61,431 nt of DNA from an uncultured Bacteroidales bacterium (GTDB lineage Bacteria; Bacteroidota; Bacteroidia; Bacteroidales; Bacteroidaceae). The position numbers and the translations under genes are program-made. Under the pieces are notes generated by a model. It made no database searches. It was given only the letters and a program-made list of their open reading frames with translations, and was not told where the DNA came from. The DNA is taken from positions 1 through 61,431 of the forward strand of contig CACZMI010000008.1 in the NCBI GenBank assembly GCA_902782245.1. The letters are read 5' to 3'. Positions 1 to 61,431 of this stretch are shown here, in pieces (the first letter of the stretch is position 1; each line of letters begins with the position of its first letter).

Positions 1-97
<97 letters not shown>

Positions 98-100
98 CAA

Positions 101-138
101 GAGAGCTGAGGATCCAATCCTTGGCTCTCTTTCTTTTT
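101..138 (+). terminator. Rho-independent terminator of the rRNA operon
   Basis: GAGAGC (101-106) pairs with GCTCTC (124-129), and the inner GAGGAT/ATCC bases extend the stem. A T-rich tract follows (130-138). It sits a few bases after the 5S gene, as expected for the end of an rRNA operon. Confidence 0.85.
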
Positions 139-175
139 GTAGTATCCCCCCTTTGCGTCGGTTTGGGGTAAAATA

Positions 176-208
176 ATACGAGGTGGGACTTTGGGTCTCA
201 CCTCGTAT
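176..208 (-). terminator. Terminator of the small membrane protein gene at 232-402
   Basis: ATACGAGGTG (176-185) is the exact inverse of CACCTCGTAT (199-208), with GAC/GTC adding to the stem. On the minus strand the hairpin is followed by ATTATTTT. It lies 24 bases past the stop of the minus-strand gene. The plus side is also fairly T-rich, so it may act in both directions. Confidence 0.7.
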
Positions 209-231
209 GGTTGTTTGTTTGTTGGGAATCG

Positions 232-402
232 TTAGTCTTTCTTGCCCAGGAAGATGTGCAGGAAGAGACCAATTATCATCAGGACAAGTGCTCCTATCTG
301 AACTCCATTGTAGTTGTTCCAGCCAAGGAAGAAACTGCAGATGAGCAGGATGGCACCCAGAATTACTACGATAGCTCCCAAATACTTTTTAAAGCTGTTC
401 AT
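232..402 (-). CDS. Small two-helix membrane protein (56 aa)
   Basis: The minus strand from 402 to 232 gives an uninterrupted 56-codon frame beginning MNSFKKYLGAIVV and ending HIFLGKKD. Residues about 7-26 and 34-53 are strongly hydrophobic, so it should span the inner membrane twice with a short NNYNGV turn between, and with lysines at both ends. A hairpin terminator lies just after the stop, and the gene ends and starts cleanly between the rRNA terminator and the rpsF promoter. It is short enough to be missed by automatic gene calling. Function is unknown; similar small membrane proteins are common in Bacteroidales. Confidence rests on composition and the matching terminator, not on a family assignment. 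Confidence 0.7.
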   Translation of the reverse strand: MNSFKKYLGAIVVILGAILLICSFFLGWNNYNGVQIGALVLMIIGLFLHIFLGKKD

Positions 403-505
403 TGTTATGTTGTTTTATCGTTTTTTCTTTGACTGCAAATTAAATGGTTTTTATCCGAAATATGAAACAATATCACCTTTTTTATGGCTTTATCGGCCAA
501 AAATG

Positions 506-535
506 TTGTGGGGGTAAAAATATTTTGTACCTTTG
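506..535 (+). promoter_or_regulatory. Bacteroidota-type promoter for rpsF-rpsR-rplI
   Basis: TTG (506-508), a 19-base spacer and TACCTTTG (528-535) match the Bacteroidota -33/-7 consensus (TTTG and TAnnTTTG). Transcription would start near 540, giving a roughly 40-base A/T-rich leader before rpsF. I see no S6:S18 autoregulatory leader hairpin in that leader. Confidence 0.8.
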
Positions 536-579
536 CATCCGCATTTTGCAAACACTATTTATTATTTAATTAAAAACAA

Positions 580-927
580 ATGAATCAGTACGAAACCGTT
601 TTCATTTTGACTCCCGTTTTATCTGATGTTCAGATGAAGGAAGCGGTAGAGAAATTCAAGGGCATTCTTACTGCCGAGGGCGCTGAGATTGTCAATGAAG
701 AGAACTGGGGCATGCGCAAGCTTGCTTATCCCATTGAGAAGAAGTCAACAGGCTTCTATGAGTTTATCGAGTTCAACGCTGAGCCTGCAGTTGTAGAGAA
801 GCTTGAGGTTAACTTCCGTCGTGACGAGCGCGTTATCCGTTTCCTGACTATCAAGCAGGACAAGTATGCAGCTGAGTACGCAGCAAAGAGAAGAAGTCTT
901 AGACAGTCTAAATCAGAGGAGGCATAA
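580..927 (+). CDS. rpsF: 30S ribosomal protein S6
   Basis: A 115-residue S6. The N-terminus [14 protein letters not shown] is the family's first beta strand, followed by the conserved [10 protein letters not shown] segment (about 44-53) and the [12 protein letters not shown] strand (about 79-90). S6 binds the central domain of 16S rRNA as a pair with S18 in the platform of the small subunit. The C-terminal tail ([13 protein letters not shown]) is short and charged as usual. It is the first gene of the rpsF-rpsR-rplI operon, 45 bases after the predicted transcription start and 2 bases before rpsR. Confidence 0.98.
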
Positions 928-929
928 TT

Positions 930-1199
930 ATGGCAGAGCAGACATCAGAAATCAGATATCTTGCACCTCAGACTCAGGATATCAAGAAGAAGAAATATTG
1001 CCGTTTCAAGAAGGCAGGTATCAAGTATATCGATTATAAGGATCCCGAATTCCTTAAGCGTTTCCTTAACGAGCAGGGTAAGCTTCTGCCCCGTCGCATC
1101 ACCGGTACTTCACTCAAGTTCCAGCGTCGCGTGGCTCAGGCCGTAAAGAGAGCACGTCACTTGGCTCTTCTGCCTTACGTAACCGATATGATGAAGTAA
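930..1199 (+). CDS. rpsR: 30S ribosomal protein S18
   Basis: An 89-residue S18. It shows the family core [19 protein letters not shown] (about 20-38), [15 protein letters not shown] and the basic C-terminal helix [19 protein letters not shown] that contacts 16S rRNA. S18 is the partner of S6 in the platform, which explains the tight coupling of the two genes (2-base gap). The N-terminal extension [18 protein letters not shown] is somewhat longer than in Escherichia coli S18 but of a type usual in Bacteroidota. Confidence 0.98.
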
Positions 1200-1223
1200 T
1201 AATCTTTAAAGAACAGAAAGACT

Positions 1224-1673
1224 ATGGAGATTATACTGAAAGAAGATATTGCAGGTCTTGGATACAAGAACGATATAGTAAAGGTTAAGGACGGCTATGG
1301 CCGTAACTATCTGATTCCCCAGGGCAAGGCTGTAATCGCTACAGAGTCAGCCAAGAAGGTTCTGGCAGAGAACGAGCGTCAGCGTGCTCATAAGCTGGCT
1401 AAGATCAAGGCCGATGCTGAGGCACAGGCTGCTAAGCTGAACGGCGTTAAGGTTACCATCAGCGCTAAGGTTAACGAGGACGGCACAATCTTTGGTGGCG
1501 TAGGTGCAGCTCAGGTTGCTGAGGCTCTGGCCGCTAAGGGCTTCGAGGTAGACCGCAAGGCTATCGTTGCCGAGACCGTTAAGGCCGTTGGTGAGTACAC
1601 CGCTACCATCAATCTCCACAAGGAGGTTAAGGCAGAGGTTGCCTTTGAGGTAGTTGCCGAGGCTGCAGAATAA
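1224..1673 (+). CDS. rplI: 50S ribosomal protein L9
   Basis: A 149-residue L9, the usual full length. The N-terminal 23S-binding domain is evident (MEIILKEDIAGLGYKND, then VKVKDGYGRNYLIPQGKA), followed by the long connecting helix rich in Lys/Glu/Ala (about 41-75) and the C-terminal domain (ISAKVNEDGTIFGGVGA). L9 sits at the base of the L1 stalk and helps reading-frame fidelity. It is the third gene of the operon and is followed by a strong terminator. Confidence 0.98.
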   Translation: MEIILKEDIAGLGYKNDIVKVKDGYGRNYLIPQGKAVIATESAKKVLAENERQRAHKLAKIKADAEAQAAKLNGVKVTISAKVNEDGTIFGGVGAAQVAEALAAKGFEVDRKAIVAETVKAVGEYTATINLHKEVKAEVAFEVVAEAAE

Positions 1674-1697
1674 TAGAATTCTGTAACACACAGATAA

Positions 1698-1735
1698 GAA
1701 GAGGATGTTCTTTTTTAGGACATCCTCTTTTTTTG
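1698..1735 (+). terminator. Rho-independent terminator after rplI
   Basis: AAGAGGATGTTC (1699-1710) pairs with GGACATCCTCTT (1718-1729) around a T-rich loop and is followed by a run of T residues. It closes the ribosomal protein operon 24 bases after the rplI stop. Confidence 0.85.
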
Positions 1736-1754
1736 CTAATTTCGCAACAGATAT

Positions 1755-3077
1755 ATGGGTAACGCGGAATTTACTTTGGAGGGCCGTAGCGCCTCGTTCT
1801 ACACTTTGGGATGCAAACTCAACTTCTCGGAGACATCGACCATAATGCGCCAGCTTATCGAGGCCGGTGCGCATAAGGCCGTGCGTGGCGAGAAGGCCGA
1901 TATCTGCGTGATCAATACCTGCTCGGTAACCGAGGTGGCCGACAAGAAATGCCGCCAGGCCATCCATAAGATTGTGCGTGAAAATCCCGATGCCTACATA
2001 GTGGTTACCGGCTGCTACGGACAGCTGCAGCCCGGAGTTGTGGCCGATATCCCCGGCGTGGACATAGTGCTTGGACAGGATCAGAAGGGCAATATACTTG
2101 AGAACCTGAACGGACTGCAAAAGCGTAATCATGGCATTTCCAAAACCGTGGGTACCAATGACATAAAGAACTTTGTGCCTTCTTGCTCACGTGGTGACCG
2201 TACCAGGTTTTTCCTCAAGGTTCAGGATGGCTGTGACTACTATTGTACATACTGCACCGTTGCATACGCCCGCGGACACAGCCGCAACCCGTCTATCGGT
2301 AGTCTTGTGGAGCAGGCCCGTCAGGCTGCCGCAGAGGGTGGCCGCGAGATTGTCATTACCGGTGTCAACATAGGTGATTTCGGCAAGAGTACAGGTGACA
2401 GTTTCATTGACCTGATACGTGAGCTGGACAAGGTGGAGGGTATTGCACGTTACCGCATATCGTCCATTGAGCCCAATCTGCTGACCGATCAGGTGATTGA
2501 CTTTGTGGCGCAGTCACGTGCGTTCATGCCGCATTTCCATATTCCGCTGCAGAGCGGATCAAATGAGGTTCTTAAGCTTATGCACCGCCGTTATGAGCGG
2601 GAGCTTTTCGCTCAGAAGGTGGCACGTATCAAGAGCGTCATGCCCGATGCGTTCATCGGCGTGGATGTTATTGTGGGTATGCGTGGTGAGACCGATGATC
2701 TGTTTGAGGATGCTTACCGCTTTATTGAGAGCCTGGATGTTACGCAACTGCATGTGTTCAGTTACTCGGAGCGTCCGGGTACGGCGGCCCTGAGGATTCC
2801 ATATAAGGTGTCGCCACAGGTCAAGCATGAGCGCAGCCAGAGGCTTCTGGAACTGTCGGACCGCAAGACCCGTGCGTTCTATGAGGCGCATATCGGCCGT
2901 GAAGCAACTGTTTTGGTGGAGCGTCCGCGCCGTGGAATGCCTGCACACGGTTTTACTGACAATTATATAAGGGTGGAGATGGATTCGGCCCAGGTTCAGG
3001 AGAATAGTCTGGTACGGGTTCGTCTGGGCGGACTGAATGCCGCCGGTGATGCACTGATGGCCACAATATTGGATTAG
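1755..3077 (+). CDS. mtaB: tRNA (N6-threonylcarbamoyladenosine-37) methylthiotransferase MtaB
   Basis: A 440-residue radical-SAM methylthiotransferase that converts t6A37 of ANN-decoding tRNAs to ms2t6A. The N-terminal MTTase domain opens with SFYTLGCKLNFSE and places its auxiliary-cluster cysteines at about C20, C56 and C87. The radical-SAM cysteines are C160, C164 and C167 in the motif CDYYCTYC. A C-terminal TRAM-like region follows (about 375-440). The TLGCKLN start favours MtaB over MiaB or RimO; MiaB would be the main alternative. A near-consensus -7 element (TAATTTCG, 1737-1744) lies just after the rplI terminator, so it probably has its own start. One base separates it from the next gene. 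Confidence 0.93.
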   Translation: MGNAEFTLEGRSASFYTLGCKLNFSETSTIMRQLIEAGAHKAVRGEKADICVINTCSVTEVADKKCRQAIHKIVRENPDAYIVVTGCYGQLQPGVVADIPGVDIVLGQDQKGNILENLNGLQKRNHGISKTVGTNDIKNFVPSCSRGDRTRFFLKVQDGCDYYCTYCTVAYARGHSRNPSIGSLVEQARQAAAEGGREIVITGVNIGDFGKSTGDSFIDLIRELDKVEGIARYRISSIEPNLLTDQVIDFVAQSRAFMPHFHIPLQSGSNEVLKLMHRRYERELFAQKVARIKSVMPDAFIGVDVIVGMRGETDDLFEDAYRFIESLDVTQLHVFSYSERPGTAALRIPYKVSPQVKHERSQRLLELSDRKTRAFYEAHIGREATVLVERPRRGMPAHGFTDNYIRVEMDSAQVQENSLVRVRLGGLNAAGDALMATILD

Positions 3078-3078
3078 T

Positions 3079-4098
3079 ATGAAGATTGCGATAGTGATAT
3101 TGAACTGGAACGGCAGCGGGATGCTCAAACGCTACATGCCTACGCTACTCAGGTGCTCACGCATGGAGGGCGTGCAGGTGATTGTGGCCGATAATGACTC
3201 TAAGGATGACTCAATGGAGATGATGCAGCGTGAGTTCCCTGAGGTACCGCTTATCCGCCTGGAAAAGAATTGGGGTTTTGCCAAAGGTTACAATATGGCT
3301 ATGCGTCAGGTCGAAGCCGAATACTACATACTGCTCAACTCGGATGTGGAGGTGACCGATGATTGGTTGCTGCCGCTGGTAAGCTACATGGATGTGCATC
3401 CCGAGGTTGCTGCCTGCCAGCCTAAGCTGCGTGCACTTAATAGCCCGGATGAGTTTGAGTATGCCGGTGGCGCAGGCGGTTACATGGACCGCTGGGGGTA
3501 TATGTTCTGCCGCGGCCGCGTGTTTGATTGCATCGAGAAGGACAACGGCCAGTACGATACCATAGCACCCGTGTTCTGGGCAACAGGAGCTTGCCTGATG
3601 GTTCGCAGTGCCGATTACTGGGCTGCAGGCGGACTGGATGACCGTTTCTTTGCACATCAGGAGGAGATAGACCTGTGCTGGCGTATGCGCAGCCGTAACC
3701 GCGGTATTGTGTGCATACCCGAGAGCGTAGTCTATCATGTGGGTGGCGCAACACTCAACAAATCAAATCCGTACAAGACATTCCTTAATTTCCGCAACAA
3801 CCTGCTTATGCTCTACAAGAACCTGCCGGAGAGTGAGCTGAGTAAGGTAATGCGCGTGCGTTTCTGGCTGGACGGTCTTGCTGCACTGATGTTCCTTGCC
3901 AAGTTCCACTGGGGTGATTTCAAGGCCGTGCTGCGTGCCCGCCGTGAATTCCGCCGCCTCAAGCCCGAGTTTGCAGACAGCCGCCGCGAGAATCTGGAAG
4001 AGTCATCGACCGATACCATCCCTGAGCGCGCAAACTTCAGCCTGCTCTGGCGCTACTACATCAAACGCCAGAAAACCTACTCGTCACTTATCAGGTAA
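3079..4098 (+). CDS. Family 2 glycosyltransferase (rhamnosyltransferase-like)
   Basis: A 339-residue GT-A glycosyltransferase. The start MKIAIVILNWNGSG is the usual first strand. The nucleotide-sugar region has VIVADNDSKDDS (about 34-45) and the acidic metal site LLNSDVEV (85-92). An acceptor-side motif HQEEIDLCWRMR (about 193-204) matches the WbbL/RfbF-like branch that adds rhamnose or related sugars to surface polysaccharides. No membrane helix is obvious, so it should work at the cytoplasmic face of the membrane. It begins one base after mtaB, so the two are co-transcribed. Donor and acceptor cannot be told from the sequence. Confidence 0.88.
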   Translation: MKIAIVILNWNGSGMLKRYMPTLLRCSRMEGVQVIVADNDSKDDSMEMMQREFPEVPLIRLEKNWGFAKGYNMAMRQVEAEYYILLNSDVEVTDDWLLPLVSYMDVHPEVAACQPKLRALNSPDEFEYAGGAGGYMDRWGYMFCRGRVFDCIEKDNGQYDTIAPVFWATGACLMVRSADYWAAGGLDDRFFAHQEEIDLCWRMRSRNRGIVCIPESVVYHVGGATLNKSNPYKTFLNFRNNLLMLYKNLPESELSKVMRVRFWLDGLAALMFLAKFHWGDFKAVLRARREFRRLKPEFADSRRENLEESSTDTIPERANFSLLWRYYIKRQKTYSSLIR

Positions 4099-4131
4099 TT
4101 CGCCGTCAGCTTCCGCTCATCGGCCCATCGC

Positions 4132-4273
4132 CGCCAAAGTGTCCCACAACAATACCCGTTATAAGCTCTGTAGCGGGTCTCATTGTGTTACATACCCGCT
4201 TCTGAGGCTCGTGTCCCACACTCATATCTGTCAGAACTTACCCTGGACATGGTGACTGTGGGACACTTTGGCG
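4132..4273. repeat. 17-base perfect inverted repeat with a competing third half-site
   Basis: CGCCAAAGTGTCCCACA (4132-4148) is the exact inverse of 4257-4273, 108 bases apart. A third copy of the core GTGTCCCACA lies at 4211-4220, so the right arm could pair with either left copy. Inside, AGCGGGT (4172-4178) pairs with ACCCGCT (4194-4200). No T-run follows, so it is not a standard terminator. I see no gene in 4099-4357; besides this repeat that stretch holds only the promoter of the next gene. Confidence 0.8.
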
Positions 4274-4275
4274 AG

Positions 4276-4334
4276 ATTGCAACGGGATTGCAACGCCTGA
4301 TCCTTGAAGATTGTAAATATTAGAACTATTTTTG
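4276..4334 (+). promoter_or_regulatory. Promoter with upstream TTGCAACG repeats
   Basis: TTG (4304-4306), 20 bases, TATTTTTG (4327-4334) fit the Bacteroidota consensus. Upstream, TTGCAACG occurs twice (4277-4284 and 4288-4295). The 31-base block 4276-4306 is closely matched by 7498-7528, also ending at a -33 element, in front of the leucine-rich-repeat gene. Confidence 0.7.
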
Positions 4335-4357
4335 TCTGCAAACAAGTAGTTTGAGTT

Positions 4358-4648
4358 ATGGTAATAAGAAGGATCAGAATCAGGCTTTCCCGCGGTTGGT
4401 ACCGCGTGGTATATGGCGTATCATTTCTGGTGCTGTCATTGCTTTGCTCCTGTTCTTCATTAAAAGCCGTATCAAAGGGTAAGGCTGAAGGCAGTAATGG
4501 GGTGGAGGAATCAAAAGACAAGGAACCGGCAGACTCTACAAAAACTGGTGTGACAGTTATCAATATGGAGGATTTCCAGGGTTTGGGTATAGAAACACCA
4601 GATATCCGTCTTATGTACGGAGTCCAGCCACCTGTTTTGAAGGAATGA
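4358..4648 (+). CDS. Hypothetical lipoprotein (96 aa)
   Basis: I do not recognise a family. The N-terminus is strongly basic (RRIRIRLSRGWYR), then a hydrophobic stretch VSFLVLSLLCSC ends in a plausible lipobox Cys (about residue 32), so it is probably an outer-membrane or periplasmic lipoprotein. The mature part is short, polar and Lys/Glu-rich, ending PDIRLMYGVQPPVLKE. It has its own promoter (4304-4334) and a terminator (4657-4693), so it is a single-gene unit at the start of an accessory region. The only in-frame ATG near the start is the one used. Confidence 0.6.
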   Translation: MVIRRIRIRLSRGWYRVVYGVSFLVLSLLCSCSSLKAVSKGKAEGSNGVEESKDKEPADSTKTGVTVINMEDFQGLGIETPDIRLMYGVQPPVLKE

Positions 4649-4656
4649 ATAGAAAA

Positions 4657-4693
4657 GTGACGCATTATTAAACGACCCCTTTGCGTCGTTTTT
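4657..4693 (+). terminator. Terminator containing the CGACCCCTTTGCGTCG repeat
   Basis: GACGCA (4659-4664) pairs with TGCGTC (4682-4687) and is followed by TTTTT (4689-4693). The 3' arm lies in CGACCCCTTTGCGTCG (4673-4688), which recurs after the next gene (6164-6178) and in part at 146-160. Confidence 0.75.
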
Positions 4694-4737
4694 AACTATC
4701 GGGGCAAGACGGTATTATGTATATAAAAGGATTTTTT

Positions 4738-6138
4738 ATGAGACGAATAAAAGCATACATGCTGGCAATGCTGCTGTTCTGTGTAGCCACAACCGCTACT
4801 GCCGAAAAGGCACGCATTCTTGAACAGAAACAGGGTAGTATAACGTTTGTGGTTGATGAGAATCTTCCCAAGCCAAAGAATGAACATTTCAATTGGATAT
4901 CGCAGGCAGAAAGGCTTAAAAGTATAGGCCGTGAAACCTATTATGGCTTGGATAACAGTTATATCGCTGCCAGTTTCTGGGATACTCCCTTGATGCCTGA
5001 CGATGCTCCGTTCTTTACCGGAATGGTTCAGGCATTTGCCGATCATCGGCCCATCACTCTTTCGCCTGATGTAATATGGATGCTTATAAGCCAGGCGTTC
5101 TCACATGACGTAAATGCCAATCCGGAAAAGTTCCGTGACAAGTTTGTGGATTTTGAAGGAAAGATGGACCTGATTGTACAGGCTGAATATCCGCTCTATC
5201 ATCCTGATTTTGACTGGACTTCAATCGTTGACGGATTTGCCCGCCAGATTGATGCCAATACCAAAAACGATGTTGCCAGACTCATTACGGCCGATTTCTC
5301 AACCACCGGAACTGTTGAGCGTATGGCATCGGAGATTGTGCTGATGGAGACCACCAAGTCTTTCTTTGAATTCATAATAATGTATGCAGGTTGCGGCTTT
5401 CCGTCAATAACCCTTACCGGTACTGTAGAAGACTGGCAGGCTATTGCAGATAAGACTGCCCGTTTGCAGGAACTGGGCGCCGGCAGTTGGGCATCGGACC
5501 TCCAACCCATACTCAAACAGTTTGTACAGGCGGCCCAGGGTAATCCGGATAGGGCTTTCTGGCAGGATATAGTAATGAAGGATACCCCGGACAGACTGCG
5601 TGGAGGGGCCTGTTCAATGGAGGTTCCCACTGAACTTGACGGCTGGTTTCTCAAGTTCATGCCTTATGACAAGGACGGCAAGCCTACACCTAAGAAGGTA
5701 CCTCATAATTATAATAAATTCCCCAAACAGATGGCATCGGTCCCGGTCAAGTACATTGAAGTGGATACCTTAACCGGAAAACCGCTAAGAACTATCCCGT
5801 TGGAACTCAGCGGCGGTATAGTAGGATATATGGCCGATGAGAACGACTGCGTGTCATTCCAGTTGGGTTGGGCTGTAGACGAGTCGGAAGCCGAAGAGAA
5901 TGTGAGAAAGATCAAACAGATGGCAAGTTGGCTAACCCTGCGTGTAGATAAGGTTCCCGAGGAACTTCGTTCAGTCAAGCACTATGATATGCTGGAACTG
6001 CGTTTTACCGATAAGGTTGAGATACCCGATTGGATGGACAGCCTTGAGATAGACCGTCTGATAATTAATGGCAAGGTATCGGCAGACCAGAAGAAAGAAC
6101 TGAAGCGCCGTTTCGGTGACCGCATCAAATTTGAATAA
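4738..6138 (+). CDS. DUF4419 domain protein, secreted
   Basis: A 466-residue protein with a clear signal peptide (MRRIKAYMLAMLLFCVATTATA). The frame extends to an ATG at 4717, but ATG 4738 is preceded by AAAGGA at a good distance and gives a normal signal sequence, so I use it. The mature protein shows the DUF4419 pattern known from bacteria and fungi: NSYIAASFWDTPLM, HRPITLSPDVIWMLISQAF (about 100-118) and a later GCGFPSITLTGTVEDWQAI segment. The role is unknown. The C-terminal 80 residues contain PDWMDSLEIDRLIINGKV. It stands alone between two terminators of the same repeat type. Assignment to DUF4419 is from memory of its conserved motifs. Confidence 0.8.
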   Translation: MRRIKAYMLAMLLFCVATTATAEKARILEQKQGSITFVVDENLPKPKNEHFNWISQAERLKSIGRETYYGLDNSYIAASFWDTPLMPDDAPFFTGMVQAFADHRPITLSPDVIWMLISQAFSHDVNANPEKFRDKFVDFEGKMDLIVQAEYPLYHPDFDWTSIVDGFARQIDANTKNDVARLITADFSTTGTVERMASEIVLMETTKSFFEFIIMYAGCGFPSITLTGTVEDWQAIADKTARLQELGAGSWASDLQPILKQFVQAAQGNPDRAFWQDIVMKDTPDRLRGGACSMEVPTELDGWFLKFMPYDKDGKPTPKKVPHNYNKFPKQMASVPVKYIEVDTLTGKPLRTIPLELSGGIVGYMADENDCVSFQLGWAVDESEAEENVRKIKQMASWLTLRVDKVPEELRSVKHYDMLELRFTDKVEIPDWMDSLEIDRLIINGKVSADQKKELKRRFGDRIKFE

Positions 6139-6147
6139 TGAGAAAAA

Positions 6148-6188
6148 ATGACGCAAAGTGAGACGACCCCTTTGCGTCATAATTTTTG
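6148..6188 (+). terminator. Terminator of the DUF4419 gene (same repeat family)
   Basis: ATGACGCAAA (6148-6157) is the exact inverse of TTTGCGTCAT (6171-6180), followed by AATTTTTG. It contains the loop-plus-arm sequence CGACCCCTTTGCGTC shared with the terminator at 4657-4693. Confidence 0.8.
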
Positions 6189-6205
6189 TTAAAGTGTAAA
6201 TTTTG

Positions 6206-6257
6206 CTTGGATAATTGTAAAGCGCGCTTTACTTTTGTTGCGTTAAACTTTACAATT
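6206..6257 (+). promoter_or_regulatory. Promoter overlapped by GTAAAG palindromes (probable operator)
   Basis: CTTG (6206-6209), 20 bases, TACTTTTG (6230-6237) form the promoter. The perfect 16-base palindrome GTAAAGCGCGCTTTAC (6217-6232) overlaps the -7 box. AATTGTAAAG (6213-6222) is also the exact inverse of CTTTACAATT (6248-6257), which ends at the start codon. Such a layout suits repression by the XRE regulator encoded at the end of the same operon (inference). Confidence 0.75.
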
Positions 6258-7316
6258 ATGAGAGATTATAGGAAACATTTGACTTTGCTGCCGCATAAAT
6301 GGCAGATTGTGGGATTCGTGGCGTTCGCCATTGTTGCTGTTTGCGCTGTGCCGTTTTTTTGTTTGCAAGATAAGTTTGACAGCCGGTTCAATTTTTTGTG
6401 TCTGTATTTTGTAGGTGACGTCGTTTTAAGCATTTCGCTCTTTCTTATCTGTTTTTCACAGGAAAAATATGAAGATGAGTACATTGCTTCGGCACGTTAT
6501 AGGGCACTGACAATCGTGGCTTACACCTTTATGGTGGGATGGGCAATTGCCTCAATGATTAAAGTTGGTCCGGCGCTCGGTAGTAGCGTTATCTCTTCCA
6601 TTGGAGAAATGGTTGGCGAGAATGAATATTATAAAAACCTCAATTCAATGGCTAATACCCCTGCGGTGTTAAGGGGCATATTCCGGATAGGTGCATATGC
6701 TTCAAATATCGTTTTATTGCAACTGTTATATATCCTGCTTCTTAAGATAATAGTACGTACAGGAAAAGGAATAGGATTTGAGTCTATTCTTCTTCCATAC
6801 AGTTATAAGAAAACCGGTTGGTGGATTCTGATCATTTCAGCGATACTGATACCTGCCGTGTTGTATTATATCGGACATATCCTGCCTGACCATATGGGCG
6901 ATGTAATGGTACGTTCTGCCGACAGGCAGGCTTTTATCAGGTTATACGTAAATGTTTGCAGAATTATGGCTCCTATTCCATATGTAGGCATTCTGTTGGT
7001 ATGCCTGTCAAAAGAGAAGCAGGAGGATGAGTTTATACAGCACATCAGAGTCCGAATCCTGGCTTTCTTTGTCATTTACTATCTTGTTGCAGGTTTTTTG
7101 AGTAAACATACTGATATCTCTATACCGGTATTGATTGCAACGAAAACCCAAGGTACTGGATTGAGAGGTGCGCTATTTACTGTCTATAACGTCGTAGGCA
7201 TCACAGGAGGACTTCTGACCAAGCTGACCTGGGTTCCATTGGTGTCAGTCGTATATGCGCTGGTGTTGAGAAAAGTATTGTCTAAGAATTTAAAGGAGAG
7301 CAGCAATGAAGAATAA
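6258..7316 (+). CDS. Internally duplicated multi-helix membrane protein
   Basis: A 352-residue integral membrane protein of unknown function, with about eight hydrophobic segments. The frame runs back to 6186, but the promoter (-7 at 6230-6237) lies inside that extension, so ATG 6258 (MRDYRKHLTLLPHKW) is the likely start. The protein is built of two related halves: each ends a helix with a cytoplasmic motif, CFSQEKYEDEYIASARYRA near residue 72 and CLSKEKQEDEFIQHIRVRI near residue 254. The pattern EKxEDExI...R recurs in Bacteroidota membrane proteins found next to small XRE regulators. The stop overlaps the regulator gene by 11 bases. The region looks more A/T-rich than its neighbours, which suits an acquired pair. 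Confidence 0.75.
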   Translation: MRDYRKHLTLLPHKWQIVGFVAFAIVAVCAVPFFCLQDKFDSRFNFLCLYFVGDVVLSISLFLICFSQEKYEDEYIASARYRALTIVAYTFMVGWAIASMIKVGPALGSSVISSIGEMVGENEYYKNLNSMANTPAVLRGIFRIGAYASNIVLLQLLYILLLKIIVRTGKGIGFESILLPYSYKKTGWWILIISAILIPAVLYYIGHILPDHMGDVMVRSADRQAFIRLYVNVCRIMAPIPYVGILLVCLSKEKQEDEFIQHIRVRILAFFVIYYLVAGFLSKHTDISIPVLIATKTQGTGLRGALFTVYNVVGITGGLLTKLTWVPLVSVVYALVLRKVLSKNLKESSNEE

Positions 7317-7497
7317 TATACGTGTTGAGCGGGCGGTCCTTAGGATTTCGCAGCAGGATCTGGCTAATGCCATCGGTGTTTCACGCCAGACGATATTCGC
7401 CATTGAGAACGGCAAGTTCATCCCTTCTACGGAATTGGCGCTCAGGCTCTCGGCCTATTTCGGCAAAAGTGTGAACGACCTTTTCCAGCTGGATTGA
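7306..7497 (+). CDS. Small XRE/Cro-type transcriptional regulator
   Basis: A 63-residue protein consisting of one helix-turn-helix domain. The sequence ISQQDLANAIGVSRQTIFAIENGK (shown here by its key parts QQDLANAIGVSRQTI and IENGKFIPS) is the HTH-3 fold of the YozG/Cro type: helix 2 QQDLANAI, recognition helix SRQTIFAIE. It starts inside the 3' end of the membrane protein gene (11-base overlap), so the two are translationally coupled. The usual reading of such pairs is that the regulator represses its own operon; the palindromes at 6213-6257 are the obvious site. No effector domain is present. Confidence 0.88.
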   Translation: MKNNIRVERAVLRISQQDLANAIGVSRQTIFAIENGKFIPSTELALRLSAYFGKSVNDLFQLD

Positions 7498-7556
7498 TTT
7501 GCAGCGGTATTGCAACGCTGATTCTTTGTGCCGATAGACGGGTGTGTTTACATTTG
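7498..7556 (+). promoter_or_regulatory. Promoter of the leucine-rich-repeat gene
   Basis: TTTG (7525-7528), 20 bases, TACATTTG (7549-7556). The block upstream of and including the -33 box (7498-7528) is closely related to 4276-4306, so two genes 3 kb apart share an upstream element as well as the promoter type. Confidence 0.75.
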
Positions 7557-7575
7557 TCGTAAATAACAACGGATT

Positions 7576-8691
7576 ATGAAAAAGAGTTTGGTCATATTGT
7601 CTATACTGTTGCTGATACAATCAGTCTCTGTCTCCCTGTTTGCCCAGGATGGTACCCGATTAATACCCAGAAACGCTTATGAGATGCGTGAAGACATAAC
7701 ATCGTTCACTGTTCCCGAAGGGATTGAGACAATCGGTGGGTGGGCATCTGCCCATTGCCGTAATATGAAGACGATTGATTTTCCCCAAAGTCTTAAGACA
7801 ATTGATGATTACGCATTCTATGGATGTAATGCGCTGGAGAGTGTGGTAATTCCTGTGGGTGTTACGATGATTGAGAATAATGCATTTCTGTATTGTGAGG
7901 GTCTGAAATCAGTCGTTATTCCTGAAGGAGTGAGCGTGATAGAGTTTCAGACGTTCAGGCATTGCCATGATCTGACATCGGTCACCATTCCAAAGAGCGT
8001 AAGGAAAATAATGTTCGGGGCGTTTGAATGCTGCGGCAAGTTGGAGTCAATTGTGATTCCTGAGGGCGTGGTTTCGATAGGCAGTAACTGTTTTGGCGGT
8101 TGCGGAAGCCTTAAGTCAATAGATATTCCTTCAAGTGTAACGGAGATTGCAGATAATGCTTTCTTTGATTGCGTGAGTCTTAAGACAGTCAATATGCCCG
8201 ATGGCGAATTGAAAGAGAAGGTACTGACATATCTGTCAAAGATACAGAATGAGGAAAAACACGGTTATAGCGACGGTCACGAGTGGGTTGATCTGGGTCT
8301 GAGTGTAAAATGGGCCACTTGCAATGTGGGTGCCGACAGTCCGGAATCATTAGGTGACTATTTTGATGGAAATGGTGATGCTGCACATGACGAATGGGGA
8401 GGCGGTTGGCGTACACCTACCTTGGAGGAATGGGAGGAACTTCTTGATAAATGCGAGATGAGTGAGACTATGCACGGTGGAGTGAGAGGCTATAAGTTTG
8501 CCAGCAAAACAAATAATAACTCGATATTCCTGCCTTGCGGAGGTTTTAAACGCAGTGAGGAACCTGAAGCAACCGGTATGATGGGCCGATACCGTACCGG
8601 TTCATCTGATACTTTCAAACTGGTTAATATGGCTTTCGGCATTTCCGGTTCTCCGGATGAGGGAGTCTCTGTCCGCGCTGTCTACAAGTAA
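7576..8691 (+). CDS. BspA-type leucine-rich-repeat protein with C-terminal FISUMP-like domain
   Basis: A 371-residue exported protein. Signal peptide MKKSLVILSILLLIQSVSVSLFAQ. Residues about 40-215 hold six LRR_5 repeats of about 23 residues with the frame IPEGVxxIGxxAFxxCxxLKSV. From about 230 (HEWVDLGLSVKWATCNVG) the sequence changes to the domain first described as the Fibrobacter succinogenes major paralogous domain, with WGGGWRTPTLEEWEELL and a C-terminal VSVRAVY strand. LRR_5 proteins mediate adhesion to host or bacterial surfaces; the role of the FISUMP domain is not known. No lipobox or sorting domain is seen. It ends 7 bases from the convergent ModF-like gene, both genes ending in an AAGTAA that together form a small palindrome. 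Confidence 0.85.
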   Translation: MKKSLVILSILLLIQSVSVSLFAQDGTRLIPRNAYEMREDITSFTVPEGIETIGGWASAHCRNMKTIDFPQSLKTIDDYAFYGCNALESVVIPVGVTMIENNAFLYCEGLKSVVIPEGVSVIEFQTFRHCHDLTSVTIPKSVRKIMFGAFECCGKLESIVIPEGVVSIGSNCFGGCGSLKSIDIPSSVTEIADNAFFDCVSLKTVNMPDGELKEKVLTYLSKIQNEEKHGYSDGHEWVDLGLSVKWATCNVGADSPESLGDYFDGNGDAAHDEWGGGWRTPTLEEWEELLDKCEMSETMHGGVRGYKFASKTNNNSIFLPCGGFKRSEEPEATGMMGRYRTGSSDTFKLVNMAFGISGSPDEGVSVRAVYK

Positions 8692-8698
8692 GCATTTT

Positions 8699-10147
8699 TT
8701 ACTTGGAGTTGCGTTTGAGCGTCAGAGTGTGGTCGATGGTGGAGGGGAGTTCCTCCGGGTAATGTGTTACTATGATGAGGGTCTTCTGCGAATTGAGGCA
8801 GAAGGCCTTTATTATTTGCATTACCAGGGTGCGGCGCCGGCGGTCCAATCCGTGAAGGGGTTCGTCAAGAATGAGTAGGGAAGGGTTCTTTACGAAGGCG
8901 CGGGCCAGCAGGATCATGCGCTGCTCTCCGCTTGAGAGTTCCAGAAAGTCGCGCTCCTCCAGATCAGATATCTGGAAAATGTTCATCCATATGCGGCATC
9001 GGTCACGTTCATCGGCAGTAATTTTTTTATACAAACCAATGGTGTCGTGCAGGCCCGATGCCACTATGTCGATGGCGGGATAGCGGCGGCAGTAGGAGCG
9101 GTGCATCTCGGGCGATACGTACCCTATGTGCTTCTTGATTTCCCAGATGCTCTCGCCTGTGCCGCGCGGACGGCCAAACAGAGCTATGTCACATGCGTAT
9201 GACTGCGGGTTATCGGCATAGACCATGCTAAGAAGGGCGGATTTGCCGCTTCCGTTGGGTCCAAGGAGTGCCCAATGCTCGCCTTTGCGCACTGTCCAGT
9301 CCAGTTCATTCAGGATGCGGCGGCTTTCGTACTGGAGTATAACCTTGTTGCAGCGGACTATCTCGTCACTGTCCATGCCATTCTCGGGCAGGTTATGCAT
9401 AAGATCTATCAGATCCGGCGCCAGAACGGGCTGGGGGAGCGGTTCAAGCGGCTGTGCCATATAGTCAGCTACCGGCATGGCATTTGTACACTTGCGGTCA
9501 CGCACCTCTATTACATGAGTGATGAACTGCGGGATATCCTCGCGGCGCGATACCACAAGGATAATCTGCATCTTCCATTCGATAACAAGGTTTTCCAGCA
9601 GGCGGCAAAGCATATCGCGGGTCTGTACGTCAAGGCCGATGAACGGGCTGTCTATGATGACCATGCGGGGGCGCACGGCCAGCGAACGGGCCAGCTGATA
9701 CTTGCGCATTTCGCCGCTGGAGAGTGTCACAAGCTGCTTGTCCCAGATAAACGGTATGTCAAACAGGGTGAAAAGGCGCTCCTTCCATACAGGATCCTTA
9801 ACTTCAGGGAAAGCATCGCGGACTATTGCCGATTCGCCCATCTCGGTCATATTCCAGCGCTGCTGGTAGAAATAGGTGCTGTCGGCACTGCCGTAACTGT
9901 CGCGGAAAGTGATGTTGCGGATATCGGCCCCGCAAATGCCGCTGCCATACTCAACCTCACGGTGGTCCAAAAGCGGATACTGACGCAATAAGGTGTTAAC
10001 CAGCAATGTTTTACCTGCACCGTTTGGGCCTACAATGGCTGTCTGCCAGCCGTCACGGATGCACAGATTGATGGGTGCGGCCATTCTGTAACGTGCATCG
10101 CAGGCCAGACCGTTCTCAATTCTTATGGTAAAATCGCCTCTTTCCAC
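8699..10147 (-). CDS. ModF-like protein with two ABC ATPase domains
   Basis: A 482-residue soluble protein with two ABC domains and no membrane segment. Domain 1: Walker A GPNGAGKT (40-47), signature LSSGE (142-146), Walker B VIIDSP (163-168). Domain 2: Walker A GPNGSGKS (296-303), signature LSSGEQRM, Walker B LLILDEP, switch VTHYPEEL. Domain 1 has Ser in place of the catalytic Glu and VVSRREDIP in place of the H-loop His, so only the second site looks fully active. The family (ModF/PhrA) is linked to molybdate genes in proteobacteria, but no molybdate gene is near. TAACTTTG (minus, 10174-10167) is its probable -7 box. Confidence 0.85.
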   Translation of the reverse strand: MERGDFTIRIENGLACDARYRMAAPINLCIRDGWQTAIVGPNGAGKTLLVNTLLRQYPLLDHREVEYGSGICGADIRNITFRDSYGSADSTYFYQQRWNMTEMGESAIVRDAFPEVKDPVWKERLFTLFDIPFIWDKQLVTLSSGEMRKYQLARSLAVRPRMVIIDSPFIGLDVQTRDMLCRLLENLVIEWKMQIILVVSRREDIPQFITHVIEVRDRKCTNAMPVADYMAQPLEPLPQPVLAPDLIDLMHNLPENGMDSDEIVRCNKVILQYESRRILNELDWTVRKGEHWALLGPNGSGKSALLSMVYADNPQSYACDIALFGRPRGTGESIWEIKKHIGYVSPEMHRSYCRRYPAIDIVASGLHDTIGLYKKITADERDRCRIWMNIFQISDLEERDFLELSSGEQRMILLARAFVKNPSLLILDEPLHGLDRRRRTLVMQIIKAFCLNSQKTLIIVTHYPEELPSTIDHTLTLKRNSK

Positions 10148-10166
10148 TTTATTGCTTTTATCACTG

Positions 10167-10174
10167 CAAAGTTA
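10167..10174 (-). promoter_or_regulatory. -7 promoter element of the ModF-like gene
   Basis: CAAAGTTA on the plus strand is TAACTTTG on the minus strand, 20 bases before the start codon. No good -33 TTTG is visible. The divergent methylase gene has a weaker TACCTTCG at 10188-10195. Confidence 0.55.
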
Positions 10175-10199
10175 GTGTAAAATGCACTACCTTCGTGCC

Positions 10200-10904
10200 A
10201 TGATTCCCGCTTTATATCTTATTCCGAACCTTTTGGGTGATACTCCGGTGGAGCAGGTGCTGCCCCCGTACAATCACGAAATCATAATGGGCATACGCCA
10301 TTTCATAGTGGAGGATGTACGTACAGCACGCCGTTTCCTCAAACTGGTGGACCGCTCAATCGACATAGACCAGCTGACATTCTACACACTGAACAAGCAC
10401 ACCAACCCCGAAGAGGTAGCAAGCATGCTCCGTCCGCTGGAGGAGGGTAGTCCCATGGGAGTAATCTCCGAGGCCGGTTGTCCCGCCGTAGCCGATCCCG
10501 GGGCCGATGTAGTTGCCATAGCCCAGCGCAAAGGCCTGCAGGTAATCCCTCTGGTAGGTCCCTCAAGCATAATCCTTGCAGTAATGGGATCCGGATTCAA
10601 CGGCCAGAGCTTCGCCTTCAACGGTTACCTCCCCATAGAGCCCGAAGAAAGAATAAAGGTGTTGAAGAAACTGGAACAGCGTGCCTACAGCGAGAATCAG
10701 ACTCAACTCTTCATAGAAACCCCATACCGTAACGCCAAAATGATGGCCGACATCCTCAAAGCCTGCCGTCCCCAGACTCACCTCTGCATAGCAGCCGGCC
10801 TCACTACCCAGGACGAATACATCAAAACCCGCACCGTAAAAGAGTGGAACGGTCACCTTCCCCAACTTGAAAAGATACCCTGTATCTTCTTAATTTACAA
10901 ATAA
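10200..10904 (+). CDS. RsmI-like tetrapyrrole methylase family protein
   Basis: A SAM-dependent methyltransferase of the tetrapyrrole methylase fold, about 234 residues. It starts IPALYLIPNLLGDTP, has the SEAGCPAVADPGADVV loop that corresponds to SDAGTPxISDPG of RsmI, then VGPSSIILAVMGSGF, and GLTTQDEYIKTRTVKEW near the end. RsmI makes the 2'-O-methyl on C1402 of 16S rRNA. This shorter Bacteroidota branch is often listed beside RsmI, so rRNA as substrate is likely but not certain. An ATG exists at 10182; ATG 10200 gives the family's usual start and lies after the near-consensus -7 box TACCTTCG (10188-10195). Confidence 0.8.
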   Translation: MIPALYLIPNLLGDTPVEQVLPPYNHEIIMGIRHFIVEDVRTARRFLKLVDRSIDIDQLTFYTLNKHTNPEEVASMLRPLEEGSPMGVISEAGCPAVADPGADVVAIAQRKGLQVIPLVGPSSIILAVMGSGFNGQSFAFNGYLPIEPEERIKVLKKLEQRAYSENQTQLFIETPYRNAKMMADILKACRPQTHLCIAAGLTTQDEYIKTRTVKEWNGHLPQLEKIPCIFLIYK

Positions 10905-10969
10905 TTATCACCCACATTTTAAAGTATCCCAAGTGCAAGGGAACTAATCGGGTATCAGTATCGGAAACA

Positions 10970-11183
10970 GCAAATGCTCCCATTTGCAGTAGCCGTACTA
11001 TTCCCTTTGGGGACCATCGTGGAGAGGCGTAAGCGTAGCCCCCCGGAGGATCCCGTTAAGAACGGCGCATGTTTGACGAACGTTAGACCCCGTAGGGGGC
11101 TATAAGGAGGAGTTCGACGTTTAGGGTCCGTAGGGGAGGCGGAGTAGCCGCGGAGCGTTGTGTCCCCAAAGGGAATAGTACGG
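10970..11183. repeat. Hairpin array enclosed by a 22-base perfect inverted repeat (element A)
   Basis: 10993-11014 and 11162-11183 are exact 22-base inverses (ends CCGTAC and GTACGG). Inside are small hairpins with three-base loops: CCGTT-AAG-AACGG (11053-11065), CCCC-GTA-GGGG (11088-11098), and GCGG-AGTAG-CCGC (11139-11151). Just before it is GCAAATG-CTCC-CATTTGC (10970-10987). It fills the space between two convergent genes and ends 6 bases from the DPP IV stop. No ORF or transposase is present. It may serve as a bidirectional terminator or be a structured RNA. Confidence 0.8.
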
Positions 11184-11189
11184 CGGTGC

Positions 11190-13391
11190 CTACCTGAGAT
11201 TGTCGTCAAAGAAGCGGAGGATGCGTGTGAATAGGTGCTTGCGGTGGGCGTAGCCGGTGATGCTGTGCTCCTTGCCGGGATAGACCTGCATATCAAAATC
11301 CACTCCTGCGTTTATCAGAGCCTCTATGTATGAGGCGGTGTTGCTGAAGAATACGTTATCATCGTCAAGGCCGTGAACAATGAGCAGACGGCCGTGCAGG
11401 CGGTTGATGCGGTCAATGGCCGATGCATCGTGGTAGCCGTCGGCATTCTGCTTGGGCTCCTGCATGAAACGCTCGGTGTAGGGGGCATCGTAGTAGCGCC
11501 AATCGGTAACGGGAGCAACCGCAACGCCGCATTTGAATACCGGAGTACCCTCACTCATGGACATCAGCGTGTTATAGCCGCCGTAGCTCCAGCCCCAGAT
11601 GGCAATGCGGTCTGCATCGATGTAGGGGAGTGAGCCAAGGTACTGGGCTGCAGCAACCTGGTCCTGACTTTCCATCACGCCCAGATGCTTGTAGGTCTGC
11701 TTCTTGAAGTCTGCTCCGCGACGTCCGGTGCCGCGACCGTCAACAACTGCAACGGCGTAACCTTTCTGCGTAAGCAGGGCCTCAAATGCGGCGCCGGGAT
11801 AGAATCCGGCACTCCATTCATTGAGAACCTCGTTTGATCCGGGGCCGCTGTACTGGTAAAGGATGACGGGGCAGGGGTGGGACTCATCGGCATCAGCGGG
11901 CTTGACCATCCAGCCGTAGAGCGTGGTGCCGTCGACAGTCTGGAATGAGAAATTCTCCTTTTTGGGGAAGCCATATTCAAGGGTGGACTGTATTAAGTCG
12001 GCATTACTCTCGATGGTTCTCAGTATTGTGCCTTTGTTGTCAATACATGTTACAACATACGGCGTTGACATATCGGACCAGGAGTTGATAAAGTACTTGC
12101 AACCGGTGCTGAAACGTGCATGGCTGGTGCCTTTATCCGGAGTCAGTCTAGTCTTCTTGCCCTTGCCGTCAATCTTCCATACGGCGCAGTCGTAGATGCC
12201 GCTCTCGTTGCTCTCATAATATGCTGTGCCCGATTTGGGATCATAGCCGTGGAGGCCCAGAACATCAAAATCGCCGCTTGTTATCTGACGCTTTAACTGG
12301 CCGTTCAGGTCATAAAGATAGAGGTGCCGATGCCCGTCACGCTCGCTCTGCATGATGAACTGTGTGCCGTAGAACTGCGTCTGCATGTAGCCGAATTCAT
12401 CAATATATCGGTCATCCTGCTCACGGAGAATGAGTTTGCATACCGTTGAGCGGGGATTGCCGGAGTAAATCTCCAGCTTGTTCTGGGGGCGGTTGAGAGT
12501 GAATATAAACAGGGTATTATCCTCATTCTCAATGAACTTGATGCGCGGAATGTAGGTGGTGCTGTCCAACTTGAGGTCCATATCACGGATAACGGAGCTC
12601 TTTATGTCGAATGAGTGGACCGATACCTTGGAGTTGGCGGCTCCGGCGGTGGGGTACTGCTGCGGGCGGTAGCTTACCAGTTCCTGTGAGTACGAGTCGC
12701 GGTCAGGGGCGGTCAGGAAGAAGGGGAGGTTGTAACCGCCTACGTTTGACTCGTCAAAGCGGATCCAGGCCAGCATGCGGCTGTCGGCGCTGAACTCATA
12801 GGCGCGGGTTACTCCGAACTCCTCCTCGTAGGCCCAGTCGGGGATACCGTTACGTATCTTTCCAAGCTCTCCGTCCTTAGTGACCTGTACTTCAGCATTA
12901 TTGAATAACAGCTTGACTAAGAATATGTTATTGTCGCGAACGAATGCAATGTTATGGCCGTCGGGCGAGAATGAAGGCACCTGAACGGGACCGCCTGTGG
13001 TGAGCGGGTCAATCTTGTTGTTGCGTATGGTATAGATGTAATAGTTGGCAGTGTATGAGCGGCGGAATATCTTTTGCACGTACTGCTCCAGAAGGATGAT
13101 ATCCTCGGTAGGTGAGAGTATGAAATTGCCAAGAGTGCGTAACTTCTCACCGCGGGCTGTGCCAAGGTTCAGGACTGTGTCTGTTACGGCACCTGTCTTG
13201 AATGAATACTTGAGTATGCAGTTGCCCTGTGCCTGCAGAAAGTGTTCGCCGTCTGCCATAGGGGTGATGTTGCCTGAACTGGTGCCGTAAAAGGAGCCGG
13301 ATATGACATTGTCAAGAGTGAGTTTTTTGTTCTGGGCACCCAGTGAAAATGCCGCTGTCACTGCTGCAACAAGTATTATCAATCGCTTCAT
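11190..13391 (-). CDS. dpp4: Dipeptidyl peptidase IV (S9B serine peptidase)
   Basis: A 733-residue exported prolyl dipeptidase that removes X-Pro or X-Ala dipeptides from peptide N-termini in the periplasm. Signal peptide MKRLIILVAAVTAAFSLGAQ. The beta-propeller (about 40-475) includes DWAYEEEFGVTRAYEFS, the double-Glu motif that holds the substrate N-terminus in DPP IV. The alpha/beta-hydrolase domain has nucleophile Ser602 in GWSYGGY, the acid Asp in HGLDDDN (about 675) and His in GKEHSI (about 708). Length and order match the Bacteroidota enzymes used in peptide scavenging. It follows the YrdC/YciO gene by 36 bases and ends beside element A. Confidence 0.93.
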   Translation of the reverse strand: MKRLIILVAAVTAAFSLGAQNKKLTLDNVISGSFYGTSSGNITPMADGEHFLQAQGNCILKYSFKTGAVTDTVLNLGTARGEKLRTLGNFILSPTEDIILLEQYVQKIFRRSYTANYYIYTIRNNKIDPLTTGGPVQVPSFSPDGHNIAFVRDNNIFLVKLLFNNAEVQVTKDGELGKIRNGIPDWAYEEEFGVTRAYEFSADSRMLAWIRFDESNVGGYNLPFFLTAPDRDSYSQELVSYRPQQYPTAGAANSKVSVHSFDIKSSVIRDMDLKLDSTTYIPRIKFIENEDNTLFIFTLNRPQNKLEIYSGNPRSTVCKLILREQDDRYIDEFGYMQTQFYGTQFIMQSERDGHRHLYLYDLNGQLKRQITSGDFDVLGLHGYDPKSGTAYYESNESGIYDCAVWKIDGKGKKTRLTPDKGTSHARFSTGCKYFINSWSDMSTPYVVTCIDNKGTILRTIESNADLIQSTLEYGFPKKENFSFQTVDGTTLYGWMVKPADADESHPCPVILYQYSGPGSNEVLNEWSAGFYPGAAFEALLTQKGYAVAVVDGRGTGRRGADFKKQTYKHLGVMESQDQVAAAQYLGSLPYIDADRIAIWGWSYGGYNTLMSMSEGTPVFKCGVAVAPVTDWRYYDAPYTERFMQEPKQNADGYHDASAIDRINRLHGRLLIVHGLDDDNVFFSNTASYIEALINAGVDFDMQVYPGKEHSITGYAHRKHLFTRILRFFDDNLR

Positions 13392-13427
13392 ATAATTATG
13401 CTTAATTAATTGTTCAACAATATTTTA

Positions 13428-14039
13428 TTACTCGTCAAGAATTCCTTTACCCTGACGTATTATCTCCTGATCACCGTCAACGCAATAGACAACTGTTGAG
13501 TATTCAAATCCTCCGGCGCCGCCGTTAATTACCAGGTCCACATCATCGCCCAAACGCTCATCGATAAGTTCCGGGTCCGTAAGGTAGCCTATGTCATCGG
13601 ACTCATCATAAGGAACGGTGGTGGAGAGCAGGGGAGCACCCAACTGACGGCATATCTCTCGGGTTATATCGTTGTCAGGTACGCGTATGCCCACTTCCTT
13701 GCGGTTGCTGAATATCTTGGGCAGACGGCTGCCGGCACGCAGCACAAAGGTGAACGGGCCGGGCAGGTTGCGTTTCATTGTCTTGAACGTGGCATTGTCT
13801 ATCTGCACGTACTGACTGATGTCGCTCAGGTCATAGCAGACTATCGAGAAGCGGTGTTTGCGCGGGTCCAAGCCCTTGATCTTACATATGCGCTCTATGG
13901 GACGCTCCTTGAGTGCGTGGCATCCAAGTGCATACGCCGTATCCGTGGGGAACACAATCACGCCTCCACCGTTCAGAATGTCCAGGACGCGGTCTATATC
14001 GCGCTGGCTGGGATTCTTGTCATAAAGTCTTATCAGCAT
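13428..14039 (-). CDS. YrdC/Sua5/YciO family protein (threonylcarbamoyl-AMP synthase family)
   Basis: A 203-residue single YrdC domain. It has [16 protein letters not shown] (about 25-40), [16 protein letters not shown] (about 54-68), the [10 protein letters not shown] loop and EVGIRVPDN. Members with KxR and SxN motifs (TsaC/Sua5) make threonylcarbamoyl-AMP for t6A37 of tRNA. The KxxxxxRKHRFS pattern here is closer to the YciO branch, whose role is less clear. It overlaps miaA by 7 bases, and miaA also modifies tRNA position 37, which suits a tRNA role. Confidence 0.85.
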
Positions 14040-14953
14040 GCCTTAAGCTTTATATAATCTATTATAGAGTCTACATCATCGGGGTTAAACCAACGGGTAT
14101 TCTCATCGCGCTTGAACCACGTCATCTGCTTGCGGGAGTAGATGCGGGTGTTCTGCTTTATCTTCTCTATGGCAAACTCCAGCGTCCAGGGCTTGCCGTC
14201 GGGGGTGAGTGCGCCGTCCATCCAGCTGAACAGCTCTTTCATGCCTACGGTATTGAGTGAGTTGAGTCCGCGGCGCGGATACATGCGGCGTGCCTCTTCA
14301 ATCAGACCCTCCTGTACCATTTTGTCAACGCGCCGGTTGATGCGTTCATACAACTCTTCACGCGGACGTGTAAGTCCGATGCGCACAATCCGGAACGGAC
14401 GCTCGGCCTTTTGTCCCTTGCGAAGGTCGGAGTAGGGATGCCCGGTCATATAGCAGACCTCAAGAGCGTGCAGGACACGCTTGGGATTCTTTCTGTCCAC
14501 CTGTTTGTAGTACTCCGGATCCAATAGTTTGAGTTCCTGCACCAGTTTGTCCAGTCCCTCCTCCTTATAACGCTCCAAAAGGGGTAGGCGGATATCGTCC
14601 GGGATGGTGGGAATCTGGTCTATACCATAGCAGAGGGCATCTATATACATCATTGAGCCTCCTGTGACCAATAAAATGTCATGGTTTACGAATAGTCTAT
14701 CCGCGAGCGCCATGACATCCTCTTCGTATCTGGCGGCGCTGTAATAGTCATCAAGTGAGAGGTTTCCTACCAGAAAATGCTCCGCACGCTCCCTTTCGGC
14801 CGGAGTGGGGGCTGCCGTACATATGGGAATGTCGGCATACATCTGACGTGAATCGGCCGAAATGATGGGGGTATGAAACAAATCGGCGAGGGTCAGACAT
14901 AATTCAGTCTTGCCCACGCCGGTTGGTCCAAGTATGATGACTAAAGTCTTCAC
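14033..14953 (-). CDS. miaA: tRNA dimethylallyltransferase
   Basis: A 306-residue MiaA, which transfers a dimethylallyl group to N6 of A37 in tRNAs reading UNN codons. P-loop [10 protein letters not shown] (9-18), substrate residues in [11 protein letters not shown] (33-43), [13 protein letters not shown] and the C-terminal [14 protein letters not shown]. The start is GTG at 14953, immediately following the TGA of the upstream gene, which suggests translational coupling; I see no better ATG. Downstream it overlaps the YrdC/YciO gene by 7 bases. Confidence 0.95.
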
Positions 14954-15523
14954 TCAATAAAGGTCGTCTATGGAATCCAGGCTTACGGTACCTCCTTCAC
15001 TGCCGCCTTCCATGCCGAATCCTTCCTCATCAAGTTCATCGGATTCAAAACCTTCATCACCGTAGAAGTTCTCATCGACGTCGATGGTGGGATTGGCCTT
15101 GGCCATCTCATCAAAGTCAATGGTCTGTTTGGGGGCGTTGCCCTGGCTTGCGGTGCAAACGGCTTCCTTAAGAGTCTTGCCTGTTATAATTTCCTTTAAT
15201 TCAATGAAAAAGCAACGTTCTGTTAAAGGGTCGAAGATGTAAATGAGACGCTGCTTTTCGTCCTCAATCAACTCATCGAGAGGGGTATCGGCCATAACGA
15301 AATTATCAACCTCTGAGCTGGTGCTCATCTCCTCGCGGGTAATCTCCTCACGCTTCTCCCAATTGTCCTCGCAGATGAAGAATGAGGTCATCTGGTCATC
15401 GGGATATCCTACAGATTTCAGGATTGCATTGCTGAAATCCAGGAATGACGCTGATGAATTGATCTGGATTTCACGATAGAAGTCATCGACCTCATCGGAA
15501 ATGAAAATGAATCTGTAAACCAT
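14954..15523 (-). CDS. Plasmid pRiA4b ORF-3-like protein
   Basis: A 189-residue cytosolic acidic protein of the pRiA4b ORF-3-like (MM3350) family. The N-terminal half has the family's small alpha/beta core: MVYRFIFISDEV, SFLDFSNAILKSVGYPDDQMTSFFICEDNW, LIYIFDPLTERCFFIELKEI. The C-terminal third is low-complexity and acidic (GDEGFESDELDEEGFG). No activity is known for the family. It lies between lpxA (13-base gap) and miaA (adjacent), a position it keeps in other Bacteroidales as far as I recall. Confidence 0.8.
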   Translation of the reverse strand: MVYRFIFISDEVDDFYREIQINSSASFLDFSNAILKSVGYPDDQMTSFFICEDNWEKREEITREEMSTSSEVDNFVMADTPLDELIEDEKQRLIYIFDPLTERCFFIELKEIITGKTLKEAVCTASQGNAPKQTIDFDEMAKANPTIDVDENFYGDEGFESDELDEEGFGMEGGSEGGTVSLDSIDDLY

Positions 15524-15536
15524 ATTGTATTGTTTT

Positions 15537-16310
15537 TTAGTCTCTTATAATACCTCTTTCAGAACTCTCAATGAACCTGACAATGTACTGAACCTCGGGG
15601 GCGCTGTAAATGGGATCCTCCTTGATGGCAGCAAGTGCCTGGCTTACGTTCAGACCGTTCTGGTAAATGATACGGTATGCGTTGTGGATGGCCTCGATGG
15701 TCTCGTTGGTGAAACCGCGGCGGCGCAGACCTACTATGTTCAGACCGGCGTAGATTACCGGATGACGGCCGCCGATTACGTAGGGCGGGATATCCTTGCT
15801 GCAGCCCGAACCGCCCTGAATCATTACATGGCCGCCTATATGGCAGAACTGGTGTACCAGAACGCAGGCGCTCAGGATGGCAAAGTCATCAATCACAACC
15901 TCGCCGGCTATCTTGGTGCTGTTGCCAAGGATGCAGTTGCTGCCTATCACGCAGTCGTGAGCCACATGCATGTTCTCCATCAGGAGATTGTTGCTGCCTA
16001 CCACGGTCTTGCCCTTGGATGCGGTACCGCGGTTTATGGTAACGTTCTCACGGATGCGGTTGTTGTCACCGATCTCGGCGGTGGTGTCCTCACCGCGGAA
16101 CTTGAGGTCCTGAGGGATGCCTCCTATGACGGCTCCCGGATGTATCTGGTTGCCGTTGCCTATGCGTGAACCGTACATGATGTTCACGTGGGGCATGATT
16201 ATGTTGTTGTCACCAATGACTACGTTCTTGTCGATGAAACAGAACGGGCCTATCTCGACGTTCTGACCTATCTGGGCCGAAGGATCAACGTATGCTAACG
16301 GACTTATCAT
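15537..16310 (-). CDS. lpxA: Acyl-[ACP]-UDP-N-acetylglucosamine O-acyltransferase
   Basis: A 257-residue LpxA, first step of lipid A synthesis: transfer of a 3-hydroxyacyl chain from ACP to the 3-hydroxyl of UDP-GlcNAc. Left-handed beta-helix hexapeptide repeats run from about 4 to 190 (SAQIGQNVEIGPF, IGDNNIIMPHVNI). The catalytic His is in MENMHVAHDCVIGSN (about 119). The C-terminal helical part is RRRGFTNETIEAIHNAYR. Its ATG overlaps the TGA of lpxC-fabZ, so the two are coupled. Confidence 0.96.
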   Translation of the reverse strand: MISPLAYVDPSAQIGQNVEIGPFCFIDKNVVIGDNNIIMPHVNIMYGSRIGNGNQIHPGAVIGGIPQDLKFRGEDTTAEIGDNNRIRENVTINRGTASKGKTVVGSNNLLMENMHVAHDCVIGSNCILGNSTKIAGEVVIDDFAILSACVLVHQFCHIGGHVMIQGGSGCSKDIPPYVIGGRHPVIYAGLNIVGLRRRGFTNETIEAIHNAYRIIYQNGLNVSQALAAIKEDPIYSAPEVQYIVRFIESSERGIIRD

Positions 16311-17701
16311 CAGTTATTATCTTTTTTCATTATTTGAATCATGAACTCGGACTCCGCAACCAGTTTGTCGGCTACAAAGGCGTATCCCTTGATTGACAGA
16401 ATGTTATGGCGTATGGGCGCAGTCCTTACAACACGCATCAGAAGGGTATCGCCGGGTACTACTGCCTGACGGAAACGGGTGTTGTCTATCTTTATGAACA
16501 TAGCCTCGAAATCCTTGGGCTCTCCTGTAATCTGGAGTGCCAGGGTTCCGCCCAACTGGGCCATTGCCTCAATTATGAGCACGCCCGGCATGATGGGATG
16601 CTCGGGGAAATGTCCGGTAAAGTAGAACTCGTTGTTGGTCACGTTCTTGACGCCCTCGGCGTAGAGGTCTGTCAGTGTGATGACCTTGTCAAGCAGCTGC
16701 ATGGGGAACCTGTGCGGCATGATGGCCTGGATCTGCTGCAGGTTCATTACCGGCGGAACAGACGGGTCATATGCGGGTGCCTGGACATCGTTCAGGATTA
16801 TGTTCTTGCGCAGTATGCGGGCAAACTTGTTGTTTATGGTGTGTCCTGGACGGGTGGCGATGATGCGGCCCTTGATGGGCTTTCCTACCAGGGCCAGGTC
16901 ACCTATGATGTCCAGCAGCTTGTGGCGTGCCGGCTCGTTGTCCCACTGCAGGGGTTTGTGCATTATGTAGCCGCGGCGGGTGGCATCCATCTTGGGTACT
17001 CCCATAACCTCACATATCTTATCATAACGCTCCTGGGGCATTTCACGCTCGTAAATAACGATAGCGTTGTCCAGGTCACCTCCCTTTATGAGGCCTGCAT
17101 CCAGCAGCGACTCTATCTCACGTACAAATACGAATGTGCGGCTGCGGGCAATCTCCGTGGGGAAGTCATTCATGTCATCCAGTGATGCGTACTGGTTGTA
17201 CAGTATCTTGGAATCATATGATATGAGTACGTTTACGCAGAATTCATTATCGGGCAGAAGTATGATTGACGAGCCTGTCTTCTCATCCTTTACCTCTATC
17301 TTGTTCTTGACTACGTAGAAGTCCTTGAGTGCGTCAAGTTCTTTTATTCCAACGCGCTGGATGTTCTCCACATACTCTATGGCGCTTCCGTCCAGGATGG
17401 GGAACTCAGGACCGTTAACCTCAATGTGGCAGTTGTCGATACCTGCGGCGTAGAGGGCTGCCAGACCGTGCTCAACGGTGCTGACCTTTACATTTCCCTT
17501 GAACAGCACTGTTCCGCGCTGTGTCTCTCGTACATTCTCTGCAAACGCTTCAATTATGGGCTGGGTATCAAGATCCGTTCTCTGTATCTTGTAGCCGTAG
17601 TCTGCGGGTGCGGGATTGAATGTCACAGTCAGGTCAAGACCTGTGTGAAGGCCCTTGCCGCTTAGTGAAAAACTACTCTTTAAAGTCTTCTGTTTGTACA
17701 T
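16310..17701 (-). CDS. lpxC-fabZ: Bifunctional LpxC-FabZ (UDP-3-O-acyl-GlcNAc deacetylase / 3-hydroxyacyl-ACP dehydratase)
   Basis: A 463-residue fusion typical of Bacteroidota. The LpxC part (1 to about 305) has SLSGKGLHTGLDL, the zinc ligands in VEHGLAAL (about 77-84) and HKLLDIIGD, and the catalytic Asp in the same loop. The FabZ part (about 320-463) has MPHRFPMQLLD with its catalytic His, and GHFPEHPIMPGVLIIEAMAQ with the catalytic Glu. LpxC commits the cell to lipid A; FabZ dehydrates the same 3-hydroxyacyl-ACP pool for phospholipids, so the fusion joins two competing uses of one substrate. It lies between lpxD and lpxA. Confidence 0.97.
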   Translation of the reverse strand: MYKQKTLKSSFSLSGKGLHTGLDLTVTFNPAPADYGYKIQRTDLDTQPIIEAFAENVRETQRGTVLFKGNVKVSTVEHGLAALYAAGIDNCHIEVNGPEFPILDGSAIEYVENIQRVGIKELDALKDFYVVKNKIEVKDEKTGSSIILLPDNEFCVNVLISYDSKILYNQYASLDDMNDFPTEIARSRTFVFVREIESLLDAGLIKGGDLDNAIVIYEREMPQERYDKICEVMGVPKMDATRRGYIMHKPLQWDNEPARHKLLDIIGDLALVGKPIKGRIIATRPGHTINNKFARILRKNIILNDVQAPAYDPSVPPVMNLQQIQAIMPHRFPMQLLDKVITLTDLYAEGVKNVTNNEFYFTGHFPEHPIMPGVLIIEAMAQLGGTLALQITGEPKDFEAMFIKIDNTRFRQAVVPGDTLLMRVVRTAPIRHNILSIKGYAFVADKLVAESEFMIQIMKKDNN

Positions 17702-17724
17702 GTTATGCTATTTATCCTAAAGCA

Positions 17725-18768
17725 TCATTTGCTTTCAAGTTTTGCTTTCAGTTCTTCAATTTCTTTCTTGAGTTGCCTTATAGTTGCATCCATCTCGGGC
17801 AACTGCTTGAACAGTATTGAGGAGCGCAGGTAGTTGCGGTGGCTGATGGCGGGATAGCCCATGATGGTCTGGTTGCTCTCAGTATTGCTTATAGCGCCGG
17901 TCTTGGCACAGAAGTTCACCTTGTCGCCGACCGTGATATGTCCGGATACGCCGCTCTGGCCGCCTATCATGCACCATGCGCCCACCTTGCTTGAACCGGC
18001 TATGCCGGACTGGGCCGATATTACCGTGTTCTCGCCAACCTCTACGTTGTGTGCCACCTGGACGAAATTATCCAGCTTGACGCCCTTGTGAACCAGGGTA
18101 CGTCCCATAGTGGAACGGTCAATGCAGGTGTTTGCGCCGATCTCTACGTCATCTTCAAGTTCTGCTATGCCTATCTGAGGTATCTTGTCATAGCCGTTGG
18201 GCGTAGGTGCGAATCCGAATCCGTCGGCACCTACCACGCTGCCGGCATGGAGTATGCATCGGTTGCCTATCTTACATGCGTAATACACGGTAACATGCGG
18301 ATAGAGGATGCAGTCTGAACCTACCGATGCACCTTCACCTATGGTAACCAGGGGGTATATCTGTGTGTTGTCACCTATTGAGGCACCGTCCTCAACGACT
18401 GCGAACGGGCCGATATACACGTTCTTGCCGATTTTGGCCTTATCAGAGACCGATGCAAGCGAACTGATTCCGGTCTTGGCTGGTTTCATGGATGCGTAGA
18501 GCGACATCAGTTTGGCCAGAGCCTCATATGCGTTGTCAACCCTTACCAGAGTGGCGCTGACAGGCTGCTCGGGCTTGAAATCCTTGTTTACCAGGACTAT
18601 GCTTGACTTGGTGGTGTATATGTGCTGTGTGTATTTGACGTTAGAAAGAAAAGAGAGTGCACCCTCTGCACCCTCCTCAATCTTGGCGAAAGTATGAACG
18701 ACGGCTTTTTCATTACCGTCAACAGTACCGTTCAGAAACTCTGCTATCTGTTTTGCTGTAAATTCCAT
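17725..18768 (-). CDS. lpxD: UDP-3-O-(3-hydroxyacyl)glucosamine N-acyltransferase
   Basis: A 347-residue LpxD, third step of lipid A synthesis. Residues 1-100 form the N-terminal uridine-binding domain ([16 protein letters not shown]). From about 100 the hexapeptide beta-helix begins ([18 protein letters not shown]), with the catalytic His in [14 protein letters not shown]. The C-terminal helix [16 protein letters not shown] makes the trimer extension. An upstream frame adds 15 residues, but the minus -7 box at 18809-18802 lies in it, and MEFTAKQ is the family start, so I use ATG 18768. Confidence 0.95.
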
Positions 18769-18801
18769 TATGTAAGTCTTCGCGTGTGTATTATAAGATT
18801 G

Positions 18802-18809
18802 CAAATATA
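18802..18809 (-). promoter_or_regulatory. -7 promoter element before lpxD
   Basis: CAAATATA on the plus strand reads TATATTTG on the minus strand, matching TAnnTTTG, 34 bases before the lpxD start and partly beyond the pyrF stop. No clear -33 is seen. It would give the lipid A genes their own start inside the longer operon. Confidence 0.5.
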
Positions 18810-18815
18810 GCAATA

Positions 18816-19634
18816 TTATTTAATATAGGCAGCCATTTCCTGTTGTACCTCTTTGGCTTTCTGTCCGGCAACCTGTGCAAACTGTTCTGTACCATCGGCG
18901 TAAATTATTGCGCGACTGCTGTTTACAATCAGTCCACATTTGCTGTTCATGCCGTACTTGCATACATCTGCAAGTGATCCGCCCTGTGCTCCGATGCCGG
19001 GAACCAGCAGGAAACTGTCGGGAACAGTCTTGCGTATATCGGTGAGCATCTCGGCACGTGTGGCGCCTACCACATACATCATGTTGTCTGCGTTTCCGCC
19101 CCACTCAAGTGACTTTCGGAGCACATTCTGATACAGAGGCGTGCCGTCAGGGTCACGGATGTACTGGAAATCATCGGCACCCTTGTTGCTGGTCAGGGCC
19201 AGCAGGATGACCCATTTGCCGTCATGTCCCAGGAACGGAGTCACGCTGTCCTGACCCATGTACGGGGCTACGGTTACTGAATCTACATTCATCTCACCGA
19301 AGAAACTCTCGGCGTACATCTTTGATGTGTTGCCTATGTCGCCGCGCTTGGCATCGGCTATGATGAACTGGTCCGGATAATTGGTGCGGATGTAGTTTAT
19401 CGTCCTGTAGAGTGCCTGCAGGCCTTTGAGACCTGCGCTCTCATAGAATGCCAGATTGGGTTTGTATGCGATACAGTACGGCGCGGTGGCATCTATGATG
19501 GCCTTGTTGAAGGCGAATACGGGATCATCCTCTCCGAGCAGATGCTGCGGGATCTTTTTTGTGTCGGTATCAAGACCTACGCACAAAAATGACTTCTTGC
19601 GCTTTATGTTCCGGTACAACTCTTCTCTTGTCAT
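18816..19634 (-). CDS. pyrF: Orotidine 5'-phosphate decarboxylase
   Basis: A 272-residue type 2 (long form) OMP decarboxylase, last step of UMP synthesis. The catalytic Asp-Lys-Asp array is in [10 protein letters not shown] (K96), with [14 protein letters not shown] near the start, [13 protein letters not shown] in the middle and [10 protein letters not shown] as the phosphate loop. It lies between prfA (24-base gap) and lpxD. UMP supply links it loosely to the UDP-sugar chemistry of lpx genes, but the order is probably just conserved. Confidence 0.96.
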
Positions 19635-19658
19635 ATGTCTGTGTTGTTTGAAATTTCT

Positions 19659-20765
19659 TTACATTTCGGCCTCTTTCATACGCTCTGCGTTCTCGGCTAT
19701 TGTCAGTTGGTCGATGCACTCCTGAATGTCGCCGTCCATGAATGCCGGCAGATTGTAAGAGGTCCAGTTGATGCGGTGGTCGGTTATTCGTCCCTGCGGG
19801 AAATTGTAGGTACGGATCTTGGCCGAGCGGTCACCGGTTGACACCATGGTCTTGCGGCGGGCAGCGATGTCATCCATATATTTCTGATGCTCGCGGTCAT
19901 AGATCATGGTACGCAGGCGCGACAGCGCGCGCTCCTTGTTCTTGGGCTGGTCACGGGTCTCGGTGCACTCAATGAGTATCTCCTCGACGACTCCGGTGTT
20001 GGGATTTTTCCAATTGTAACGGAGCCTTACGCCGCTCTCTACCTTGTTTACGTTCTGGCCTCCGGCACCACCGCTGCGGAACGTATCCCATTTTATCTCG
20101 CCCTCGTTTATCTCAACCTCAAAGGCATCGGCCTCGGGCAGGACTGCTACGGTTGCGGCCGATGTGTGGATGCGGCCCTGTGTCTCGGTCACTGGGACAC
20201 GCTGTACACGGTGTACGCCCGATTCATACTTGAGCGTACCGTATACTTTATCGCCAGTTACGGTGAATATGATCTCCTTAAATCCGCCGGATGTACCCTC
20301 TGAACATGAAGAAACTGCGTACTTCCAGCCTTTTGTCTCGAAATACTTGCAGTACATGCGGAAAAGGTCACCTGCAAATAGGGCGGCCTCATCACCGCCT
20401 GTACCGCCACGGATCTCCATCACCACGTCTTTCTCATCCTGCGGATCGGCCGGGATGAGCAGTTGCTTTATCTCCTCCTCAAGTGCCTCCATACGGGCTG
20501 TTGAACTGTCCAGTTCCTCACGTGCCATCTGGCGCATGTCGGGGTCACTTTCGCCCAACAGCTCTTTGGCCTGGCTGATGTTTGACTGCAGGCTTACATA
20601 TTCGGCACGTGCCTGGGATATGCGCTCCAGGTCGCGGTATTCACGGTTCAGTTTGACGAACCGTTTCATATCGGCTATGACGGCAGGGTCTGTTATGAGC
20701 AGACTGACCTCGCGGAAACGGGCCTCCAGGTCATCAAGTTTCTGTAGCAGACTCTCCGTAGCCAT
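19659..20765 (-). CDS. prfA: Peptide chain release factor 1
   Basis: A 368-residue RF1, which ends translation at UAA and UAG. The GGQ motif is in RSGGAGGQNVNKVES, and the anticodon-like loop PVTETQGRIHTS contains the PxT-type codon-recognition tripeptide (PVT) of RF1. N-terminal coiled coil 1-100. Its start codon overlaps the stop of the upstream dehydrogenase by one base. RF2 would have SPF in place of PVT, so the assignment to RF1 is firm. Confidence 0.96.
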   Translation of the reverse strand: MATESLLQKLDDLEARFREVSLLITDPAVIADMKRFVKLNREYRDLERISQARAEYVSLQSNISQAKELLGESDPDMRQMAREELDSSTARMEALEEEIKQLLIPADPQDEKDVVMEIRGGTGGDEAALFAGDLFRMYCKYFETKGWKYAVSSCSEGTSGGFKEIIFTVTGDKVYGTLKYESGVHRVQRVPVTETQGRIHTSAATVAVLPEADAFEVEINEGEIKWDTFRSGGAGGQNVNKVESGVRLRYNWKNPNTGVVEEILIECTETRDQPKNKERALSRLRTMIYDREHQKYMDDIAARRKTMVSTGDRSAKIRTYNFPQGRITDHRINWTSYNLPAFMDGDIQECIDQLTIAENAERMKEAEM

Positions 20766-21745
20766 TATTTTCTCTTTTCTACCTTGTTGACGAATGCAAC
20801 AGGACCGCCCTCATAGAAGTTGATTATGTTGCGTGATACAAACTCCGCCATCTCGTTGCGAACATCGTAGGTCTGGGTACCCACGTGCGGGGTAATGACC
20901 GCGTTGTCGCATGCCAGTATCTCAGGGCTGACCTTGTCGCCGAACTCGAATACGTCAAGACCGGCGCCCCAGATACGCTTGTTCTTTAGGGCATCGGCCA
21001 AGGCAAGTTCATCGACAATGGGTCCACGGGCGGTATTGACAAGGATTGCGGTGGGCTTCATGAGCTCTATCTGCTCCTTGCCTATCAGGTGCCACGTGTC
21101 CTTGGAGTAGGGAACGTTGACCGATATGAAATCGGATGTCTTTAGAAGTTCCTCAAAATCAACATATTTGGCATCATACTGCTGCTCGATTTCAGGGCTT
21201 ACGCGGTGGCGGTTGTGATAGATCACGTTCATGCAGCTGGCCTTGGCGCGGCGTGCAAGTGCCTGACCTATGCGTCCCATGCCCAAGATACCCAGTGTCT
21301 TGCCTCCTAAGGAGTAACCCAAGTTGGCCAGGAGTGTCCATTCAAGGGCTCCCGGTATGCGCAGACGGCGGTCAACATCGGTTATACGGCGTGCTACGGC
21401 CAGCATAAGACCGAATGCCAGGTCTGCGGTGGGTTCTGTTACGGGGCCCGGGGTGTTGGTCACGGCTATTCCCAACTCCGTGGCAGTGGGTATGTCGATA
21501 TTGTCGAATCCTACTGCGTAGTTGCTTACCAGTTCCAGACGGGGCAGGCCGCGCTCCATGAGCTTGCGGTCAACGGGGAAGTTGAACATGGACTGGAGTA
21601 CGTCATACTCCGGAAGCATCTCATAGACCTCATCGTAGGTGAAGGTCTCGCGGCCTTCGGGCGGGAAGGTTACGTCATATTTTTCCATGAGTTCCGCATA
21701 ACCTGTGCGGAACATGTTGTATGTCACTAAGACGCGTTTTTTCAT
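20765..21745 (-). CDS. D-isomer 2-hydroxyacid dehydrogenase (NAD-dependent)
   Basis: A 326-residue D-2-hydroxyacid dehydrogenase. The Rossmann loop is GILGMGRIGQALA (about 145-157); the catalytic Arg is in NTARGPIVDE, the Glu is in the following FE region and the His is in ITPHVGTQT. The dinucleotide pocket and the N-terminal catalytic domain (VLVTYNMFRTGY, NYAVGFDNIDI) suggest a glyoxylate/hydroxypyruvate or lactate reductase; the exact substrate cannot be read. The frame runs up to 21778, but the -7 box (21772-21765) is within it, so ATG 21745 is used. First gene of the prfA-pyrF-lpx operon. Confidence 0.88.
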   Translation of the reverse strand: MKKRVLVTYNMFRTGYAELMEKYDVTFPPEGRETFTYDEVYEMLPEYDVLQSMFNFPVDRKLMERGLPRLELVSNYAVGFDNIDIPTATELGIAVTNTPGPVTEPTADLAFGLMLAVARRITDVDRRLRIPGALEWTLLANLGYSLGGKTLGILGMGRIGQALARRAKASCMNVIYHNRHRVSPEIEQQYDAKYVDFEELLKTSDFISVNVPYSKDTWHLIGKEQIELMKPTAILVNTARGPIVDELALADALKNKRIWGAGLDVFEFGDKVSPEILACDNAVITPHVGTQTYDVRNEMAEFVSRNIINFYEGGPVAFVNKVEKRK

Positions 21746-21764
21746 ACAGTTTTTTTGAATTTGG

Positions 21765-21772
21765 CAAAGATA
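21765..21772 (-). promoter_or_regulatory. -7 promoter element of the dehydrogenase-prfA operon
   Basis: CAAAGATA on the plus strand reads TATCTTTG on the minus strand, 20 bases before the start codon. The -33 side has no clear TTTG. Confidence 0.6.
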
Positions 21773-21829
21773 CTGCAACTGCGGGGGACTTAAAAGGAGT
21801 TAACTTATTTTTTATCCACCGTTACAGTT

Positions 21830-21904
21830 ATCTTAAAGCAAAGCTTAAAGATACTTAAGAATGCGCCTCCGATGACCGATTCTGCATTGCTTTCACTATA
21901 TTTG
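21830..21904 (+). promoter_or_regulatory. Promoter of the GH9/export cluster with an upstream palindrome
   Basis: TATATTTG (21897-21904) matches the -7 consensus 27 bases before the GH9 start; the -33 position has no TTTG, as often at regulated promoters. Upstream, ATCTTAAAGC (21830-21839) and GCTTAAAGAT (21843-21852) form a palindrome with one mismatch around AAA. It could be a regulator site for the whole cluster (inference). Confidence 0.55.
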
Positions 21905-21930
21905 CATCTATCTGAATAAACTTACACGAA

Positions 21931-24561
21931 ATGAAAAGATTACTGCCAATTATTGCTGCATTGTGCGTATTGGTTTCCTGTACGGAGACTGACCCGGGTA
22001 GGCTTGAGATTAATGAAAGGGGCTATTTTGAAACCCAAGGTGTAAATGTGCTTGTCTATTCAAACAGGTACCAGGGTGTATTCTGTGATGAGAAGACCGC
22101 GGGAATTGAGATTATACAGCGTGGAGTGCGTATAGCTACCGGCGGCGGAGTGCGTCTTATGAACACACCCGAGCAGTGGGATATCTATTCCACTCTTACC
22201 GAGCGTACCATCGATACTCTGGGCGGCGTCATCAACTGTCATTTCAAGTATCAGGACTATGAATTCGAGTATGACCTCAAGGTAAAGGAAGAGGGTGTAG
22301 GATTCCGTGTATTGGTAGTGCTGGACAATCCTGTTCCGGAGAATCTGGTAGGCAAGGCCGGTCTTAACATGGAGTTTTTCCCTGCCACCTATTACGGAAA
22401 GACATATCTGGTGGACGGCCAGTCGGAGATATTCCCCCGTTATCCGTCAAGTGATACCGAGATGCGTCCCAACAGCGAGAAAATACCTCAGTTCTGGGGC
22501 CTCTCCACATTCGATGACCGCGGCCGTGACGAGTTCATCGTGCCCAAACCCATATCAAAGGGTCACACCATTGTCGTTGCCCCCGAGGATGAGTCACTGC
22601 GTGTGCTGTTCAGTTCGGATGCTGAGCTGAATCTGTTCGACGGCCGCAACCTCTCCCAGAACGGCACATTCGTGGTTCGTTCATATCTCCCCGGCGGTAA
22701 GACCGGAACAGTCCTGGAGTGGTATGTGGAGCCCACGCCAAATGCCGCGTGGATACGTGAACCCAATGTGGGATTCTCACAGATAGGTTATACCCCCGCC
22801 CAGAAGAAGGTGGCCGTCATCGAGTTGGACCGCAATGACAAGGTGGCAGCAAAGGCTAAGATATGGCGCGTGAACGCCGACGGCAGCAGCACACTCGTAC
22901 TTACTCCCGAAGTGAAGGAGTGGGGCGTGTTCTATGACCGTTACAACTATGCCCAGTGCGATTTCAGCGCAGTCCGTGAGCCCGGTACATATTATATAGA
23001 GTATAAAGGCGTAAAGACCAATCCGTTCCCCATCAACGTGAACGTATATGACGGCAAGTGGCACAATACGATGGATGTGTGGCTTCCTGTCCAGATGGAT
23101 CATATGCTGGTGAATGAGGCTTACCGTGTATGGCACGGCCGTTCTCATATGGACGACGCCATCCAGGCACCCACCAATTATCAGCAGCATGACGGTTACC
23201 GCATGGGTAACTCGACCAATACCAAGTACAAACCGTATGAGCATATCCCCGGACTTGCTGTAGGCGCCTGGTATGATGCGGGTGACTTTGACATTCAGTC
23301 CGGTACGGTTATCGGCCTTACAAACCAGCTGGCCGAGGTATGGGATGTACTGCGTCCCGAGCGTGACCAGACATTCATTGACCAGAAGACCCAGTTTGTG
23401 GACATTCACCGTCCGGACGGTCTGCCCGATGTCATACAGCAGGTTGAGCACGGCGCCCTGAACCTTTGCGCGCAGATAGAGAACATAGGTTTCATAGCAG
23501 GCGGTATCGTACAGGGTAATATGCACCAGTATCACCACCTGGGTGATGCAGTAACCATTACAGACGGTTACATCTATGATCCCAGCCTCAAGCCATATGA
23601 GGTACGCGGCAACCGTTCGGGTACACTTGATGACCGATTCGCATTCACCAACAACAACGGTAATCCCATGGGTAACGTTAACGTATGCGCAGCATTGGCA
23701 CATGCTGCACGTGTACTCGCCCCATATATTCCCGAGACTGCTGAGCGTTGCAAGAAGAATGCTCTCAAGCTCTGGAAGGATATGGATGATTATCAGGCTC
23801 AGATGGCCAACCGTCCACAACAGCAGCAACAGTTCAACGGCCAGCGTGGAAACCGTGGTATGGGCGGCGACCGTTCAAGTGCCGCCATCCAGCTGTGGCT
23901 TCTTACAGGTGAGCAGAAGTACAAGGATATGTTCCTGCCCGGCGTGATGCGTCAGATAGAGGCTGCAAGAACTGCTCCCCAGGGTGCCGAGGATAACCGC
24001 ACAGGCGGCGGAAGCGCTATGCGTGCACCGCGTGTAAACATAACTACAGCACTCTCACTGCTGCCTTACATGGACGATGATTTCAAGGCCAAACTGCGTG
24101 AGGTTATTCCGGTATTCGTAGAGGATGCCAAGCGTACTGCCGAGTCCACTCCTTACGGTGTTCCGGTGGCAGGCGGCACATGGGGCGGAAGCGAGCGCGT
24201 GATAAGCTGGGCCCAGAACAACTATATGGTTTGGCGTTACTATCCTGATCTGATTGATCCCGAACTGGTTCTGGCCGGTCTCAATTTCATATACGGCAAC
24301 CATCCGTACTCAAATGTATCATTCGTTACAGCTGTGGGCGTAAACACCAAGAAGGTGGCATACGGAAACAACCGCGCAGATTATACATTCATACCGGGCG
24401 GTATCGCACCCGGACTGGTTCTGCTGCAGCCAGACCTGCTTGAGCACAAGGACGACTATCCGTTCCTGTGGGGTGAGAATGAGTGCTGCACCCGTACCGT
24501 TCCGTCATACGTGACGCTTTCAATCGGTGCCGAGGAGATTGCCGCTGCGATTAACAAGTGA
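21931..24561 (+). CDS. Lipoprotein glycoside hydrolase family 9 (endoglucanase-type)
   Basis: An 876-residue GH9 enzyme. The N-terminus MKRLLPIIAALCVLVSC ends in a lipobox, so it is membrane-anchored. Residues about 20-260 are an extra beta-rich domain; about 275-370 is the Ig-like CelD-N domain (VGFSQIGYTPAQKKVAV); the (alpha/alpha)6 catalytic domain follows with WYDAGDFD (nucleophile-side Asp449 and Asp452) and WGENECC near the end (acid Glu849 or Glu851). A Gln/Gly/Asn-rich insertion (RPQQQQQFNGQ) lies near 630-650. GH9 enzymes cut beta-1,4-glucans and similar chains. No SusC/SusD pair is near, so it is not a standard utilisation locus; it leads an export cluster, with only 35 bases to the next gene. 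Confidence 0.88.
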   Translation: MKRLLPIIAALCVLVSCTETDPGRLEINERGYFETQGVNVLVYSNRYQGVFCDEKTAGIEIIQRGVRIATGGGVRLMNTPEQWDIYSTLTERTIDTLGGVINCHFKYQDYEFEYDLKVKEEGVGFRVLVVLDNPVPENLVGKAGLNMEFFPATYYGKTYLVDGQSEIFPRYPSSDTEMRPNSEKIPQFWGLSTFDDRGRDEFIVPKPISKGHTIVVAPEDESLRVLFSSDAELNLFDGRNLSQNGTFVVRSYLPGGKTGTVLEWYVEPTPNAAWIREPNVGFSQIGYTPAQKKVAVIELDRNDKVAAKAKIWRVNADGSSTLVLTPEVKEWGVFYDRYNYAQCDFSAVREPGTYYIEYKGVKTNPFPINVNVYDGKWHNTMDVWLPVQMDHMLVNEAYRVWHGRSHMDDAIQAPTNYQQHDGYRMGNSTNTKYKPYEHIPGLAVGAWYDAGDFDIQSGTVIGLTNQLAEVWDVLRPERDQTFIDQKTQFVDIHRPDGLPDVIQQVEHGALNLCAQIENIGFIAGGIVQGNMHQYHHLGDAVTITDGYIYDPSLKPYEVRGNRSGTLDDRFAFTNNNGNPMGNVNVCAALAHAARVLAPYIPETAERCKKNALKLWKDMDDYQAQMANRPQQQQQFNGQRGNRGMGGDRSSAAIQLWLLTGEQKYKDMFLPGVMRQIEAARTAPQGAEDNRTGGGSAMRAPRVNITTALSLLPYMDDDFKAKLREVIPVFVEDAKRTAESTPYGVPVAGGTWGGSERVISWAQNNYMVWRYYPDLIDPELVLAGLNFIYGNHPYSNVSFVTAVGVNTKKVAYGNNRADYTFIPGGIAPGLVLLQPDLLEHKDDYPFLWGENECCTRTVPSYVTLSIGAEEIAAAINK

Positions 24562-24596
24562 TTGATTGTTTGTAATAGAGTCCTGTTTGACAAGAA

Positions 24597-25478
24597 ATGT
24601 CGATAAGTATTAAAGGGTTAAGCCACTACTATCCCAACGGGAAGAGAGCGCTGACCGATATCAACCTTGAGATACCATCGGGGATGTTTGGACTTCTGGG
24701 GCCTAACGGCGCCGGAAAGTCCACTCTGATGCGTATCCTGGTAACACTTATGGAACCTACCGAGGGACAGATTGACGTCTGCGGCTACGATATACGCACA
24801 CAGCGTAAGGAGGTACGTCGCATTCTGGGTTATCTGCCTCAGGATTTCAGGTTTTTTGCCAAGTACAAGGTTCGTGAGTTCCTGGAGTATGCCGCTGCGC
24901 TTACGGGTATGACAAATTCCTCCCAGCGTGGCAAGGCTGTTGACGAGATGCTGGAGCAGGTGGGCCTTTATGAGGCCCGTGACCGATACGCACAGAATCT
25001 GTCGGGTGGTATGAAGAGACGTCTGGGTATTGCCCAGGCCCTTATTCACAAGCCCAAGGTGCTGGTGGTGGATGAGCCTACCACCGGTCTTGACCCCGAG
25101 GAGCGTATCAGGTTCCGTAACCTGTTGAGCGAGGCCAGCTCTAAGGATACCACAATCATCCTGTCAACCCATATAGTAGGCGATATATCAAGTTCATGTA
25201 CCGAGATGGCCATGCTCAACCAGGGTCAGGTCATGTTCCGCGGTTCGCCCGCAGGTATGCTCAGTGAGACAGAGGGCAAGGTATGGCGTCTTCAGGTTAC
25301 CAATGAGCAGTATGCCGAGATAAATCAGAAGTATGCTGTGATATCGACAATTCCTCATGGCCTGGGATGGGATCTGCAGGTCGTGTCAAAGGAGAATCCC
25401 GGATACGGTGCAGTGAACTATCCTCCAAATCTGGAGCATGCATATGTTTATTTTACTGAGATTAAGGATAAGGATTGA
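24597..25478 (+). CDS. ABC transporter ATP-binding protein
   Basis: A 293-residue ATPase. Walker A GPNGAGKS (35-42), Q-loop LPQDF, signature LSGGMKRR, Walker B VLVVDEPTTGLDP, H-loop STHIVGDI. The C-terminal 80 residues form the small extra domain of ABC-2 type exporters (WRLQVTNEQYAEI). It is similar to the ATPase domain fused to the RND pump at 34569-39266: both have SGMFGLLGPNGAGKST and GLDPxERIRFRNLL. Its TGA overlaps the ATG of the permease gene by one base, so the two should form one transporter. Confidence 0.93.
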   Translation: MSISIKGLSHYYPNGKRALTDINLEIPSGMFGLLGPNGAGKSTLMRILVTLMEPTEGQIDVCGYDIRTQRKEVRRILGYLPQDFRFFAKYKVREFLEYAAALTGMTNSSQRGKAVDEMLEQVGLYEARDRYAQNLSGGMKRRLGIAQALIHKPKVLVVDEPTTGLDPEERIRFRNLLSEASSKDTTIILSTHIVGDISSSCTEMAMLNQGQVMFRGSPAGMLSETEGKVWRLQVTNEQYAEINQKYAVISTIPHGLGWDLQVVSKENPGYGAVNYPPNLEHAYVYFTEIKDKD

Positions 25479-28400
25479 TGCTGGGAATAACTAACATACG
25501 CATAGTTTCAAAGTACGAGACTAAACTGCTTGTACGAGGCTGGTTCTTCAAGGTTTTCGCGGTTTTGGCCATATTGGCCGCAGTGATTCTGGGATCTGTA
25601 TATATCCTCCAGCCCTTTCAGCAGCCCGAGATGGTGAACAGGTCTGTAATCCCGTATCTTTTCATGCTGGTAATGAATGTGGGACAGGCCGTAGTATCTG
25701 TATTCCTTGCATCGGAGTATCTTAAGCGTGACAAGCAGCTTGACACGTCAGAGGTGTTCTATACCCGTCCGCTCAGTAATGCGGAGTATCTGCTGGGCAA
25801 GATGTGGGCTACTCTCAAGGTGTTCTTCATGCTTGACCTGGTGGTTGCTGCCATAGCCCTCATAATGAGCCTTGTCAAATACGGCGTCAATCTGGATTAC
25901 CTGAGTTATATATGGTATTTCCTGCTGCTGTCGGTTCCCACGCTGGTATTCATAGTAGGTCTGTCAACCACGCTGATGCTGATACTCAACAACCAGGCTA
26001 TCACTATGGTGATTCTGCTGGCATATATCGGTGTCACACTGTTTTACATCGATGACCTGTACTATTACCTTTTTGACTATATAGGTTTCAACCTGCCCAT
26101 GCTCAAATCGGCAGTGACCGGTTTCAGCGGTCTGTCCCGACTGATAAACCATCGTCTTTGTTATCTGTTGCTTGGCATAGGTCTGATACTTACGGATATA
26201 TCGCTGTTCCATCGTCTGGCCAATTCCAGATACAGCCTGCTGCCCTGGCGTATCACCGCCGCACTGTTCCTGGCAGCCGGTCTGTATGCCGGATACAGGC
26301 ACGTACATACCTATAAGGTCGATGAGAATTACAGGGCCGATATGATTGAACTTGACAACAGGTATGTCAATCAGGGCGGTGCGGTGGCCGATGTGTGCAA
26401 TCTGACTGTGACCCAGCAGGGTGACTCCGTCAGCGTTACGGCCGACATGACCGTAAGACCCAGGGAGGATCAGCAGACACTGGTATTCACGCTCAATCCC
26501 GGATTCCGTATAGGCAGCATCAGCGTTCCGGGCCATGAGGTAAAGAGTGAGCGCCTGAAACATCTGCTTGTACTCACGTTTGCCGGGACGCTGAAGGCCG
26601 ACGAGCCCGTAAGGATCGTCATGGAGTATAGCGGAATGGCCGACGAGCGCATCTGCTATCTGGATATAACGGATGAGAAGATGGTTGAAAATACCAAGGT
26701 GCTCTCCATGCTGAACGTTCCCAAACGTTACCTGTTCCAGAGCGGAGATTATACCATGCTCACCCCCGAAAGTTACTGGTACCCGCGTCCGGGTGTGGCT
26801 TTCAGCAACGAAAGTCCGGAGTGGGAGAGGTCATACTTTACCGATTTCAATCTCATCGTCACTCCAAATCCCGGACTGACGCCTATATCACAAGGCCTGT
26901 GTTCGGTCAACGCCGATTCGACACAGTATACCTTCAAGCCCGAGTCGTCACTACCGTCAGTATCACTCCTGATAGGTGATTACAGACCCAAGTCCATGAT
27001 GGTGGATTCCACGCTCTATACGGTTTGGGAATTGGGCGAGTGGGATGACAGGTTCGCTGTATTTGATTCCATAGCCGATACCCTTTCAAACTTTGTCCGC
27101 AGCACGCGCAGGACCATGGAGTTCACGGCAGAAATGAAATATCCCTTCAGGCGTTTCTCGATAGTTGAGGTTCCGGTCAATTTCACCTCATACAAACGTG
27201 TGTGGACATCGGCCTACGAACAGTTGCAGCCTGAGATGGCACTGGTACATGAGAGAGGCTGTGACATGCGTATGTTCCAGTTTGAGAACCAGAAGCGCAT
27301 GTATGGAATGGGCGGAAACCGTCGTAGGGGAAACAACAACATGTCTGAAAAGGAGATACTCATAAGTGTCTTCCAGACGGCAATCAATTTTATGATGCAG
27401 CAGGGCAGTTTCTCGGGCTCTAACCGCGGAGGTCAGTTTACCATGACCCAGACGGACAATCCCTACTACTACATGCCTCTTTTCTACAACTTCAGATACA
27501 ACATCTACTCGTCCGACTGGCCGATGGCTAAACGTATGGTAGAGTCGATAACCAACACCAACAGCAATAATAACGGAGGTGAGTGGCTCAGGAGAATGAA
27601 CGGTCTTTCTGAGGATGAGAAGGCTCTGATACTGATGGGCAAATACGATTTTAACCGTATCATGTCCGATCCGGAATGGGAGGATCTGGCTGATAATGCC
27701 TTGGCGCTCAAGACACAGGATTTCTTTGCCCCCGTATCGGCCGCAATGGGATATGAGGCTATGATTGATTCCATTACCGCCAAGACCAGGGAGAAGGAGT
27801 TCTCTAATGTTTCGTTTGATTCCATTCTGGACTGGCTGCAGACATTCTCGGGAGTGAGCCTTAAGGAAAAGATCGATGCCTGGGACGAGCCGGTCCGTCT
27901 GGCCTGCTACAAGATAGGCAATCCCCAGATGACTACCGTAACTACCGATACGGCAGATATCTATCAGGCTGAGATCGCGGTTGAGAACATATCGGACTAT
28001 CCGGGATATGTTACGCTGGAATACGTGTTCTTTGAGACTGAGAATGCCGGCGACGAGGACAAGCCAAAGAAAATGCTGATCAGTGTGGCTCCGCATGAGA
28101 CACGCAGGATTGTGACCCACTGGTTCAATACACCGAGCCGTATTGACGTCAATACGATGCTGTCATCAAACCTTCCGCATCTGGTAAGGCTGGATAACTC
28201 CAACTGGAGTACATATACAGGTACTGACCTGACTCCCGAGGGAGTCTATTCGCTGCGCACGGGTGTGGACAACACACTCCCGGGTGAGATAATTGTGGAT
28301 AACGAGGATAAGGAGCTGTTTACCCTGTCCAGACCTATCCGTACAGGATATCTCTCCAAATGGATAGACAAGTCACGTGAGAAAAAGAACGAATTCACTT

Positions 28401-28861
28401 ATGAGGGCTTCTCAGATTGGCGTACATATACCTTGTGGACTCTGGTGACCGATCAGAGTATGTACGGCGACTATATACGGTCGGCATATATCATATCACC
28501 GGGAGACGGTTCGCAGTATGCCCGCTGGAGTGTTCCGTTAACCGACGCCGGAGTATATGACGTCTATTTCTATACGTCACCTGACATGTACGACAACAAT
28601 AACCGTAACCGCAGGTGGAACAACAACAATAACAACAATAACAACGGCCGCAGGGTGACCAATGACTACAATTTTGAGATTGAGCAGTTCAATATGCAGG
28701 ACCGTGTGTCTCTTAACATGTCGCGAGCCGAGGAGGGCTGGAACCTGCTTGGAACATTCCGTTTTGAGGCCGATACCGTGAAGGTGTCACTCAACAACCG
28801 CTCCGGCGTGAGTGTTATCGTTGCGGATGCTGTGAGACTGGTAAAGAGAGTAAGGGATTGA
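25478..28861 (+). CDS. ABC-2 permease with large periplasmic region and golvesin-like C-terminal domain
   Basis: A 1127-residue membrane protein. Residues about 20-280 carry six hydrophobic helices of the ABC-2 type (LVRGWFFKVFAVLAILAAVI). After about 290 comes a long hydrophilic region with an M1-peptidase-like outline (about 320-860) but no HExxH zinc site that I can see. The last 150 residues (YGDYIRSAYIISPGDG, VPLTDAGVYDVYFYT, FEADTVKVSLNN) look like the golvesin/Xly carbohydrate-binding-like domain, interrupted by an Asn-rich run near 1050. TTG at 25475 precedes ATG 25478; the ATG overlaps the ATPase stop and is preferred. It probably couples ATP use to an envelope glycan or protein substrate. 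Confidence 0.8.
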   Translation: MLGITNIRIVSKYETKLLVRGWFFKVFAVLAILAAVILGSVYILQPFQQPEMVNRSVIPYLFMLVMNVGQAVVSVFLASEYLKRDKQLDTSEVFYTRPLSNAEYLLGKMWATLKVFFMLDLVVAAIALIMSLVKYGVNLDYLSYIWYFLLLSVPTLVFIVGLSTTLMLILNNQAITMVILLAYIGVTLFYIDDLYYYLFDYIGFNLPMLKSAVTGFSGLSRLINHRLCYLLLGIGLILTDISLFHRLANSRYSLLPWRITAALFLAAGLYAGYRHVHTYKVDENYRADMIELDNRYVNQGGAVADVCNLTVTQQGDSVSVTADMTVRPREDQQTLVFTLNPGFRIGSISVPGHEVKSERLKHLLVLTFAGTLKADEPVRIVMEYSGMADERICYLDITDEKMVENTKVLSMLNVPKRYLFQSGDYTMLTPESYWYPRPGVAFSNESPEWERSYFTDFNLIVTPNPGLTPISQGLCSVNADSTQYTFKPESSLPSVSLLIGDYRPKSMMVDSTLYTVWELGEWDDRFAVFDSIADTLSNFVRSTRRTMEFTAEMKYPFRRFSIVEVPVNFTSYKRVWTSAYEQLQPEMALVHERGCDMRMFQFENQKRMYGMGGNRRRGNNNMSEKEILISVFQTAINFMMQQGSFSGSNRGGQFTMTQTDNPYYYMPLFYNFRYNIYSSDWPMAKRMVESITNTNSNNNGGEWLRRMNGLSEDEKALILMGKYDFNRIMSDPEWEDLADNALALKTQDFFAPVSAAMGYEAMIDSITAKTREKEFSNVSFDSILDWLQTFSGVSLKEKIDAWDEPVRLACYKIGNPQMTTVTTDTADIYQAEIAVENISDYPGYVTLEYVFFETENAGDEDKPKKMLISVAPHETRRIVTHWFNTPSRIDVNTMLSSNLPHLVRLDNSNWSTYTGTDLTPEGVYSLRTGVDNTLPGEIIVDNEDKELFTLSRPIRTGYLSKWIDKSREKKNEFTYEGFSDWRTYTLWTLVTDQSMYGDYIRSAYIISPGDGSQYARWSVPLTDAGVYDVYFYTSPDMYDNNNRNRRWNNNNNNNNNGRRVTNDYNFEIEQFNMQDRVSLNMSRAEEGWNLLGTFRFEADTVKVSLNNRSGVSVIVADAVRLVKRVRD

Positions 28862-28883
28862 GAAAAAGATAAAACAACATAAT

Positions 28884-30389
28884 ATGAAGAATAGAAAAAC
28901 AGTAATTGGGGCAGTACTTGCGCTTACAGTGACATCGGTTTTGGCAACCGGTGCCCAGGCGCAGATTGTCATGACCATGGAACAGGCCCTGCAGTACAGT
29001 GCAGAGCATAATCCTGATCTGATTAACTCCCGCATGAGTATGGAACGTTACGAGCAGAACCTGATTGCCCAGAGGGCATCGCTCAAGTCAAGGTTCTCAC
29101 TTAATCTGACTCCTGTCTCATACTCGCAGTCACGTCAGTTTGACAGCCGTTTCTCTGACTGGTACACCAACCGTTCGCTGTCATCGTCCGGTACGTTCAG
29201 CATATCGCAACCCATCATCTGGACCGATGCAACCCTGTCGCTCAACAACAGTCTGTCATGGCAGAACAACCAGTCGACGATAGGAGGTACCACAAACAGC
29301 AACCGTGCATTCAGTAACAGTCTTTACCTAAGTCTGACCCAGCCTCTGTTCACCTACAACAGGACCAAGATGAACATGCGTCAGATTGAGATGAACTATG
29401 AGAACGCCCGCATCAGCTATGCCTTGCAGATGCTTAACGTGGAGCGCAACATCACAAGCCAGTTCTACAGCCTGTTCACTGCACAGCAGAACCTTGAGAT
29501 CAGTGAGAAGGAGCTTGAGAATGCCGAGAAGAACTTTAATATAATAAAGGATAAGGTTGAGGCAGACCTGGTTACAAAAGACGAATTCTATCAGGCCCAA
29601 CTTAACCTGTCACAGTCCCGTTCAAGCCTGGAGAACCAGAGGGTGAGCCTGGAAAACTCAAAGGACAACTTCAAGCAGGCCCTGGGCATACCTCTGGATG
29701 AGGATATCAGGGTGGTATGTGACATTGAGGCCGATCCGGTACTGGTGGACTTTGACAAGGCTCTGGAAAGCGCCATGTCATCCAGACTGGAACTCCGTCA
29801 GCGTGAGATATCGCGTGAGCAGCAGGAGATGTCAATGATCCAGGTCAAGGACAATGACAGTTTCAGCGGCAACGTATCACTTTCCGTAGGTATCATGGGA
29901 GATGATCCCAATTTCCCCCACATTTACGACAATCCTACCAACAACCCGCGTGTGGCCGTATCGTTCAGTGTTCCTATCTTTGACTGGGGTGCCCGTAAGG
30001 CACGTATCCGCGCCGCCGAGATAGAGCGCCAGATGTTTGAACTGAGCGCCGAGGAGGAACTCAAGAGCATAGAGATGAACCTGCGCAGTACTTGCCGCAG
30101 TCTTGACAACCTGCTTCAGCAGATATCCATTGCAGAGCAGAGCCAGCAGAACGCTCAGATGACTTATGACCTCAATGAGGAGCGTTACCGTAACGGTGAA
30201 CTGACCGGTATGCAGATGAACCAGTTCCAAACACAGCTTTCAAACAGCAAGATGTCATATACCCAGGCCATCATCAACTATAAGGTTCAGCTTCTGAACA
30301 TCAAGATCCTGACCCTTTACGATTTTGAGAAGGACGAGCCCGTGGTTCCCATCACGTACCAGGAGACTAAAGACAAGAAAAAGAAATAA
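28884..30389 (+). CDS. TolC-family outer membrane channel
   Basis: A 501-residue outer membrane efflux protein. Signal peptide ends near ATGAQAQ (about residue 27). Two similar halves with long coiled-coil helices are visible: NPDLINSRMSMERYEQNL and LNVERNITSQFYSLFTAQQNL, then the second repeat IREQQEM region and SQQNAQMTYDLNEERYRNGE. Strands such as FSVPIFDWGARKARI mark the beta-barrel. It should form the trimeric exit duct for the pumps encoded next (17-base gap to the adaptor). The C-terminus is Lys-rich (ETKDKKKK). Confidence 0.93.
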   Translation: MKNRKTVIGAVLALTVTSVLATGAQAQIVMTMEQALQYSAEHNPDLINSRMSMERYEQNLIAQRASLKSRFSLNLTPVSYSQSRQFDSRFSDWYTNRSLSSSGTFSISQPIIWTDATLSLNNSLSWQNNQSTIGGTTNSNRAFSNSLYLSLTQPLFTYNRTKMNMRQIEMNYENARISYALQMLNVERNITSQFYSLFTAQQNLEISEKELENAEKNFNIIKDKVEADLVTKDEFYQAQLNLSQSRSSLENQRVSLENSKDNFKQALGIPLDEDIRVVCDIEADPVLVDFDKALESAMSSRLELRQREISREQQEMSMIQVKDNDSFSGNVSLSVGIMGDDPNFPHIYDNPTNNPRVAVSFSVPIFDWGARKARIRAAEIERQMFELSAEEELKSIEMNLRSTCRSLDNLLQQISIAEQSQQNAQMTYDLNEERYRNGELTGMQMNQFQTQLSNSKMSYTQAIINYKVQLLNIKILTLYDFEKDEPVVPITYQETKDKKKK

Positions 30390-30406
30390 TAAAAATCAAA
30401 CAGCAT

Positions 30407-31465
30407 ATGAAAAAAGGAATCAGCGTACTTACACTGGCTGCCCTGACAGTTCTTATGGCAGGGTGCAGACAAGAGAACACAATGAACCGTGCCGAGATAC
30501 CTACACCGGTATCGGTATCGGACATTACCTATGGCTCTATAAGCAGGGTTTTCACAACCAACAGCACTGCTATTTCAAGTGCCGAGGCTGAGCTGTCAAC
30601 AGAGATGGCCGGCAAGTACCATCTGCAGAAGAATCCCGCTACAGGCAAGCCTTATAAACTGGGTGACAAGGTTAAGAAAGGTGCCCTGATTGTACGTATC
30701 GAGGATAAGTCTTATGAGAACGGCATATCCATCGAAACCAAACGTCTGAATCTGGAACTTGCCGAGCAGGAGCAGGTCAAGACAAAGTCTCTCTATGAAA
30801 AGGGTGGTGCAACCCTGACCGAGGTCAAGAACTCGGAGGTCAAGATCATGAACTCTCGTCTGGATTATGAGAACGCCGAGATGAATCTGGAGAAGATGAA
30901 TATCCGTGCTCCCTTTGACGGTGTGATCGTAAACCTTCCTCACTTCTCGGAGGAGGCCAAGGTCAACAGCGGAACATCGGTGGTAACCATAATGGACTAC
31001 AGCCAGATGCTGCTTGAGATCAACCTCCCGGAGAGTGCCATCACTGAGGTCAAGGTGGGCCAGAAGGCATACATTACCCATTATACTCTCCCCAAGGACA
31101 CAATCATGGGTGAGATCACCGAACTCTCTCCGGCCATCAGTGCCGAGACCCGTACATTCAAGGGCAAACTTATGATAAACAATAAGGACCTGCTCATCAG
31201 ACCGGGTATGTTCGTAAAGGCTGATATCGTTACCGAGAGCCACAGCTCCACAATCATCATTCCCAAGAACATTGTCCGCCCCGAGCGTAACAGACGCATC
31301 GTATTTGTGGTTGACCAGGGTATAGCCAGGGCAAAGCAGGTGAGACTTGGTCTCGAGGAGAAGAACATGGTGGAGGTACTGGATGGTCTTGAAAGAGACG
31401 ATCAGTTGGTAGTCCGCGGTTTTGAGACCCTGAGAGACGGTTCAAAGGTGAAGATCCAAAGATAA
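30407..31465 (+). CDS. RND efflux periplasmic adaptor (lipoprotein)
   Basis: A 352-residue HlyD/AcrA-type adaptor. N-terminal lipobox LMAGC (about residues 17-21). The lipoyl halves flank a helical hairpin: VKKGALIVRIEDKSYENG, then LAEQEQVKTKSLYEKGGATL, then MNIRAPFDGVIVNLPHF. A beta-barrel domain (VGQKAYITHYTLPKD, PAISAETRTFKGKL) and a C-terminal membrane-proximal domain (VRLGLEEKNMVEVLDGL) follow. It links the inner-membrane pump to the TolC-type channel. The first 65 residues are longer before the lipoyl domain than in AcrA. Confidence 0.92.
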   Translation: MKKGISVLTLAALTVLMAGCRQENTMNRAEIPTPVSVSDITYGSISRVFTTNSTAISSAEAELSTEMAGKYHLQKNPATGKPYKLGDKVKKGALIVRIEDKSYENGISIETKRLNLELAEQEQVKTKSLYEKGGATLTEVKNSEVKIMNSRLDYENAEMNLEKMNIRAPFDGVIVNLPHFSEEAKVNSGTSVVTIMDYSQMLLEINLPESAITEVKVGQKAYITHYTLPKDTIMGEITELSPAISAETRTFKGKLMINNKDLLIRPGMFVKADIVTESHSSTIIIPKNIVRPERNRRIVFVVDQGIARAKQVRLGLEEKNMVEVLDGLERDDQLVVRGFETLRDGSKVKIQR

Positions 31466-31479
31466 ACAGAGCGTAAAGG

Positions 31480-34400
31480 ATGAAAAGACTTGTAAGTTGG
31501 GCGGTCAGGAATCCGGTCACCGTCACCATGGGGGTGCTGGCTATCCTGCTGCTCGGAAAAATAGCATATGACAGGCTTAGCGTGGAACTGCTTCCAAGCA
31601 TGAACAGCCCCCGCCTGTTTGTCGAAATAGATGCCGGCGAGCGTCCGCCCGAAGAGATTGAGAAGCAGTTCGTGCGCAGCATGGAGTCTCAGATTGCGCG
31701 TCAGAGTGACGTGCGCTCGGTGTCATCGGTCGTAAAGGTGGGTACTGCCCGTATTACGGTAGAGTATGCATGGCGTAAGAATATGGACGAGGCGTTCCTG
31801 GATCTGGAAAAGGCCATGAGCAGTTTCTCTCAAGACAGCCGTGTGACCGACCTTCGTATTTCACAGAAGGATCCCACCACCGCACCTATCATGATCATAG
31901 GTTTCTCCAACCCGGACATAACTGATATGGCCGAGTTGCGTAAGGTGGCCGACTCATATGTGAGCAACGAACTCATGCGTGTTGAGGGTGTGGCCGATGT
32001 ATCCCTGGCCGGTGACGAGTTCACCAACCTGATCATCGAGGCCGATCCCTACAAGCTCCAGGCTTTCAATGTCACTGTCGACAACATATCGTCACGTATC
32101 CAGGAGAGCAACCAGAGGGTTTCGGGCGGCAGAATATCGGAACAGGGCTTCCAGTATCTGGTAACAGGTTCCAATACCCTGACCGATGAGACTGCTTTCG
32201 GCAATATCATAGTGGGTTACCGCAATACCGAGACAAGTCCGGGCCAGATAGGCGAGTTTGAATCGGCCAGCATGGCTCCCATCTACCTGCGTGACGTAGC
32301 CACCATCCACTTTGAGAACCGCGAACCCGAGAACATCGTAAGGGTGAACGGCAAGCGGAGCATCGGCATATCCGTATTCAAGGAGATGGACTATAATACC
32401 GTCAAGGCGGTTGAGGGTGTCAAGACAAGCCTTGCCAAGATTCAGAAGTCACTGCCCGGATATGAGGTCAAGATCATCAGCGACCAGGCTACTTTCATCA
32501 ACAACTCTATCGGTGAGGTTAAGAACAGCGCCCTGCTGGGTGTGCTGCTGGCTATCGTGGTGTTGTTCGTGTTCCTGCGCAGGGTGGGTACCACTCTCAT
32601 CGTGGCCGTATCAATACCTGTATCAATCATAGCAACTTTCAACCTGATGTTCTTCAGCGGGCTGACCATAAACATACTCACGCTGGGAGGTCTTGCTCTG
32701 GGTGCCGGTATGCTGGTGGATAACGCCATCGTGGTCATTGAGAGCATATTCAGAAATCAGGAACGCGGTCTTTCGGTGCGTGACGCCGCTGTGACCGGTA
32801 CATCCGAGGTGGCCGGTGCGGTATCGGCATCAACCCTTACCACCATCGTGGTATTCCTGCCTATCGTATATCTGCACGGTGCTACAGGTGAACTGTTCAA
32901 GGATGAGGCCTGGACGGTAACGTTCTCGCTGGTTTCTTCACTTCTGGTGGCTATACTGGTGATACCTACACTCTATGACAAGATATTCGGACGCAAGAAA
33001 GCCGTTCCCCTCAAGAACTTCAGTTCGGTGAACATAAAGGGTTACAGCTCGTTCCTGAAACGTCTTGTCGGTAAACGCTGGTGGGTTATATGCGCATCGG
33101 TCATACTGGTTGCCGGAACAGTGTTCCTGCTGCCGTATGTAGGTACCGAGTTTATGCCCAAGACCGATGAGGGCACCATCAACGTGAAGGTGCGTATGGC
33201 CGAGGGTACCAGTCTGGAGCGTACATCGTCCACACTTGAGAGCGTTGAGAATCTGGTTTATGACCTGACCGATGATCCCGACTGCATGATCTATACACAT
33301 GTGGGACCGGGTGCTTCGTCACAGAACATGGACTTTGAGGGTGAGAACACCGCTTCGATGAAGATACAGCTTTCAAAGGCATCGGCCGTTACTCCTGATT
33401 ACCTTACCGAGGTCCTTGCGGCCTATATTGACGGAGTAGAGGGTATGGAACTCTCATTCACTCAGGATGACAACTCTCTGAGTTCGATGATGGGTACCGA
33501 GGATGCTCCTCTGGTGGTCGAGATAAAGGGTGAGGATCTGGACCTGCTGTCTGCACTTACATCCCAGGTAAAGGCTGCGGTTGACTCGATTGACTGCCTG
33601 TATAACGTTGAGAGTTCACTGGCAGGCGGAGCGCCCGAGATCATTATCACGGTTGACCGCGCCATGGCCGGAATGAACAACATTAACGTATCAACCATAA
33701 TTACCCAGATACAGCAGCATCTTGCCGGACGTGAAGCCGGTCAGATGGACTACAGGGGTGACATGAGAGATATCAGCATCAAGGTTCCCGGCGTTTCTCT
33801 GGCCGATCTGAACAATATGGTCATAACATCGGGCCAGAAAGATTTCCGTCTTGTGGAACTGGCCAGGATCAGTGAGAGCACTGCACCTAAGGAGATATCG
33901 CGCCTGAACCAGAACCGTGTGACACGCGTCACTGCCGAAATCGACGAGTCAATATCACTGGACAAGGCCGCTCAGCGCGTCAGAGATGCGGTATCGGGCA
34001 TTGAACTGCCGCAGAACTACTCCATAACCGTGACCGGTGAGGAGGAGCGTCGTGCAGAATCGATGAACAGCCTGCTTCTGGCACTGGTATTGTCAATCGT
34101 ACTGGTTTACATGGTGATGGCATCACAGTTCGAGTCACTGCTGCATCCGTTCACCATCCTGCTCACCATACCTCTGGCTTTGGTGGGTGCGGTACTGATG
34201 TTCCTGATAACAGGTATAACCGTGAATATAATGGGTATCATAGGTATGGTTATGCTGGCCGGTATCGCGGTCAACAACTCCATTATCCTTGTGGACCGCA
34301 TAGGACAGCTCAAGGATTCCGGTCTGAGCCTTACCGACGCCATAGCCGAGGCAGGTCAGCAGCGTATCCGTCCTATCCTTATGACCAGTCTTACCACTAT

Positions 34401-34572
34401 CCTGGCACTTGTGCCTATGGCATTGGGAATAGGCGAGGGGGCATCCCTGAGTTCGCCCATGGCCATCGCCGTGATAGGCGGTCTGGTTACCTCGACTCTT
34501 CTGAGTCTTGTGGTGATACCGTGTGTTTATTATGTATTTGAAAGCGCCAAAATCAGAATCACAGGCAAATGA
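31480..34572 (+). CDS. RND-family efflux pump (AcrB-like)
   Basis: A 1030-residue inner-membrane RND pump of full length. Helix 1 is about 9-28 (NPVTVTMGVLAILLLGK), followed by the first porter loop, helices 2-6 (about 345-500), the second porter loop and helices 8-12 (about 840-1020). In helix 4 the relay motif reads GMLVDNAIVVIES: one Asp is kept and the AcrB Asp408 position is Asn. In helix 10 it reads AGIAVNNSIILVD, lacking the AcrB Lys940. Both substitutions are seen in other Bacteroidota RND pumps. It is preceded by a clear AAAGGA site and overlaps the next pump gene by 4 bases, suggesting a two-pump assembly as in MdtBC. Confidence 0.93.
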   Translation: MKRLVSWAVRNPVTVTMGVLAILLLGKIAYDRLSVELLPSMNSPRLFVEIDAGERPPEEIEKQFVRSMESQIARQSDVRSVSSVVKVGTARITVEYAWRKNMDEAFLDLEKAMSSFSQDSRVTDLRISQKDPTTAPIMIIGFSNPDITDMAELRKVADSYVSNELMRVEGVADVSLAGDEFTNLIIEADPYKLQAFNVTVDNISSRIQESNQRVSGGRISEQGFQYLVTGSNTLTDETAFGNIIVGYRNTETSPGQIGEFESASMAPIYLRDVATIHFENREPENIVRVNGKRSIGISVFKEMDYNTVKAVEGVKTSLAKIQKSLPGYEVKIISDQATFINNSIGEVKNSALLGVLLAIVVLFVFLRRVGTTLIVAVSIPVSIIATFNLMFFSGLTINILTLGGLALGAGMLVDNAIVVIESIFRNQERGLSVRDAAVTGTSEVAGAVSASTLTTIVVFLPIVYLHGATGELFKDEAWTVTFSLVSSLLVAILVIPTLYDKIFGRKKAVPLKNFSSVNIKGYSSFLKRLVGKRWWVICASVILVAGTVFLLPYVGTEFMPKTDEGTINVKVRMAEGTSLERTSSTLESVENLVYDLTDDPDCMIYTHVGPGASSQNMDFEGENTASMKIQLSKASAVTPDYLTEVLAAYIDGVEGMELSFTQDDNSLSSMMGTEDAPLVVEIKGEDLDLLSALTSQVKAAVDSIDCLYNVESSLAGGAPEIIITVDRAMAGMNNINVSTIITQIQQHLAGREAGQMDYRGDMRDISIKVPGVSLADLNNMVITSGQKDFRLVELARISESTAPKEISRLNQNRVTRVTAEIDESISLDKAAQRVRDAVSGIELPQNYSITVTGEEERRAESMNSLLLALVLSIVLVYMVMASQFESLLHPFTILLTIPLALVGAVLMFLITGITVNIMGIIGMVMLAGIAVNNSIILVDRIGQLKDSGLSLTDAIAEAGQQRIRPILMTSLTTILALVPMALGIGEGASLSSPMAIAVIGGLVTSTLLSLVVIPCVYYVFESAKIRITGK

Positions 34573-37500
34573 AGTCATTTATTGACCGTAGAGTAACTAT
34601 CTGCATGCTTCTGGTGGCGATGACGCTGCTGGGCTATTTCTCATACAAGCAGCTTCCCGTTGAGTTGCTGCCCAATACGGAACTGCCCCAGCTTTACGTG
34701 ACATGCTCATCCAGAAGCGACCTTACTCCGGCATACATGGAGCAGCAGGTGGTGATTCCGCTCGAGGGAGCAATAAGCGCTGTGGGTGGCGTGGAGAACA
34801 TGGAATCGACGGTATCGGGCCGACAGGGTTCCATCAGGGTTGATTTCAAACGCGGAACCAACCTCAAGATGACCACCGTAAAGCTGCAGGAGAAGATCAG
34901 CTCCATAAGGGGCGATTTCCCGAGCGATGTCACAGTCAATGTCCAACAGGCCAACATTACAGGTGTAAGCAACCAGTTCATGTCACTTCAGGTGCGCGGA
35001 TCGGGTGGTGTTGACCGTCTGAGAGCCATCGTGGACAAGGATGTGGTACCGCGTCTGGAGAGTATAGACGGAATAGCAGGCGTGACGGTGTACGGCGGAC
35101 GTGTCAAGTCAATCGAGATACGTTCCAACCCCGAGGCAATGCATGCACTGAACATATCCAATTCACAGATAAGCCAGGCTTTGAACCAGTATAACCAGGA
35201 GCGTACTTTCTTGGGATTCATAAGCGAGCCTGACCGTAAGTATTATGTTCAGCTTGACGCCAACTATGACGACGTGTCGCAGGTGGAGAACCTGGTGGTG
35301 GCGCAAGGCCCCGTATATCTGAAGAATGTAGCCACTGTCTTCTTTGACTACAGGGAGGAGACAACCATCAGCCGTGTGAACGGTATGGACGCCATTTCCG
35401 TGTCTCTGGTGAACGGAGCAGGCGAGAACCTTCTGAACCTCTCCAACCGTACACTGAAGCGAATTGATGAAATAAACAAGGAGGTAGCCGCACAGGACCT
35501 GCAGCTTGTGGTTCAGTCAAATTCGGCCGACCAGATAAGCAACAACATATCACAGATAGTAAAACTTGCCCTGATAGGTGGTCTTCTGGCTGTTCTGGTG
35601 CTGTGGTTCTTCCTGCGCAACCTGAGCCTTGTGTTCTTTATCGCGCTGTCAATACCTGTGTCCATATTATCGGCCTTCAACGTGTTCTACGCAGCCGGTA
35701 TATCCATAAACACCCTTACCCTTATAGGTATGGCGCTGGCTGTGGGTATGTTGCTGGACAGCAGTATCGTTGTGCTGGAGAATATCTACCGCCTGGCATC
35801 AATGGGAATGCCGCCGCGTCTGGCAGCGCTCCAGGGTGTCAAGGAGGTGCGTAAAGCCCTTATATCATCTACGCTCACCACGATAACGGTATTCCTGCCG
35901 TTTGTATTCTCGGATGAGCCCATGATCAAGCTGCTGGGAAAGAACATCGGTTTCTCCATCATATCGACCCTGGTGTTCTCGCTCCTGGTTGCCGTAACGT
36001 TCATCCCTATGGCTACGGCAGCCATGATGGAGCGTGGTGGTGGCAGTAACAGTGTCTTCTTCAAGAAGATGTCCATACATGACCGTCCTCTGCAGATGTA
36101 TTCGACTCTGCTCAAGACGTGTCTGAGAAAGCCCGGACCGACTATCGGCATAGCCGTGGCCGTTCTGGTTATAGCCTTTGTATTCGCCCTGTCCCGCGAT
36201 ACCGGGCAGAACCGTCAGGTTGACAGTGACCGTATCAACGTGAACATTACAATGCCCAGCGGCAGCACTATCGATGATACCGATGAGGCAACGGCTACTC
36301 TCGAGGAGCGTCTGGACAGCCTGGAGTATAAGAAGGATGTGATAAGCCGTATCCAGGAGGATCAGGCATCAATTACCGTCACTCTGCAGGAGGGATACAA
36401 CAAGAAGGGTGGTCCTACCATCAGCCAGCTTGTTGAAGAGCTGAATGAAAGCCTTGCCCTTGAGAATGAGATTGACGTGCGTGTTACTGCGGGTTATGCC
36501 CGTGGCAACCAGAGTGCATCGGGCCTGAGTTCCCTGACCCGTTTCATGAGCGTGCTGGGTATGGGTGACAATACTGAGAGAATAGTCGTCAAGGGTTCCG
36601 ATACAGAGACCATGCGTGTGGTTTCAAACAACCTCAGATACTATCTGGAGCAGTTGGAGTTTATACGTAACGTCAGGGTAGACAACCCGGGCGGCCGTCG
36701 TGAGGTTCAGCTTACCTTTGATCCCGTGGCTCTGGCATCGTACAACATATCCACATCGGCCATAACACAGGCCCTTAACTCTCTGAACCGTACTACCAGC
36801 ACCGGTGCCAGTTTCAAAGTGGGTACCGATGAGTATGACATAGTCATAATGGATGACCTGACCGAGGAAGAGGAGGAGATGGGACGCTGGGAGAAGACCT
36901 TGGATGATTTGCGTCGCGTAATCGTGACCGATGCAAACGGCGGCACCCATGAACTGCAGCAACTGGCCAACATCCGTCTGAGCCGCGGACCGTCGGAGGT
37001 ACGTCGTGTCAACCGTGACCGCCGCGTGAATGTGACATACTCCATATCACAGAGTGAGGAACTGCCCAAGGATGTGCTTGACGGCTATCATGATCAGATT
37101 GATGACCTGATTGCCAACTACAACCTGCCTTCGGGTCTGGCTCTCGAGGTTCAGCGCGGTGATGACTCCACCAGTGAGTTCAAGTTCCTGATACTGGCGT
37201 CTATCATACTTATATTCATGATATTGGCATCGGCCTTTGAGTCACTGACCACGCCTATAGTCCTGCTGTTCTCCATCCCGCTGGCTGCCATCGGCTCGCT
37301 GCTGGCTCTGCTCCTGTCGGGCAACAGCCTGATGAACGCCAACACGCTGACAGGATTCCTTATCCTGCTGGGTATAGTGGTAAACAACGGTATCATACTG
37401 ATTGACTACTCAACGACATTGCGCCGCCGTGGCTACAACCGTATGAGGTCAATCATGAACAGCGGTTATTCGCGTCTGAGACCTATCTGCATCACTACCA

Positions 37501-39266
37501 TCACCACCATCGTAACGCTTATCCCGATGGCAATGGGTGACAATGAGTATGCAGGTGCCATAGGTGCTCCGTTCGCGCTGACTGTAATAGGCGGTCTGAC
37601 ATTCTCGGCCATACTGACGCTGCTGCTCATACCTACGCTCTACATATCGTTCGAGAACATGAGGGCATGGTACAGGAAACTGGGCAGATACACCCATATA
37701 CTGCATGCAGTGCTATTCGGCGTGGGCCTGATACTGATCTTTACTACCGTACACGGTATATTCCGTATACTCATTTACATTATCGTGCTGGCTATAGCCG
37801 TTCCGGGTATTACGTACTTTATAAAGAGTTCGGTACGTTTTGCACGTAAGGATATCGTAAAGCCCGGCGAGCCGATTGTAATTGAGGTGCGTAACCTGGT
37901 CAAGGTCTATGACTGGTACAGCCTGTTCCTGCGTCAGTGGCGCAGCGGCCTGAATATACGCCGCCGTTTGGGACTGGCACGCACTTTCCATCACGCAAAG
38001 GATTTTGTAAGCCTCTTGTGGCAGGTGGTTGTGTTCGGGTATACATGCTATCTGGCCGGATGGTATTTTGAGAAACAGGGCTGGATCCTGCTCATGACCA
38101 TTATTACACTGGCAGGTGTCAACAATATCCTCAAGGCTGTACTTGAATATATAGCATACAAGTTCAAGAAGGGTGCCGGTGCAGTGGCTGTAATCCGCAA
38201 GATCCTATATTGGGCACTTCCGATATGCGCTATGATGTTCCTGAGTTCACGCATTGAGAGCAAGGGATTCATGGTATTCATTGCCGTGGTATGGATATTG
38301 GGACTCTGCATCAGCAAGACTGCAGACTATCTGTATGAGAACAACATCAATGTAGAGCGACTCAAGGGTGAGACTGCCGGTATCCGTCGTGCATGGTTCG
38401 TGTTCGTAAAGAGTATTCCTATCATCGGCAAGCGCAAGAAGCCGTTCAAGGCCCTGCGTGGTGTGACGTTTGAGATTCACAGCGGTATGTTCGGCCTTCT
38501 GGGTCCGAACGGTGCCGGTAAGTCCACGTTCATGCGTATCGTGACCGGTATCCTGCGTCAGAGTTACGGAACGGTGTTCATAAACGGTATGGATACCCTC
38601 AAGTACAGGGAGGAGCTGCAGAGCCTGATAGGCTTCCTGCCTCAGGAGTTCGGCATGTACGAATCCATGAGCGCATGGGACTTCCTTAATTATCAGGCCA
38701 TCCTTAAGGGTATTACCGATGAGAAGGTGCGTAATGAGAGACTGGAGTATGTACTGACATCGGTACATATGTATGAGCAGAGGAATTCGGCCATCGGATC
38801 GTTCTCGGGCGGTATGAAGCAGCGTATCGGTATTGCGCTTATACTGCTTAACCTGCCGCGTATCCTCGTGGTCGATGAGCCTACCGCAGGTCTTGACCCG
38901 CGTGAGCGTATCAGGTTCCGTAACCTTCTTGTTGAACTTAGCCGTGACCGTATCGTGATATTCTCGACCCATATCATTGAGGATATAGCAAGTTCATGTA
39001 ATCAGGTTGTGGTTATTGAGAGGGGTTCGCTCAAGTACTTCGGTGAGCCCAACGATATGGTCAAGCTTGCCAAGGACAAGGTATGGCTGTTTGACATTGA
39101 GGCATCCCGTCTGGGTGAACTCGACGAGAAACTCATTGCCAATCACATCCAGGACGGCAGCATGATCAAGGTTCGTTACATATCTCCCACATGCCCGTGG
39201 CCGGGTGCCGAGCTTGCCGAGCCTAATCTGGAGGATGCATACCTGTGCCTATTAAAGAACCTTTAG
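34569..39266 (+). CDS. RND efflux pump fused to an ABC ATPase (1565 aa)
   Basis: One unbroken frame joins two transporter classes. Residues 1 to about 1035 are a complete RND pump: helix 1 at about 7-27, relay motif GMLLDSSIVVLENI in helix 4, GIVVNNGIILIDY in helix 10. From about 1045 two more helices follow (HAVLFGVGLILIFTTV and IVLAIAVPGITYF). VIEVRNLVKVYDW (about 1104-1116) resembles the first strand of an ABC domain, but about 190 residues with four more hydrophobic segments come before the rest of the ATPase: Walker A GPNGAGKS (about 1313-1320), FLPQEF, signature FSGGMKQR (about 1413), VVDEPTAGLDP and STHIIEDI. Every ATPase motif is intact. The small permease gene after it could supply the ABC membrane part. 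Confidence 0.92.
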   Translation: MKSFIDRRVTICMLLVAMTLLGYFSYKQLPVELLPNTELPQLYVTCSSRSDLTPAYMEQQVVIPLEGAISAVGGVENMESTVSGRQGSIRVDFKRGTNLKMTTVKLQEKISSIRGDFPSDVTVNVQQANITGVSNQFMSLQVRGSGGVDRLRAIVDKDVVPRLESIDGIAGVTVYGGRVKSIEIRSNPEAMHALNISNSQISQALNQYNQERTFLGFISEPDRKYYVQLDANYDDVSQVENLVVAQGPVYLKNVATVFFDYREETTISRVNGMDAISVSLVNGAGENLLNLSNRTLKRIDEINKEVAAQDLQLVVQSNSADQISNNISQIVKLALIGGLLAVLVLWFFLRNLSLVFFIALSIPVSILSAFNVFYAAGISINTLTLIGMALAVGMLLDSSIVVLENIYRLASMGMPPRLAALQGVKEVRKALISSTLTTITVFLPFVFSDEPMIKLLGKNIGFSIISTLVFSLLVAVTFIPMATAAMMERGGGSNSVFFKKMSIHDRPLQMYSTLLKTCLRKPGPTIGIAVAVLVIAFVFALSRDTGQNRQVDSDRINVNITMPSGSTIDDTDEATATLEERLDSLEYKKDVISRIQEDQASITVTLQEGYNKKGGPTISQLVEELNESLALENEIDVRVTAGYARGNQSASGLSSLTRFMSVLGMGDNTERIVVKGSDTETMRVVSNNLRYYLEQLEFIRNVRVDNPGGRREVQLTFDPVALASYNISTSAITQALNSLNRTTSTGASFKVGTDEYDIVIMDDLTEEEEEMGRWEKTLDDLRRVIVTDANGGTHELQQLANIRLSRGPSEVRRVNRDRRVNVTYSISQSEELPKDVLDGYHDQIDDLIANYNLPSGLALEVQRGDDSTSEFKFLILASIILIFMILASAFESLTTPIVLLFSIPLAAIGSLLALLLSGNSLMNANTLTGFLILLGIVVNNGIILIDYSTTLRRRGYNRMRSIMNSGYSRLRPICITTITTIVTLIPMAMGDNEYAGAIGAPFALTVIGGLTFSAILTLLLIPTLYISFENMRAWYRKLGRYTHILHAVLFGVGLILIFTTVHGIFRILIYIIVLAIAVPGITYFIKSSVRFARKDIVKPGEPIVIEVRNLVKVYDWYSLFLRQWRSGLNIRRRLGLARTFHHAKDFVSLLWQVVVFGYTCYLAGWYFEKQGWILLMTIITLAGVNNILKAVLEYIAYKFKKGAGAVAVIRKILYWALPICAMMFLSSRIESKGFMVFIAVVWILGLCISKTADYLYENNINVERLKGETAGIRRAWFVFVKSIPIIGKRKKPFKALRGVTFEIHSGMFGLLGPNGAGKSTFMRIVTGILRQSYGTVFINGMDTLKYREELQSLIGFLPQEFGMYESMSAWDFLNYQAILKGITDEKVRNERLEYVLTSVHMYEQRNSAIGSFSGGMKQRIGIALILLNLPRILVVDEPTAGLDPRERIRFRNLLVELSRDRIVIFSTHIIEDIASSCNQVVVIERGSLKYFGEPNDMVKLAKDKVWLFDIEASRLGELDEKLIANHIQDGSMIKVRYISPTCPWPGAELAEPNLEDAYLCLLKNL

Positions 39267-39278
39267 TTAAGCCAGACG

Positions 39279-39339
39279 AACAGAGGGAACTTGTTCACTC
39301 TGTCGTGGCGACTAAAGGTCGATAGAATATCAACCTTTA
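39279..39339 (+). promoter_or_regulatory. Two small hairpins between the fusion gene and the last permease gene
   Basis: ACAGAG (39280-39285) pairs with CTCTGT (39298-39303) with inner GAA/TTC; TAAAGGT (39313-39319) pairs with ACCTTTA (39333-39339). Neither has a T-run, so they may process or stabilise the operon mRNA rather than end it. Confidence 0.4.
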
Positions 39340-39353
39340 AAATGAGTTGAACT

Positions 39354-40070
39354 ATGTCAGTATTACAGACAACAAAATCATTCGGCAAGTTGTGTATGTA
39401 CAACATGAGGATAATATTTGCCGGCAAGTTCATATGGTTCCTGCTGGTGGGCCTGGCGCTGTTTTTCTTCCTCATGTTCGCAGCCGCGTCAAGAGGCACG
39501 TCGCTCAGTCACGGCATGGTTTACAGCCAGCTTATCATACCGGGACTGCTGCTGGTTTTTTATCCGTCATGCTTCGGTATTCAGAATGATGCCGACCACC
39601 GCATCCTGGAACTTCTTTTCGGTATACCCAACTATATGTACAAGGTATGGCTGTTCCGCCTGGTGATGATATACGTCGAGGTATATCTGATTCTTGTGGT
39701 TTACGCCTTCCTGGCCAGGATCCTGCTGTTCCCCGTAGAGCCTTTTTCCATGGCGGCACAACTTATGCTTCCGGTCACACTGTTCGGCAACCTGGCATTC
39801 CTGTACTCAACCCTTATCCGTAACGGAAACGCCGCTGCCGTGCTCTCCGTGCTTACGGTGATACTGGCCATGATCCTTGGCAATATCCCGTTGGTTGAGA
39901 ACAAGATGTGGGATGTAACCATCAATCCCTACGAGGAGCCCGAGAACATCAATGCCGCCATCTGGAGCCTTACATTGCTCAAGAACCGCATCATCATGGC
40001 AGTCGCAGCTCTTATATTCCTGATGTCGGGGTTGCTTGGCTTGCAGAACCGAGGCAAATTCCTGGGGTAA
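39354..40070 (+). CDS. ABC-2 type permease subunit
   Basis: A 238-residue membrane protein with six hydrophobic segments (FIWFLLVGLALFFFLMFAA, LIIPGLLLVFYPS, LFRLVMIYVEVYLILVVYAF, LMLPVTLFGNLAFLYSTL, AAVLSVLTVILAMILGNI, IIMAVAALIFLMSGLLGL). The polar loop FGIQNDADHRILELLFGIPN resembles the coupling loop of ABC-2 exporters. No ATPase of its own is encoded, and the nearest ATPase is the C-terminal domain of the preceding 1565-residue fusion, 87 bases upstream; the two probably work together (inference). Last gene of the cluster; the hairpin at 40108-40144 lies after it. Confidence 0.8.
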   Translation: MSVLQTTKSFGKLCMYNMRIIFAGKFIWFLLVGLALFFFLMFAAASRGTSLSHGMVYSQLIIPGLLLVFYPSCFGIQNDADHRILELLFGIPNYMYKVWLFRLVMIYVEVYLILVVYAFLARILLFPVEPFSMAAQLMLPVTLFGNLAFLYSTLIRNGNAAAVLSVLTVILAMILGNIPLVENKMWDVTINPYEEPENINAAIWSLTLLKNRIIMAVAALIFLMSGLLGLQNRGKFLG

Positions 40071-40075
40071 ATATT

Positions 40076-40107
40076 TTTGGATAATAATCCAGTTAATATT
40101 AACTTTG
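40076..40107 (+). promoter_or_regulatory. Promoter of pepD
   Basis: TTTG (40076-40079), 20 bases, TAACTTTG (40100-40107): a full match to the consensus. It begins 5 bases after the previous stop and lies just upstream of the hairpin at 40108, so the pepD transcript would start within that hairpin's left arm. Confidence 0.75.
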
Positions 40108-40144
40108 GCATATCGGTCACGATTGTGACTGATATGCTTTTTTT
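40108..40144 (+). terminator. Terminator of the export cluster (or pepD leader hairpin)
   Basis: GCATATCGGTCAC (40108-40120) pairs with GTGACTGATATGC (40125-40137) with one mismatch around GATT, followed by seven T residues. It is a strong Rho-independent terminator in form and closes the cluster, but it lies downstream of the pepD promoter. Confidence 0.85.
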
Positions 40145-40173
40145 ACGTACATAACCATTTAATTTTTGAGAAT

Positions 40174-41655
40174 ATGACTATCAAGGATTTACAGCCCAAG
40201 ATTGTTTGGGATAACTTTTATGGTATTACACGCCAGCCGCGTCCTTCAAAGCATGAGGAGAAGATTCGTGCATGGCTTCTTGACTGGGCCAAACAGCATA
40301 ATATAGAGGCTTTTGCCGATGAGACAGGTAACGTAATCATGCGCAAGCCCGCCACTCCGGGTATGGAGAACCTCAAGGGTGTCATCATGCAGGGCCATAT
40401 GGATATGGTTCCCCAAAAGAATGCCGATGTAAAGCATGACTTTGAGAAGGACCCCATCGAGACCTGGGTTGACGGCGAATGGCTCAAGGCTAAAGGTACC
40501 ACTCTGGGTGCCGATAACGGTCTGGGCGTGGCTCTGGCACTGTCTGTATTGGAATCAAACGATATCAAGCACGGTCCGCTGGAACTGCTGGTTACCTATG
40601 ATGAGGAAACCGGTATGACCGGTGCACAGGCTCTCAAGCCGGGTGTGCTCAAGGGTGAGATCCTGCTCAATCTGGACTCGGAGACCGAGGGTGAGATCTA
40701 CGTAGGCTGCGCCGGTGGTCTGGACGCTTCAATCAAGGGCTCCTACGAGCGCAAGCCCGAGCCTAAGGGCTGGCTCTGCTACAGCCTGGCCGTTAAGGGA
40801 TTCCAGGGCGGTCACTCGGGTATGGATATCATACTGTGCCGTGCCAATGCCAATAAGGTAGGCGCGCGCGTAATGTACGCTCTGCTTACCAAGGCCGATG
40901 TCAAACTCATTGATATGGAGGGCGGCACATTGCGTAACGCCATCCCGCGTGAGTGCTTCGCCACCGTTTATGTTGATCCAGCCAAGCTGGATGTTGCCAA
41001 GAAGGTAGTGGCCGATGTATTTGCCGAGGTTAAGGCCGAGTATGCTGCAACTGATCCCAGCTGCAACTACGTATTCGAGCCCTACCAGTGCGCTCCGGGT
41101 GAGACCTGTGATCCCGACGAGTGCCTCTATGTAGAGGAGAGTACAGCATTGCGTTATATCCAGGCTATCCTGGCTTGCCCGGACGGCGTGGAGCGCATGA
41201 GTGATCAGATGCCGGGCCTTGTGGAGACATCTAACAACATGGCTATGGTCAAGATCTACAAGGGTGAGTTCTTTATCGGCAACCTTCTGCGCAGCTCGGT
41301 TGATAGTGCCAAGGAACTTCTGGCTCTGCGTGTTCGCAGCGTTGCTGAACTGGCCGGTTGCAGGATTGAACTGGCCGGAGGTTATTCAGGCTGGGCACCC
41401 AATGCCGCATCACCCATCCTGCATGTGATGAAGGAGGAGTACAAGAAGATGTTCGGCACCGAGCCCAAGGTAATGGCTATCCATGCCGGCCTGGAGTGCG
41501 GTATCCTGAGCGGAGCATACCCCAACTGGGATATGGTATCCTTCGGCCCCACACTCATGAGCCCCCATTCACCCGATGAGCGCTGTTACATCCCCTCAGT
41601 CCAGAAGGTCTGGGACTACCTCAAAGCAGTTCTCGCTGCTATTCCTAAGAAGTGA
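40174..41655 (+). CDS. pepD: Aminoacyl-histidine dipeptidase (M20 family)
   Basis: A 493-residue di-zinc cytosolic dipeptidase of the PepD (Xaa-His, carnosinase-like) group. Metal ligands and catalytic residues are in MQGHMDMVPQ (His), LGADNGLGVAL (bridging Asp), VTYDEETGMTGA (catalytic Glu and ligand Glu), LNLDSETEGEI and near the end AIHAGLECGIL. A lid domain lies between (about 185-385). Length is the usual 480-500 for PepD. It is a single gene with its own promoter and terminator. It would complete breakdown of dipeptides released by enzymes such as DPP IV. Confidence 0.94.
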   Translation: MTIKDLQPKIVWDNFYGITRQPRPSKHEEKIRAWLLDWAKQHNIEAFADETGNVIMRKPATPGMENLKGVIMQGHMDMVPQKNADVKHDFEKDPIETWVDGEWLKAKGTTLGADNGLGVALALSVLESNDIKHGPLELLVTYDEETGMTGAQALKPGVLKGEILLNLDSETEGEIYVGCAGGLDASIKGSYERKPEPKGWLCYSLAVKGFQGGHSGMDIILCRANANKVGARVMYALLTKADVKLIDMEGGTLRNAIPRECFATVYVDPAKLDVAKKVVADVFAEVKAEYAATDPSCNYVFEPYQCAPGETCDPDECLYVEESTALRYIQAILACPDGVERMSDQMPGLVETSNNMAMVKIYKGEFFIGNLLRSSVDSAKELLALRVRSVAELAGCRIELAGGYSGWAPNAASPILHVMKEEYKKMFGTEPKVMAIHAGLECGILSGAYPNWDMVSFGPTLMSPHSPDERCYIPSVQKVWDYLKAVLAAIPKK

Positions 41656-41664
41656 TTCAGCAAA

Positions 41665-41699
41665 GAAAAAACCTCGGTCCGAAAGGATCGAGGTTTTTT
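41665..41699 (+). terminator. Terminator of pepD
   Basis: AAAAAACCTCG (41666-41676) pairs with CGAGGTTTTTT (41689-41699), with TCC/GGA added inside around GAAA. The U-tract follows the stem directly. Confidence 0.85.
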
Positions 41700-41701
41700 C
41701 A

Positions 41702-41958
41702 GAAATTTGGGGTTATTGGCAGGCAAAACCATGGCCGCCCGTGGGCTTGTGAACCGACGAACGAAGAGAGAGTAGAGAAAGCTCGCTTACTCTACCGAAC
41801 GAGGAGGAGGTCTAGAACGAAGTTCTGAACGGGAGGGGCCCGTCACTAAGAAGATGCTCTGGAAGATGGGAGTTTACTCACGTCTTTCAGAGCGTCTTAT
41901 TAGGGATGGGAGGGATAGCGCGAAGCGCGTAGTTTTGACGCCAATAACCCCAAATTTC
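41702..41958. repeat. Hairpin array enclosed by a 19-base perfect inverted repeat (element B)
   Basis: 41702-41720 and 41940-41958 are exact 19-base inverses (GGGGTTATTGGC core). Inside: GCCC-GT-GGGC (41737-41746); GTAGAG-a-AAGC-tc-GCTT-a-CTCTAC (41772-41795); AGAAC-GAA-GTTCT (41814-41826); a long hairpin 41846-41903 built of CTAA, AAGA, GCTCTG, AAGA, GAGT and their inverses with only wobble or single mismatches between; GCGC-GAA-GCGC (41918-41928). This fills the 307-base space between convergent pepD and lrp; no gene is present. The order suggests a multi-branched RNA or DNA structure with two GAA triloops. Confidence 0.85.
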
Positions 41959-41962
41959 CTTG

Positions 41963-42463
41963 TTATATAGAGAGGCCGAAGGTCTTTTTGATGGGACTCA
42001 TTACGAACATGGACTGGATGGAGCCTACGGTATCGGTGGTGCCCAGGACGTTCATGATGAACTCCTTGTAGGAGCGCATATCGGGACAGTAGACCTTGAG
42101 AAGGTAGTCAAACTCGCCGGATATGTTGTAGCACTCAGCCACCTCTTTCATATTACGCGCGGCCTCCTCAAAGCTGTGTGCTGTATCGCGTGTCATCTCA
42201 CGCAGTTTGACGCAGCAGAACACCACAAAGCCCAGGTTGAGTTTCTCGGGGTCCAGCACCGCTATATACTTCTTTATATAACCCTCGCGCTCCAGACGCT
42301 TCTGACGCTCGAATACCGGGGTGGTGGACAAGTGCACCTTTGCGGCCAGTTCCTTGGTTGTAAGGCGTGAATTATCCTGCAGGCAGGTCAGGATTTTGAT
42401 GTCGGTGGCATCCAGCTCGCCGGCTTTGGGCTCAATCAGAGTTGAAATATTCTCCTTTTCCAT
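41963..42463 (-). CDS. Lrp/AsnC family transcriptional regulator
   Basis: A 166-residue Lrp-type regulator. N-terminal winged helix-turn-helix: LDATDIKILTCLQDNSRL, KELAAKVHLSTTPVFERQKRLE (HTH shown by KELAAKVHLSTTPVFERQ). C-terminal RAM effector domain: VVFCCVKLREM, CYNISGEFDYLLKVYCPDM, ILGTTDTVGSIQSMFVM. Such proteins sense amino acids and often regulate the divergent neighbour. Here the neighbour is metY, and the two promoters face away from each other only a few bases apart, so a role in methionine or sulfur control is likely (inference). Confidence 0.93.
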   Translation of the reverse strand: MEKENISTLIEPKAGELDATDIKILTCLQDNSRLTTKELAAKVHLSTTPVFERQKRLEREGYIKKYIAVLDPEKLNLGFVVFCCVKLREMTRDTAHSFEEAARNMKEVAECYNISGEFDYLLKVYCPDMRSYKEFIMNVLGTTDTVGSIQSMFVMSPIKKTFGLSI

Positions 42464-42506
42464 AGTTTATTGTTGAATTTGTTGGTTTATTTTCTTTGAA
42501 TTTGTA

Positions 42507-42538
42507 CAAAGGTAGGAAGTTTTTCCTTAATAATGCAA
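42507..42538 (-). promoter_or_regulatory. Promoter of the Lrp-type regulator
   Basis: On the minus strand TTG (42538-42536), 21 bases, TACCTTTG (42514-42507). Its -33 lies 5 bases from the -33 of the metY promoter, so a protein bound between them would touch both. Confidence 0.7.
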
Positions 42539-42542
42539 TGTG

Positions 42543-42574
42543 TTTGGTGGAATTTTCTATCGGCCGTAACTTTG
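42543..42574 (+). promoter_or_regulatory. Promoter of metY
   Basis: TTTG (42543-42546), 20 bases, TAACTTTG (42567-42574), a full consensus match. The transcript would start near 42580, which excludes the upstream ATG at 42533 as the metY start. Confidence 0.8.
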
Positions 42575-42619
42575 CATCGGAAATCAGAAAGGAAACAAAC
42601 AAATAAAAAACATACAACT

Positions 42620-43906
42620 ATGGCAAACAACAAACTTCATCTTGAGACTCTGGCACTTCATGTAGGCCAGGAACAGCCCGATCCCGCGTCCGATGCACGC
42701 GCAGTACCTATCTATCAGACCACATCCTATGTGTTCCGCAACTCACAGCACGCCGCCGACCGTTTTGGTCTGCGTGATGCCGGAAACATCTACGGCCGTC
42801 TGACCAACTCCACACAGGATGTGCTGGAGAAGCGCATTGCCGCTCTTGAGGGTGGTGTGGCCGGTCTTGCAGTGGCATCGGGTGCAGCTGCAGTAACATA
42901 CGCCCTGCAGAACATTGCACAGGCCGGTGACCACATCGTGGCAGCCGACAACCTGTACGGCGGTTCATTCAACCTGATAACACACACACTTTCAACCCAG
43001 GGCATAAGCAATACCATCGTTAAGGTGAATGACCTGAAGGCTCTTGAGGCCGCCATCCGCCCCAACACCAAGGCAATCTATGCCGAGACATTCGGTAACC
43101 CCAACAGCGATGTCACCAACCTGGAGGCTGTAGCCGAGATTGCTCACAAGCACGGCATCGTATTTATCGTGGATAACACATTCGCTCCCATACTTATCCG
43201 TCCGCTGGAGCACGGAGCCGATATCGTGGTTCATTCCGCAACCAAGTTCATTGGTGGTCACGGATCATCTCTGGGTGGCGTTATAGTTGACGGCGGTACT
43301 TTCAACTGGAAGGCCAACCCCGACAAGTATCCCACACTGGCCAAGCCCGATCCCTCTTACCACGGCGCAGTATTTGCCGATGTAGCCGGTGCAGCCGCAT
43401 TCGTAACCCGTATCCGTGCCGTCATCCTGCGTGATACCGGTGCTGCCATCAGCCCCTTCAACGCCTGGATCCTGCTGCAGGGTGTCGAGTCACTGCCTCT
43501 GCGCATAGAGCGTCACGTGGAGAACGCGCTCAAGGTAGTGGATTACCTGGCTAAGAACCCCAAGGTGGCCAAGGTCAACCATCCTTCACTGCCTGGTCAT
43601 CCCGATCATGAACTCTACAAGAAGTATTTCCCCAACGGCGGCGGATCGATATTCACGTTTGAGGTCAACGGCACCCAGGAGGATACATGGAAGTTCATTG
43701 ACTCACTGCAGATTTTCTCACTGCTGGCCAACGTGGCCGATGTAAAGAGCCTTGTGATACATCCTTACACCACCACACACTCACAGATGACCTCCAAGGA
43801 GCTGGCCGAGCAGCACATAACCCCCACAACGGTACGTCTTTCAATCGGTGTTGAGCATGTTGACGACATTATTGCTGATCTTGATCAGGCTTTTGCCAAA
43901 ATATGA
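42620..43906 (+). CDS. metY: O-acetylhomoserine aminocarboxypropyltransferase (sulfhydrylase)
   Basis: A 428-residue PLP enzyme of the Cys/Met metabolism family, making homocysteine from O-acetylhomoserine and sulfide. It has LALHVGQEQPDPASDARAVP near the start, IYGRLTNSTQDVLEKRIAAL, VDNTFAPILIRPLEHGADI, and the PLP lysine in HSATKFIGGHGSSLGG. The extra stretch after SLGGVIVDGG is typical of MetY as opposed to MetB or MetC. ATG 42620 (MANNKLHLETL) follows the promoter, so the 29-residue extension is not real. The next gene, metA, supplies its substrate. Confidence 0.93.
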   Translation: MANNKLHLETLALHVGQEQPDPASDARAVPIYQTTSYVFRNSQHAADRFGLRDAGNIYGRLTNSTQDVLEKRIAALEGGVAGLAVASGAAAVTYALQNIAQAGDHIVAADNLYGGSFNLITHTLSTQGISNTIVKVNDLKALEAAIRPNTKAIYAETFGNPNSDVTNLEAVAEIAHKHGIVFIVDNTFAPILIRPLEHGADIVVHSATKFIGGHGSSLGGVIVDGGTFNWKANPDKYPTLAKPDPSYHGAVFADVAGAAAFVTRIRAVILRDTGAAISPFNAWILLQGVESLPLRIERHVENALKVVDYLAKNPKVAKVNHPSLPGHPDHELYKKYFPNGGGSIFTFEVNGTQEDTWKFIDSLQIFSLLANVADVKSLVIHPYTTTHSQMTSKELAEQHITPTTVRLSIGVEHVDDIIADLDQAFAKI

Positions 43907-43936
43907 TAATAAAAACAAGTTGTTTTAAGTTTTAGC

Positions 43937-43978
43937 TAATTTTGCCGGTGTATTCACAGTCCCTTGATTGGGGCTGTG
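43937..43978 (+). promoter_or_regulatory. metA -7 element and leader hairpin
   Basis: TAATTTTG (43937-43944) fits TAnnTTTG. About 11 bases on, CACAGTCCC (43955-43963) pairs with GGGGCTGTG (43970-43978), 9 pairs with one wobble around TTGATT. The hairpin would be near the 5' end of the metA mRNA, 33 bases before ATG 44011. No T-run follows. Its role in methionine control is only a guess. Confidence 0.5.
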
Positions 43979-44010
43979 GATATTTCGGTTTTATAATAAT
44001 CAGTCCGGTT

Positions 44011-44928
44011 ATGCCTCTTAAATTACCCGATAAACTGCCTGCAATAGAGATCCTGAAAGGGGAGAATATCTTTGTCATGGATACCAGCCGCGCCACCAGC
44101 CAGGACATCCGTCCGCTGCGTATTGTGGTGCTCAACCTGATGCCCATCAAGATTACCACCGAGACGGATTTGATTCGCCTGCTCTCCAACACGCCTCTGC
44201 AGATTGAGCTCAAGCTGATGAAGTTGCGCAGCCACACCTCCAAGAACACCCCCGTGGAGCACATGAAGGTATTCTACGAGACTTTTGAGAGCATGCGTGA
44301 CCAGAAGTTTGACGGATTCATAGTGACCGGCGCACCGCTGGAGCAGATGGAGTATGAGGAGGTATCATACTGGGATGAACTTAAGGAGATATTTGACTGG
44401 GCGCGCACCCACGTGACATCCACCTTATACATATGCTGGGCTGCGCAGGCTGCCATGTACCATTTCTACGGCGTTCCCAAGTATCCGCTGCCGGAAAAGA
44501 TGTTCGGCATATTCAAGCATAACACTATTGATGAGCCGCTGCCTATTTTCCGCGGGTTTGACGATGAGTTCTATGCTCCGCACAGCCGTCATTCGGAGGT
44601 TCGCAGGGAGGATATACTTAAGCATCCGGAGCTCAAGATTCTGTCGGAGTCTGATGAGGCGGGCGTGTTTATGGTATCGGCCCGCGGCGGTCGCGAGATT
44701 TTCATTACCGGACATATGGAATACTCGCCCGATACCCTGGACAAGGAGTATAAGCGTGATTTGGATAAGGGGCTGCCCATAGAGATGCCCAAGCATTATT
44801 ATCGTAATGATGATCCGCAGCAAAAACCGTTGGACCGTTGGCGTGCTCACGCGAACCTGTTCTATGCCAATTGGCTCAATTATTACGTATATCAGGAGAC
44901 TCCTTATAATCTCCAGGATATAGAATAG
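44011..44928 (+). CDS. metA: Homoserine O-acetyltransferase, MetA type
   Basis: A 305-residue MetA that activates homoserine for methionine synthesis. The acyl-enzyme Cys is in TLYICWAAQAAMYHFYG (about 142); the catalytic His is in FITGHMEYS and Glu in the following DTLDKEY region. The position that sets acyl-CoA choice, in VTGAPLEQMEYEEV, is Glu, as in the acetyl-CoA enzymes, whereas succinyl-CoA enzymes have Gly there. This fits metY next door, which uses O-acetylhomoserine. The frame extends to 43942, but the promoter and hairpin lie there; MPLKLPDKLPA at 44011 is the family start. Confidence 0.93.
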   Translation: MPLKLPDKLPAIEILKGENIFVMDTSRATSQDIRPLRIVVLNLMPIKITTETDLIRLLSNTPLQIELKLMKLRSHTSKNTPVEHMKVFYETFESMRDQKFDGFIVTGAPLEQMEYEEVSYWDELKEIFDWARTHVTSTLYICWAAQAAMYHFYGVPKYPLPEKMFGIFKHNTIDEPLPIFRGFDDEFYAPHSRHSEVRREDILKHPELKILSESDEAGVFMVSARGGREIFITGHMEYSPDTLDKEYKRDLDKGLPIEMPKHYYRNDDPQQKPLDRWRAHANLFYANWLNYYVYQETPYNLQDIE

Positions 44929-44931
44929 AAG

Positions 44932-44958
44932 AAATGACGGATACACCGTCATTTTTTT
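44932..44958 (+). terminator. Terminator of metA
   Basis: AAATGACGG (44932-44940) is the exact inverse of CCGTCATTT (44946-44954) around ATACA, followed by more T residues. Confidence 0.85.
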
Positions 44959-45021
44959 GTTAACATATTAAACTCCGTTTCGTCTGTAGTGTGTAATACG
45001 GATAAACAAAACGAAATAAAT

Positions 45022-45825
45022 ATGAAAACAAAATCTTTTTTGCTTTACGCTTTCACTTTTCTTCTGTATTCATGTGACTTGGTGGATGCCCAGGTAGTCT
45101 GGCTATCAACCAAGAATCAGGATTTTTCCAACTGTGACAGTGAGGAGCGTTATGTAAAACCGTTTGACGCAATAGTCAACAAATGCCCGTTTGATGTGTT
45201 ATATGAGCAGTCAGATGAGATGTATGTGATTGTAGAGGGAGATGAGGGCTATTTCAGCCGTCTGCATACTGACGTCAGACGGGGAGTCCTTGAGATTTCA
45301 ATAGATCCGGCACGTTACCGTAACGTACGTCTCAGGGTAAGGGTGGGATCGCCCGAGATAACCCAACTGAATATGTCCGGTAGCGGAAGCCTTATCTGTA
45401 AATCAGATATACTTACTGAAGGTGAGCTGATTTTAAATATGGCAGGCAGTGGAGATCTGGTAACAGAGAAGATAGTTTGCGGTGAGCTTAAATCGTCATT
45501 GTCAGGATCGGGATATATTAAAACCGGACGAATCGAGGCTGCTGATGTCAGATTGACAGTGGCAGGCAGCGGTGACTGGAATGCTTCACGAATCAAAGCC
45601 GATAACCTGTTGATTTCTCTGGCAGGCTCCGGTGATGTTGATATTGTCAACGTGGATATTGACAACAAACTGTCTGCCAGTGTATCCGGTAGCGGTGATA
45701 TAACGATCAACGGGCATGCCGGTAATGTTACAGCCAAGGTGGCAGGTTCAGGTGATATCTCAGGACGCCTGTCATACGATGATATCACTAAGGTAAGAGC
45801 AGGAAGCGGAGATATCGATTGGTAA
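45022..45825 (+). CDS. GIN-domain (DUF2807) lipoprotein
   Basis: A 267-residue exported protein. Start MKTKSFLLYAFTFLLYSC gives a signal sequence with a possible lipobox Cys; an 11-residue upstream extension is less likely. From about 55 it follows the DUF2807/GIN beta-solenoid: FDAIVNKCPFDVLYEQ, VRVGSPEITQLNMSGSGS, then repeated GSGD turns (AGSGDLV, AGSGDWN, AGSGDVD, SGSGDIT, AGSGDIS, AGSGDID) spaced about 20 residues. These proteins lie in the periplasm or on the surface of Bacteroidota; their role is not known. Single gene between two terminators. Confidence 0.9.
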   Translation: MKTKSFLLYAFTFLLYSCDLVDAQVVWLSTKNQDFSNCDSEERYVKPFDAIVNKCPFDVLYEQSDEMYVIVEGDEGYFSRLHTDVRRGVLEISIDPARYRNVRLRVRVGSPEITQLNMSGSGSLICKSDILTEGELILNMAGSGDLVTEKIVCGELKSSLSGSGYIKTGRIEAADVRLTVAGSGDWNASRIKADNLLISLAGSGDVDIVNVDIDNKLSASVSGSGDITINGHAGNVTAKVAGSGDISGRLSYDDITKVRAGSGDIDW

Positions 45826-45849
45826 TAAAAAGATAAAGAAGACAGTCTA

Positions 45850-45886
45850 AAAAAAAACGGCTGGCGGAAACCCGTCAGCCGTTTTA
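45850..45886. terminator. Bidirectional terminator between the GIN gene and purM
   Basis: AAAACGGCTG (45855-45864) pairs with CAGCCGTTTT (45876-45885), with CGG/CCG inside. A-run on one side and T-run on the other serve the two convergent genes. Confidence 0.85.
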
Positions 45887-45890
45887 CTGT

Positions 45891-47091
45891 TTAATATTCA
45901 AATACTCCGTATTCGCTGTGAATTGTCAGATGCGTATGATCAGACTGTTCTATGCGTCCTATTATCTGCGCGTCTATGCCGAATGATTTGCTTATGTCTA
46001 TAACCTGCTGTGCATATTCCTTAGGCAGATAGACCTCAAAGCGGTGACCGCAGTTGAACACCTTGTACATCTCTTTCCACTCTGTCTTGCTCTGCTCCTG
46101 GATGGTGCGGAACAGCGGCGGGATGGGGCTGGATGGTGCGGAACAGCGGCGGGATGGGGAAGAGGTTATCCTTGATTACGTGTACTCCGTCTACAAAGTG
46201 CAGTATCTTGGTCTGGGCACCGCCTGAGCAGTGAACCATTCCATGAATCTGAGGACGCAGGGCATCGAGAAGCTTCTTTACCACCGGAGCGTATGTGCGG
46301 GTGGGAGAGAGCACCAGTTTGCCGGCATCCAGAGGTGAGCCTTCAACCTTGTCGGTAAGATTCAGACCGCCTGAATAAACAAGTTCCTCGGGAACTGCAT
46401 GGTCATATGTCTCAGGATATTTCTTGGCGATATCCTTTCCGAATACGTCGTGACGGGCGCTGGTAAGACCGTTGCTGCCCATACCGCCGTTGTACTCCTT
46501 CTCATATGTTGCCTTGCCGAACGATGCCAGACCTACAATCACGTCACCCGGACGGATGTTTGCGTTGTTGATCACATCACTGCGTTTCATGCGGCAGGTA
46601 ACGGTGCTGTCCACGATTATTGTGCGTACCAGGTCACCTACATCGGCAGTCTCACCGCCTGTGGCATAGGCTCCTACACCCATCTCGCGGAGTTCGGCCA
46701 GAAGCTCATCGGTACCATTGATGATGGCGCTGATTACGCTGCCGGGTACCAGGTTCTTGTTACGGCCGATGGTTGAACTAACCAGAATGTTATCGACTGC
46801 ACCTACGCAGAGCAGGTCATCGATATTCATGATAAGGGCATCCTGTGCAATGCCTTTCCAGACAGACAGGTCACCGGTCTCTTTCCAGTAGGCATATGCC
46901 AGTGAAGACTTGGTTCCTGCGCCGTCGGCATGCATTATGTTACAGTACTCGGGGTCACCTCCCAGGATATCGGGGATGATCTTACAGAAGGCCTTGGGAT
47001 AAAGACCTTTGTCAATGTTCTTGATGGCGTTGTGCACATCCTCCTTGGATGCCGATACGCCACGCAGCATATAACGTTCGTTTGATTCCAT
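45891..47091 (-). pseudogene. purM: Phosphoribosylformylglycinamidine cyclo-ligase (AIR synthetase), frameshifted near the 3' end
   Basis: PurM closes the imidazole ring of FGAM to give AIR in purine synthesis. The intact part (47091 to about 46160) has GGDPEYCNIMHADGAGTKSSLAY (key part HADGAGTKSS), the metal/ATP segment TGGETADVGDLV and IHGMVHCSGGAQTKIL. After FPIPPLFRTIQ a 31-base tandem duplication (46098-46128 and 46129-46159) shifts the frame, and the open frame ends at 46036 in an unrelated tail. Without one copy the frame continues through WKEMYKVFNCGHRFEV to SEYGVFEY and the TAA at 45893-45891, a normal 389-residue PurM. So the gene is either mutant or an assembly error. Its ATG overlaps the lemA stop by one base. 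Confidence 0.88.
46098..46159. repeat. 31-base perfect tandem duplication in purM
   Basis: The unit beginning CTGGATGGTGCGGAACAG and ending GGGATGGGG occurs twice without change, at 46098-46128 and 46129-46159. 31 is not a multiple of three, so it breaks the purM frame. Removing either copy restores it. Confidence 0.97.
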
Positions 47092-47675
47092 CAGAATTCT
47101 ACTTTGGGAGCTTTGTTTGCACCTTCCTCGGCCTCGAAATAGGGCTTTTTCTCAAAACCACGCATTCCTGCTATGATACTCTGCGGGAATTTGCGGATAT
47201 AAGTGTTGAACTTGGATGCATCCTCGTTGAAGTTGCGGCGCTCAACAGTAATGCGGTTCTCGGTGCCCTCAAGCTGTGCCTGAAGTTCCTTGAAGTTCTC
47301 ATTGGCCTTGAGTTCGGGATATGACTCGCTGATGGCTATCAGACGGCCAAGTGCACCGCCCACCTCGTTCTGTGCCTGCTGGAACTCCTTGAGCTGATCG
47401 GCAGTCATGTTCTCGGGATTCACGGAGATTGATGTTGCCTTGGCACGGGCGTTGACTACTGCCTCAAAGGTGGATGTCTCATGTGCGGCATAACCCTTGA
47501 CGGTGTTGACCAGATTGGGAATAAGGTCGGCACGACGCTGGTAAACGTTCTCAACGTTACTCCAGGCCTTGTTGACATTCTCCTCCATTGCCACCATTCT
47601 GTTATTTACCCTGACTCCCCAAAGAACAATCAGGACGATAACCGCAATGATAATCCATGTACTTTTCTTTTTCAT
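47091..47675 (-). CDS. LemA family protein
   Basis: A 194-residue protein with one N-terminal membrane helix (WIIIAVIVLIVLWGV, about 5-19) and the LemA helical domain: NRMVAMEENVNKAWSNVENVYQRRADLIPNL, here seen by VNKAWSNVENVYQRRADLIP, then AISESYPELKANENFKELQ and ENRITVERRNFNE. LemA proteins are membrane-anchored helical bundles of unknown action, often paired with TPM-domain proteins, as here (32-base gap). Placed in the phoH-purC-aroE-purM operon. Confidence 0.92.
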   Translation of the reverse strand: MKKKSTWIIIAVIVLIVLWGVRVNNRMVAMEENVNKAWSNVENVYQRRADLIPNLVNTVKGYAAHETSTFEAVVNARAKATSISVNPENMTADQLKEFQQAQNEVGGALGRLIAISESYPELKANENFKELQAQLEGTENRITVERRNFNEDASKFNTYIRKFPQSIIAGMRGFEKKPYFEAEEGANKAPKVEF

Positions 47676-47706
47676 AACTCTATCTTTTTTGATTCATATA
47701 TCCTTT

Positions 47707-48606
47707 TTAAAAACGCGATCCGGCACCTCCGCCGCCAAAATGACCGCCTCCGTAGCTGCCGCCAAAACTTCCGCCACCGAAACTGCGGCCTCCTCCGAAT
47801 CCTCCTCCCATATGCGATCCTCCGCCTCCGTGACCTCCGGTAGAGTAGTATGATGTGCGGTTCCTTGAGGTTATACATCCGCAGTGGCTACATTTGAAAG
47901 TAACCAGTTCCTTCTTGACGCCGTTCTGCTTTGAAATGGTTGAGATTCCCACCTGTTTCAAGGCAATCTTTCCACATTTGGGGCATTTCCGGCTCTTGCG
48001 GTCAATCAGCAGTACAATTCCTACGACAAAGAGAAACATGCCGATTACGGTTATGATTCCTGCCAACACGGCTATTTTGTCTGTATCGTCATCATCGTCA
48101 TAATCACCCTTGAGCAGAATGTCCTTAAGTGCTTCGGCACCTGCAACCATACCTTCATCCCACTCATCATCCGCAAAATGGGGATTCATATATCTTTCCT
48201 GAATGCGCTTGCATAAGGCGTCGGTAAGTATTCCTTCTATGCCATAACCGGTTGCAAACTGTACGCAGCGCTCACCGGTGCTGAGCAGAATGACAAGACC
48301 GTTGTCAGAACCTGACCGGCCTACACCTACGGTCTCACCCAGTTGGTGGGCAAACTCAAAGCAGTCATCCGGGTCGATGTCCGTGAGAACGGCTATCAAT
48401 GACTGGATGCCGGTGCTGTCCTGGATAGTGCGGAAGGCAGCGTCGATACGGTCTACTGCCGATTGTGACAGTATACCGTCGGGATTGCAGACGTAACGGT
48501 TCCTGTCTTCCAGATGAACCGGTCTGATATCGGACGGCTTGTAAACCTTGGCGGCAGCCATCAGACAGCCTGATATCAGAAGTGTTACGAGTGCTATTCT
48601 TTTCAT
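47707..48606 (-). CDS. TPM-domain protein (YgcG-like) with Gly-rich tail
   Basis: A 299-residue exported membrane protein. Signal MKRIALVTLLISGCLMAAA; a GC lies there, but whether it is lipidated is unclear. The TPM domain (about 30-165) has NPDGILSQSAVDRIDAAF, DSTGIQSLIAVLTDIDP and VGRSGSDNGLVILLS. Then comes a helix (IAVLAGIITVIGMFLFVVGIVLLI), a four-Cys zinc-ribbon-like segment (CPKCGKIALKQ ... CSHCGCI) and a Gly/Ser-rich tail. Paired with lemA. The annotated frame runs 11 residues further up, into aroE; ATG 48606 gives the signal sequence. Confidence 0.88.
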   Translation of the reverse strand: MKRIALVTLLISGCLMAAAKVYKPSDIRPVHLEDRNRYVCNPDGILSQSAVDRIDAAFRTIQDSTGIQSLIAVLTDIDPDDCFEFAHQLGETVGVGRSGSDNGLVILLSTGERCVQFATGYGIEGILTDALCKRIQERYMNPHFADDEWDEGMVAGAEALKDILLKGDYDDDDDTDKIAVLAGIITVIGMFLFVVGIVLLIDRKSRKCPKCGKIALKQVGISTISKQNGVKKELVTFKCSHCGCITSRNRTSYYSTGGHGGGGSHMGGGFGGGRSFGGGSFGGSYGGGHFGGGGAGSRF

Positions 48607-48608
48607 TC

Positions 48609-49649
48609 TTATTCTCCTATTCTGTCCCAGATCTGCCATGCGGCGACGGCCTGCTGCTCAAGCATATCCTTGCCGCCCTTGGCTGTAGCGCCGTGCTCGC
48701 GTCCCTTTTTCATGAACATGGTTTCATCGGGATTTGCTATGACGTCAAGCAGCAGGTGCTTATCGGACAGGAATCCGTAAGGAATATCGGGGCACTGGTT
48801 CACATCGGGCCACATACCCATGGGAGTGCAGTTCACTATCACGTCATACTCATCCATTACAGACGGGGAAAGCTCATAATAGCCCATAATCTCAAAGTTG
48901 GAGTTGCGTGATACGAATCTGTTCTCTATTCCCATCCTGTCAAGGGCGTACTTGACAGCCTTTGAGACACCTCCCGTTCCCAGGATGAGTGCCTTGCTGT
49001 GGCCTTCAAGAAGTTCGCCGAATGACTTGGTGAATCCGGTCCAGTCAGTGTTGTAACCCACAAGTTCAACGCCTCCGTCGCGGTGCAGCACCTTTACGGT
49101 ATTGACTGCGCCAATGGCCTTGGCTGTCTCGTCCAGACGGTTCAGGTAGGGGATTATATCCTGCTTGTAGGGTATGGTTACGTTGAATCCGCACAGGTTG
49201 GGATATTTCTCAACCAGTTTAGTCACATCCTCAATGCTCTCCAACTCATAGTTGTTGTAGTGGGCGTCAATATGCTGCTCACGGAAGAACTTGTTGAAGC
49301 GGACCATGGATGTGGAGTGGGCCAGAGGCTTGCCGATAAGTCCGAAAAGCCTGTCGTAGGACTTCTGGGGCATTTCAGGCTCGGGCTTGGCTTCAGGCTC
49401 AGGTTCAGGTTCCGGCTCCGGCTCCACGGTTTGTGTATAAACCGGTTCGGGTTCTTTCTCCGGTTCCCTTCTTTCCTTGAATTCCTCGTCTACAGGCGGG
49501 AAATCATCATCTTTAACTGTCTCAGCATGCTGAGATGCAGAAGTGTCACTCCCTAATGACGAGTCATCGGGATCATTGAGCTTGCTGTTGACTTTCTTTA
49601 CGAGAGCCAGAAAAACAAAGAAAAGAGCTACAAGGAAAGGGAATGCCAT
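48609..49649 (-). CDS. aroE: Shikimate dehydrogenase with N-terminal membrane anchor and Pro/Glu linker
   Basis: A 346-residue protein. The AroE part is about residues 99-346: GLIGKPLAHSTS (shikimate site), NVTIPYKQDI with the catalytic Lys, NTDWTGF with the catalytic Asp, the NADP loop LILGTGGVSKAV, NCTPMGMWPD and GGKDMLEQQAVAAW. Before it stands a hydrophobic helix (AFPFLVALFFVFLALVKK, 2-19) and an acidic, proline-rich linker (about 20-98, with EPEPEPEPE). AroE is normally 260-290 residues and soluble. A TTG lies at 49655, but ATG 49649 is preferred. It follows purC by 6 bases and precedes the TPM gene by 2. Confidence 0.9.
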   Translation of the reverse strand: MAFPFLVALFFVFLALVKKVNSKLNDPDDSSLGSDTSASQHAETVKDDDFPPVDEEFKERREPEKEPEPVYTQTVEPEPEPEPEPEAKPEPEMPQKSYDRLFGLIGKPLAHSTSMVRFNKFFREQHIDAHYNNYELESIEDVTKLVEKYPNLCGFNVTIPYKQDIIPYLNRLDETAKAIGAVNTVKVLHRDGGVELVGYNTDWTGFTKSFGELLEGHSKALILGTGGVSKAVKYALDRMGIENRFVSRNSNFEIMGYYELSPSVMDEYDVIVNCTPMGMWPDVNQCPDIPYGFLSDKHLLLDVIANPDETMFMKKGREHGATAKGGKDMLEQQAVAAWQIWDRIGE

Positions 49650-49655
49650 AATCAA

Positions 49656-50603
49656 TTATCTTTTTGCCAACCAATCGGTTACGTTTTTCTCAATACGGGC
49701 AGCCAGGTCGGTGCCGCTCTCTTTTACGAACTTCTCGCCTACAATGTGCTCGTAAAGCTCAATGTAACGGTCCGATACGCTGTCGGCATATGCATCGGTG
49801 ATCTCGGGCATAACCTGACCGGGCTGGTTCATGAAGTTGTGCTCAATGAGCCACTGGCGTACAAACTCCTTGGAGAGCTGCTTCTGGGGCTCACCTTTCT
49901 CAAACTTCTCCTGATAACCGTCGGCGTAGAAGTAACGTGAGCTGTCGGGGGTATGGATCTCATCAATCAGGTAAACCTTACCGTCACGCTTGCCGAACTC
50001 ATACTTGGTGTCAACCAGGATAAGACCCTTCTGGGCTGCAATCTCGGTACCGCGCTTAAAGAGTGCGCGGGTATATTTTTCCATTACCTCATAATCCTCC
50101 TTGCTTACCAGACCCTGGGCGATGATCTCCTCCTTGGAGATGTTCTCATCGTGACCCTCCTCGGCCTTGGTGGTGGGGGTGATAAGGGGCTCGGGGAACT
50201 TCTGGTTCTCCTTCATGCCCTCGGGCAGGATGTTACCGCAAAGGTTACGGCATCCGTTCTTGTAGTCACGCCATGCGGAACCGGTCAGATAACCGCGGAT
50301 TATCATCTCAACGCGGAAACCCTCGCATTTGAGGCCTACGGTAACCATAGGATCGGGGGTGGCCAGTTTCCAGTTGGGGCAGATATCGGCTGTGGCATCC
50401 AGGAACTTTGCTGCAATCTGGTTGAGCACCTGACCCTTGAAAGGAATACCCTTTGGCAGGATTACGTCAAAGGCCGATATGCGGTCTGTGGCAACCATGA
50501 CCATCAGGTCATCATCGATGTTGTAAACGTCACGAACCTTGCCGTGATAAACACTCTTCTGTCCTTTGAACTGGAAATCAGTTCTTGTCAACGCTTTGCT
50601 CAT
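49656..50603 (-). CDS. purC: SAICAR synthase
   Basis: A 315-residue PurC of the longer (yeast/Bacteroidota) type: phosphoribosylaminoimidazole-succinocarboxamide synthase. Motifs: [66 protein letters not shown]. The frame runs further up to 50672, but [15 protein letters not shown] at 50603 is the family start. It overlaps the 3' end of phoH by 26 bases. Another purine gene, purM, ends the same operon. Confidence 0.94.
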
Positions 50604-51576
50604 TGTTATCTTTTTTAGAAATTCTTTTATCGGTCTTGTGTGCCTGCTCATAGCGGTCATATGCATCCACAACGCGGGTAACCAGCTTGTGACGGACTAT
50701 ATCCTTCTTGGTCATGCGTATGATGCTGAGTCCCTCTATTCCCTCCAGTACGTCCAGTGCCTGGACAAGGCCGGATATCTGTGTGGGAGGCAGGTCAATC
50801 TGTGTAAGGTCACCCGTAACTATCATCTTGGTGTTCCAGCCCATGCGGGTAAGAAACATCTTTATCTGCTGGGGGGTGGTGTTCTGAGCCTCATCAAGTA
50901 TTACCACGGCGTCATTCAGTGTGCGTCCGCGCATGAAAGCCAGCGGTGCTATCTGGATTACGTTAAAGTCCATGTATTCCTTGAGCTTGGCGGTGGGAAT
51001 CATATCCTGCAGGGCATCGTAAAGGGGCTGCAGGAACGGATCAATCTTTTCACGCATATCACCGGGCAGGAATCCCAGTTTCTCGCCGGCCTCGACTGCG
51101 GGTCGGCACAGGACTATACGCTTAACCTCCTTGTTCTTGAGAGCACGTACGGCAAGTGCTATAGCTGTATATGTCTTGCCGGATCCGGCAGGTCCGATGG
51201 CAAAGAGCATATCGTGTGTCTCATAATCGGTAACCAGTTTCTTCTGGTTCACGCTGCGGGGCAGGATGGGGCGTCCGGTAACTCCGAACAGTATCACATC
51301 CGAGCTTTTCTCTCCGCCTGGATCCTGGCCGTTCACGATATCCACAATTACCTCCTCCTTGAGCGAATTGTACTTGGCGCAGTACATCTCAAGCTGGCGA
51401 ACGGCCTGCTCAAAACGGGCGGTCTCATCCTCATCACCCATAATGCGCATCACATTGCCCCGGGCTACTATGCGCAGCTTGGGAAACAGGGCTTTGATAA
51501 GTTGCAGATTGGTGTTGTTGACCCCGTAAAACACTGCAGGATCAGCCTCGTTAAGGACAAGATGTTTCTCTATCAT
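50578..51576 (-). CDS. phoH: PhoH-family ATPase
   Basis: A 332-residue PhoH-like P-loop ATPase. N-terminal region about 1-110 is the small RNA-binding-like part ([20 protein letters not shown] is the segment near 32-50). Walker A is [11 protein letters not shown] (about 130), [18 protein letters not shown] is the family signature, Walker B is [11 protein letters not shown], and [11 protein letters not shown] follows. PhoH proteins act in RNA handling or phosphate stress; the exact job is unsettled. First gene of the operon, with a promoter 22 bases before its start. Confidence 0.92.
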
Positions 51577-51597
51577 GCGGACTGCTTAAAGGTTCCG

Positions 51598-51630
51598 CAA
51601 AGTTACCAAATTATCCTATAAGATGACCAA
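51598..51630 (-). promoter_or_regulatory. Promoter of the phoH-purC-aroE operon
   Basis: On the minus strand CAA at 51628-51630 gives TTG, then 22 bases, then TAACTTTG (51605-51598). Confidence 0.6.
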
Positions 51631-52198
51631 TATTTGAGGTAAAGAGTTTGACCGCGATTGCAAGCAGGATTATACCGAAAAACTTGCGCAGCACATAGAT
51701 GAATCCGGGGCCCAGAATCTTCTCGATGCGGTCTATCGACCTGAGTACCACGAATATGAAAAGCATGTTGAGCGCCAGGGCAATCATGATGTTTATTGCC
51801 TGATACTCTGCCTTAAGTGAGAGGAGGGTGGTAAATGAACCTGCGCCTACTATCAGAGGAAAAACCAGAGGTACGAATGACGACACCTCCTTGGGGCCCG
51901 CATCATACTTGAAAATGGTTATATCGAATGTCATCTCGAATCCGATGGCCAGGATGATGATTGAGCCGGCTACGGCGAATGACTCGATATCCACACCGAA
52001 CAATGACAATACACCGTCACCAAGGAAATAGATGATGGTAAGCATGATCCATGAAATAAGCGTTACTTTCAGGGCCGGAACCTTGCCGGTCTTGTGCTGA
52101 AGATCTATAATAATAGGAATAGATCCGGTGATATCAAGAATAGCGAACAGAACAACAAATGCTCCGGCTATCTCCTTAATGCTTATTGCCATTGACAT
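51611..52198 (-). CDS. MarC-family integral membrane protein
   Basis: A 195-residue protein with six predicted membrane helices (EIAGAFVVLFAILDITGSIPI, ALKVTLISWIMLTIIYFLG, FAVAGSIIILAIGFEMTF, VPLVFPLIVGAGSFTTLLSL, IMIALALNMLFIFVVLRSI, FGIILLAIAVKLFTSNI). DITGSIPI in helix 1 and PLVFPLIVGAGSFTTLL in the middle are the MarC/UPF0056 marks. Family members were once linked to drug resistance without proof; the role is unknown. Single gene with its own promoter at 52216-52223. Confidence 0.9.
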   Translation of the reverse strand: MSMAISIKEIAGAFVVLFAILDITGSIPIIIDLQHKTGKVPALKVTLISWIMLTIIYFLGDGVLSLFGVDIESFAVAGSIIILAIGFEMTFDITIFKYDAGPKEVSSFVPLVFPLIVGAGSFTTLLSLKAEYQAINIMIALALNMLFIFVVLRSIDRIEKILGPGFIYVLRKFFGIILLAIAVKLFTSNIGHLIG

Positions 52199-52210
52199 AC
52201 AGTTTTAAAA

Positions 52211-52230
52211 CCGTGCAAAGATACGCACGG
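52211..52230 (-). promoter_or_regulatory. marC promoter element inside a palindrome
   Basis: TATCTTTG (minus, 52223-52216) is the -7 box. It sits between the exact arms CCGTGC (52211-52216) and GCACGG (52225-52230), which could be an operator or a small hairpin. Confidence 0.5.
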
Positions 52231-52257
52231 AATGAATAAAACCGGTATTATTTTTCG

Positions 52258-53034
52258 TTAATAATTATTCTCGCTGAAAATAGGGCGGATGGGAAGGCCC
52301 ATATTGCGGGTTCTGGAACTGATGTAATGGTTGTCAAGGTCAGTGTGTCCCAACATCATTACGCTGGCCTCGGTGGTGAATAGTTTCTGCTTCTCGCCAT
52401 CGTAATAGATAGAATTGCACCAATACCATCCGTACTGGCCGTCCCATTTGACGATGTTGTGGTCTTTCATTCCCGAAAGCGGAAGGAACAGGCTGTTGCC
52501 CTCATAACCCTTTCTGACGCTGGTGAACAGGTATCCTCCCACGCCGTTTAGCTTGCACCATTTTACTGTGCAGTTTCTTGTTGTGAGCAGTTCCTTGAAG
52601 TCTGATTCTGAAGGAATGAACCAACCGTCTCCCAGTTTGACATTGGGCATATCATCCGATTTCTGAAGATTGATCAATCCGTCAGTTGTTGAGTATTTGG
52701 TAATGGAACTTTCCGTTGCAACGGCATTGCCGTCATTCCATGTGTAGTTGCTCCATTCATAACTCTGCTTGGGTTCCAGTTCGCCCCATGCATAGAAGGA
52801 TCCTGCCTGCTCGGGGCTGGAGGCGCCGATATTGCAGACAGCCCAAAGGTTACCTGATGTCAATCCCAGATCAACTACTTCATATTGCTTGCCATCGGCA
52901 CCCTCTACAACCTGTATGCCTTTGTTTACTATGTCCATGCTGATTGCATCCGGATCTTCTTTCTCACATCCGGAAACGAGAATTGCTGCAAACGATACTA
53001 AAGCGACGGAAAGGATCAGATATGACTTCTTCAT
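52258..53034 (-). CDS. FISUMP-domain lipoprotein
   Basis: A 258-residue lipoprotein: MKKSYLILSVALVSFAAILVSGC ends in a lipobox. After a short linker the domain resembles the Fibrobacter succinogenes major paralogous domain: YEVVDLGLTSGNLWAVCNIG, EQAGSFYAWGELEPKQSY, LGDGWFIPSESDFKELL, and C-terminal TRNMGLPIRPIFSEN. The same fold ends the LRR protein at 7576-8691. Role unknown; probably surface-exposed. The longer frame to 53106 overlaps menG and has no signal sequence, so ATG 53034 is used. A near-consensus -7 (TATATTCG, 53071-53064 minus) precedes it. Confidence 0.85.
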   Translation of the reverse strand: MKKSYLILSVALVSFAAILVSGCEKEDPDAISMDIVNKGIQVVEGADGKQYEVVDLGLTSGNLWAVCNIGASSPEQAGSFYAWGELEPKQSYEWSNYTWNDGNAVATESSITKYSTTDGLINLQKSDDMPNVKLGDGWFIPSESDFKELLTTRNCTVKWCKLNGVGGYLFTSVRKGYEGNSLFLPLSGMKDHNIVKWDGQYGWYWCNSIYYDGEKQKLFTTEASVMMLGHTDLDNHYISSRTRNMGLPIRPIFSENNY

Positions 53035-53078
53035 ATTAAAATGCATTATATTGGTTGTGGATGCGAATATACTAATAT

Positions 53079-53768
53079 TTATTTTACCGCGCAATACATA
53101 CGGCAAACGCCGAACATGAATTGCCGTGCACGGACGGTACTGAATCCGGCCTCACGAAGCATCGGTATGAACTTTTCGGGTAACGGGAATTTCAGTATGG
53201 AATCGGGCAGGTAAGTGAATGCTCCCGTATTGCCGGTCATGGATGCTCCTATCCGGGGAAGTATCCTGAGCGAGTAGAATTTGTAGAAACTGAAAATAAA
53301 CCTGTTCCTGGGGTAGGAGAGTTCCAGTATAATGAGTTTTCCTCCGGGTTTGAGAACCCTGTACATCTCCTTGAGGCCCTTCATGAGGTTTTCAAAATTG
53401 CGTACTCCGAAAGCCACGCAGACGCGGTCAAACGTACCGTCGGCAAAACGCAGGTTCTCGGCATCACCTACTTCAAGGCCGATGGGTAATCCCTGACATT
53501 TGGCCTTTCCGACCTCAAGCATACCTTCAGAGAGGTCAATTCCTGTGATATGTGAACCGGGAGCGGCTTTCCTGGATACCGCTATGGCGAAATCGGCGGT
53601 ACCGGTTGCCACATCCAGAACCTCAATGGGCCGGTCGGTGTCGGCAATGGCGCGAACGGCCCTGCGACGCCATGAGCGGTCGGCTCCGAATGACGAGATG
53701 TGGTTGAAACGGTCATATTTGACCGCAATGTCATCAAAAAGTTCGCGTATTCCTTCTTTCTTGGGCAT
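53079..53768 (-). CDS. menG: Demethylmenaquinone methyltransferase
   Basis: A 229-residue UbiE/MenG methyltransferase, last step of menaquinone synthesis. SAM motif I is EVLDVATGTADFAIAVS; KYDRFNHISSFGADRSWRRRAV is the family N-terminal block (key part FNHISSFGADRSWR); CVAFGVRNFENL and GGKLIILELSYPRN follow. It starts 2 bases after the menA stop on the minus strand, so both are made from one transcript. With no ubiquinone genes near, menaquinone is the expected product, used for anaerobic fumarate respiration. Confidence 0.94.
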   Translation of the reverse strand: MPKKEGIRELFDDIAVKYDRFNHISSFGADRSWRRRAVRAIADTDRPIEVLDVATGTADFAIAVSRKAAPGSHITGIDLSEGMLEVGKAKCQGLPIGLEVGDAENLRFADGTFDRVCVAFGVRNFENLMKGLKEMYRVLKPGGKLIILELSYPRNRFIFSFYKFYSLRILPRIGASMTGNTGAFTYLPDSILKFPLPEKFIPMLREAGFSTVRARQFMFGVCRMYCAVK

Positions 53769-53770
53769 AA

Positions 53771-54667
53771 TCAGTAGAGAATATAGCCGATGCCTGCAAG
53801 CAGGGCAAATATGAATGTTGAAATAACCAGCATGGGCAGCATCGGGTCAAGCTCCCGTCCGGAACGTTTCCAGACTCCGGCAAGATGCTTTGCATAGAGT
53901 GGGAGAGTAATAATATAAAGGTATGGTGTCCAGCCGTTTGTGAACAGGATTGAGTAGATTGCCATCAGTATCCATCCGCCGGATATGAGTATGGTATGGT
54001 ATACTTTGGCCCGATGCTCACCCAACTTGAGAGGTACAGTCACGCGCGTGCCTGCGTCCGATTTCATATCGCGTATGTTGTTCACGTTCAGGACTCCTAC
54101 GCTGAACAGGCCGATGGCTGCTCCCGGAATAAGGGTGCTGAAATCTATCTGGTGTGAGCATACGAAATATCCGCCGACAACCGGAACAAGTCCGAAGAAA
54201 ATGAATACGAATATATCGCCCAGACCGCGGTAGCCGTAAGGCTTTTTGCCAAGTGTGTAGTGCATTGCCGCCCATATGGCTGCGGCTCCCAGAATTACAA
54301 GGCATTCGGATTGTATGCAGAGAATGGTCTTGAATGACGCTCTTATCATTCCCAGTCCCAGGATCATGCATGCCAGGACCATAATCCTGATACAGGAACG
54401 CATCTCATCCTCTGTAAGTCCTCCTTCATTCATGCTGTATTGGGGTCCTTCGCGTCCTTCTCCGTCCACGCCGCTGAGAAAGTCTCCCAACTCATTCGAC
54501 ATATTTGAAAGAATCTGCAAAGAGATAGTTGTCAGTATAGTCAAAAGGATTACATACCAAGAAACCTGATGTCCCTTACAAGCCATAAAAATACCAAGAA
54601 CAATTCCAGCAGTAGATAGAGGAAGAGTTCTAAGTCTCATTGAGCGAACAACAGCTTTAGCAGTCAT
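53771..54667 (-). CDS. menA: 1,4-dihydroxy-2-naphthoate polyprenyltransferase
   Basis: A 298-residue UbiA-family prenyltransferase with about eight membrane helices. The first Mg-prenyl-PP motif is SNMSNELGDFLSGVDGEGR (N-x-x-x-D...D pattern, about 55-73); the second aspartate site is NNIRDMKSDAGTRVTVP (about 196-212). The MenA subgroup is indicated by this second motif and by menG next to it. It joins the isoprenoid tail to DHNA to give demethylmenaquinone at the inner membrane. Confidence 0.92.
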   Translation of the reverse strand: MTAKAVVRSMRLRTLPLSTAGIVLGIFMACKGHQVSWYVILLTILTTISLQILSNMSNELGDFLSGVDGEGREGPQYSMNEGGLTEDEMRSCIRIMVLACMILGLGMIRASFKTILCIQSECLVILGAAAIWAAMHYTLGKKPYGYRGLGDIFVFIFFGLVPVVGGYFVCSHQIDFSTLIPGAAIGLFSVGVLNVNNIRDMKSDAGTRVTVPLKLGEHRAKVYHTILISGGWILMAIYSILFTNGWTPYLYIITLPLYAKHLAGVWKRSGRELDPMLPMLVISTFIFALLAGIGYILY

Positions 54668-54684
54668 AGTCTTAAATAGCGAGG

Positions 54685-54692
54685 CAAAGGTA
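54685..54692 (-). promoter_or_regulatory. -7 promoter element of menA-menG
   Basis: CAAAGGTA on the plus strand reads TACCTTTG on the minus strand, 18 bases before the menA start. The -33 is not evident. Confidence 0.6.
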
Positions 54693-54720
54693 CAAAAAAT
54701 GAACTTACGCAGGTGTAAAC

Positions 54721-54820
54721 GAAATGGGGCGAAGTGAGTATGCGAACGAGATGGCCCGGAGGGCCACCTTTCGCGTTAGCGAAATAAAAAAAGGTGGAGC
54801 TAGAAAACCCTTGGGTTTTC
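54721..54820. repeat. Short hairpin array next to tRNA-Cys (element C)
   Basis: Three close perfect hairpins: TGGCCC-GGA-GGGCCA (54752-54766), TTTCGC-GTTA-GCGAAA (54769-54784), GAAAACCC-TT-GGGTTTTC (54803-54820). CCACCTTT (54764-54771) also pairs with AAAGGTGG (54790-54797) in an alternative fold around the second. The motif CGAACGAGATGG (54743-54754) resembles CGAACGAGGAGG in element B (41797-41808). No gene is present between menA and the tRNA. Confidence 0.8.
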
Positions 54821-54821
54821 C

Positions 54822-54899
54822 TCGAGTCCGTCCAGGTACCTCCAAACAAAAAACCGACCCAAAGGCCGGTTTTGTTTGGAGGTACCTGGCGGACTCGAA
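54822..54899. repeat. Inverted copy of the tRNA-Cys 3' end
   Basis: Plus-strand 54822-54851 (TCGAGTCCG T CCAGGTACC and on) repeats the 3' third of the tRNA-Cys gene and its trailer (minus strand 54899-54870) with a single inserted T. The two copies are inverted, 18 bases apart, and could form a hairpin of about 29 pairs. Confidence 0.93.
54847..54874 (-). terminator. Terminator of tRNA-Cys
   Basis: On the minus strand AACCGGCC pairs with GGTCGGTT (54868-54851) and is followed by TTTTTTG. It begins right after the encoded CCA end of the tRNA. Confidence 0.7.
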
Positions 54900-54950
54900 C
54901 CGCCGTACTCGGTTTTGCAGACCGATACCTAGCCGCTCGGTCAAGGTACC
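54877..54950 (-). tRNA. tRNA-Cys (anticodon GCA)
   Basis: A 74-nt tRNA on the minus strand, CCA included. Acceptor GGTACCT/AGGTACC, D-arm with the AGCGGCTAGGT loop, anticodon arm TCGGT-CTGCAAA-ACCGA giving anticodon GCA, variable GTAC, T-arm GGCGG-TTCGAGT-CCGCC. The discriminator base is U, as required for Cys identity, followed by an encoded CCA. Its 3' third is repeated in inverse just downstream. Confidence 0.96.
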
Positions 54951-54967
54951 ATTTGCATTTGCGGTTG

Positions 54968-54975
54968 CAAAGGTA
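54968..54975 (-). promoter_or_regulatory. -7 promoter element of tRNA-Cys
   Basis: CAAAGGTA on plus reads TACCTTTG on minus, 18 bases before the mature tRNA 5' end. Confidence 0.6.
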
Positions 54976-55200
54976 ATGGATTTTTTGATACCACCTTTAT
55001 AGAGTCGCGTTTTATTTAGAAAAAAATGCCTTTGGGCAAAAGGGATTATTTAAAAATTGTGAATTTGTCTTTTTGGACACATCGATGGAACAATCATTAA
55101 TCTATTTGGCAACAAAAAATAAAATCGTGAATAGTTCCATAAGTAATTTTGTCACAGAATAAAAAAAGGAAACAATTAAATCCTATACCTTTTCCAATAA
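54976..55200. other. A/T-rich intergenic stretch without a recognised gene
   Basis: No ORF of note on either strand. The base composition is clearly more A/T-rich than its neighbours. A 7-base inverted repeat, ATGGAAC (55085-55091) and GTTCCAT (55134-55140), is the only structure I see. No DnaA boxes, so not an origin that I can support. Confidence 0.6.
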
Positions 55201-55205
55201 TTGAT

Positions 55206-55257
55206 AAAAAACGATCCCCGCGTGATTTGATTGTAGTCACGCGGGGACGTTTTTTTA
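55206..55257 (-). terminator. Terminator of clpB
   Basis: TCCCCGCGTGA (55215-55225) is the exact inverse of TCACGCGGGGA (55237-55247), extended by AAAAAACG/CGTTTTTT. It begins just past the clpB stop and is followed by a U-tract on the minus strand. Confidence 0.9.
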
Positions 55258-55258
55258 A

Positions 55259-57406
55259 TCAGCAGAATACCAGTTTTCCATCCCTGGCGGTAGCGGTAAC
55301 GGGTTTGCTGCGGTCCACCTGACCAGACAGAATCATGGTGGAAAGGTTGTTGAGCAGCAGCGTCTGCAACGCCCGTTTTACCGGGCGGGCTCCGAATTCG
55401 GGATCATATCCAGCACTTGATATGAGATCTATGGCAGAATCGTCAATGGTAAGATTGATGCCGCTTTCTGCCAGCATCCTGCAGACACCCTCGGTCTGGA
55501 GTTTTACTATCTGACGTATCTCCGATTCACGCAACGGCATGAATACTACCGTTTCATCTATTCGGTTCAGGAACTCCGGGCGGATGGTCTGCTTAAGCAT
55601 CTCAAGCAGATGCTTACGGGTCTCGTCGAGCCATTCCTGACGTTCTGTATCGGAAGAACCTATCTGTGCTGATTTCTCACGTATGTAATCACTTCCCAGA
55701 TTGCTGGTCATGATGATTATGGTGTTCTTGAAGTTGACCGTACGTCCCTTGTTGTCGGTCAGACGGCCGTCGTCCAAAACCTGCAGCAGGATGTTGAATA
55801 CGTCGGGGTGAGCCTTTTCGATCTCATCGAACAGAACCACGGAGTAGGGCTTGCGGCGTACAGCCTCGGTAAGCTGGCCACCCTCGTCATAACCCACGTA
55901 TCCGGGAGGCGCTCCGATAAGACGTGTCACTGAGAATTTCTCCTGATACTCGCTCATATCTATTCGGGTCATCAGCTTCTCGTCATTGAACAGATACTCG
56001 GCAAGCGCCTTGGCAAGTTCAGTCTTGCCTACACCGGTTGTACCCATGAATATGAAACTGCCTATAGGACGTTTGGGGTCCTGCAGTCCGGCACGGCTGC
56101 GGCGTACTGCGTTGGCTACGGCGCTTATGGCCTCCTCCTGGCCTACAACACGCTTGTGCAACTCCTCTTCAAGGTGCAGCAGTTTCTCGCGCTCGCTCTC
56201 CAGCATACGGTTTACGGGTATACCTGTCCAGCGGGATACCACTTCGGCTATATCATCGGCGGTAACCTCCTCCTTGACAAGGGCGCTGTCACCCTGCTTG
56301 GAGTGGAGTTCCTCCTGTATTTTGGCTATATCGGCCTCCAACTCCTTGAGCTTTCCGTAACGGATTTCGGCTACGCGGCCGTAATTGCCGTCGCGCTCGG
56401 CGTTGTCGGCCTCAATCTTGAGCTGCTCTATATGCTGCTTGTCCTGCTGTATCTTGCTTACCAGAGCTTTCTCTGATTCCCATTTCTGGCGGATCTGTTT
56501 CTCCTGAGCCTGAAGGTCATCAATCTCAGCGTTGAGTTGTTTGAGTTTTACGGTGTCGTTCTCACGCTTGATGGCGGCACGTTCTATCTCAAGTTGCTTG
56601 AGGCGGCGCGTTATCTCATCCAGTTCCTCGGGTACTGAGTTACGCTCCATACGCAGTTTGGCTGCTGCCTCATCCATAAGGTCTATGGCCTTATCAGGCA
56701 GGAAACGCTCTGTTATGTAACGGTTGGAGAGCTCTACGGCGGCAATCACTGCCTCATCCATGATACGCACCTTGTGGTGGTTCTCATAGCGTTCCTTAAG
56801 TCCACGCAGTATGGATATTGAGCTCTGTACATCGGGCTCATCAACCATTACCGTCTGGAAACGGCGCTCCAGGGCCTTGTCCTTCTCAAAGTATTTCTGA
56901 TACTCGTTCAGGGTGGTGGCGCCTATGGCACGCAAATCACCGCGGGCCAGTGCAGGTTTCAGGATATTTGCGGCATCCATTGCGCCTTCGCCGGCTCCTG
57001 CCCCCACCAGGGTGTGAATCTCATCTATGAACAGTATAAAACTGCCGTCTGACTGTATTACCTCATTTATTACGCCTTTAAGACGCTCCTCAAATTCACC
57101 TTTATACTTGGCGCCTGCTACAAGTGCGCCCATATCAAGCGAATATACGGTCTTGGACTTAAGGTTCTCAGGGACGTCACCGCGTACTATACGCTGTGCC
57201 AGACCCTCTATTATAGCGGTCTTACCGGTTCCAGGCTCACCTATCAGGATAGGATTGTTCTTGGTTCGGCGGCTCAGAATCTGCAGGACTCGCCTTATTT
57301 CCTCGTCACGGCCTATCACCGGATCGAGTTTGCCCTGGCGTGCCCGCTCATTCAGGTTAATGGCGAACTGCTCCAGGTTTTGCGGTTTGTTCTGATTGTA
57401 TTCCAT
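55259..57406 (-). CDS. clpB: ClpB disaggregase lacking the N-terminal domain
   Basis: A 715-residue AAA+ disaggregase that works with DnaK to rescue aggregated proteins. NBD1 Walker A GEPGTGKT (56-63), Walker [15 protein letters not shown], the coiled-coil M-domain (about 255-375, [19 protein letters not shown]), and NBD2 with Walker [11 protein letters not shown] and Walker [12 protein letters not shown], pore loop GYVGYDEGG. The usual Clp_N domain of about 145 residues is absent: the protein begins 20-odd residues before the [13 protein letters not shown] segment. ATG 57406 ([14 protein letters not shown]) is preferred over a start 22 residues upstream. Upstream DNA (57407-57520) is too short to hold the missing domain. 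Confidence 0.93.
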
Positions 57407-57466
57407 AGTGTCTTTTTTTTTATTCCTATGGAACACTGTACAACAAACAGACCACAAGCCGTTCTG

Positions 57467-57479
57467 CGACAAAATGTCG
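57467..57479 (-). promoter_or_regulatory. Palindrome CGACA-AAA-TGTCG upstream of clpB
   Basis: A perfect 5-base inverted repeat around AAA, 61 bases before the clpB start. Given clpB is heat-inducible in most bacteria, this may be a stress operator (inference). Confidence 0.45.
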
Positions 57480-57495
57480 TAGATTAATTCCGGTG

Positions 57496-57518
57496 GGCTG
57501 ACAGATAGACAATCAGCC
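57496..57518 (-). terminator. Possible weak terminator of rlmB
   Basis: GGCTGA (57496-57501) pairs with TCAGCC (57513-57518), directly after the rlmB stop. There is no strong T-run, so read-through into clpB is possible. Confidence 0.4.
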
Positions 57519-57520
57519 GA

Positions 57521-58252
57521 TTACATTCTCTGCTTAACTATCTCATACATAAGCACTCCGGCTGCGACAGAGACATTGAGTGACTCTATCTTGCCAAGTA
57601 TGGGTATGCGTGCCCATTCATCACAGAGTGCCAGATGCTCCTGCGGAATACCCTTGTCTTCGGCTCCCATTATGAGGCATACCGGACCGGTGTAATCACC
57701 TTTGGTATAGTCTTTATCACCCTTCTCGGTGGCTCCTACAATGCGAATCCCGCTGTTCTTGAGGAACCTTATGGTCTGACTGATATTGTTCTCACGGCAT
57801 ACGGGCAGGGTATGGAGTGCGCCGGCCGATGTCTTTATGGCGTCGGCATTCACGCTTACGCTGTTACGGGACGGAAGTATGATGGCATCCACACCGGCAC
57901 ATTCGGCCGTACGTGCAATTGCGCCGAAATTACGGACATCGGTCACGCCGTCCAGCAGTACAAAGAACGGATCCTTGCCATCTTCAAAGAGCATCGGGAC
58001 AAGGTCCTCGACATGCTGATAGGTTATCTGGGTGGTGAATGCTATCACTCCCTGATGGTTCTTGCGGGTTATGCGGTTGAGTCGCTCCAGAGGTACGCGC
58101 TGAACCGGAATGTCCAATCCCTTGATGGCTGCGAATAGCTCCCTTGAAAGATCTCCCTGCATATCCTTCTTAATAAGCAGGCGGTCAATCTCCTTACCGG
58201 CCTCTACGGCCTCTATCACGGCACGTATGCCGAATATCATCTCATCTTCCAT
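57521..58252 (-). CDS. rlmB: 23S rRNA (guanosine-2251-2'-O)-methyltransferase family protein
   Basis: A 243-residue SPOUT (TrmH/RlmB) methyltransferase. The N-terminal substrate domain is MIFGIRAVIEAVEAGKEIDRLLI (key GIRAVIEAV); the SPOUT knot motifs are LDGVTDVRNFGAIARTAECAGVD (key DVRNFGAIARTAECAG), IMGAEDKGIP and PILGKIESLNVSVAAGVLMYE. RlmB methylates G2251 in the peptidyl-transferase P loop. The frame could start at TTG 58261; ATG 58252 is preferred and overlaps recN by 11 bases. Confidence 0.92.
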   Translation of the reverse strand: MEDEMIFGIRAVIEAVEAGKEIDRLLIKKDMQGDLSRELFAAIKGLDIPVQRVPLERLNRITRKNHQGVIAFTTQITYQHVEDLVPMLFEDGKDPFFVLLDGVTDVRNFGAIARTAECAGVDAIILPSRNSVSVNADAIKTSAGALHTLPVCRENNISQTIRFLKNSGIRIVGATEKGDKDYTKGDYTGPVCLIMGAEDKGIPQEHLALCDEWARIPILGKIESLNVSVAAGVLMYEIVKQRM

Positions 58253-59912
58253 TGTTGTCAATTAGTGCTTTTGCGTTGTCAAGAGCTGCCTGGGTGAGGG
58301 TTGAACCGCTCATCATTCCGGCTATCTCACGTATGCGGTCATCGCCATCGAGCACGGCTATGCGTGTATGCGTGGCGTCCTGATCATCGGTCTTGAATAC
58401 TTTGTAATGGGTCTGTCCCAGGGCGGCTATCTGCGGCAGATGGGTTATGGCCAGCACCTGACGTTTGCCGTCGGACATCTGTTTCATGAGCAGAGCCATG
58501 CGCTCGGCCACGGCACCTGATACGCCTGTGTCAATCTCGTCGAATATGATTGTGGGCAGAGCACGCGCGCCGGCCATAAGGGACTTTATGCAGAGCATTA
58601 CGCGGGCTATCTCACCGCCCGATGCCACCTGCGATATATCCTGCATGGCAACTGCCTTGTTGGCCGAGAACATGAACCTGAGGTCATCATGTCCCGTGCG
58701 GTCAAAGCCGGCGGCAGGCTGTATGTCAATGCCGAACTGGACATTGGGTATACCCAGCGGCACAAGCAGCTCCTTTATATCCTTTATTATGGTGTAGGAT
58801 GCATTCTTTCTGGTCCCGGTAAGTTGGGCCGCCTTTTTCTCCATCTCTATACGGGCACTTTCTGTCTGCTTGGTAAGTTGCTCAATATCAAACTCATATG
58901 AACCTGTGCGGTCCAGACGGGTGCGGATGCTTGCGGCCAGTTCCAGAAGTTGGGCTATATTCTCTTTCCTGTGTTTTTTAAGTAGCGAATAGATAAGGTC
59001 CAGACGCTCGTTGACCTGCTCCAGGCGGGCGGGGTCAAAGTTTACGCTCTCCTGGGCATCATCGACAGTTACTGCTATATCCTTTAGTTCAATAATGCAA
59101 CTCTCCAGACGCTCGGCAAGTTCCTGTGCCTGAGGATAGTTTTTCTGTGCCGAACGCAATGACTGCAGTGCCATGCGGAGTTTCTGAATGCAACCCTCCT
59201 CATCGCCCGACAATATCTGTGAGGCGCTGAAGAGCTCCTGCTTTATCTCCTCGGCATGGTCCAGAATGTCGGATTCATGTTCCAGTTCCTCCTGCTCGCC
59301 GTCAACGAGTTTGGCGCTATCCAGACCTTCAAGCTGGAATTCCAGATACTCACGGTCGGTGTTATCGGACTCAAATTCTGCCTTGAGACGTGCCAACCTG
59401 GTCTTGAGTTCAGACCAACGGTCATAACTCTGCTCGTACGCGGTTTTGGCAGTGCCGTTTGAAGCTATGGTATCCACAACGTCAAGCTGGAAGGACTGCG
59501 TGCCCAGAGCCAGGTTCTGATGCTGTGAGTGAATGTCTATGAGGCGGCATCCCAGGTCACGCAACTGGGTGAGCGTAACGGGGGTGTCGTTTATGAATGC
59601 GCGGCTCTTGCCCGATGCGGAGAGTTCACGGCGCATTATTGTCTCATCGGGGTCAAAATCCAGTTCGTTGTCGCGGAAAAACTCCTCCAGAGAGTATCCT
59701 GTTATGGAGAATACGCCCTCAATCATGCATTTGTCGGCTCCCTGACGGATGGTTTTGGAGTCTGCACGTCCGCCCAGCAGAAGGTTCATGGCACCCAGGA
59801 TTATTGATTTACCGGCACCTGTCTCACCGGTCATGACAGAGAAACCGTCCCTGAATTCAATATCAAGACGGTCTATCAGCACGTAGTTTCTAATGTGTAC
59901 TTCTTTTAGCAT
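58242..59912 (-). CDS. recN: DNA repair protein RecN
   Basis: A 556-residue SMC-like repair ATPase. Walker A GETGAGKS is near residues 30-37 after MLKEVHIRNYVLIDRLDIEF (key VHIRNYVLID); long coiled coils span about 150-370; the C-terminal half holds VASGGEIARVMLCIKSL (signature), IIFDEIDTGVSG (Walker B) and VLAITHLPQIAALG. RecN is recruited to double-strand breaks. ATG 59912 overlaps the TGA of the coaBC fusion by one base; the 8-residue upstream extension is unlikely. Confidence 0.94.
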   Translation of the reverse strand: MLKEVHIRNYVLIDRLDIEFRDGFSVMTGETGAGKSIILGAMNLLLGGRADSKTIRQGADKCMIEGVFSITGYSLEEFFRDNELDFDPDETIMRRELSASGKSRAFINDTPVTLTQLRDLGCRLIDIHSQHQNLALGTQSFQLDVVDTIASNGTAKTAYEQSYDRWSELKTRLARLKAEFESDNTDREYLEFQLEGLDSAKLVDGEQEELEHESDILDHAEEIKQELFSASQILSGDEEGCIQKLRMALQSLRSAQKNYPQAQELAERLESCIIELKDIAVTVDDAQESVNFDPARLEQVNERLDLIYSLLKKHRKENIAQLLELAASIRTRLDRTGSYEFDIEQLTKQTESARIEMEKKAAQLTGTRKNASYTIIKDIKELLVPLGIPNVQFGIDIQPAAGFDRTGHDDLRFMFSANKAVAMQDISQVASGGEIARVMLCIKSLMAGARALPTIIFDEIDTGVSGAVAERMALLMKQMSDGKRQVLAITHLPQIAALGQTHYKVFKTDDQDATHTRIAVLDGDDRIREIAGMMSGSTLTQAALDNAKALIDNNGR

Positions 59913-61431
59913 CAGTCTGTTTTTATGGTATTCCAATCATTTGAAAGCGAGGGGTTCACTTGGCTCAGCAGATTCTTTACCTGCTGTTTCTCCTTGCTTA
60001 TTCCCGCGCTGTAAATGTTTATCAACTCGTTTTTCTTTATTTCGGTAAACAGAGTGGGCAGGGCCGATGTGCTCTTGGCCTGTTTGGCTTGCCTGAGCAG
60101 TTCCAGGCTCTCGGTTATAGTTGCGCGCCCGCGGTCTGCGTTGGCCGACATATCATCCAGTCCTTCACGGTGATACTTGTACTGCAACTGGCGGAAAGAG
60201 GCCATTGAGCCGTTCATGTAGTCGTTTATGATGGAATAACGGTTGGCCTGGGAATCGAAAGAACGCCATCCGCTGCCCAGTGACTGTGCGTTGGCGGCTA
60301 TATTCTCTACCTGACGCAGAATATCGGTACCTCCGTTGGGTGACATGGTGTCAAAATCAAGCCCTATTATCAGAAGGCTGTAGTAAGCCAGTATGGCTGT
60401 AAGGTTATTATCCGGGGTGATTCCGGGAGTATATTCAATGCGGTCCTGCTCGGTGTAGTTGAACTCAACCTCCGTATCGCGGTAATTGAATACGGTGGTG
60501 TTGTAAGTTGAGCCGAATACCGGACGGCTGCTCTGTACTGTGAGGTCACAGGTCATTTTACCGCTCTCTTTCTCATATTTGTTTACAGTGAGATTGAAGT
60601 TGCACTGAATTCGCTCATTGTCGGTAAAATGATAATCGGTCCAGACCTGATGGGTTAGGAACTCCCTGATAGCGCCCTCCAGAGAGGTGAACACATCCTT
60701 GTCCGTACCCTGGATCTTTGACGTGTTGACGGCAAGGGTGGGGTTGAGTTCCTGAGCCTGCGCCCTTAAAGGCATGAGCAGGAATGCAAGGCAGAACAGC
60801 AATCCTGCCAGTTTGCTTACAATGGCCTTGGCCACATCCTTCTTGGACTGCAGGGGCAGTTCATCGCTTCCGTTGCGGTCTATCAGGGTTACCTTGTTGG
60901 TGTCATAGCCGAACCCTGCGCCCTTATCACGCAGAGAATTGAGAACGATGAAATCCAGATTCTTGCGCTCAAGTTTGTCCTGCGCGTTGCTGAACTCATC
61001 ATTTGTCTCAAGTGCAAAACCCACCATGCGCTGGTCGGGGCGCTTGATTGCTCCCAGTGATGCCGCTATGTCCGGGTTGGGCTTGAGCGTGAGTGTAATC
61101 TCACCCCTGCGTTTTATCTTGGTGTCCGATGTCTGAACCGGAGTGAAATCGGCCACGGCGGCGCACAATATGGCTGCATCGGACTCGGGGAAATGTTCCA
61201 TTGCGGCCTCATACATCTGCTGTGCCGATGTTACGTCAATTCTGTTTATTCCTGGATTTTGGGTCTTGAGATTAACCGGGCCGGCAATGAGTGTTACATC
61301 GGCGCCGCGTGCGGCACACTCCTCGGCCAGCGCGAATCCCATCTTGCCGGTGGAGTAGTTGCCTATAAAACGTACGGGGTCTATGGCCTCATAGGTGGGG
61401 CCCGCCGTTATCAGGACTTTTTTTTTTGAAA
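59912..61431 (-). CDS. coaBC: CoaBC (C-terminal part) fused in frame to a DUF4835 protein; 5' end outside window
   Basis: The frame runs from the window edge with no stop. The first part is the phosphopantothenoylcysteine synthetase domain of CoaBC: VLITAGPTYEAIDPVRFIGNYSTGKMG (key AGPTYEAIDPVRFIGN), ILCAAVADFTP, KIKRRGE, LKPNPDIAASLG and VGFALETND. CoaBC normally ends soon after LQSKKDVAKAIV. Here the frame continues into GLLFCLAFLLMPLRAQAQ, a signal-peptide-like stretch, and then a full DUF4835 protein (LNPTLAVNTSKIQGTDKDVF to SLSNDWNTIKTD). In relatives, as I recall, coaBC, DUF4835 and recN are separate neighbours. A GTG in VAK could be an internal start for DUF4835. Confidence 0.88.
   Translation of the reverse strand, partial: SKKKVLITAGPTYEAIDPVRFIGNYSTGKMGFALAEECAARGADVTLIAGPVNLKTQNPGINRIDVTSAQQMYEAAMEHFPESDAAILCAAVADFTPVQTSDTKIKRRGEITLTLKPNPDIAASLGAIKRPDQRMVGFALETNDEFSNAQDKLERKNLDFIVLNSLRDKGAGFGYDTNKVTLIDRNGSDELPLQSKKDVAKAIVSKLAGLLFCLAFLLMPLRAQAQELNPTLAVNTSKIQGTDKDVFTSLEGAIREFLTHQVWTDYHFTDNERIQCNFNLTVNKYEKESGKMTCDLTVQSSRPVFGSTYNTTVFNYRDTEVEFNYTEQDRIEYTPGITPDNNLTAILAYYSLLIIGLDFDTMSPNGGTDILRQVENIAANAQSLGSGWRSFDSQANRYSIINDYMNGSMASFRQLQYKYHREGLDDMSANADRGRATITESLELLRQAKQAKSTSALPTLFTEIKKNELINIYSAGISKEKQQVKNLLSQVNPSLSNDWNTIKTD

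What the first reader, a model, noticed from the sequence alone, without database searches (positions are those of the whole stretch)
34569..39266. A single polypeptide joins an RND pump to an ABC ATPase
Seen: one frame of 1565 codons with all helices and motifs of an RND pump, then extra helices and an ABC ATPase with intact Walker A, Q-loop, signature, Walker B and H-loop. RND pumps run on the proton gradient and ABC ATPases on ATP; having both in one chain suggests two energy sources in one export machine, or a way to couple an ABC exporter physically to the tripartite channel. The first strand of the ATPase (VIEVRNLVKVYDW, about 1104) is split from Walker A (about 1313) by some 190 residues holding about four helices.
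Basis: partly seen in the sequence, partly recalled or inferred. Interest (0 to 1): 0.85.

Follow-up and report, generated by a model that had tools for sequence, protein, structure and literature searches.

The report
Efflux pump fused to ABC ATPase
Many gut and environmental Bacteroidota carry a seven-gene export machine in which one protein chain joins an RND-type efflux pump to the ATP-burning half of an ABC transporter, so two kinds of pump that normally work apart appear to be built into one device.

Summary
Window 34569-39266 is one open frame (1565 aa): an RND permease, two extra helices, then an ABC-2-type ATPase whose first strand is cut off from Walker A by an insert of about 180 residues with four predicted membrane helices. 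It is no assembly error: all 45 loci fetched from other genomes (chosen for long frames) hold the full fusion (42-93% identity), 52 of 393 genomes of the order match its linker, and it reaches a second class of the phylum. The linker is under purifying selection and has no conserved internal Met. The fusion sits in a conserved operon: ABC ATPase (B), ABC-2 permease with M1-like and golvesin domains (C), TolC-like channel (D), adaptor (E), RND (F), fusion (G), ABC-2 half-permease (H). H occurred in 42 of 329 order genomes, all of them linker hits. I infer one machine: a heteromeric type V ABC exporter (NBDs B+G, TMDs C+H) tethered to an F/G RND tripartite pump. Ten paper searches found no description. 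Substrate unknown.

The parts
24597..25478 (+). B: stand-alone ABC ATPase (293 aa), DrrA/GldA/ABCA-like, sister of the fused NBD
   Evidence: ABC_tran 1.1e-33; 42% identity to fused NBD; catalytic motifs invariant in 35 of 35 aligned; B+G NBD clade support 1.0 against 8 other ABC ORFs of the genome
25475..28861 (+). C: 1128 aa; N-terminal ABC-2-type permease, M1-peptidase-like part mostly without HExxH, Golvesin_C at the end
   Evidence: 30 family members incl. the window scanned at E<=0.1: Golvesin_C 30, ABC2_membrane_2 23, Peptidase_M1 14; the window copy itself has only a weak ABC2_membrane_4 match, E 0.0055, below cut-off; HExxH string in 1 of 38
28884..30389 (+). D: TolC-like outer-membrane channel
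   Evidence: OEP 1.3e-50
30407..31465 (+). E: periplasmic adaptor (membrane fusion protein), perhaps a lipoprotein
   Evidence: RND_mfp 1.7e-56; lipobox-like pattern near the start in 24 of 38 homologues
31480..34572 (+). F: RND permease 1 (1030 aa), overlaps the fusion start by 4 nt (ATGA)
   Evidence: ACR_tran 1.6e-218; overlap read; D414 kept, N415, N932
34569..37652 (+). G part 1: RND permease 2 (residues 1-1028)
   Evidence: ACR_tran 2-1028
37653..37874 (+). G part 2: two extra helices after the RND body (residues about 1029-1102)
   Evidence: model helices 11-31 and 35-59 = residues about 1040-1060 and 1064-1088
37875..37910 (+). G part 3: first strand of the ABC ATPase (IVIEVRNLVKVY, residues 1103-1114)
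   Evidence: model strand 76-85; NBD structures align from model residue 72-75
37911..38444 (+). G part 4: helical membrane insert inside the ATPase (residues 1115-1292)
   Evidence: model helices 114-137, 141-169, 171-199, 203-228; dN/dS 0.045-0.176; about 65 residues shorter in L103 and L104
38445..39266 (+). G part 5: rest of the ABC ATPase with ABCA/DrrA-like C-terminal domain (residues 1293-1565)
   Evidence: ABC_tran 1e-24; motifs invariant 46 of 46; the NBD rows among the 60 PDB sequences shown are ABCA1/3/4/7
39354..40070 (+). H: 238 aa half-permease of ABC-2 / type V fold
40107..40138 (+). terminator-like hairpin after H
   Evidence: 14-pair stem then T-run, the longest stem of 16 terminator-like sites in the scan; shuffles give 10.9 sites on average, so the count itself says little

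Best explanation
The protein is a subunit of a hybrid trans-envelope exporter encoded by a seven-gene operon. Its RND half joins RND permease F (as in MdtBC-type heterotrimers), adaptor E and the TolC-like channel D to make a tripartite conduit. Its C-terminal half is one of two ATP-binding subunits of a type V (ABC-2/ABCA-like) exporter: NBD(G) pairs with ATPase B under the two permeases C and H. The extra helices (two after the RND body, about four inserted in the ATPase between strand 1 and strand 2) dock the ABC exporter beside the RND subunit. Most likely function: two-step export, in which the ABC-2 part moves the substrate across or out of the inner membrane with ATP, the large periplasmic part of C receives it, and the RND-adaptor-channel part carries it through the periplasm and outer membrane. 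Shown: the single frame, its conservation, operon, predicted folds, intact ATPase motifs, altered RND relay. Inferred: that the full chain is made, heterodimer and heterotrimer pairing, joint complex, direction and order of transport, substrate class.
Against: No biochemical data. No complex could be predicted here, so B-G and C-H pairing and F-G trimers are inferred from gene content. H and C show no profile-level homology (hhalign probability 1.2%). In G247 (L076) the fusion is followed by another open ORF to the contig end and H lies on another contig; in L089 a 214-aa ORF stands between G and H. A covalent link does not prove joint transport; the ABC part could regulate. Correlated distances among the genes (0.74-0.94 over 38 loci) had no outside control gene and are expected from joint inheritance.
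Confidence: 0.6

Rival explanations
1. ATP-driven RND pump: the RND pair no longer runs on the usual proton relay and is driven, wholly or partly, by ATP hydrolysis of the attached ATPase acting through the extra helices; C and H serve as structural partners.
For: D408 and K940 equivalents are absent from both RND subunits: in G from 46 of 46 rows each; in F from 45 of 45 readable and 46 of 46, while 24 of 28 other RND rows have both. The AcrB review says substitution of one of these residues abolishes extrusion (passage of PMC8277102). NBD motifs invariant.
Against: D407, R971 and T978 equivalents are kept in all G rows and all readable F rows. Four other RND rows, two gene pairs of the own genome without a fused ATPase, also lack D408 and K940, so the change is not peculiar to fused pumps. 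22 of the 28 comparison rows were picked as best hits to the fusion, not at random. Two ABC-2-type permeases are present to use the ATP.
Confidence: 0.2
2. Mechanotransmission or gating: the ABC part does not transport but uses ATP to move the large part of C that follows its permease domain (M1-like and golvesin domains) and so open, assemble or load the tripartite RND pump, in the way MacB/FtsEX-type ABC proteins work on periplasmic partners (recalled).
For: C has roughly 850 residues after its permease part (estimate), the lowest mean identity of the seven proteins (34% over 38 loci) and no HExxH in 37 of 38, so it looks like a binding or adaptor domain.
Against: The ABC parts match ABC-2/ABCA/NosY-like families and folds, a class that transports substrate as a rule (recalled), although NosFY serves enzyme maturation (recalled).
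Confidence: 0.15
3. Two separate proteins are made (internal start or cleavage), the fusion being only a gene-level join.
For: Not excluded by experiment. Three of 80 copies in the scan have an interrupted frame (L146, L182, L192). GTG/TTG internal starts were not tested.
Against: No conserved Met in the linker; strand 1 of the ATPase lies before the insert and is conserved, so a protein starting after the insert would lack it; of those 80 copies 68 hold a frame of 1480 aa or more, 8 end at a contig edge and 1 has a run of N.
Confidence: 0.04
4. Assembly chimera.
For: None found.
Against: Full frames in independent assemblies, including isolates: Bacteroides faecis MAJ27, B. faecichinchillae, B. 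bouchesdurhonensis, Parabacteroides gordonii, P. faecis.
Confidence: 0.005

Closest known systems
MdtABC / HAE-1 RND tripartite pumps (E. coli)
   Same: RND domain, two different RND subunits in one operon with one adaptor; MdtB is the best solved-structure match of the RND part
   Different: No ABC ATPase or ABC-2 permease in MdtABC (recalled); the MdtB chain shows Asp-Asp and Lys at the relay places where G has Asp-Ser and Asn (alignment)
Type V / ABC-2 exporters: ABCA lipid exporters, NosFY, DrrAB, GldA
   Same: NBD nearest to ABCA1/3/4/7 among the PDB sequences shown, DrrA/GldA models (below their cut-offs); H has the NosY/ABCG fold
   Different: NBD is split by a membrane insert after strand 1 and is the tail of an RND pump
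MacAB-TolC
   Same: ABC exporter working with an adaptor and TolC channel
   Different: MacB has its NBD fused to the N-terminal side of its own permease (passage of PMC8277102); no RND subunit
ArsAB (recalled)
   Same: an ATPase added to a carrier that can otherwise run on the membrane potential
   Different: ArsA is not an ABC ATPase and is a separate protein; no trans-envelope parts

Membership tests
RND superfamily (ACR_tran) | ACR_tran domain of about 1020 residues | tested here: met
   ACR_tran 2-1028, profile 3-1020 of 1021
HAE-1 proton/drug antiporters (AcrB type) | proton relay D407, D408, K940 with R971 | tested here: not met
   D407 and R971 kept, D408 and K940 replaced in 46 of 46 G rows and in all readable F rows. 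So it is filed as RND, not as an AcrB-type antiporter
HAE-1 proton/drug antiporters (AcrB type) | works as trimer with adaptor and outer-membrane channel | not testable with these tools
   adaptor and channel genes lie in the operon; assembly not tested
ABC ATPase | NBD with Walker A, Q-loop, signature, Walker B Glu, H-loop | tested here: met
   46 of 46 for G, invariant in 35 B rows
ABC ATPase | NBD fold | tested here: met
ABC exporter, type V (ABC-2) | two TMDs of ABC-2 fold | tested here: inconclusive
   H: NosY/ABCG fold. C: ABC2_membrane_2 in 23 of 30 homologues, not modelled; H and C not alike by profile
MdtBC-like heteromeric RND | two distinct RND subunits assembling in one trimer | not testable with these tools
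   F and G adjacent in 45 of 45 loci, in separate clades
Active M1 peptidase (gene C) | HExxH zinc motif | tested here: not met
   string present in 1 of 38 proteins (L069, about residue 885; place not compared with the M1-like stretch)

The most novel reading that the evidence does not exclude
A new class of exporter in which an RND pump has given up the standard proton relay and is powered by ATP through a covalently attached ABC ATPase that is threaded through the membrane by its own helical insert: a primary-active RND pump, or a single machine coupling ATP and proton drive across two membranes.
Probability: 0.25. Interest if true: 0.92.

Novelty: new variant of a known kind. Interest (0 to 1): 0.75.

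Why it matters
RND and ABC pumps are treated as separate classes with separate energy sources. A protein family of a whole phylum that is both makes the question of how two transport steps in two membranes are coupled directly testable with point mutants in one chain. It is found in cultured gut commensals, yet its best NCBIfam hits are plain RND permease models, below their cut-offs. The membrane insert inside an ABC ATPase is an unusual structural solution in itself.

Tried and rejected
Assembly error or missed stop: rejected. Internal start: no conserved Met; other start codons not tested. Unfused ancestor: the linker searches and the H searches showed no genome with H but without a linker hit; weak linker hits outside the order (E 1e-5 to 1e-3: G651, G701, G752, G897, G902; G752, G985, G1063, G1084, G1130, G1144, G1164, G1197) match short pieces only, and I take them as chance or plain ABC ATPases without having followed them. 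G1211 has a strong linker hit but no H row; whether it was in that draw is not shown. Regulator that would hint at the substrate: in 20 upstream stretches no ORF family other than B was found in more than 4 loci; the ten ORFs scanned gave DUF3244, Metal_resist, phosphomannose isomerase/cupin, DUF6249, RecO, EamA, DUF2807, Wzi, an oxidoreductase and no hit. Homology of H with C: not shown (hhalign probability 1.2%). Mirror-tree: high for all pairs, no control, not used as proof. Membrane-helix count: by hydropathy at the loose cut-off the insert shows four or five segments in 36 of 46, three in 8, two in L103 and one in L104; the stretch before strand 1 shows two in 37 of 46 and one in 9, so 'four' rests on the window copy and the model. 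Plasmid search with linker plus ATPase: 0 records of the 5000 kept (limit reached) cover 80% of the query; the 20 rows shown are ABC ATPases or unannotated places covering at most 54%. Foldseek of H gave no match better than E 0.03; the fold call rests on the VIA-align rows, which are NosY, ABCG, ABCA, ABCH, Pdr5 and a mycobacterial efflux pump. On first writing I took window residue 971 for AcrB R971; the register puts it at R969, also invariant. Literature: ten searches of the held open-access library; RND-ABC/ABC-RND gave 0 papers. Passages only were read in PMC10434189, PMC8277102 (300,000 of 747,799 characters held) and PMC4338810; none of them describes the fusion; other papers were seen as listings. 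PMC10434189 lists B. thetaiotaomicron BT1212-14 (TolC, RND, ABC genes) in its iron table; I did not verify that this is the same operon.

Full report
The finding holds. Window 34569-39266 (+) is a single ATG-started frame of 1565 codons without a stop. It overlaps the end of the upstream RND gene by four bases, ATGA. Pfam finds a complete ACR_tran domain at 2-1028 and an ABC_tran domain at 1296-1440. Among the 60 of 583 PDB sequence matches shown, each best stretch covers either the RND part or the ATPase part, never both.

It is not an artefact. In the family, 5 of 8 other genomes of the genus carry the whole chain (84-93% identity), so does one genome of another genus (62%), and one genome has a fragment at a contig edge (151 genomes, own included). 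With the linker (residues 1035-1294) as query, 52 of 393 genomes of the order match, own included, in 33 of 207 genera. A profile of the linker finds it strongly in two genomes of another family of the class (G733, G847) and in two of another class of the phylum (G1005, G1211), with frames of 1561-1577 aa (395 genomes searched in each call). In named genomes 382 of 408 candidate stretches encode a relative, and the best 80, which alone are listed, all bear Bacteroidota names, including isolates of Bacteroides and Parabacteroides. Of those 80, 68 hold a frame of 1480 aa or more, 8 end at a contig edge, 1 has a run of N, and 3 have an interrupted frame. I fetched 45 loci from other genomes: 42 of the 51 non-own order hits and 3 of the family. 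Of the 9 left out, 8 have frames under 1340 aa cut by contig ends and one (G475) has 1570 aa. All 45 hold the full fusion, 1509-1633 aa, with an RND gene just upstream; the choice favoured long frames.

The junction is selected as protein. In 26 comparisons with close copies (two are duplicates) dN/dS is 0.045-0.176 in the insert and 0.05-0.21 in the two extra helices, two of these not computable. No column between residues 1028 and 1306 has Met in more than 9 of 46 rows. The ATPase's first strand lies before the insert and is conserved, so a second protein starting after the insert would be an incomplete ATPase.

Energy. In AcrB the relay is D407, D408, K940 with R971 and T978, and substitution of one of the charged residues abolishes extrusion (passages of PMC8277102). 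The register was checked against solved RND chains. G keeps D407, R971 and T978 (D397, R969, T976; 46 of 46 each) but has N/T/S/C for D408 and N for K940 (46 of 46). F keeps D407 (45 of 45 readable), R971 and T978 (46 of 46 each) and has N for D408 (45 of 45) and N (44) or S (2) for K940. Of 28 other RND rows (22 best hits of the family search and 6 of the own genome), 24 have both D408 and K940; the four without are own-genome RND pairs with no fused ATPase.

Mechanism. I commit to a two-step hybrid exporter: ATP-driven ABC-2 transport at the inner membrane handed to an RND-adaptor-channel conduit, physically held together by G (0.6). Pumping into the periplasm by one transporter and onward by a tripartite pump is a known kind of cooperation between separate pumps (abstract of PMC4338810); here it would be built into one chain. 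Next are an ATP-driven RND pump (0.2) and an ABC part that gates or assembles the pump (0.15). The substrate is unknown; upstream genes share no regulator in 20 stretches.

Known or new. Ten searches of the held open-access library gave no description of an RND-ABC fusion; most subscription papers and all bioRxiv preprints are outside it. Modules are known families; the chain, the insert and the seven-gene machine I found nowhere described. I therefore rate it a new variant of a known kind, with the ATP-driven RND pump as the bold case.

Noticed in passing
own genome C1:23000-30500 (L253) and C1:99000-107000 (L254): Two further pairs of RND genes whose proteins also lack the D408 and K940 equivalents, without a fused ATPase.
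   Followed up: partly
window 21931-24561 (+): GH9-type glycosidase with a lipoprotein-like start, 35 nt before gene B; found before B in L112 but not in the 20 upstream stretches, so probably a chance neighbour that may share the transcript here.
   Followed up: partly
L228 and L231: A second ABC ATPase gene, with small genes (in L231 a DUF2807 protein), lies directly upstream of the operon; perhaps a second ABC module.
   Followed up: no
L109 fusion, insert region: A Gly/Ser/Asp-rich low-complexity stretch of about 60 residues lies between strand 1 and the membrane insert.
   Followed up: no
L146, L182, L192: Three fusion copies with an interrupted frame in metagenome assemblies; two are Bacteroides bins with similar names (C.2_15, BH.2_15). 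Pseudogene or sequencing error not resolved.
   Followed up: partly
window 59912-61342 (-): One chain joins a DFP (pantothenate metabolism) domain to DUF4835.
   Followed up: no
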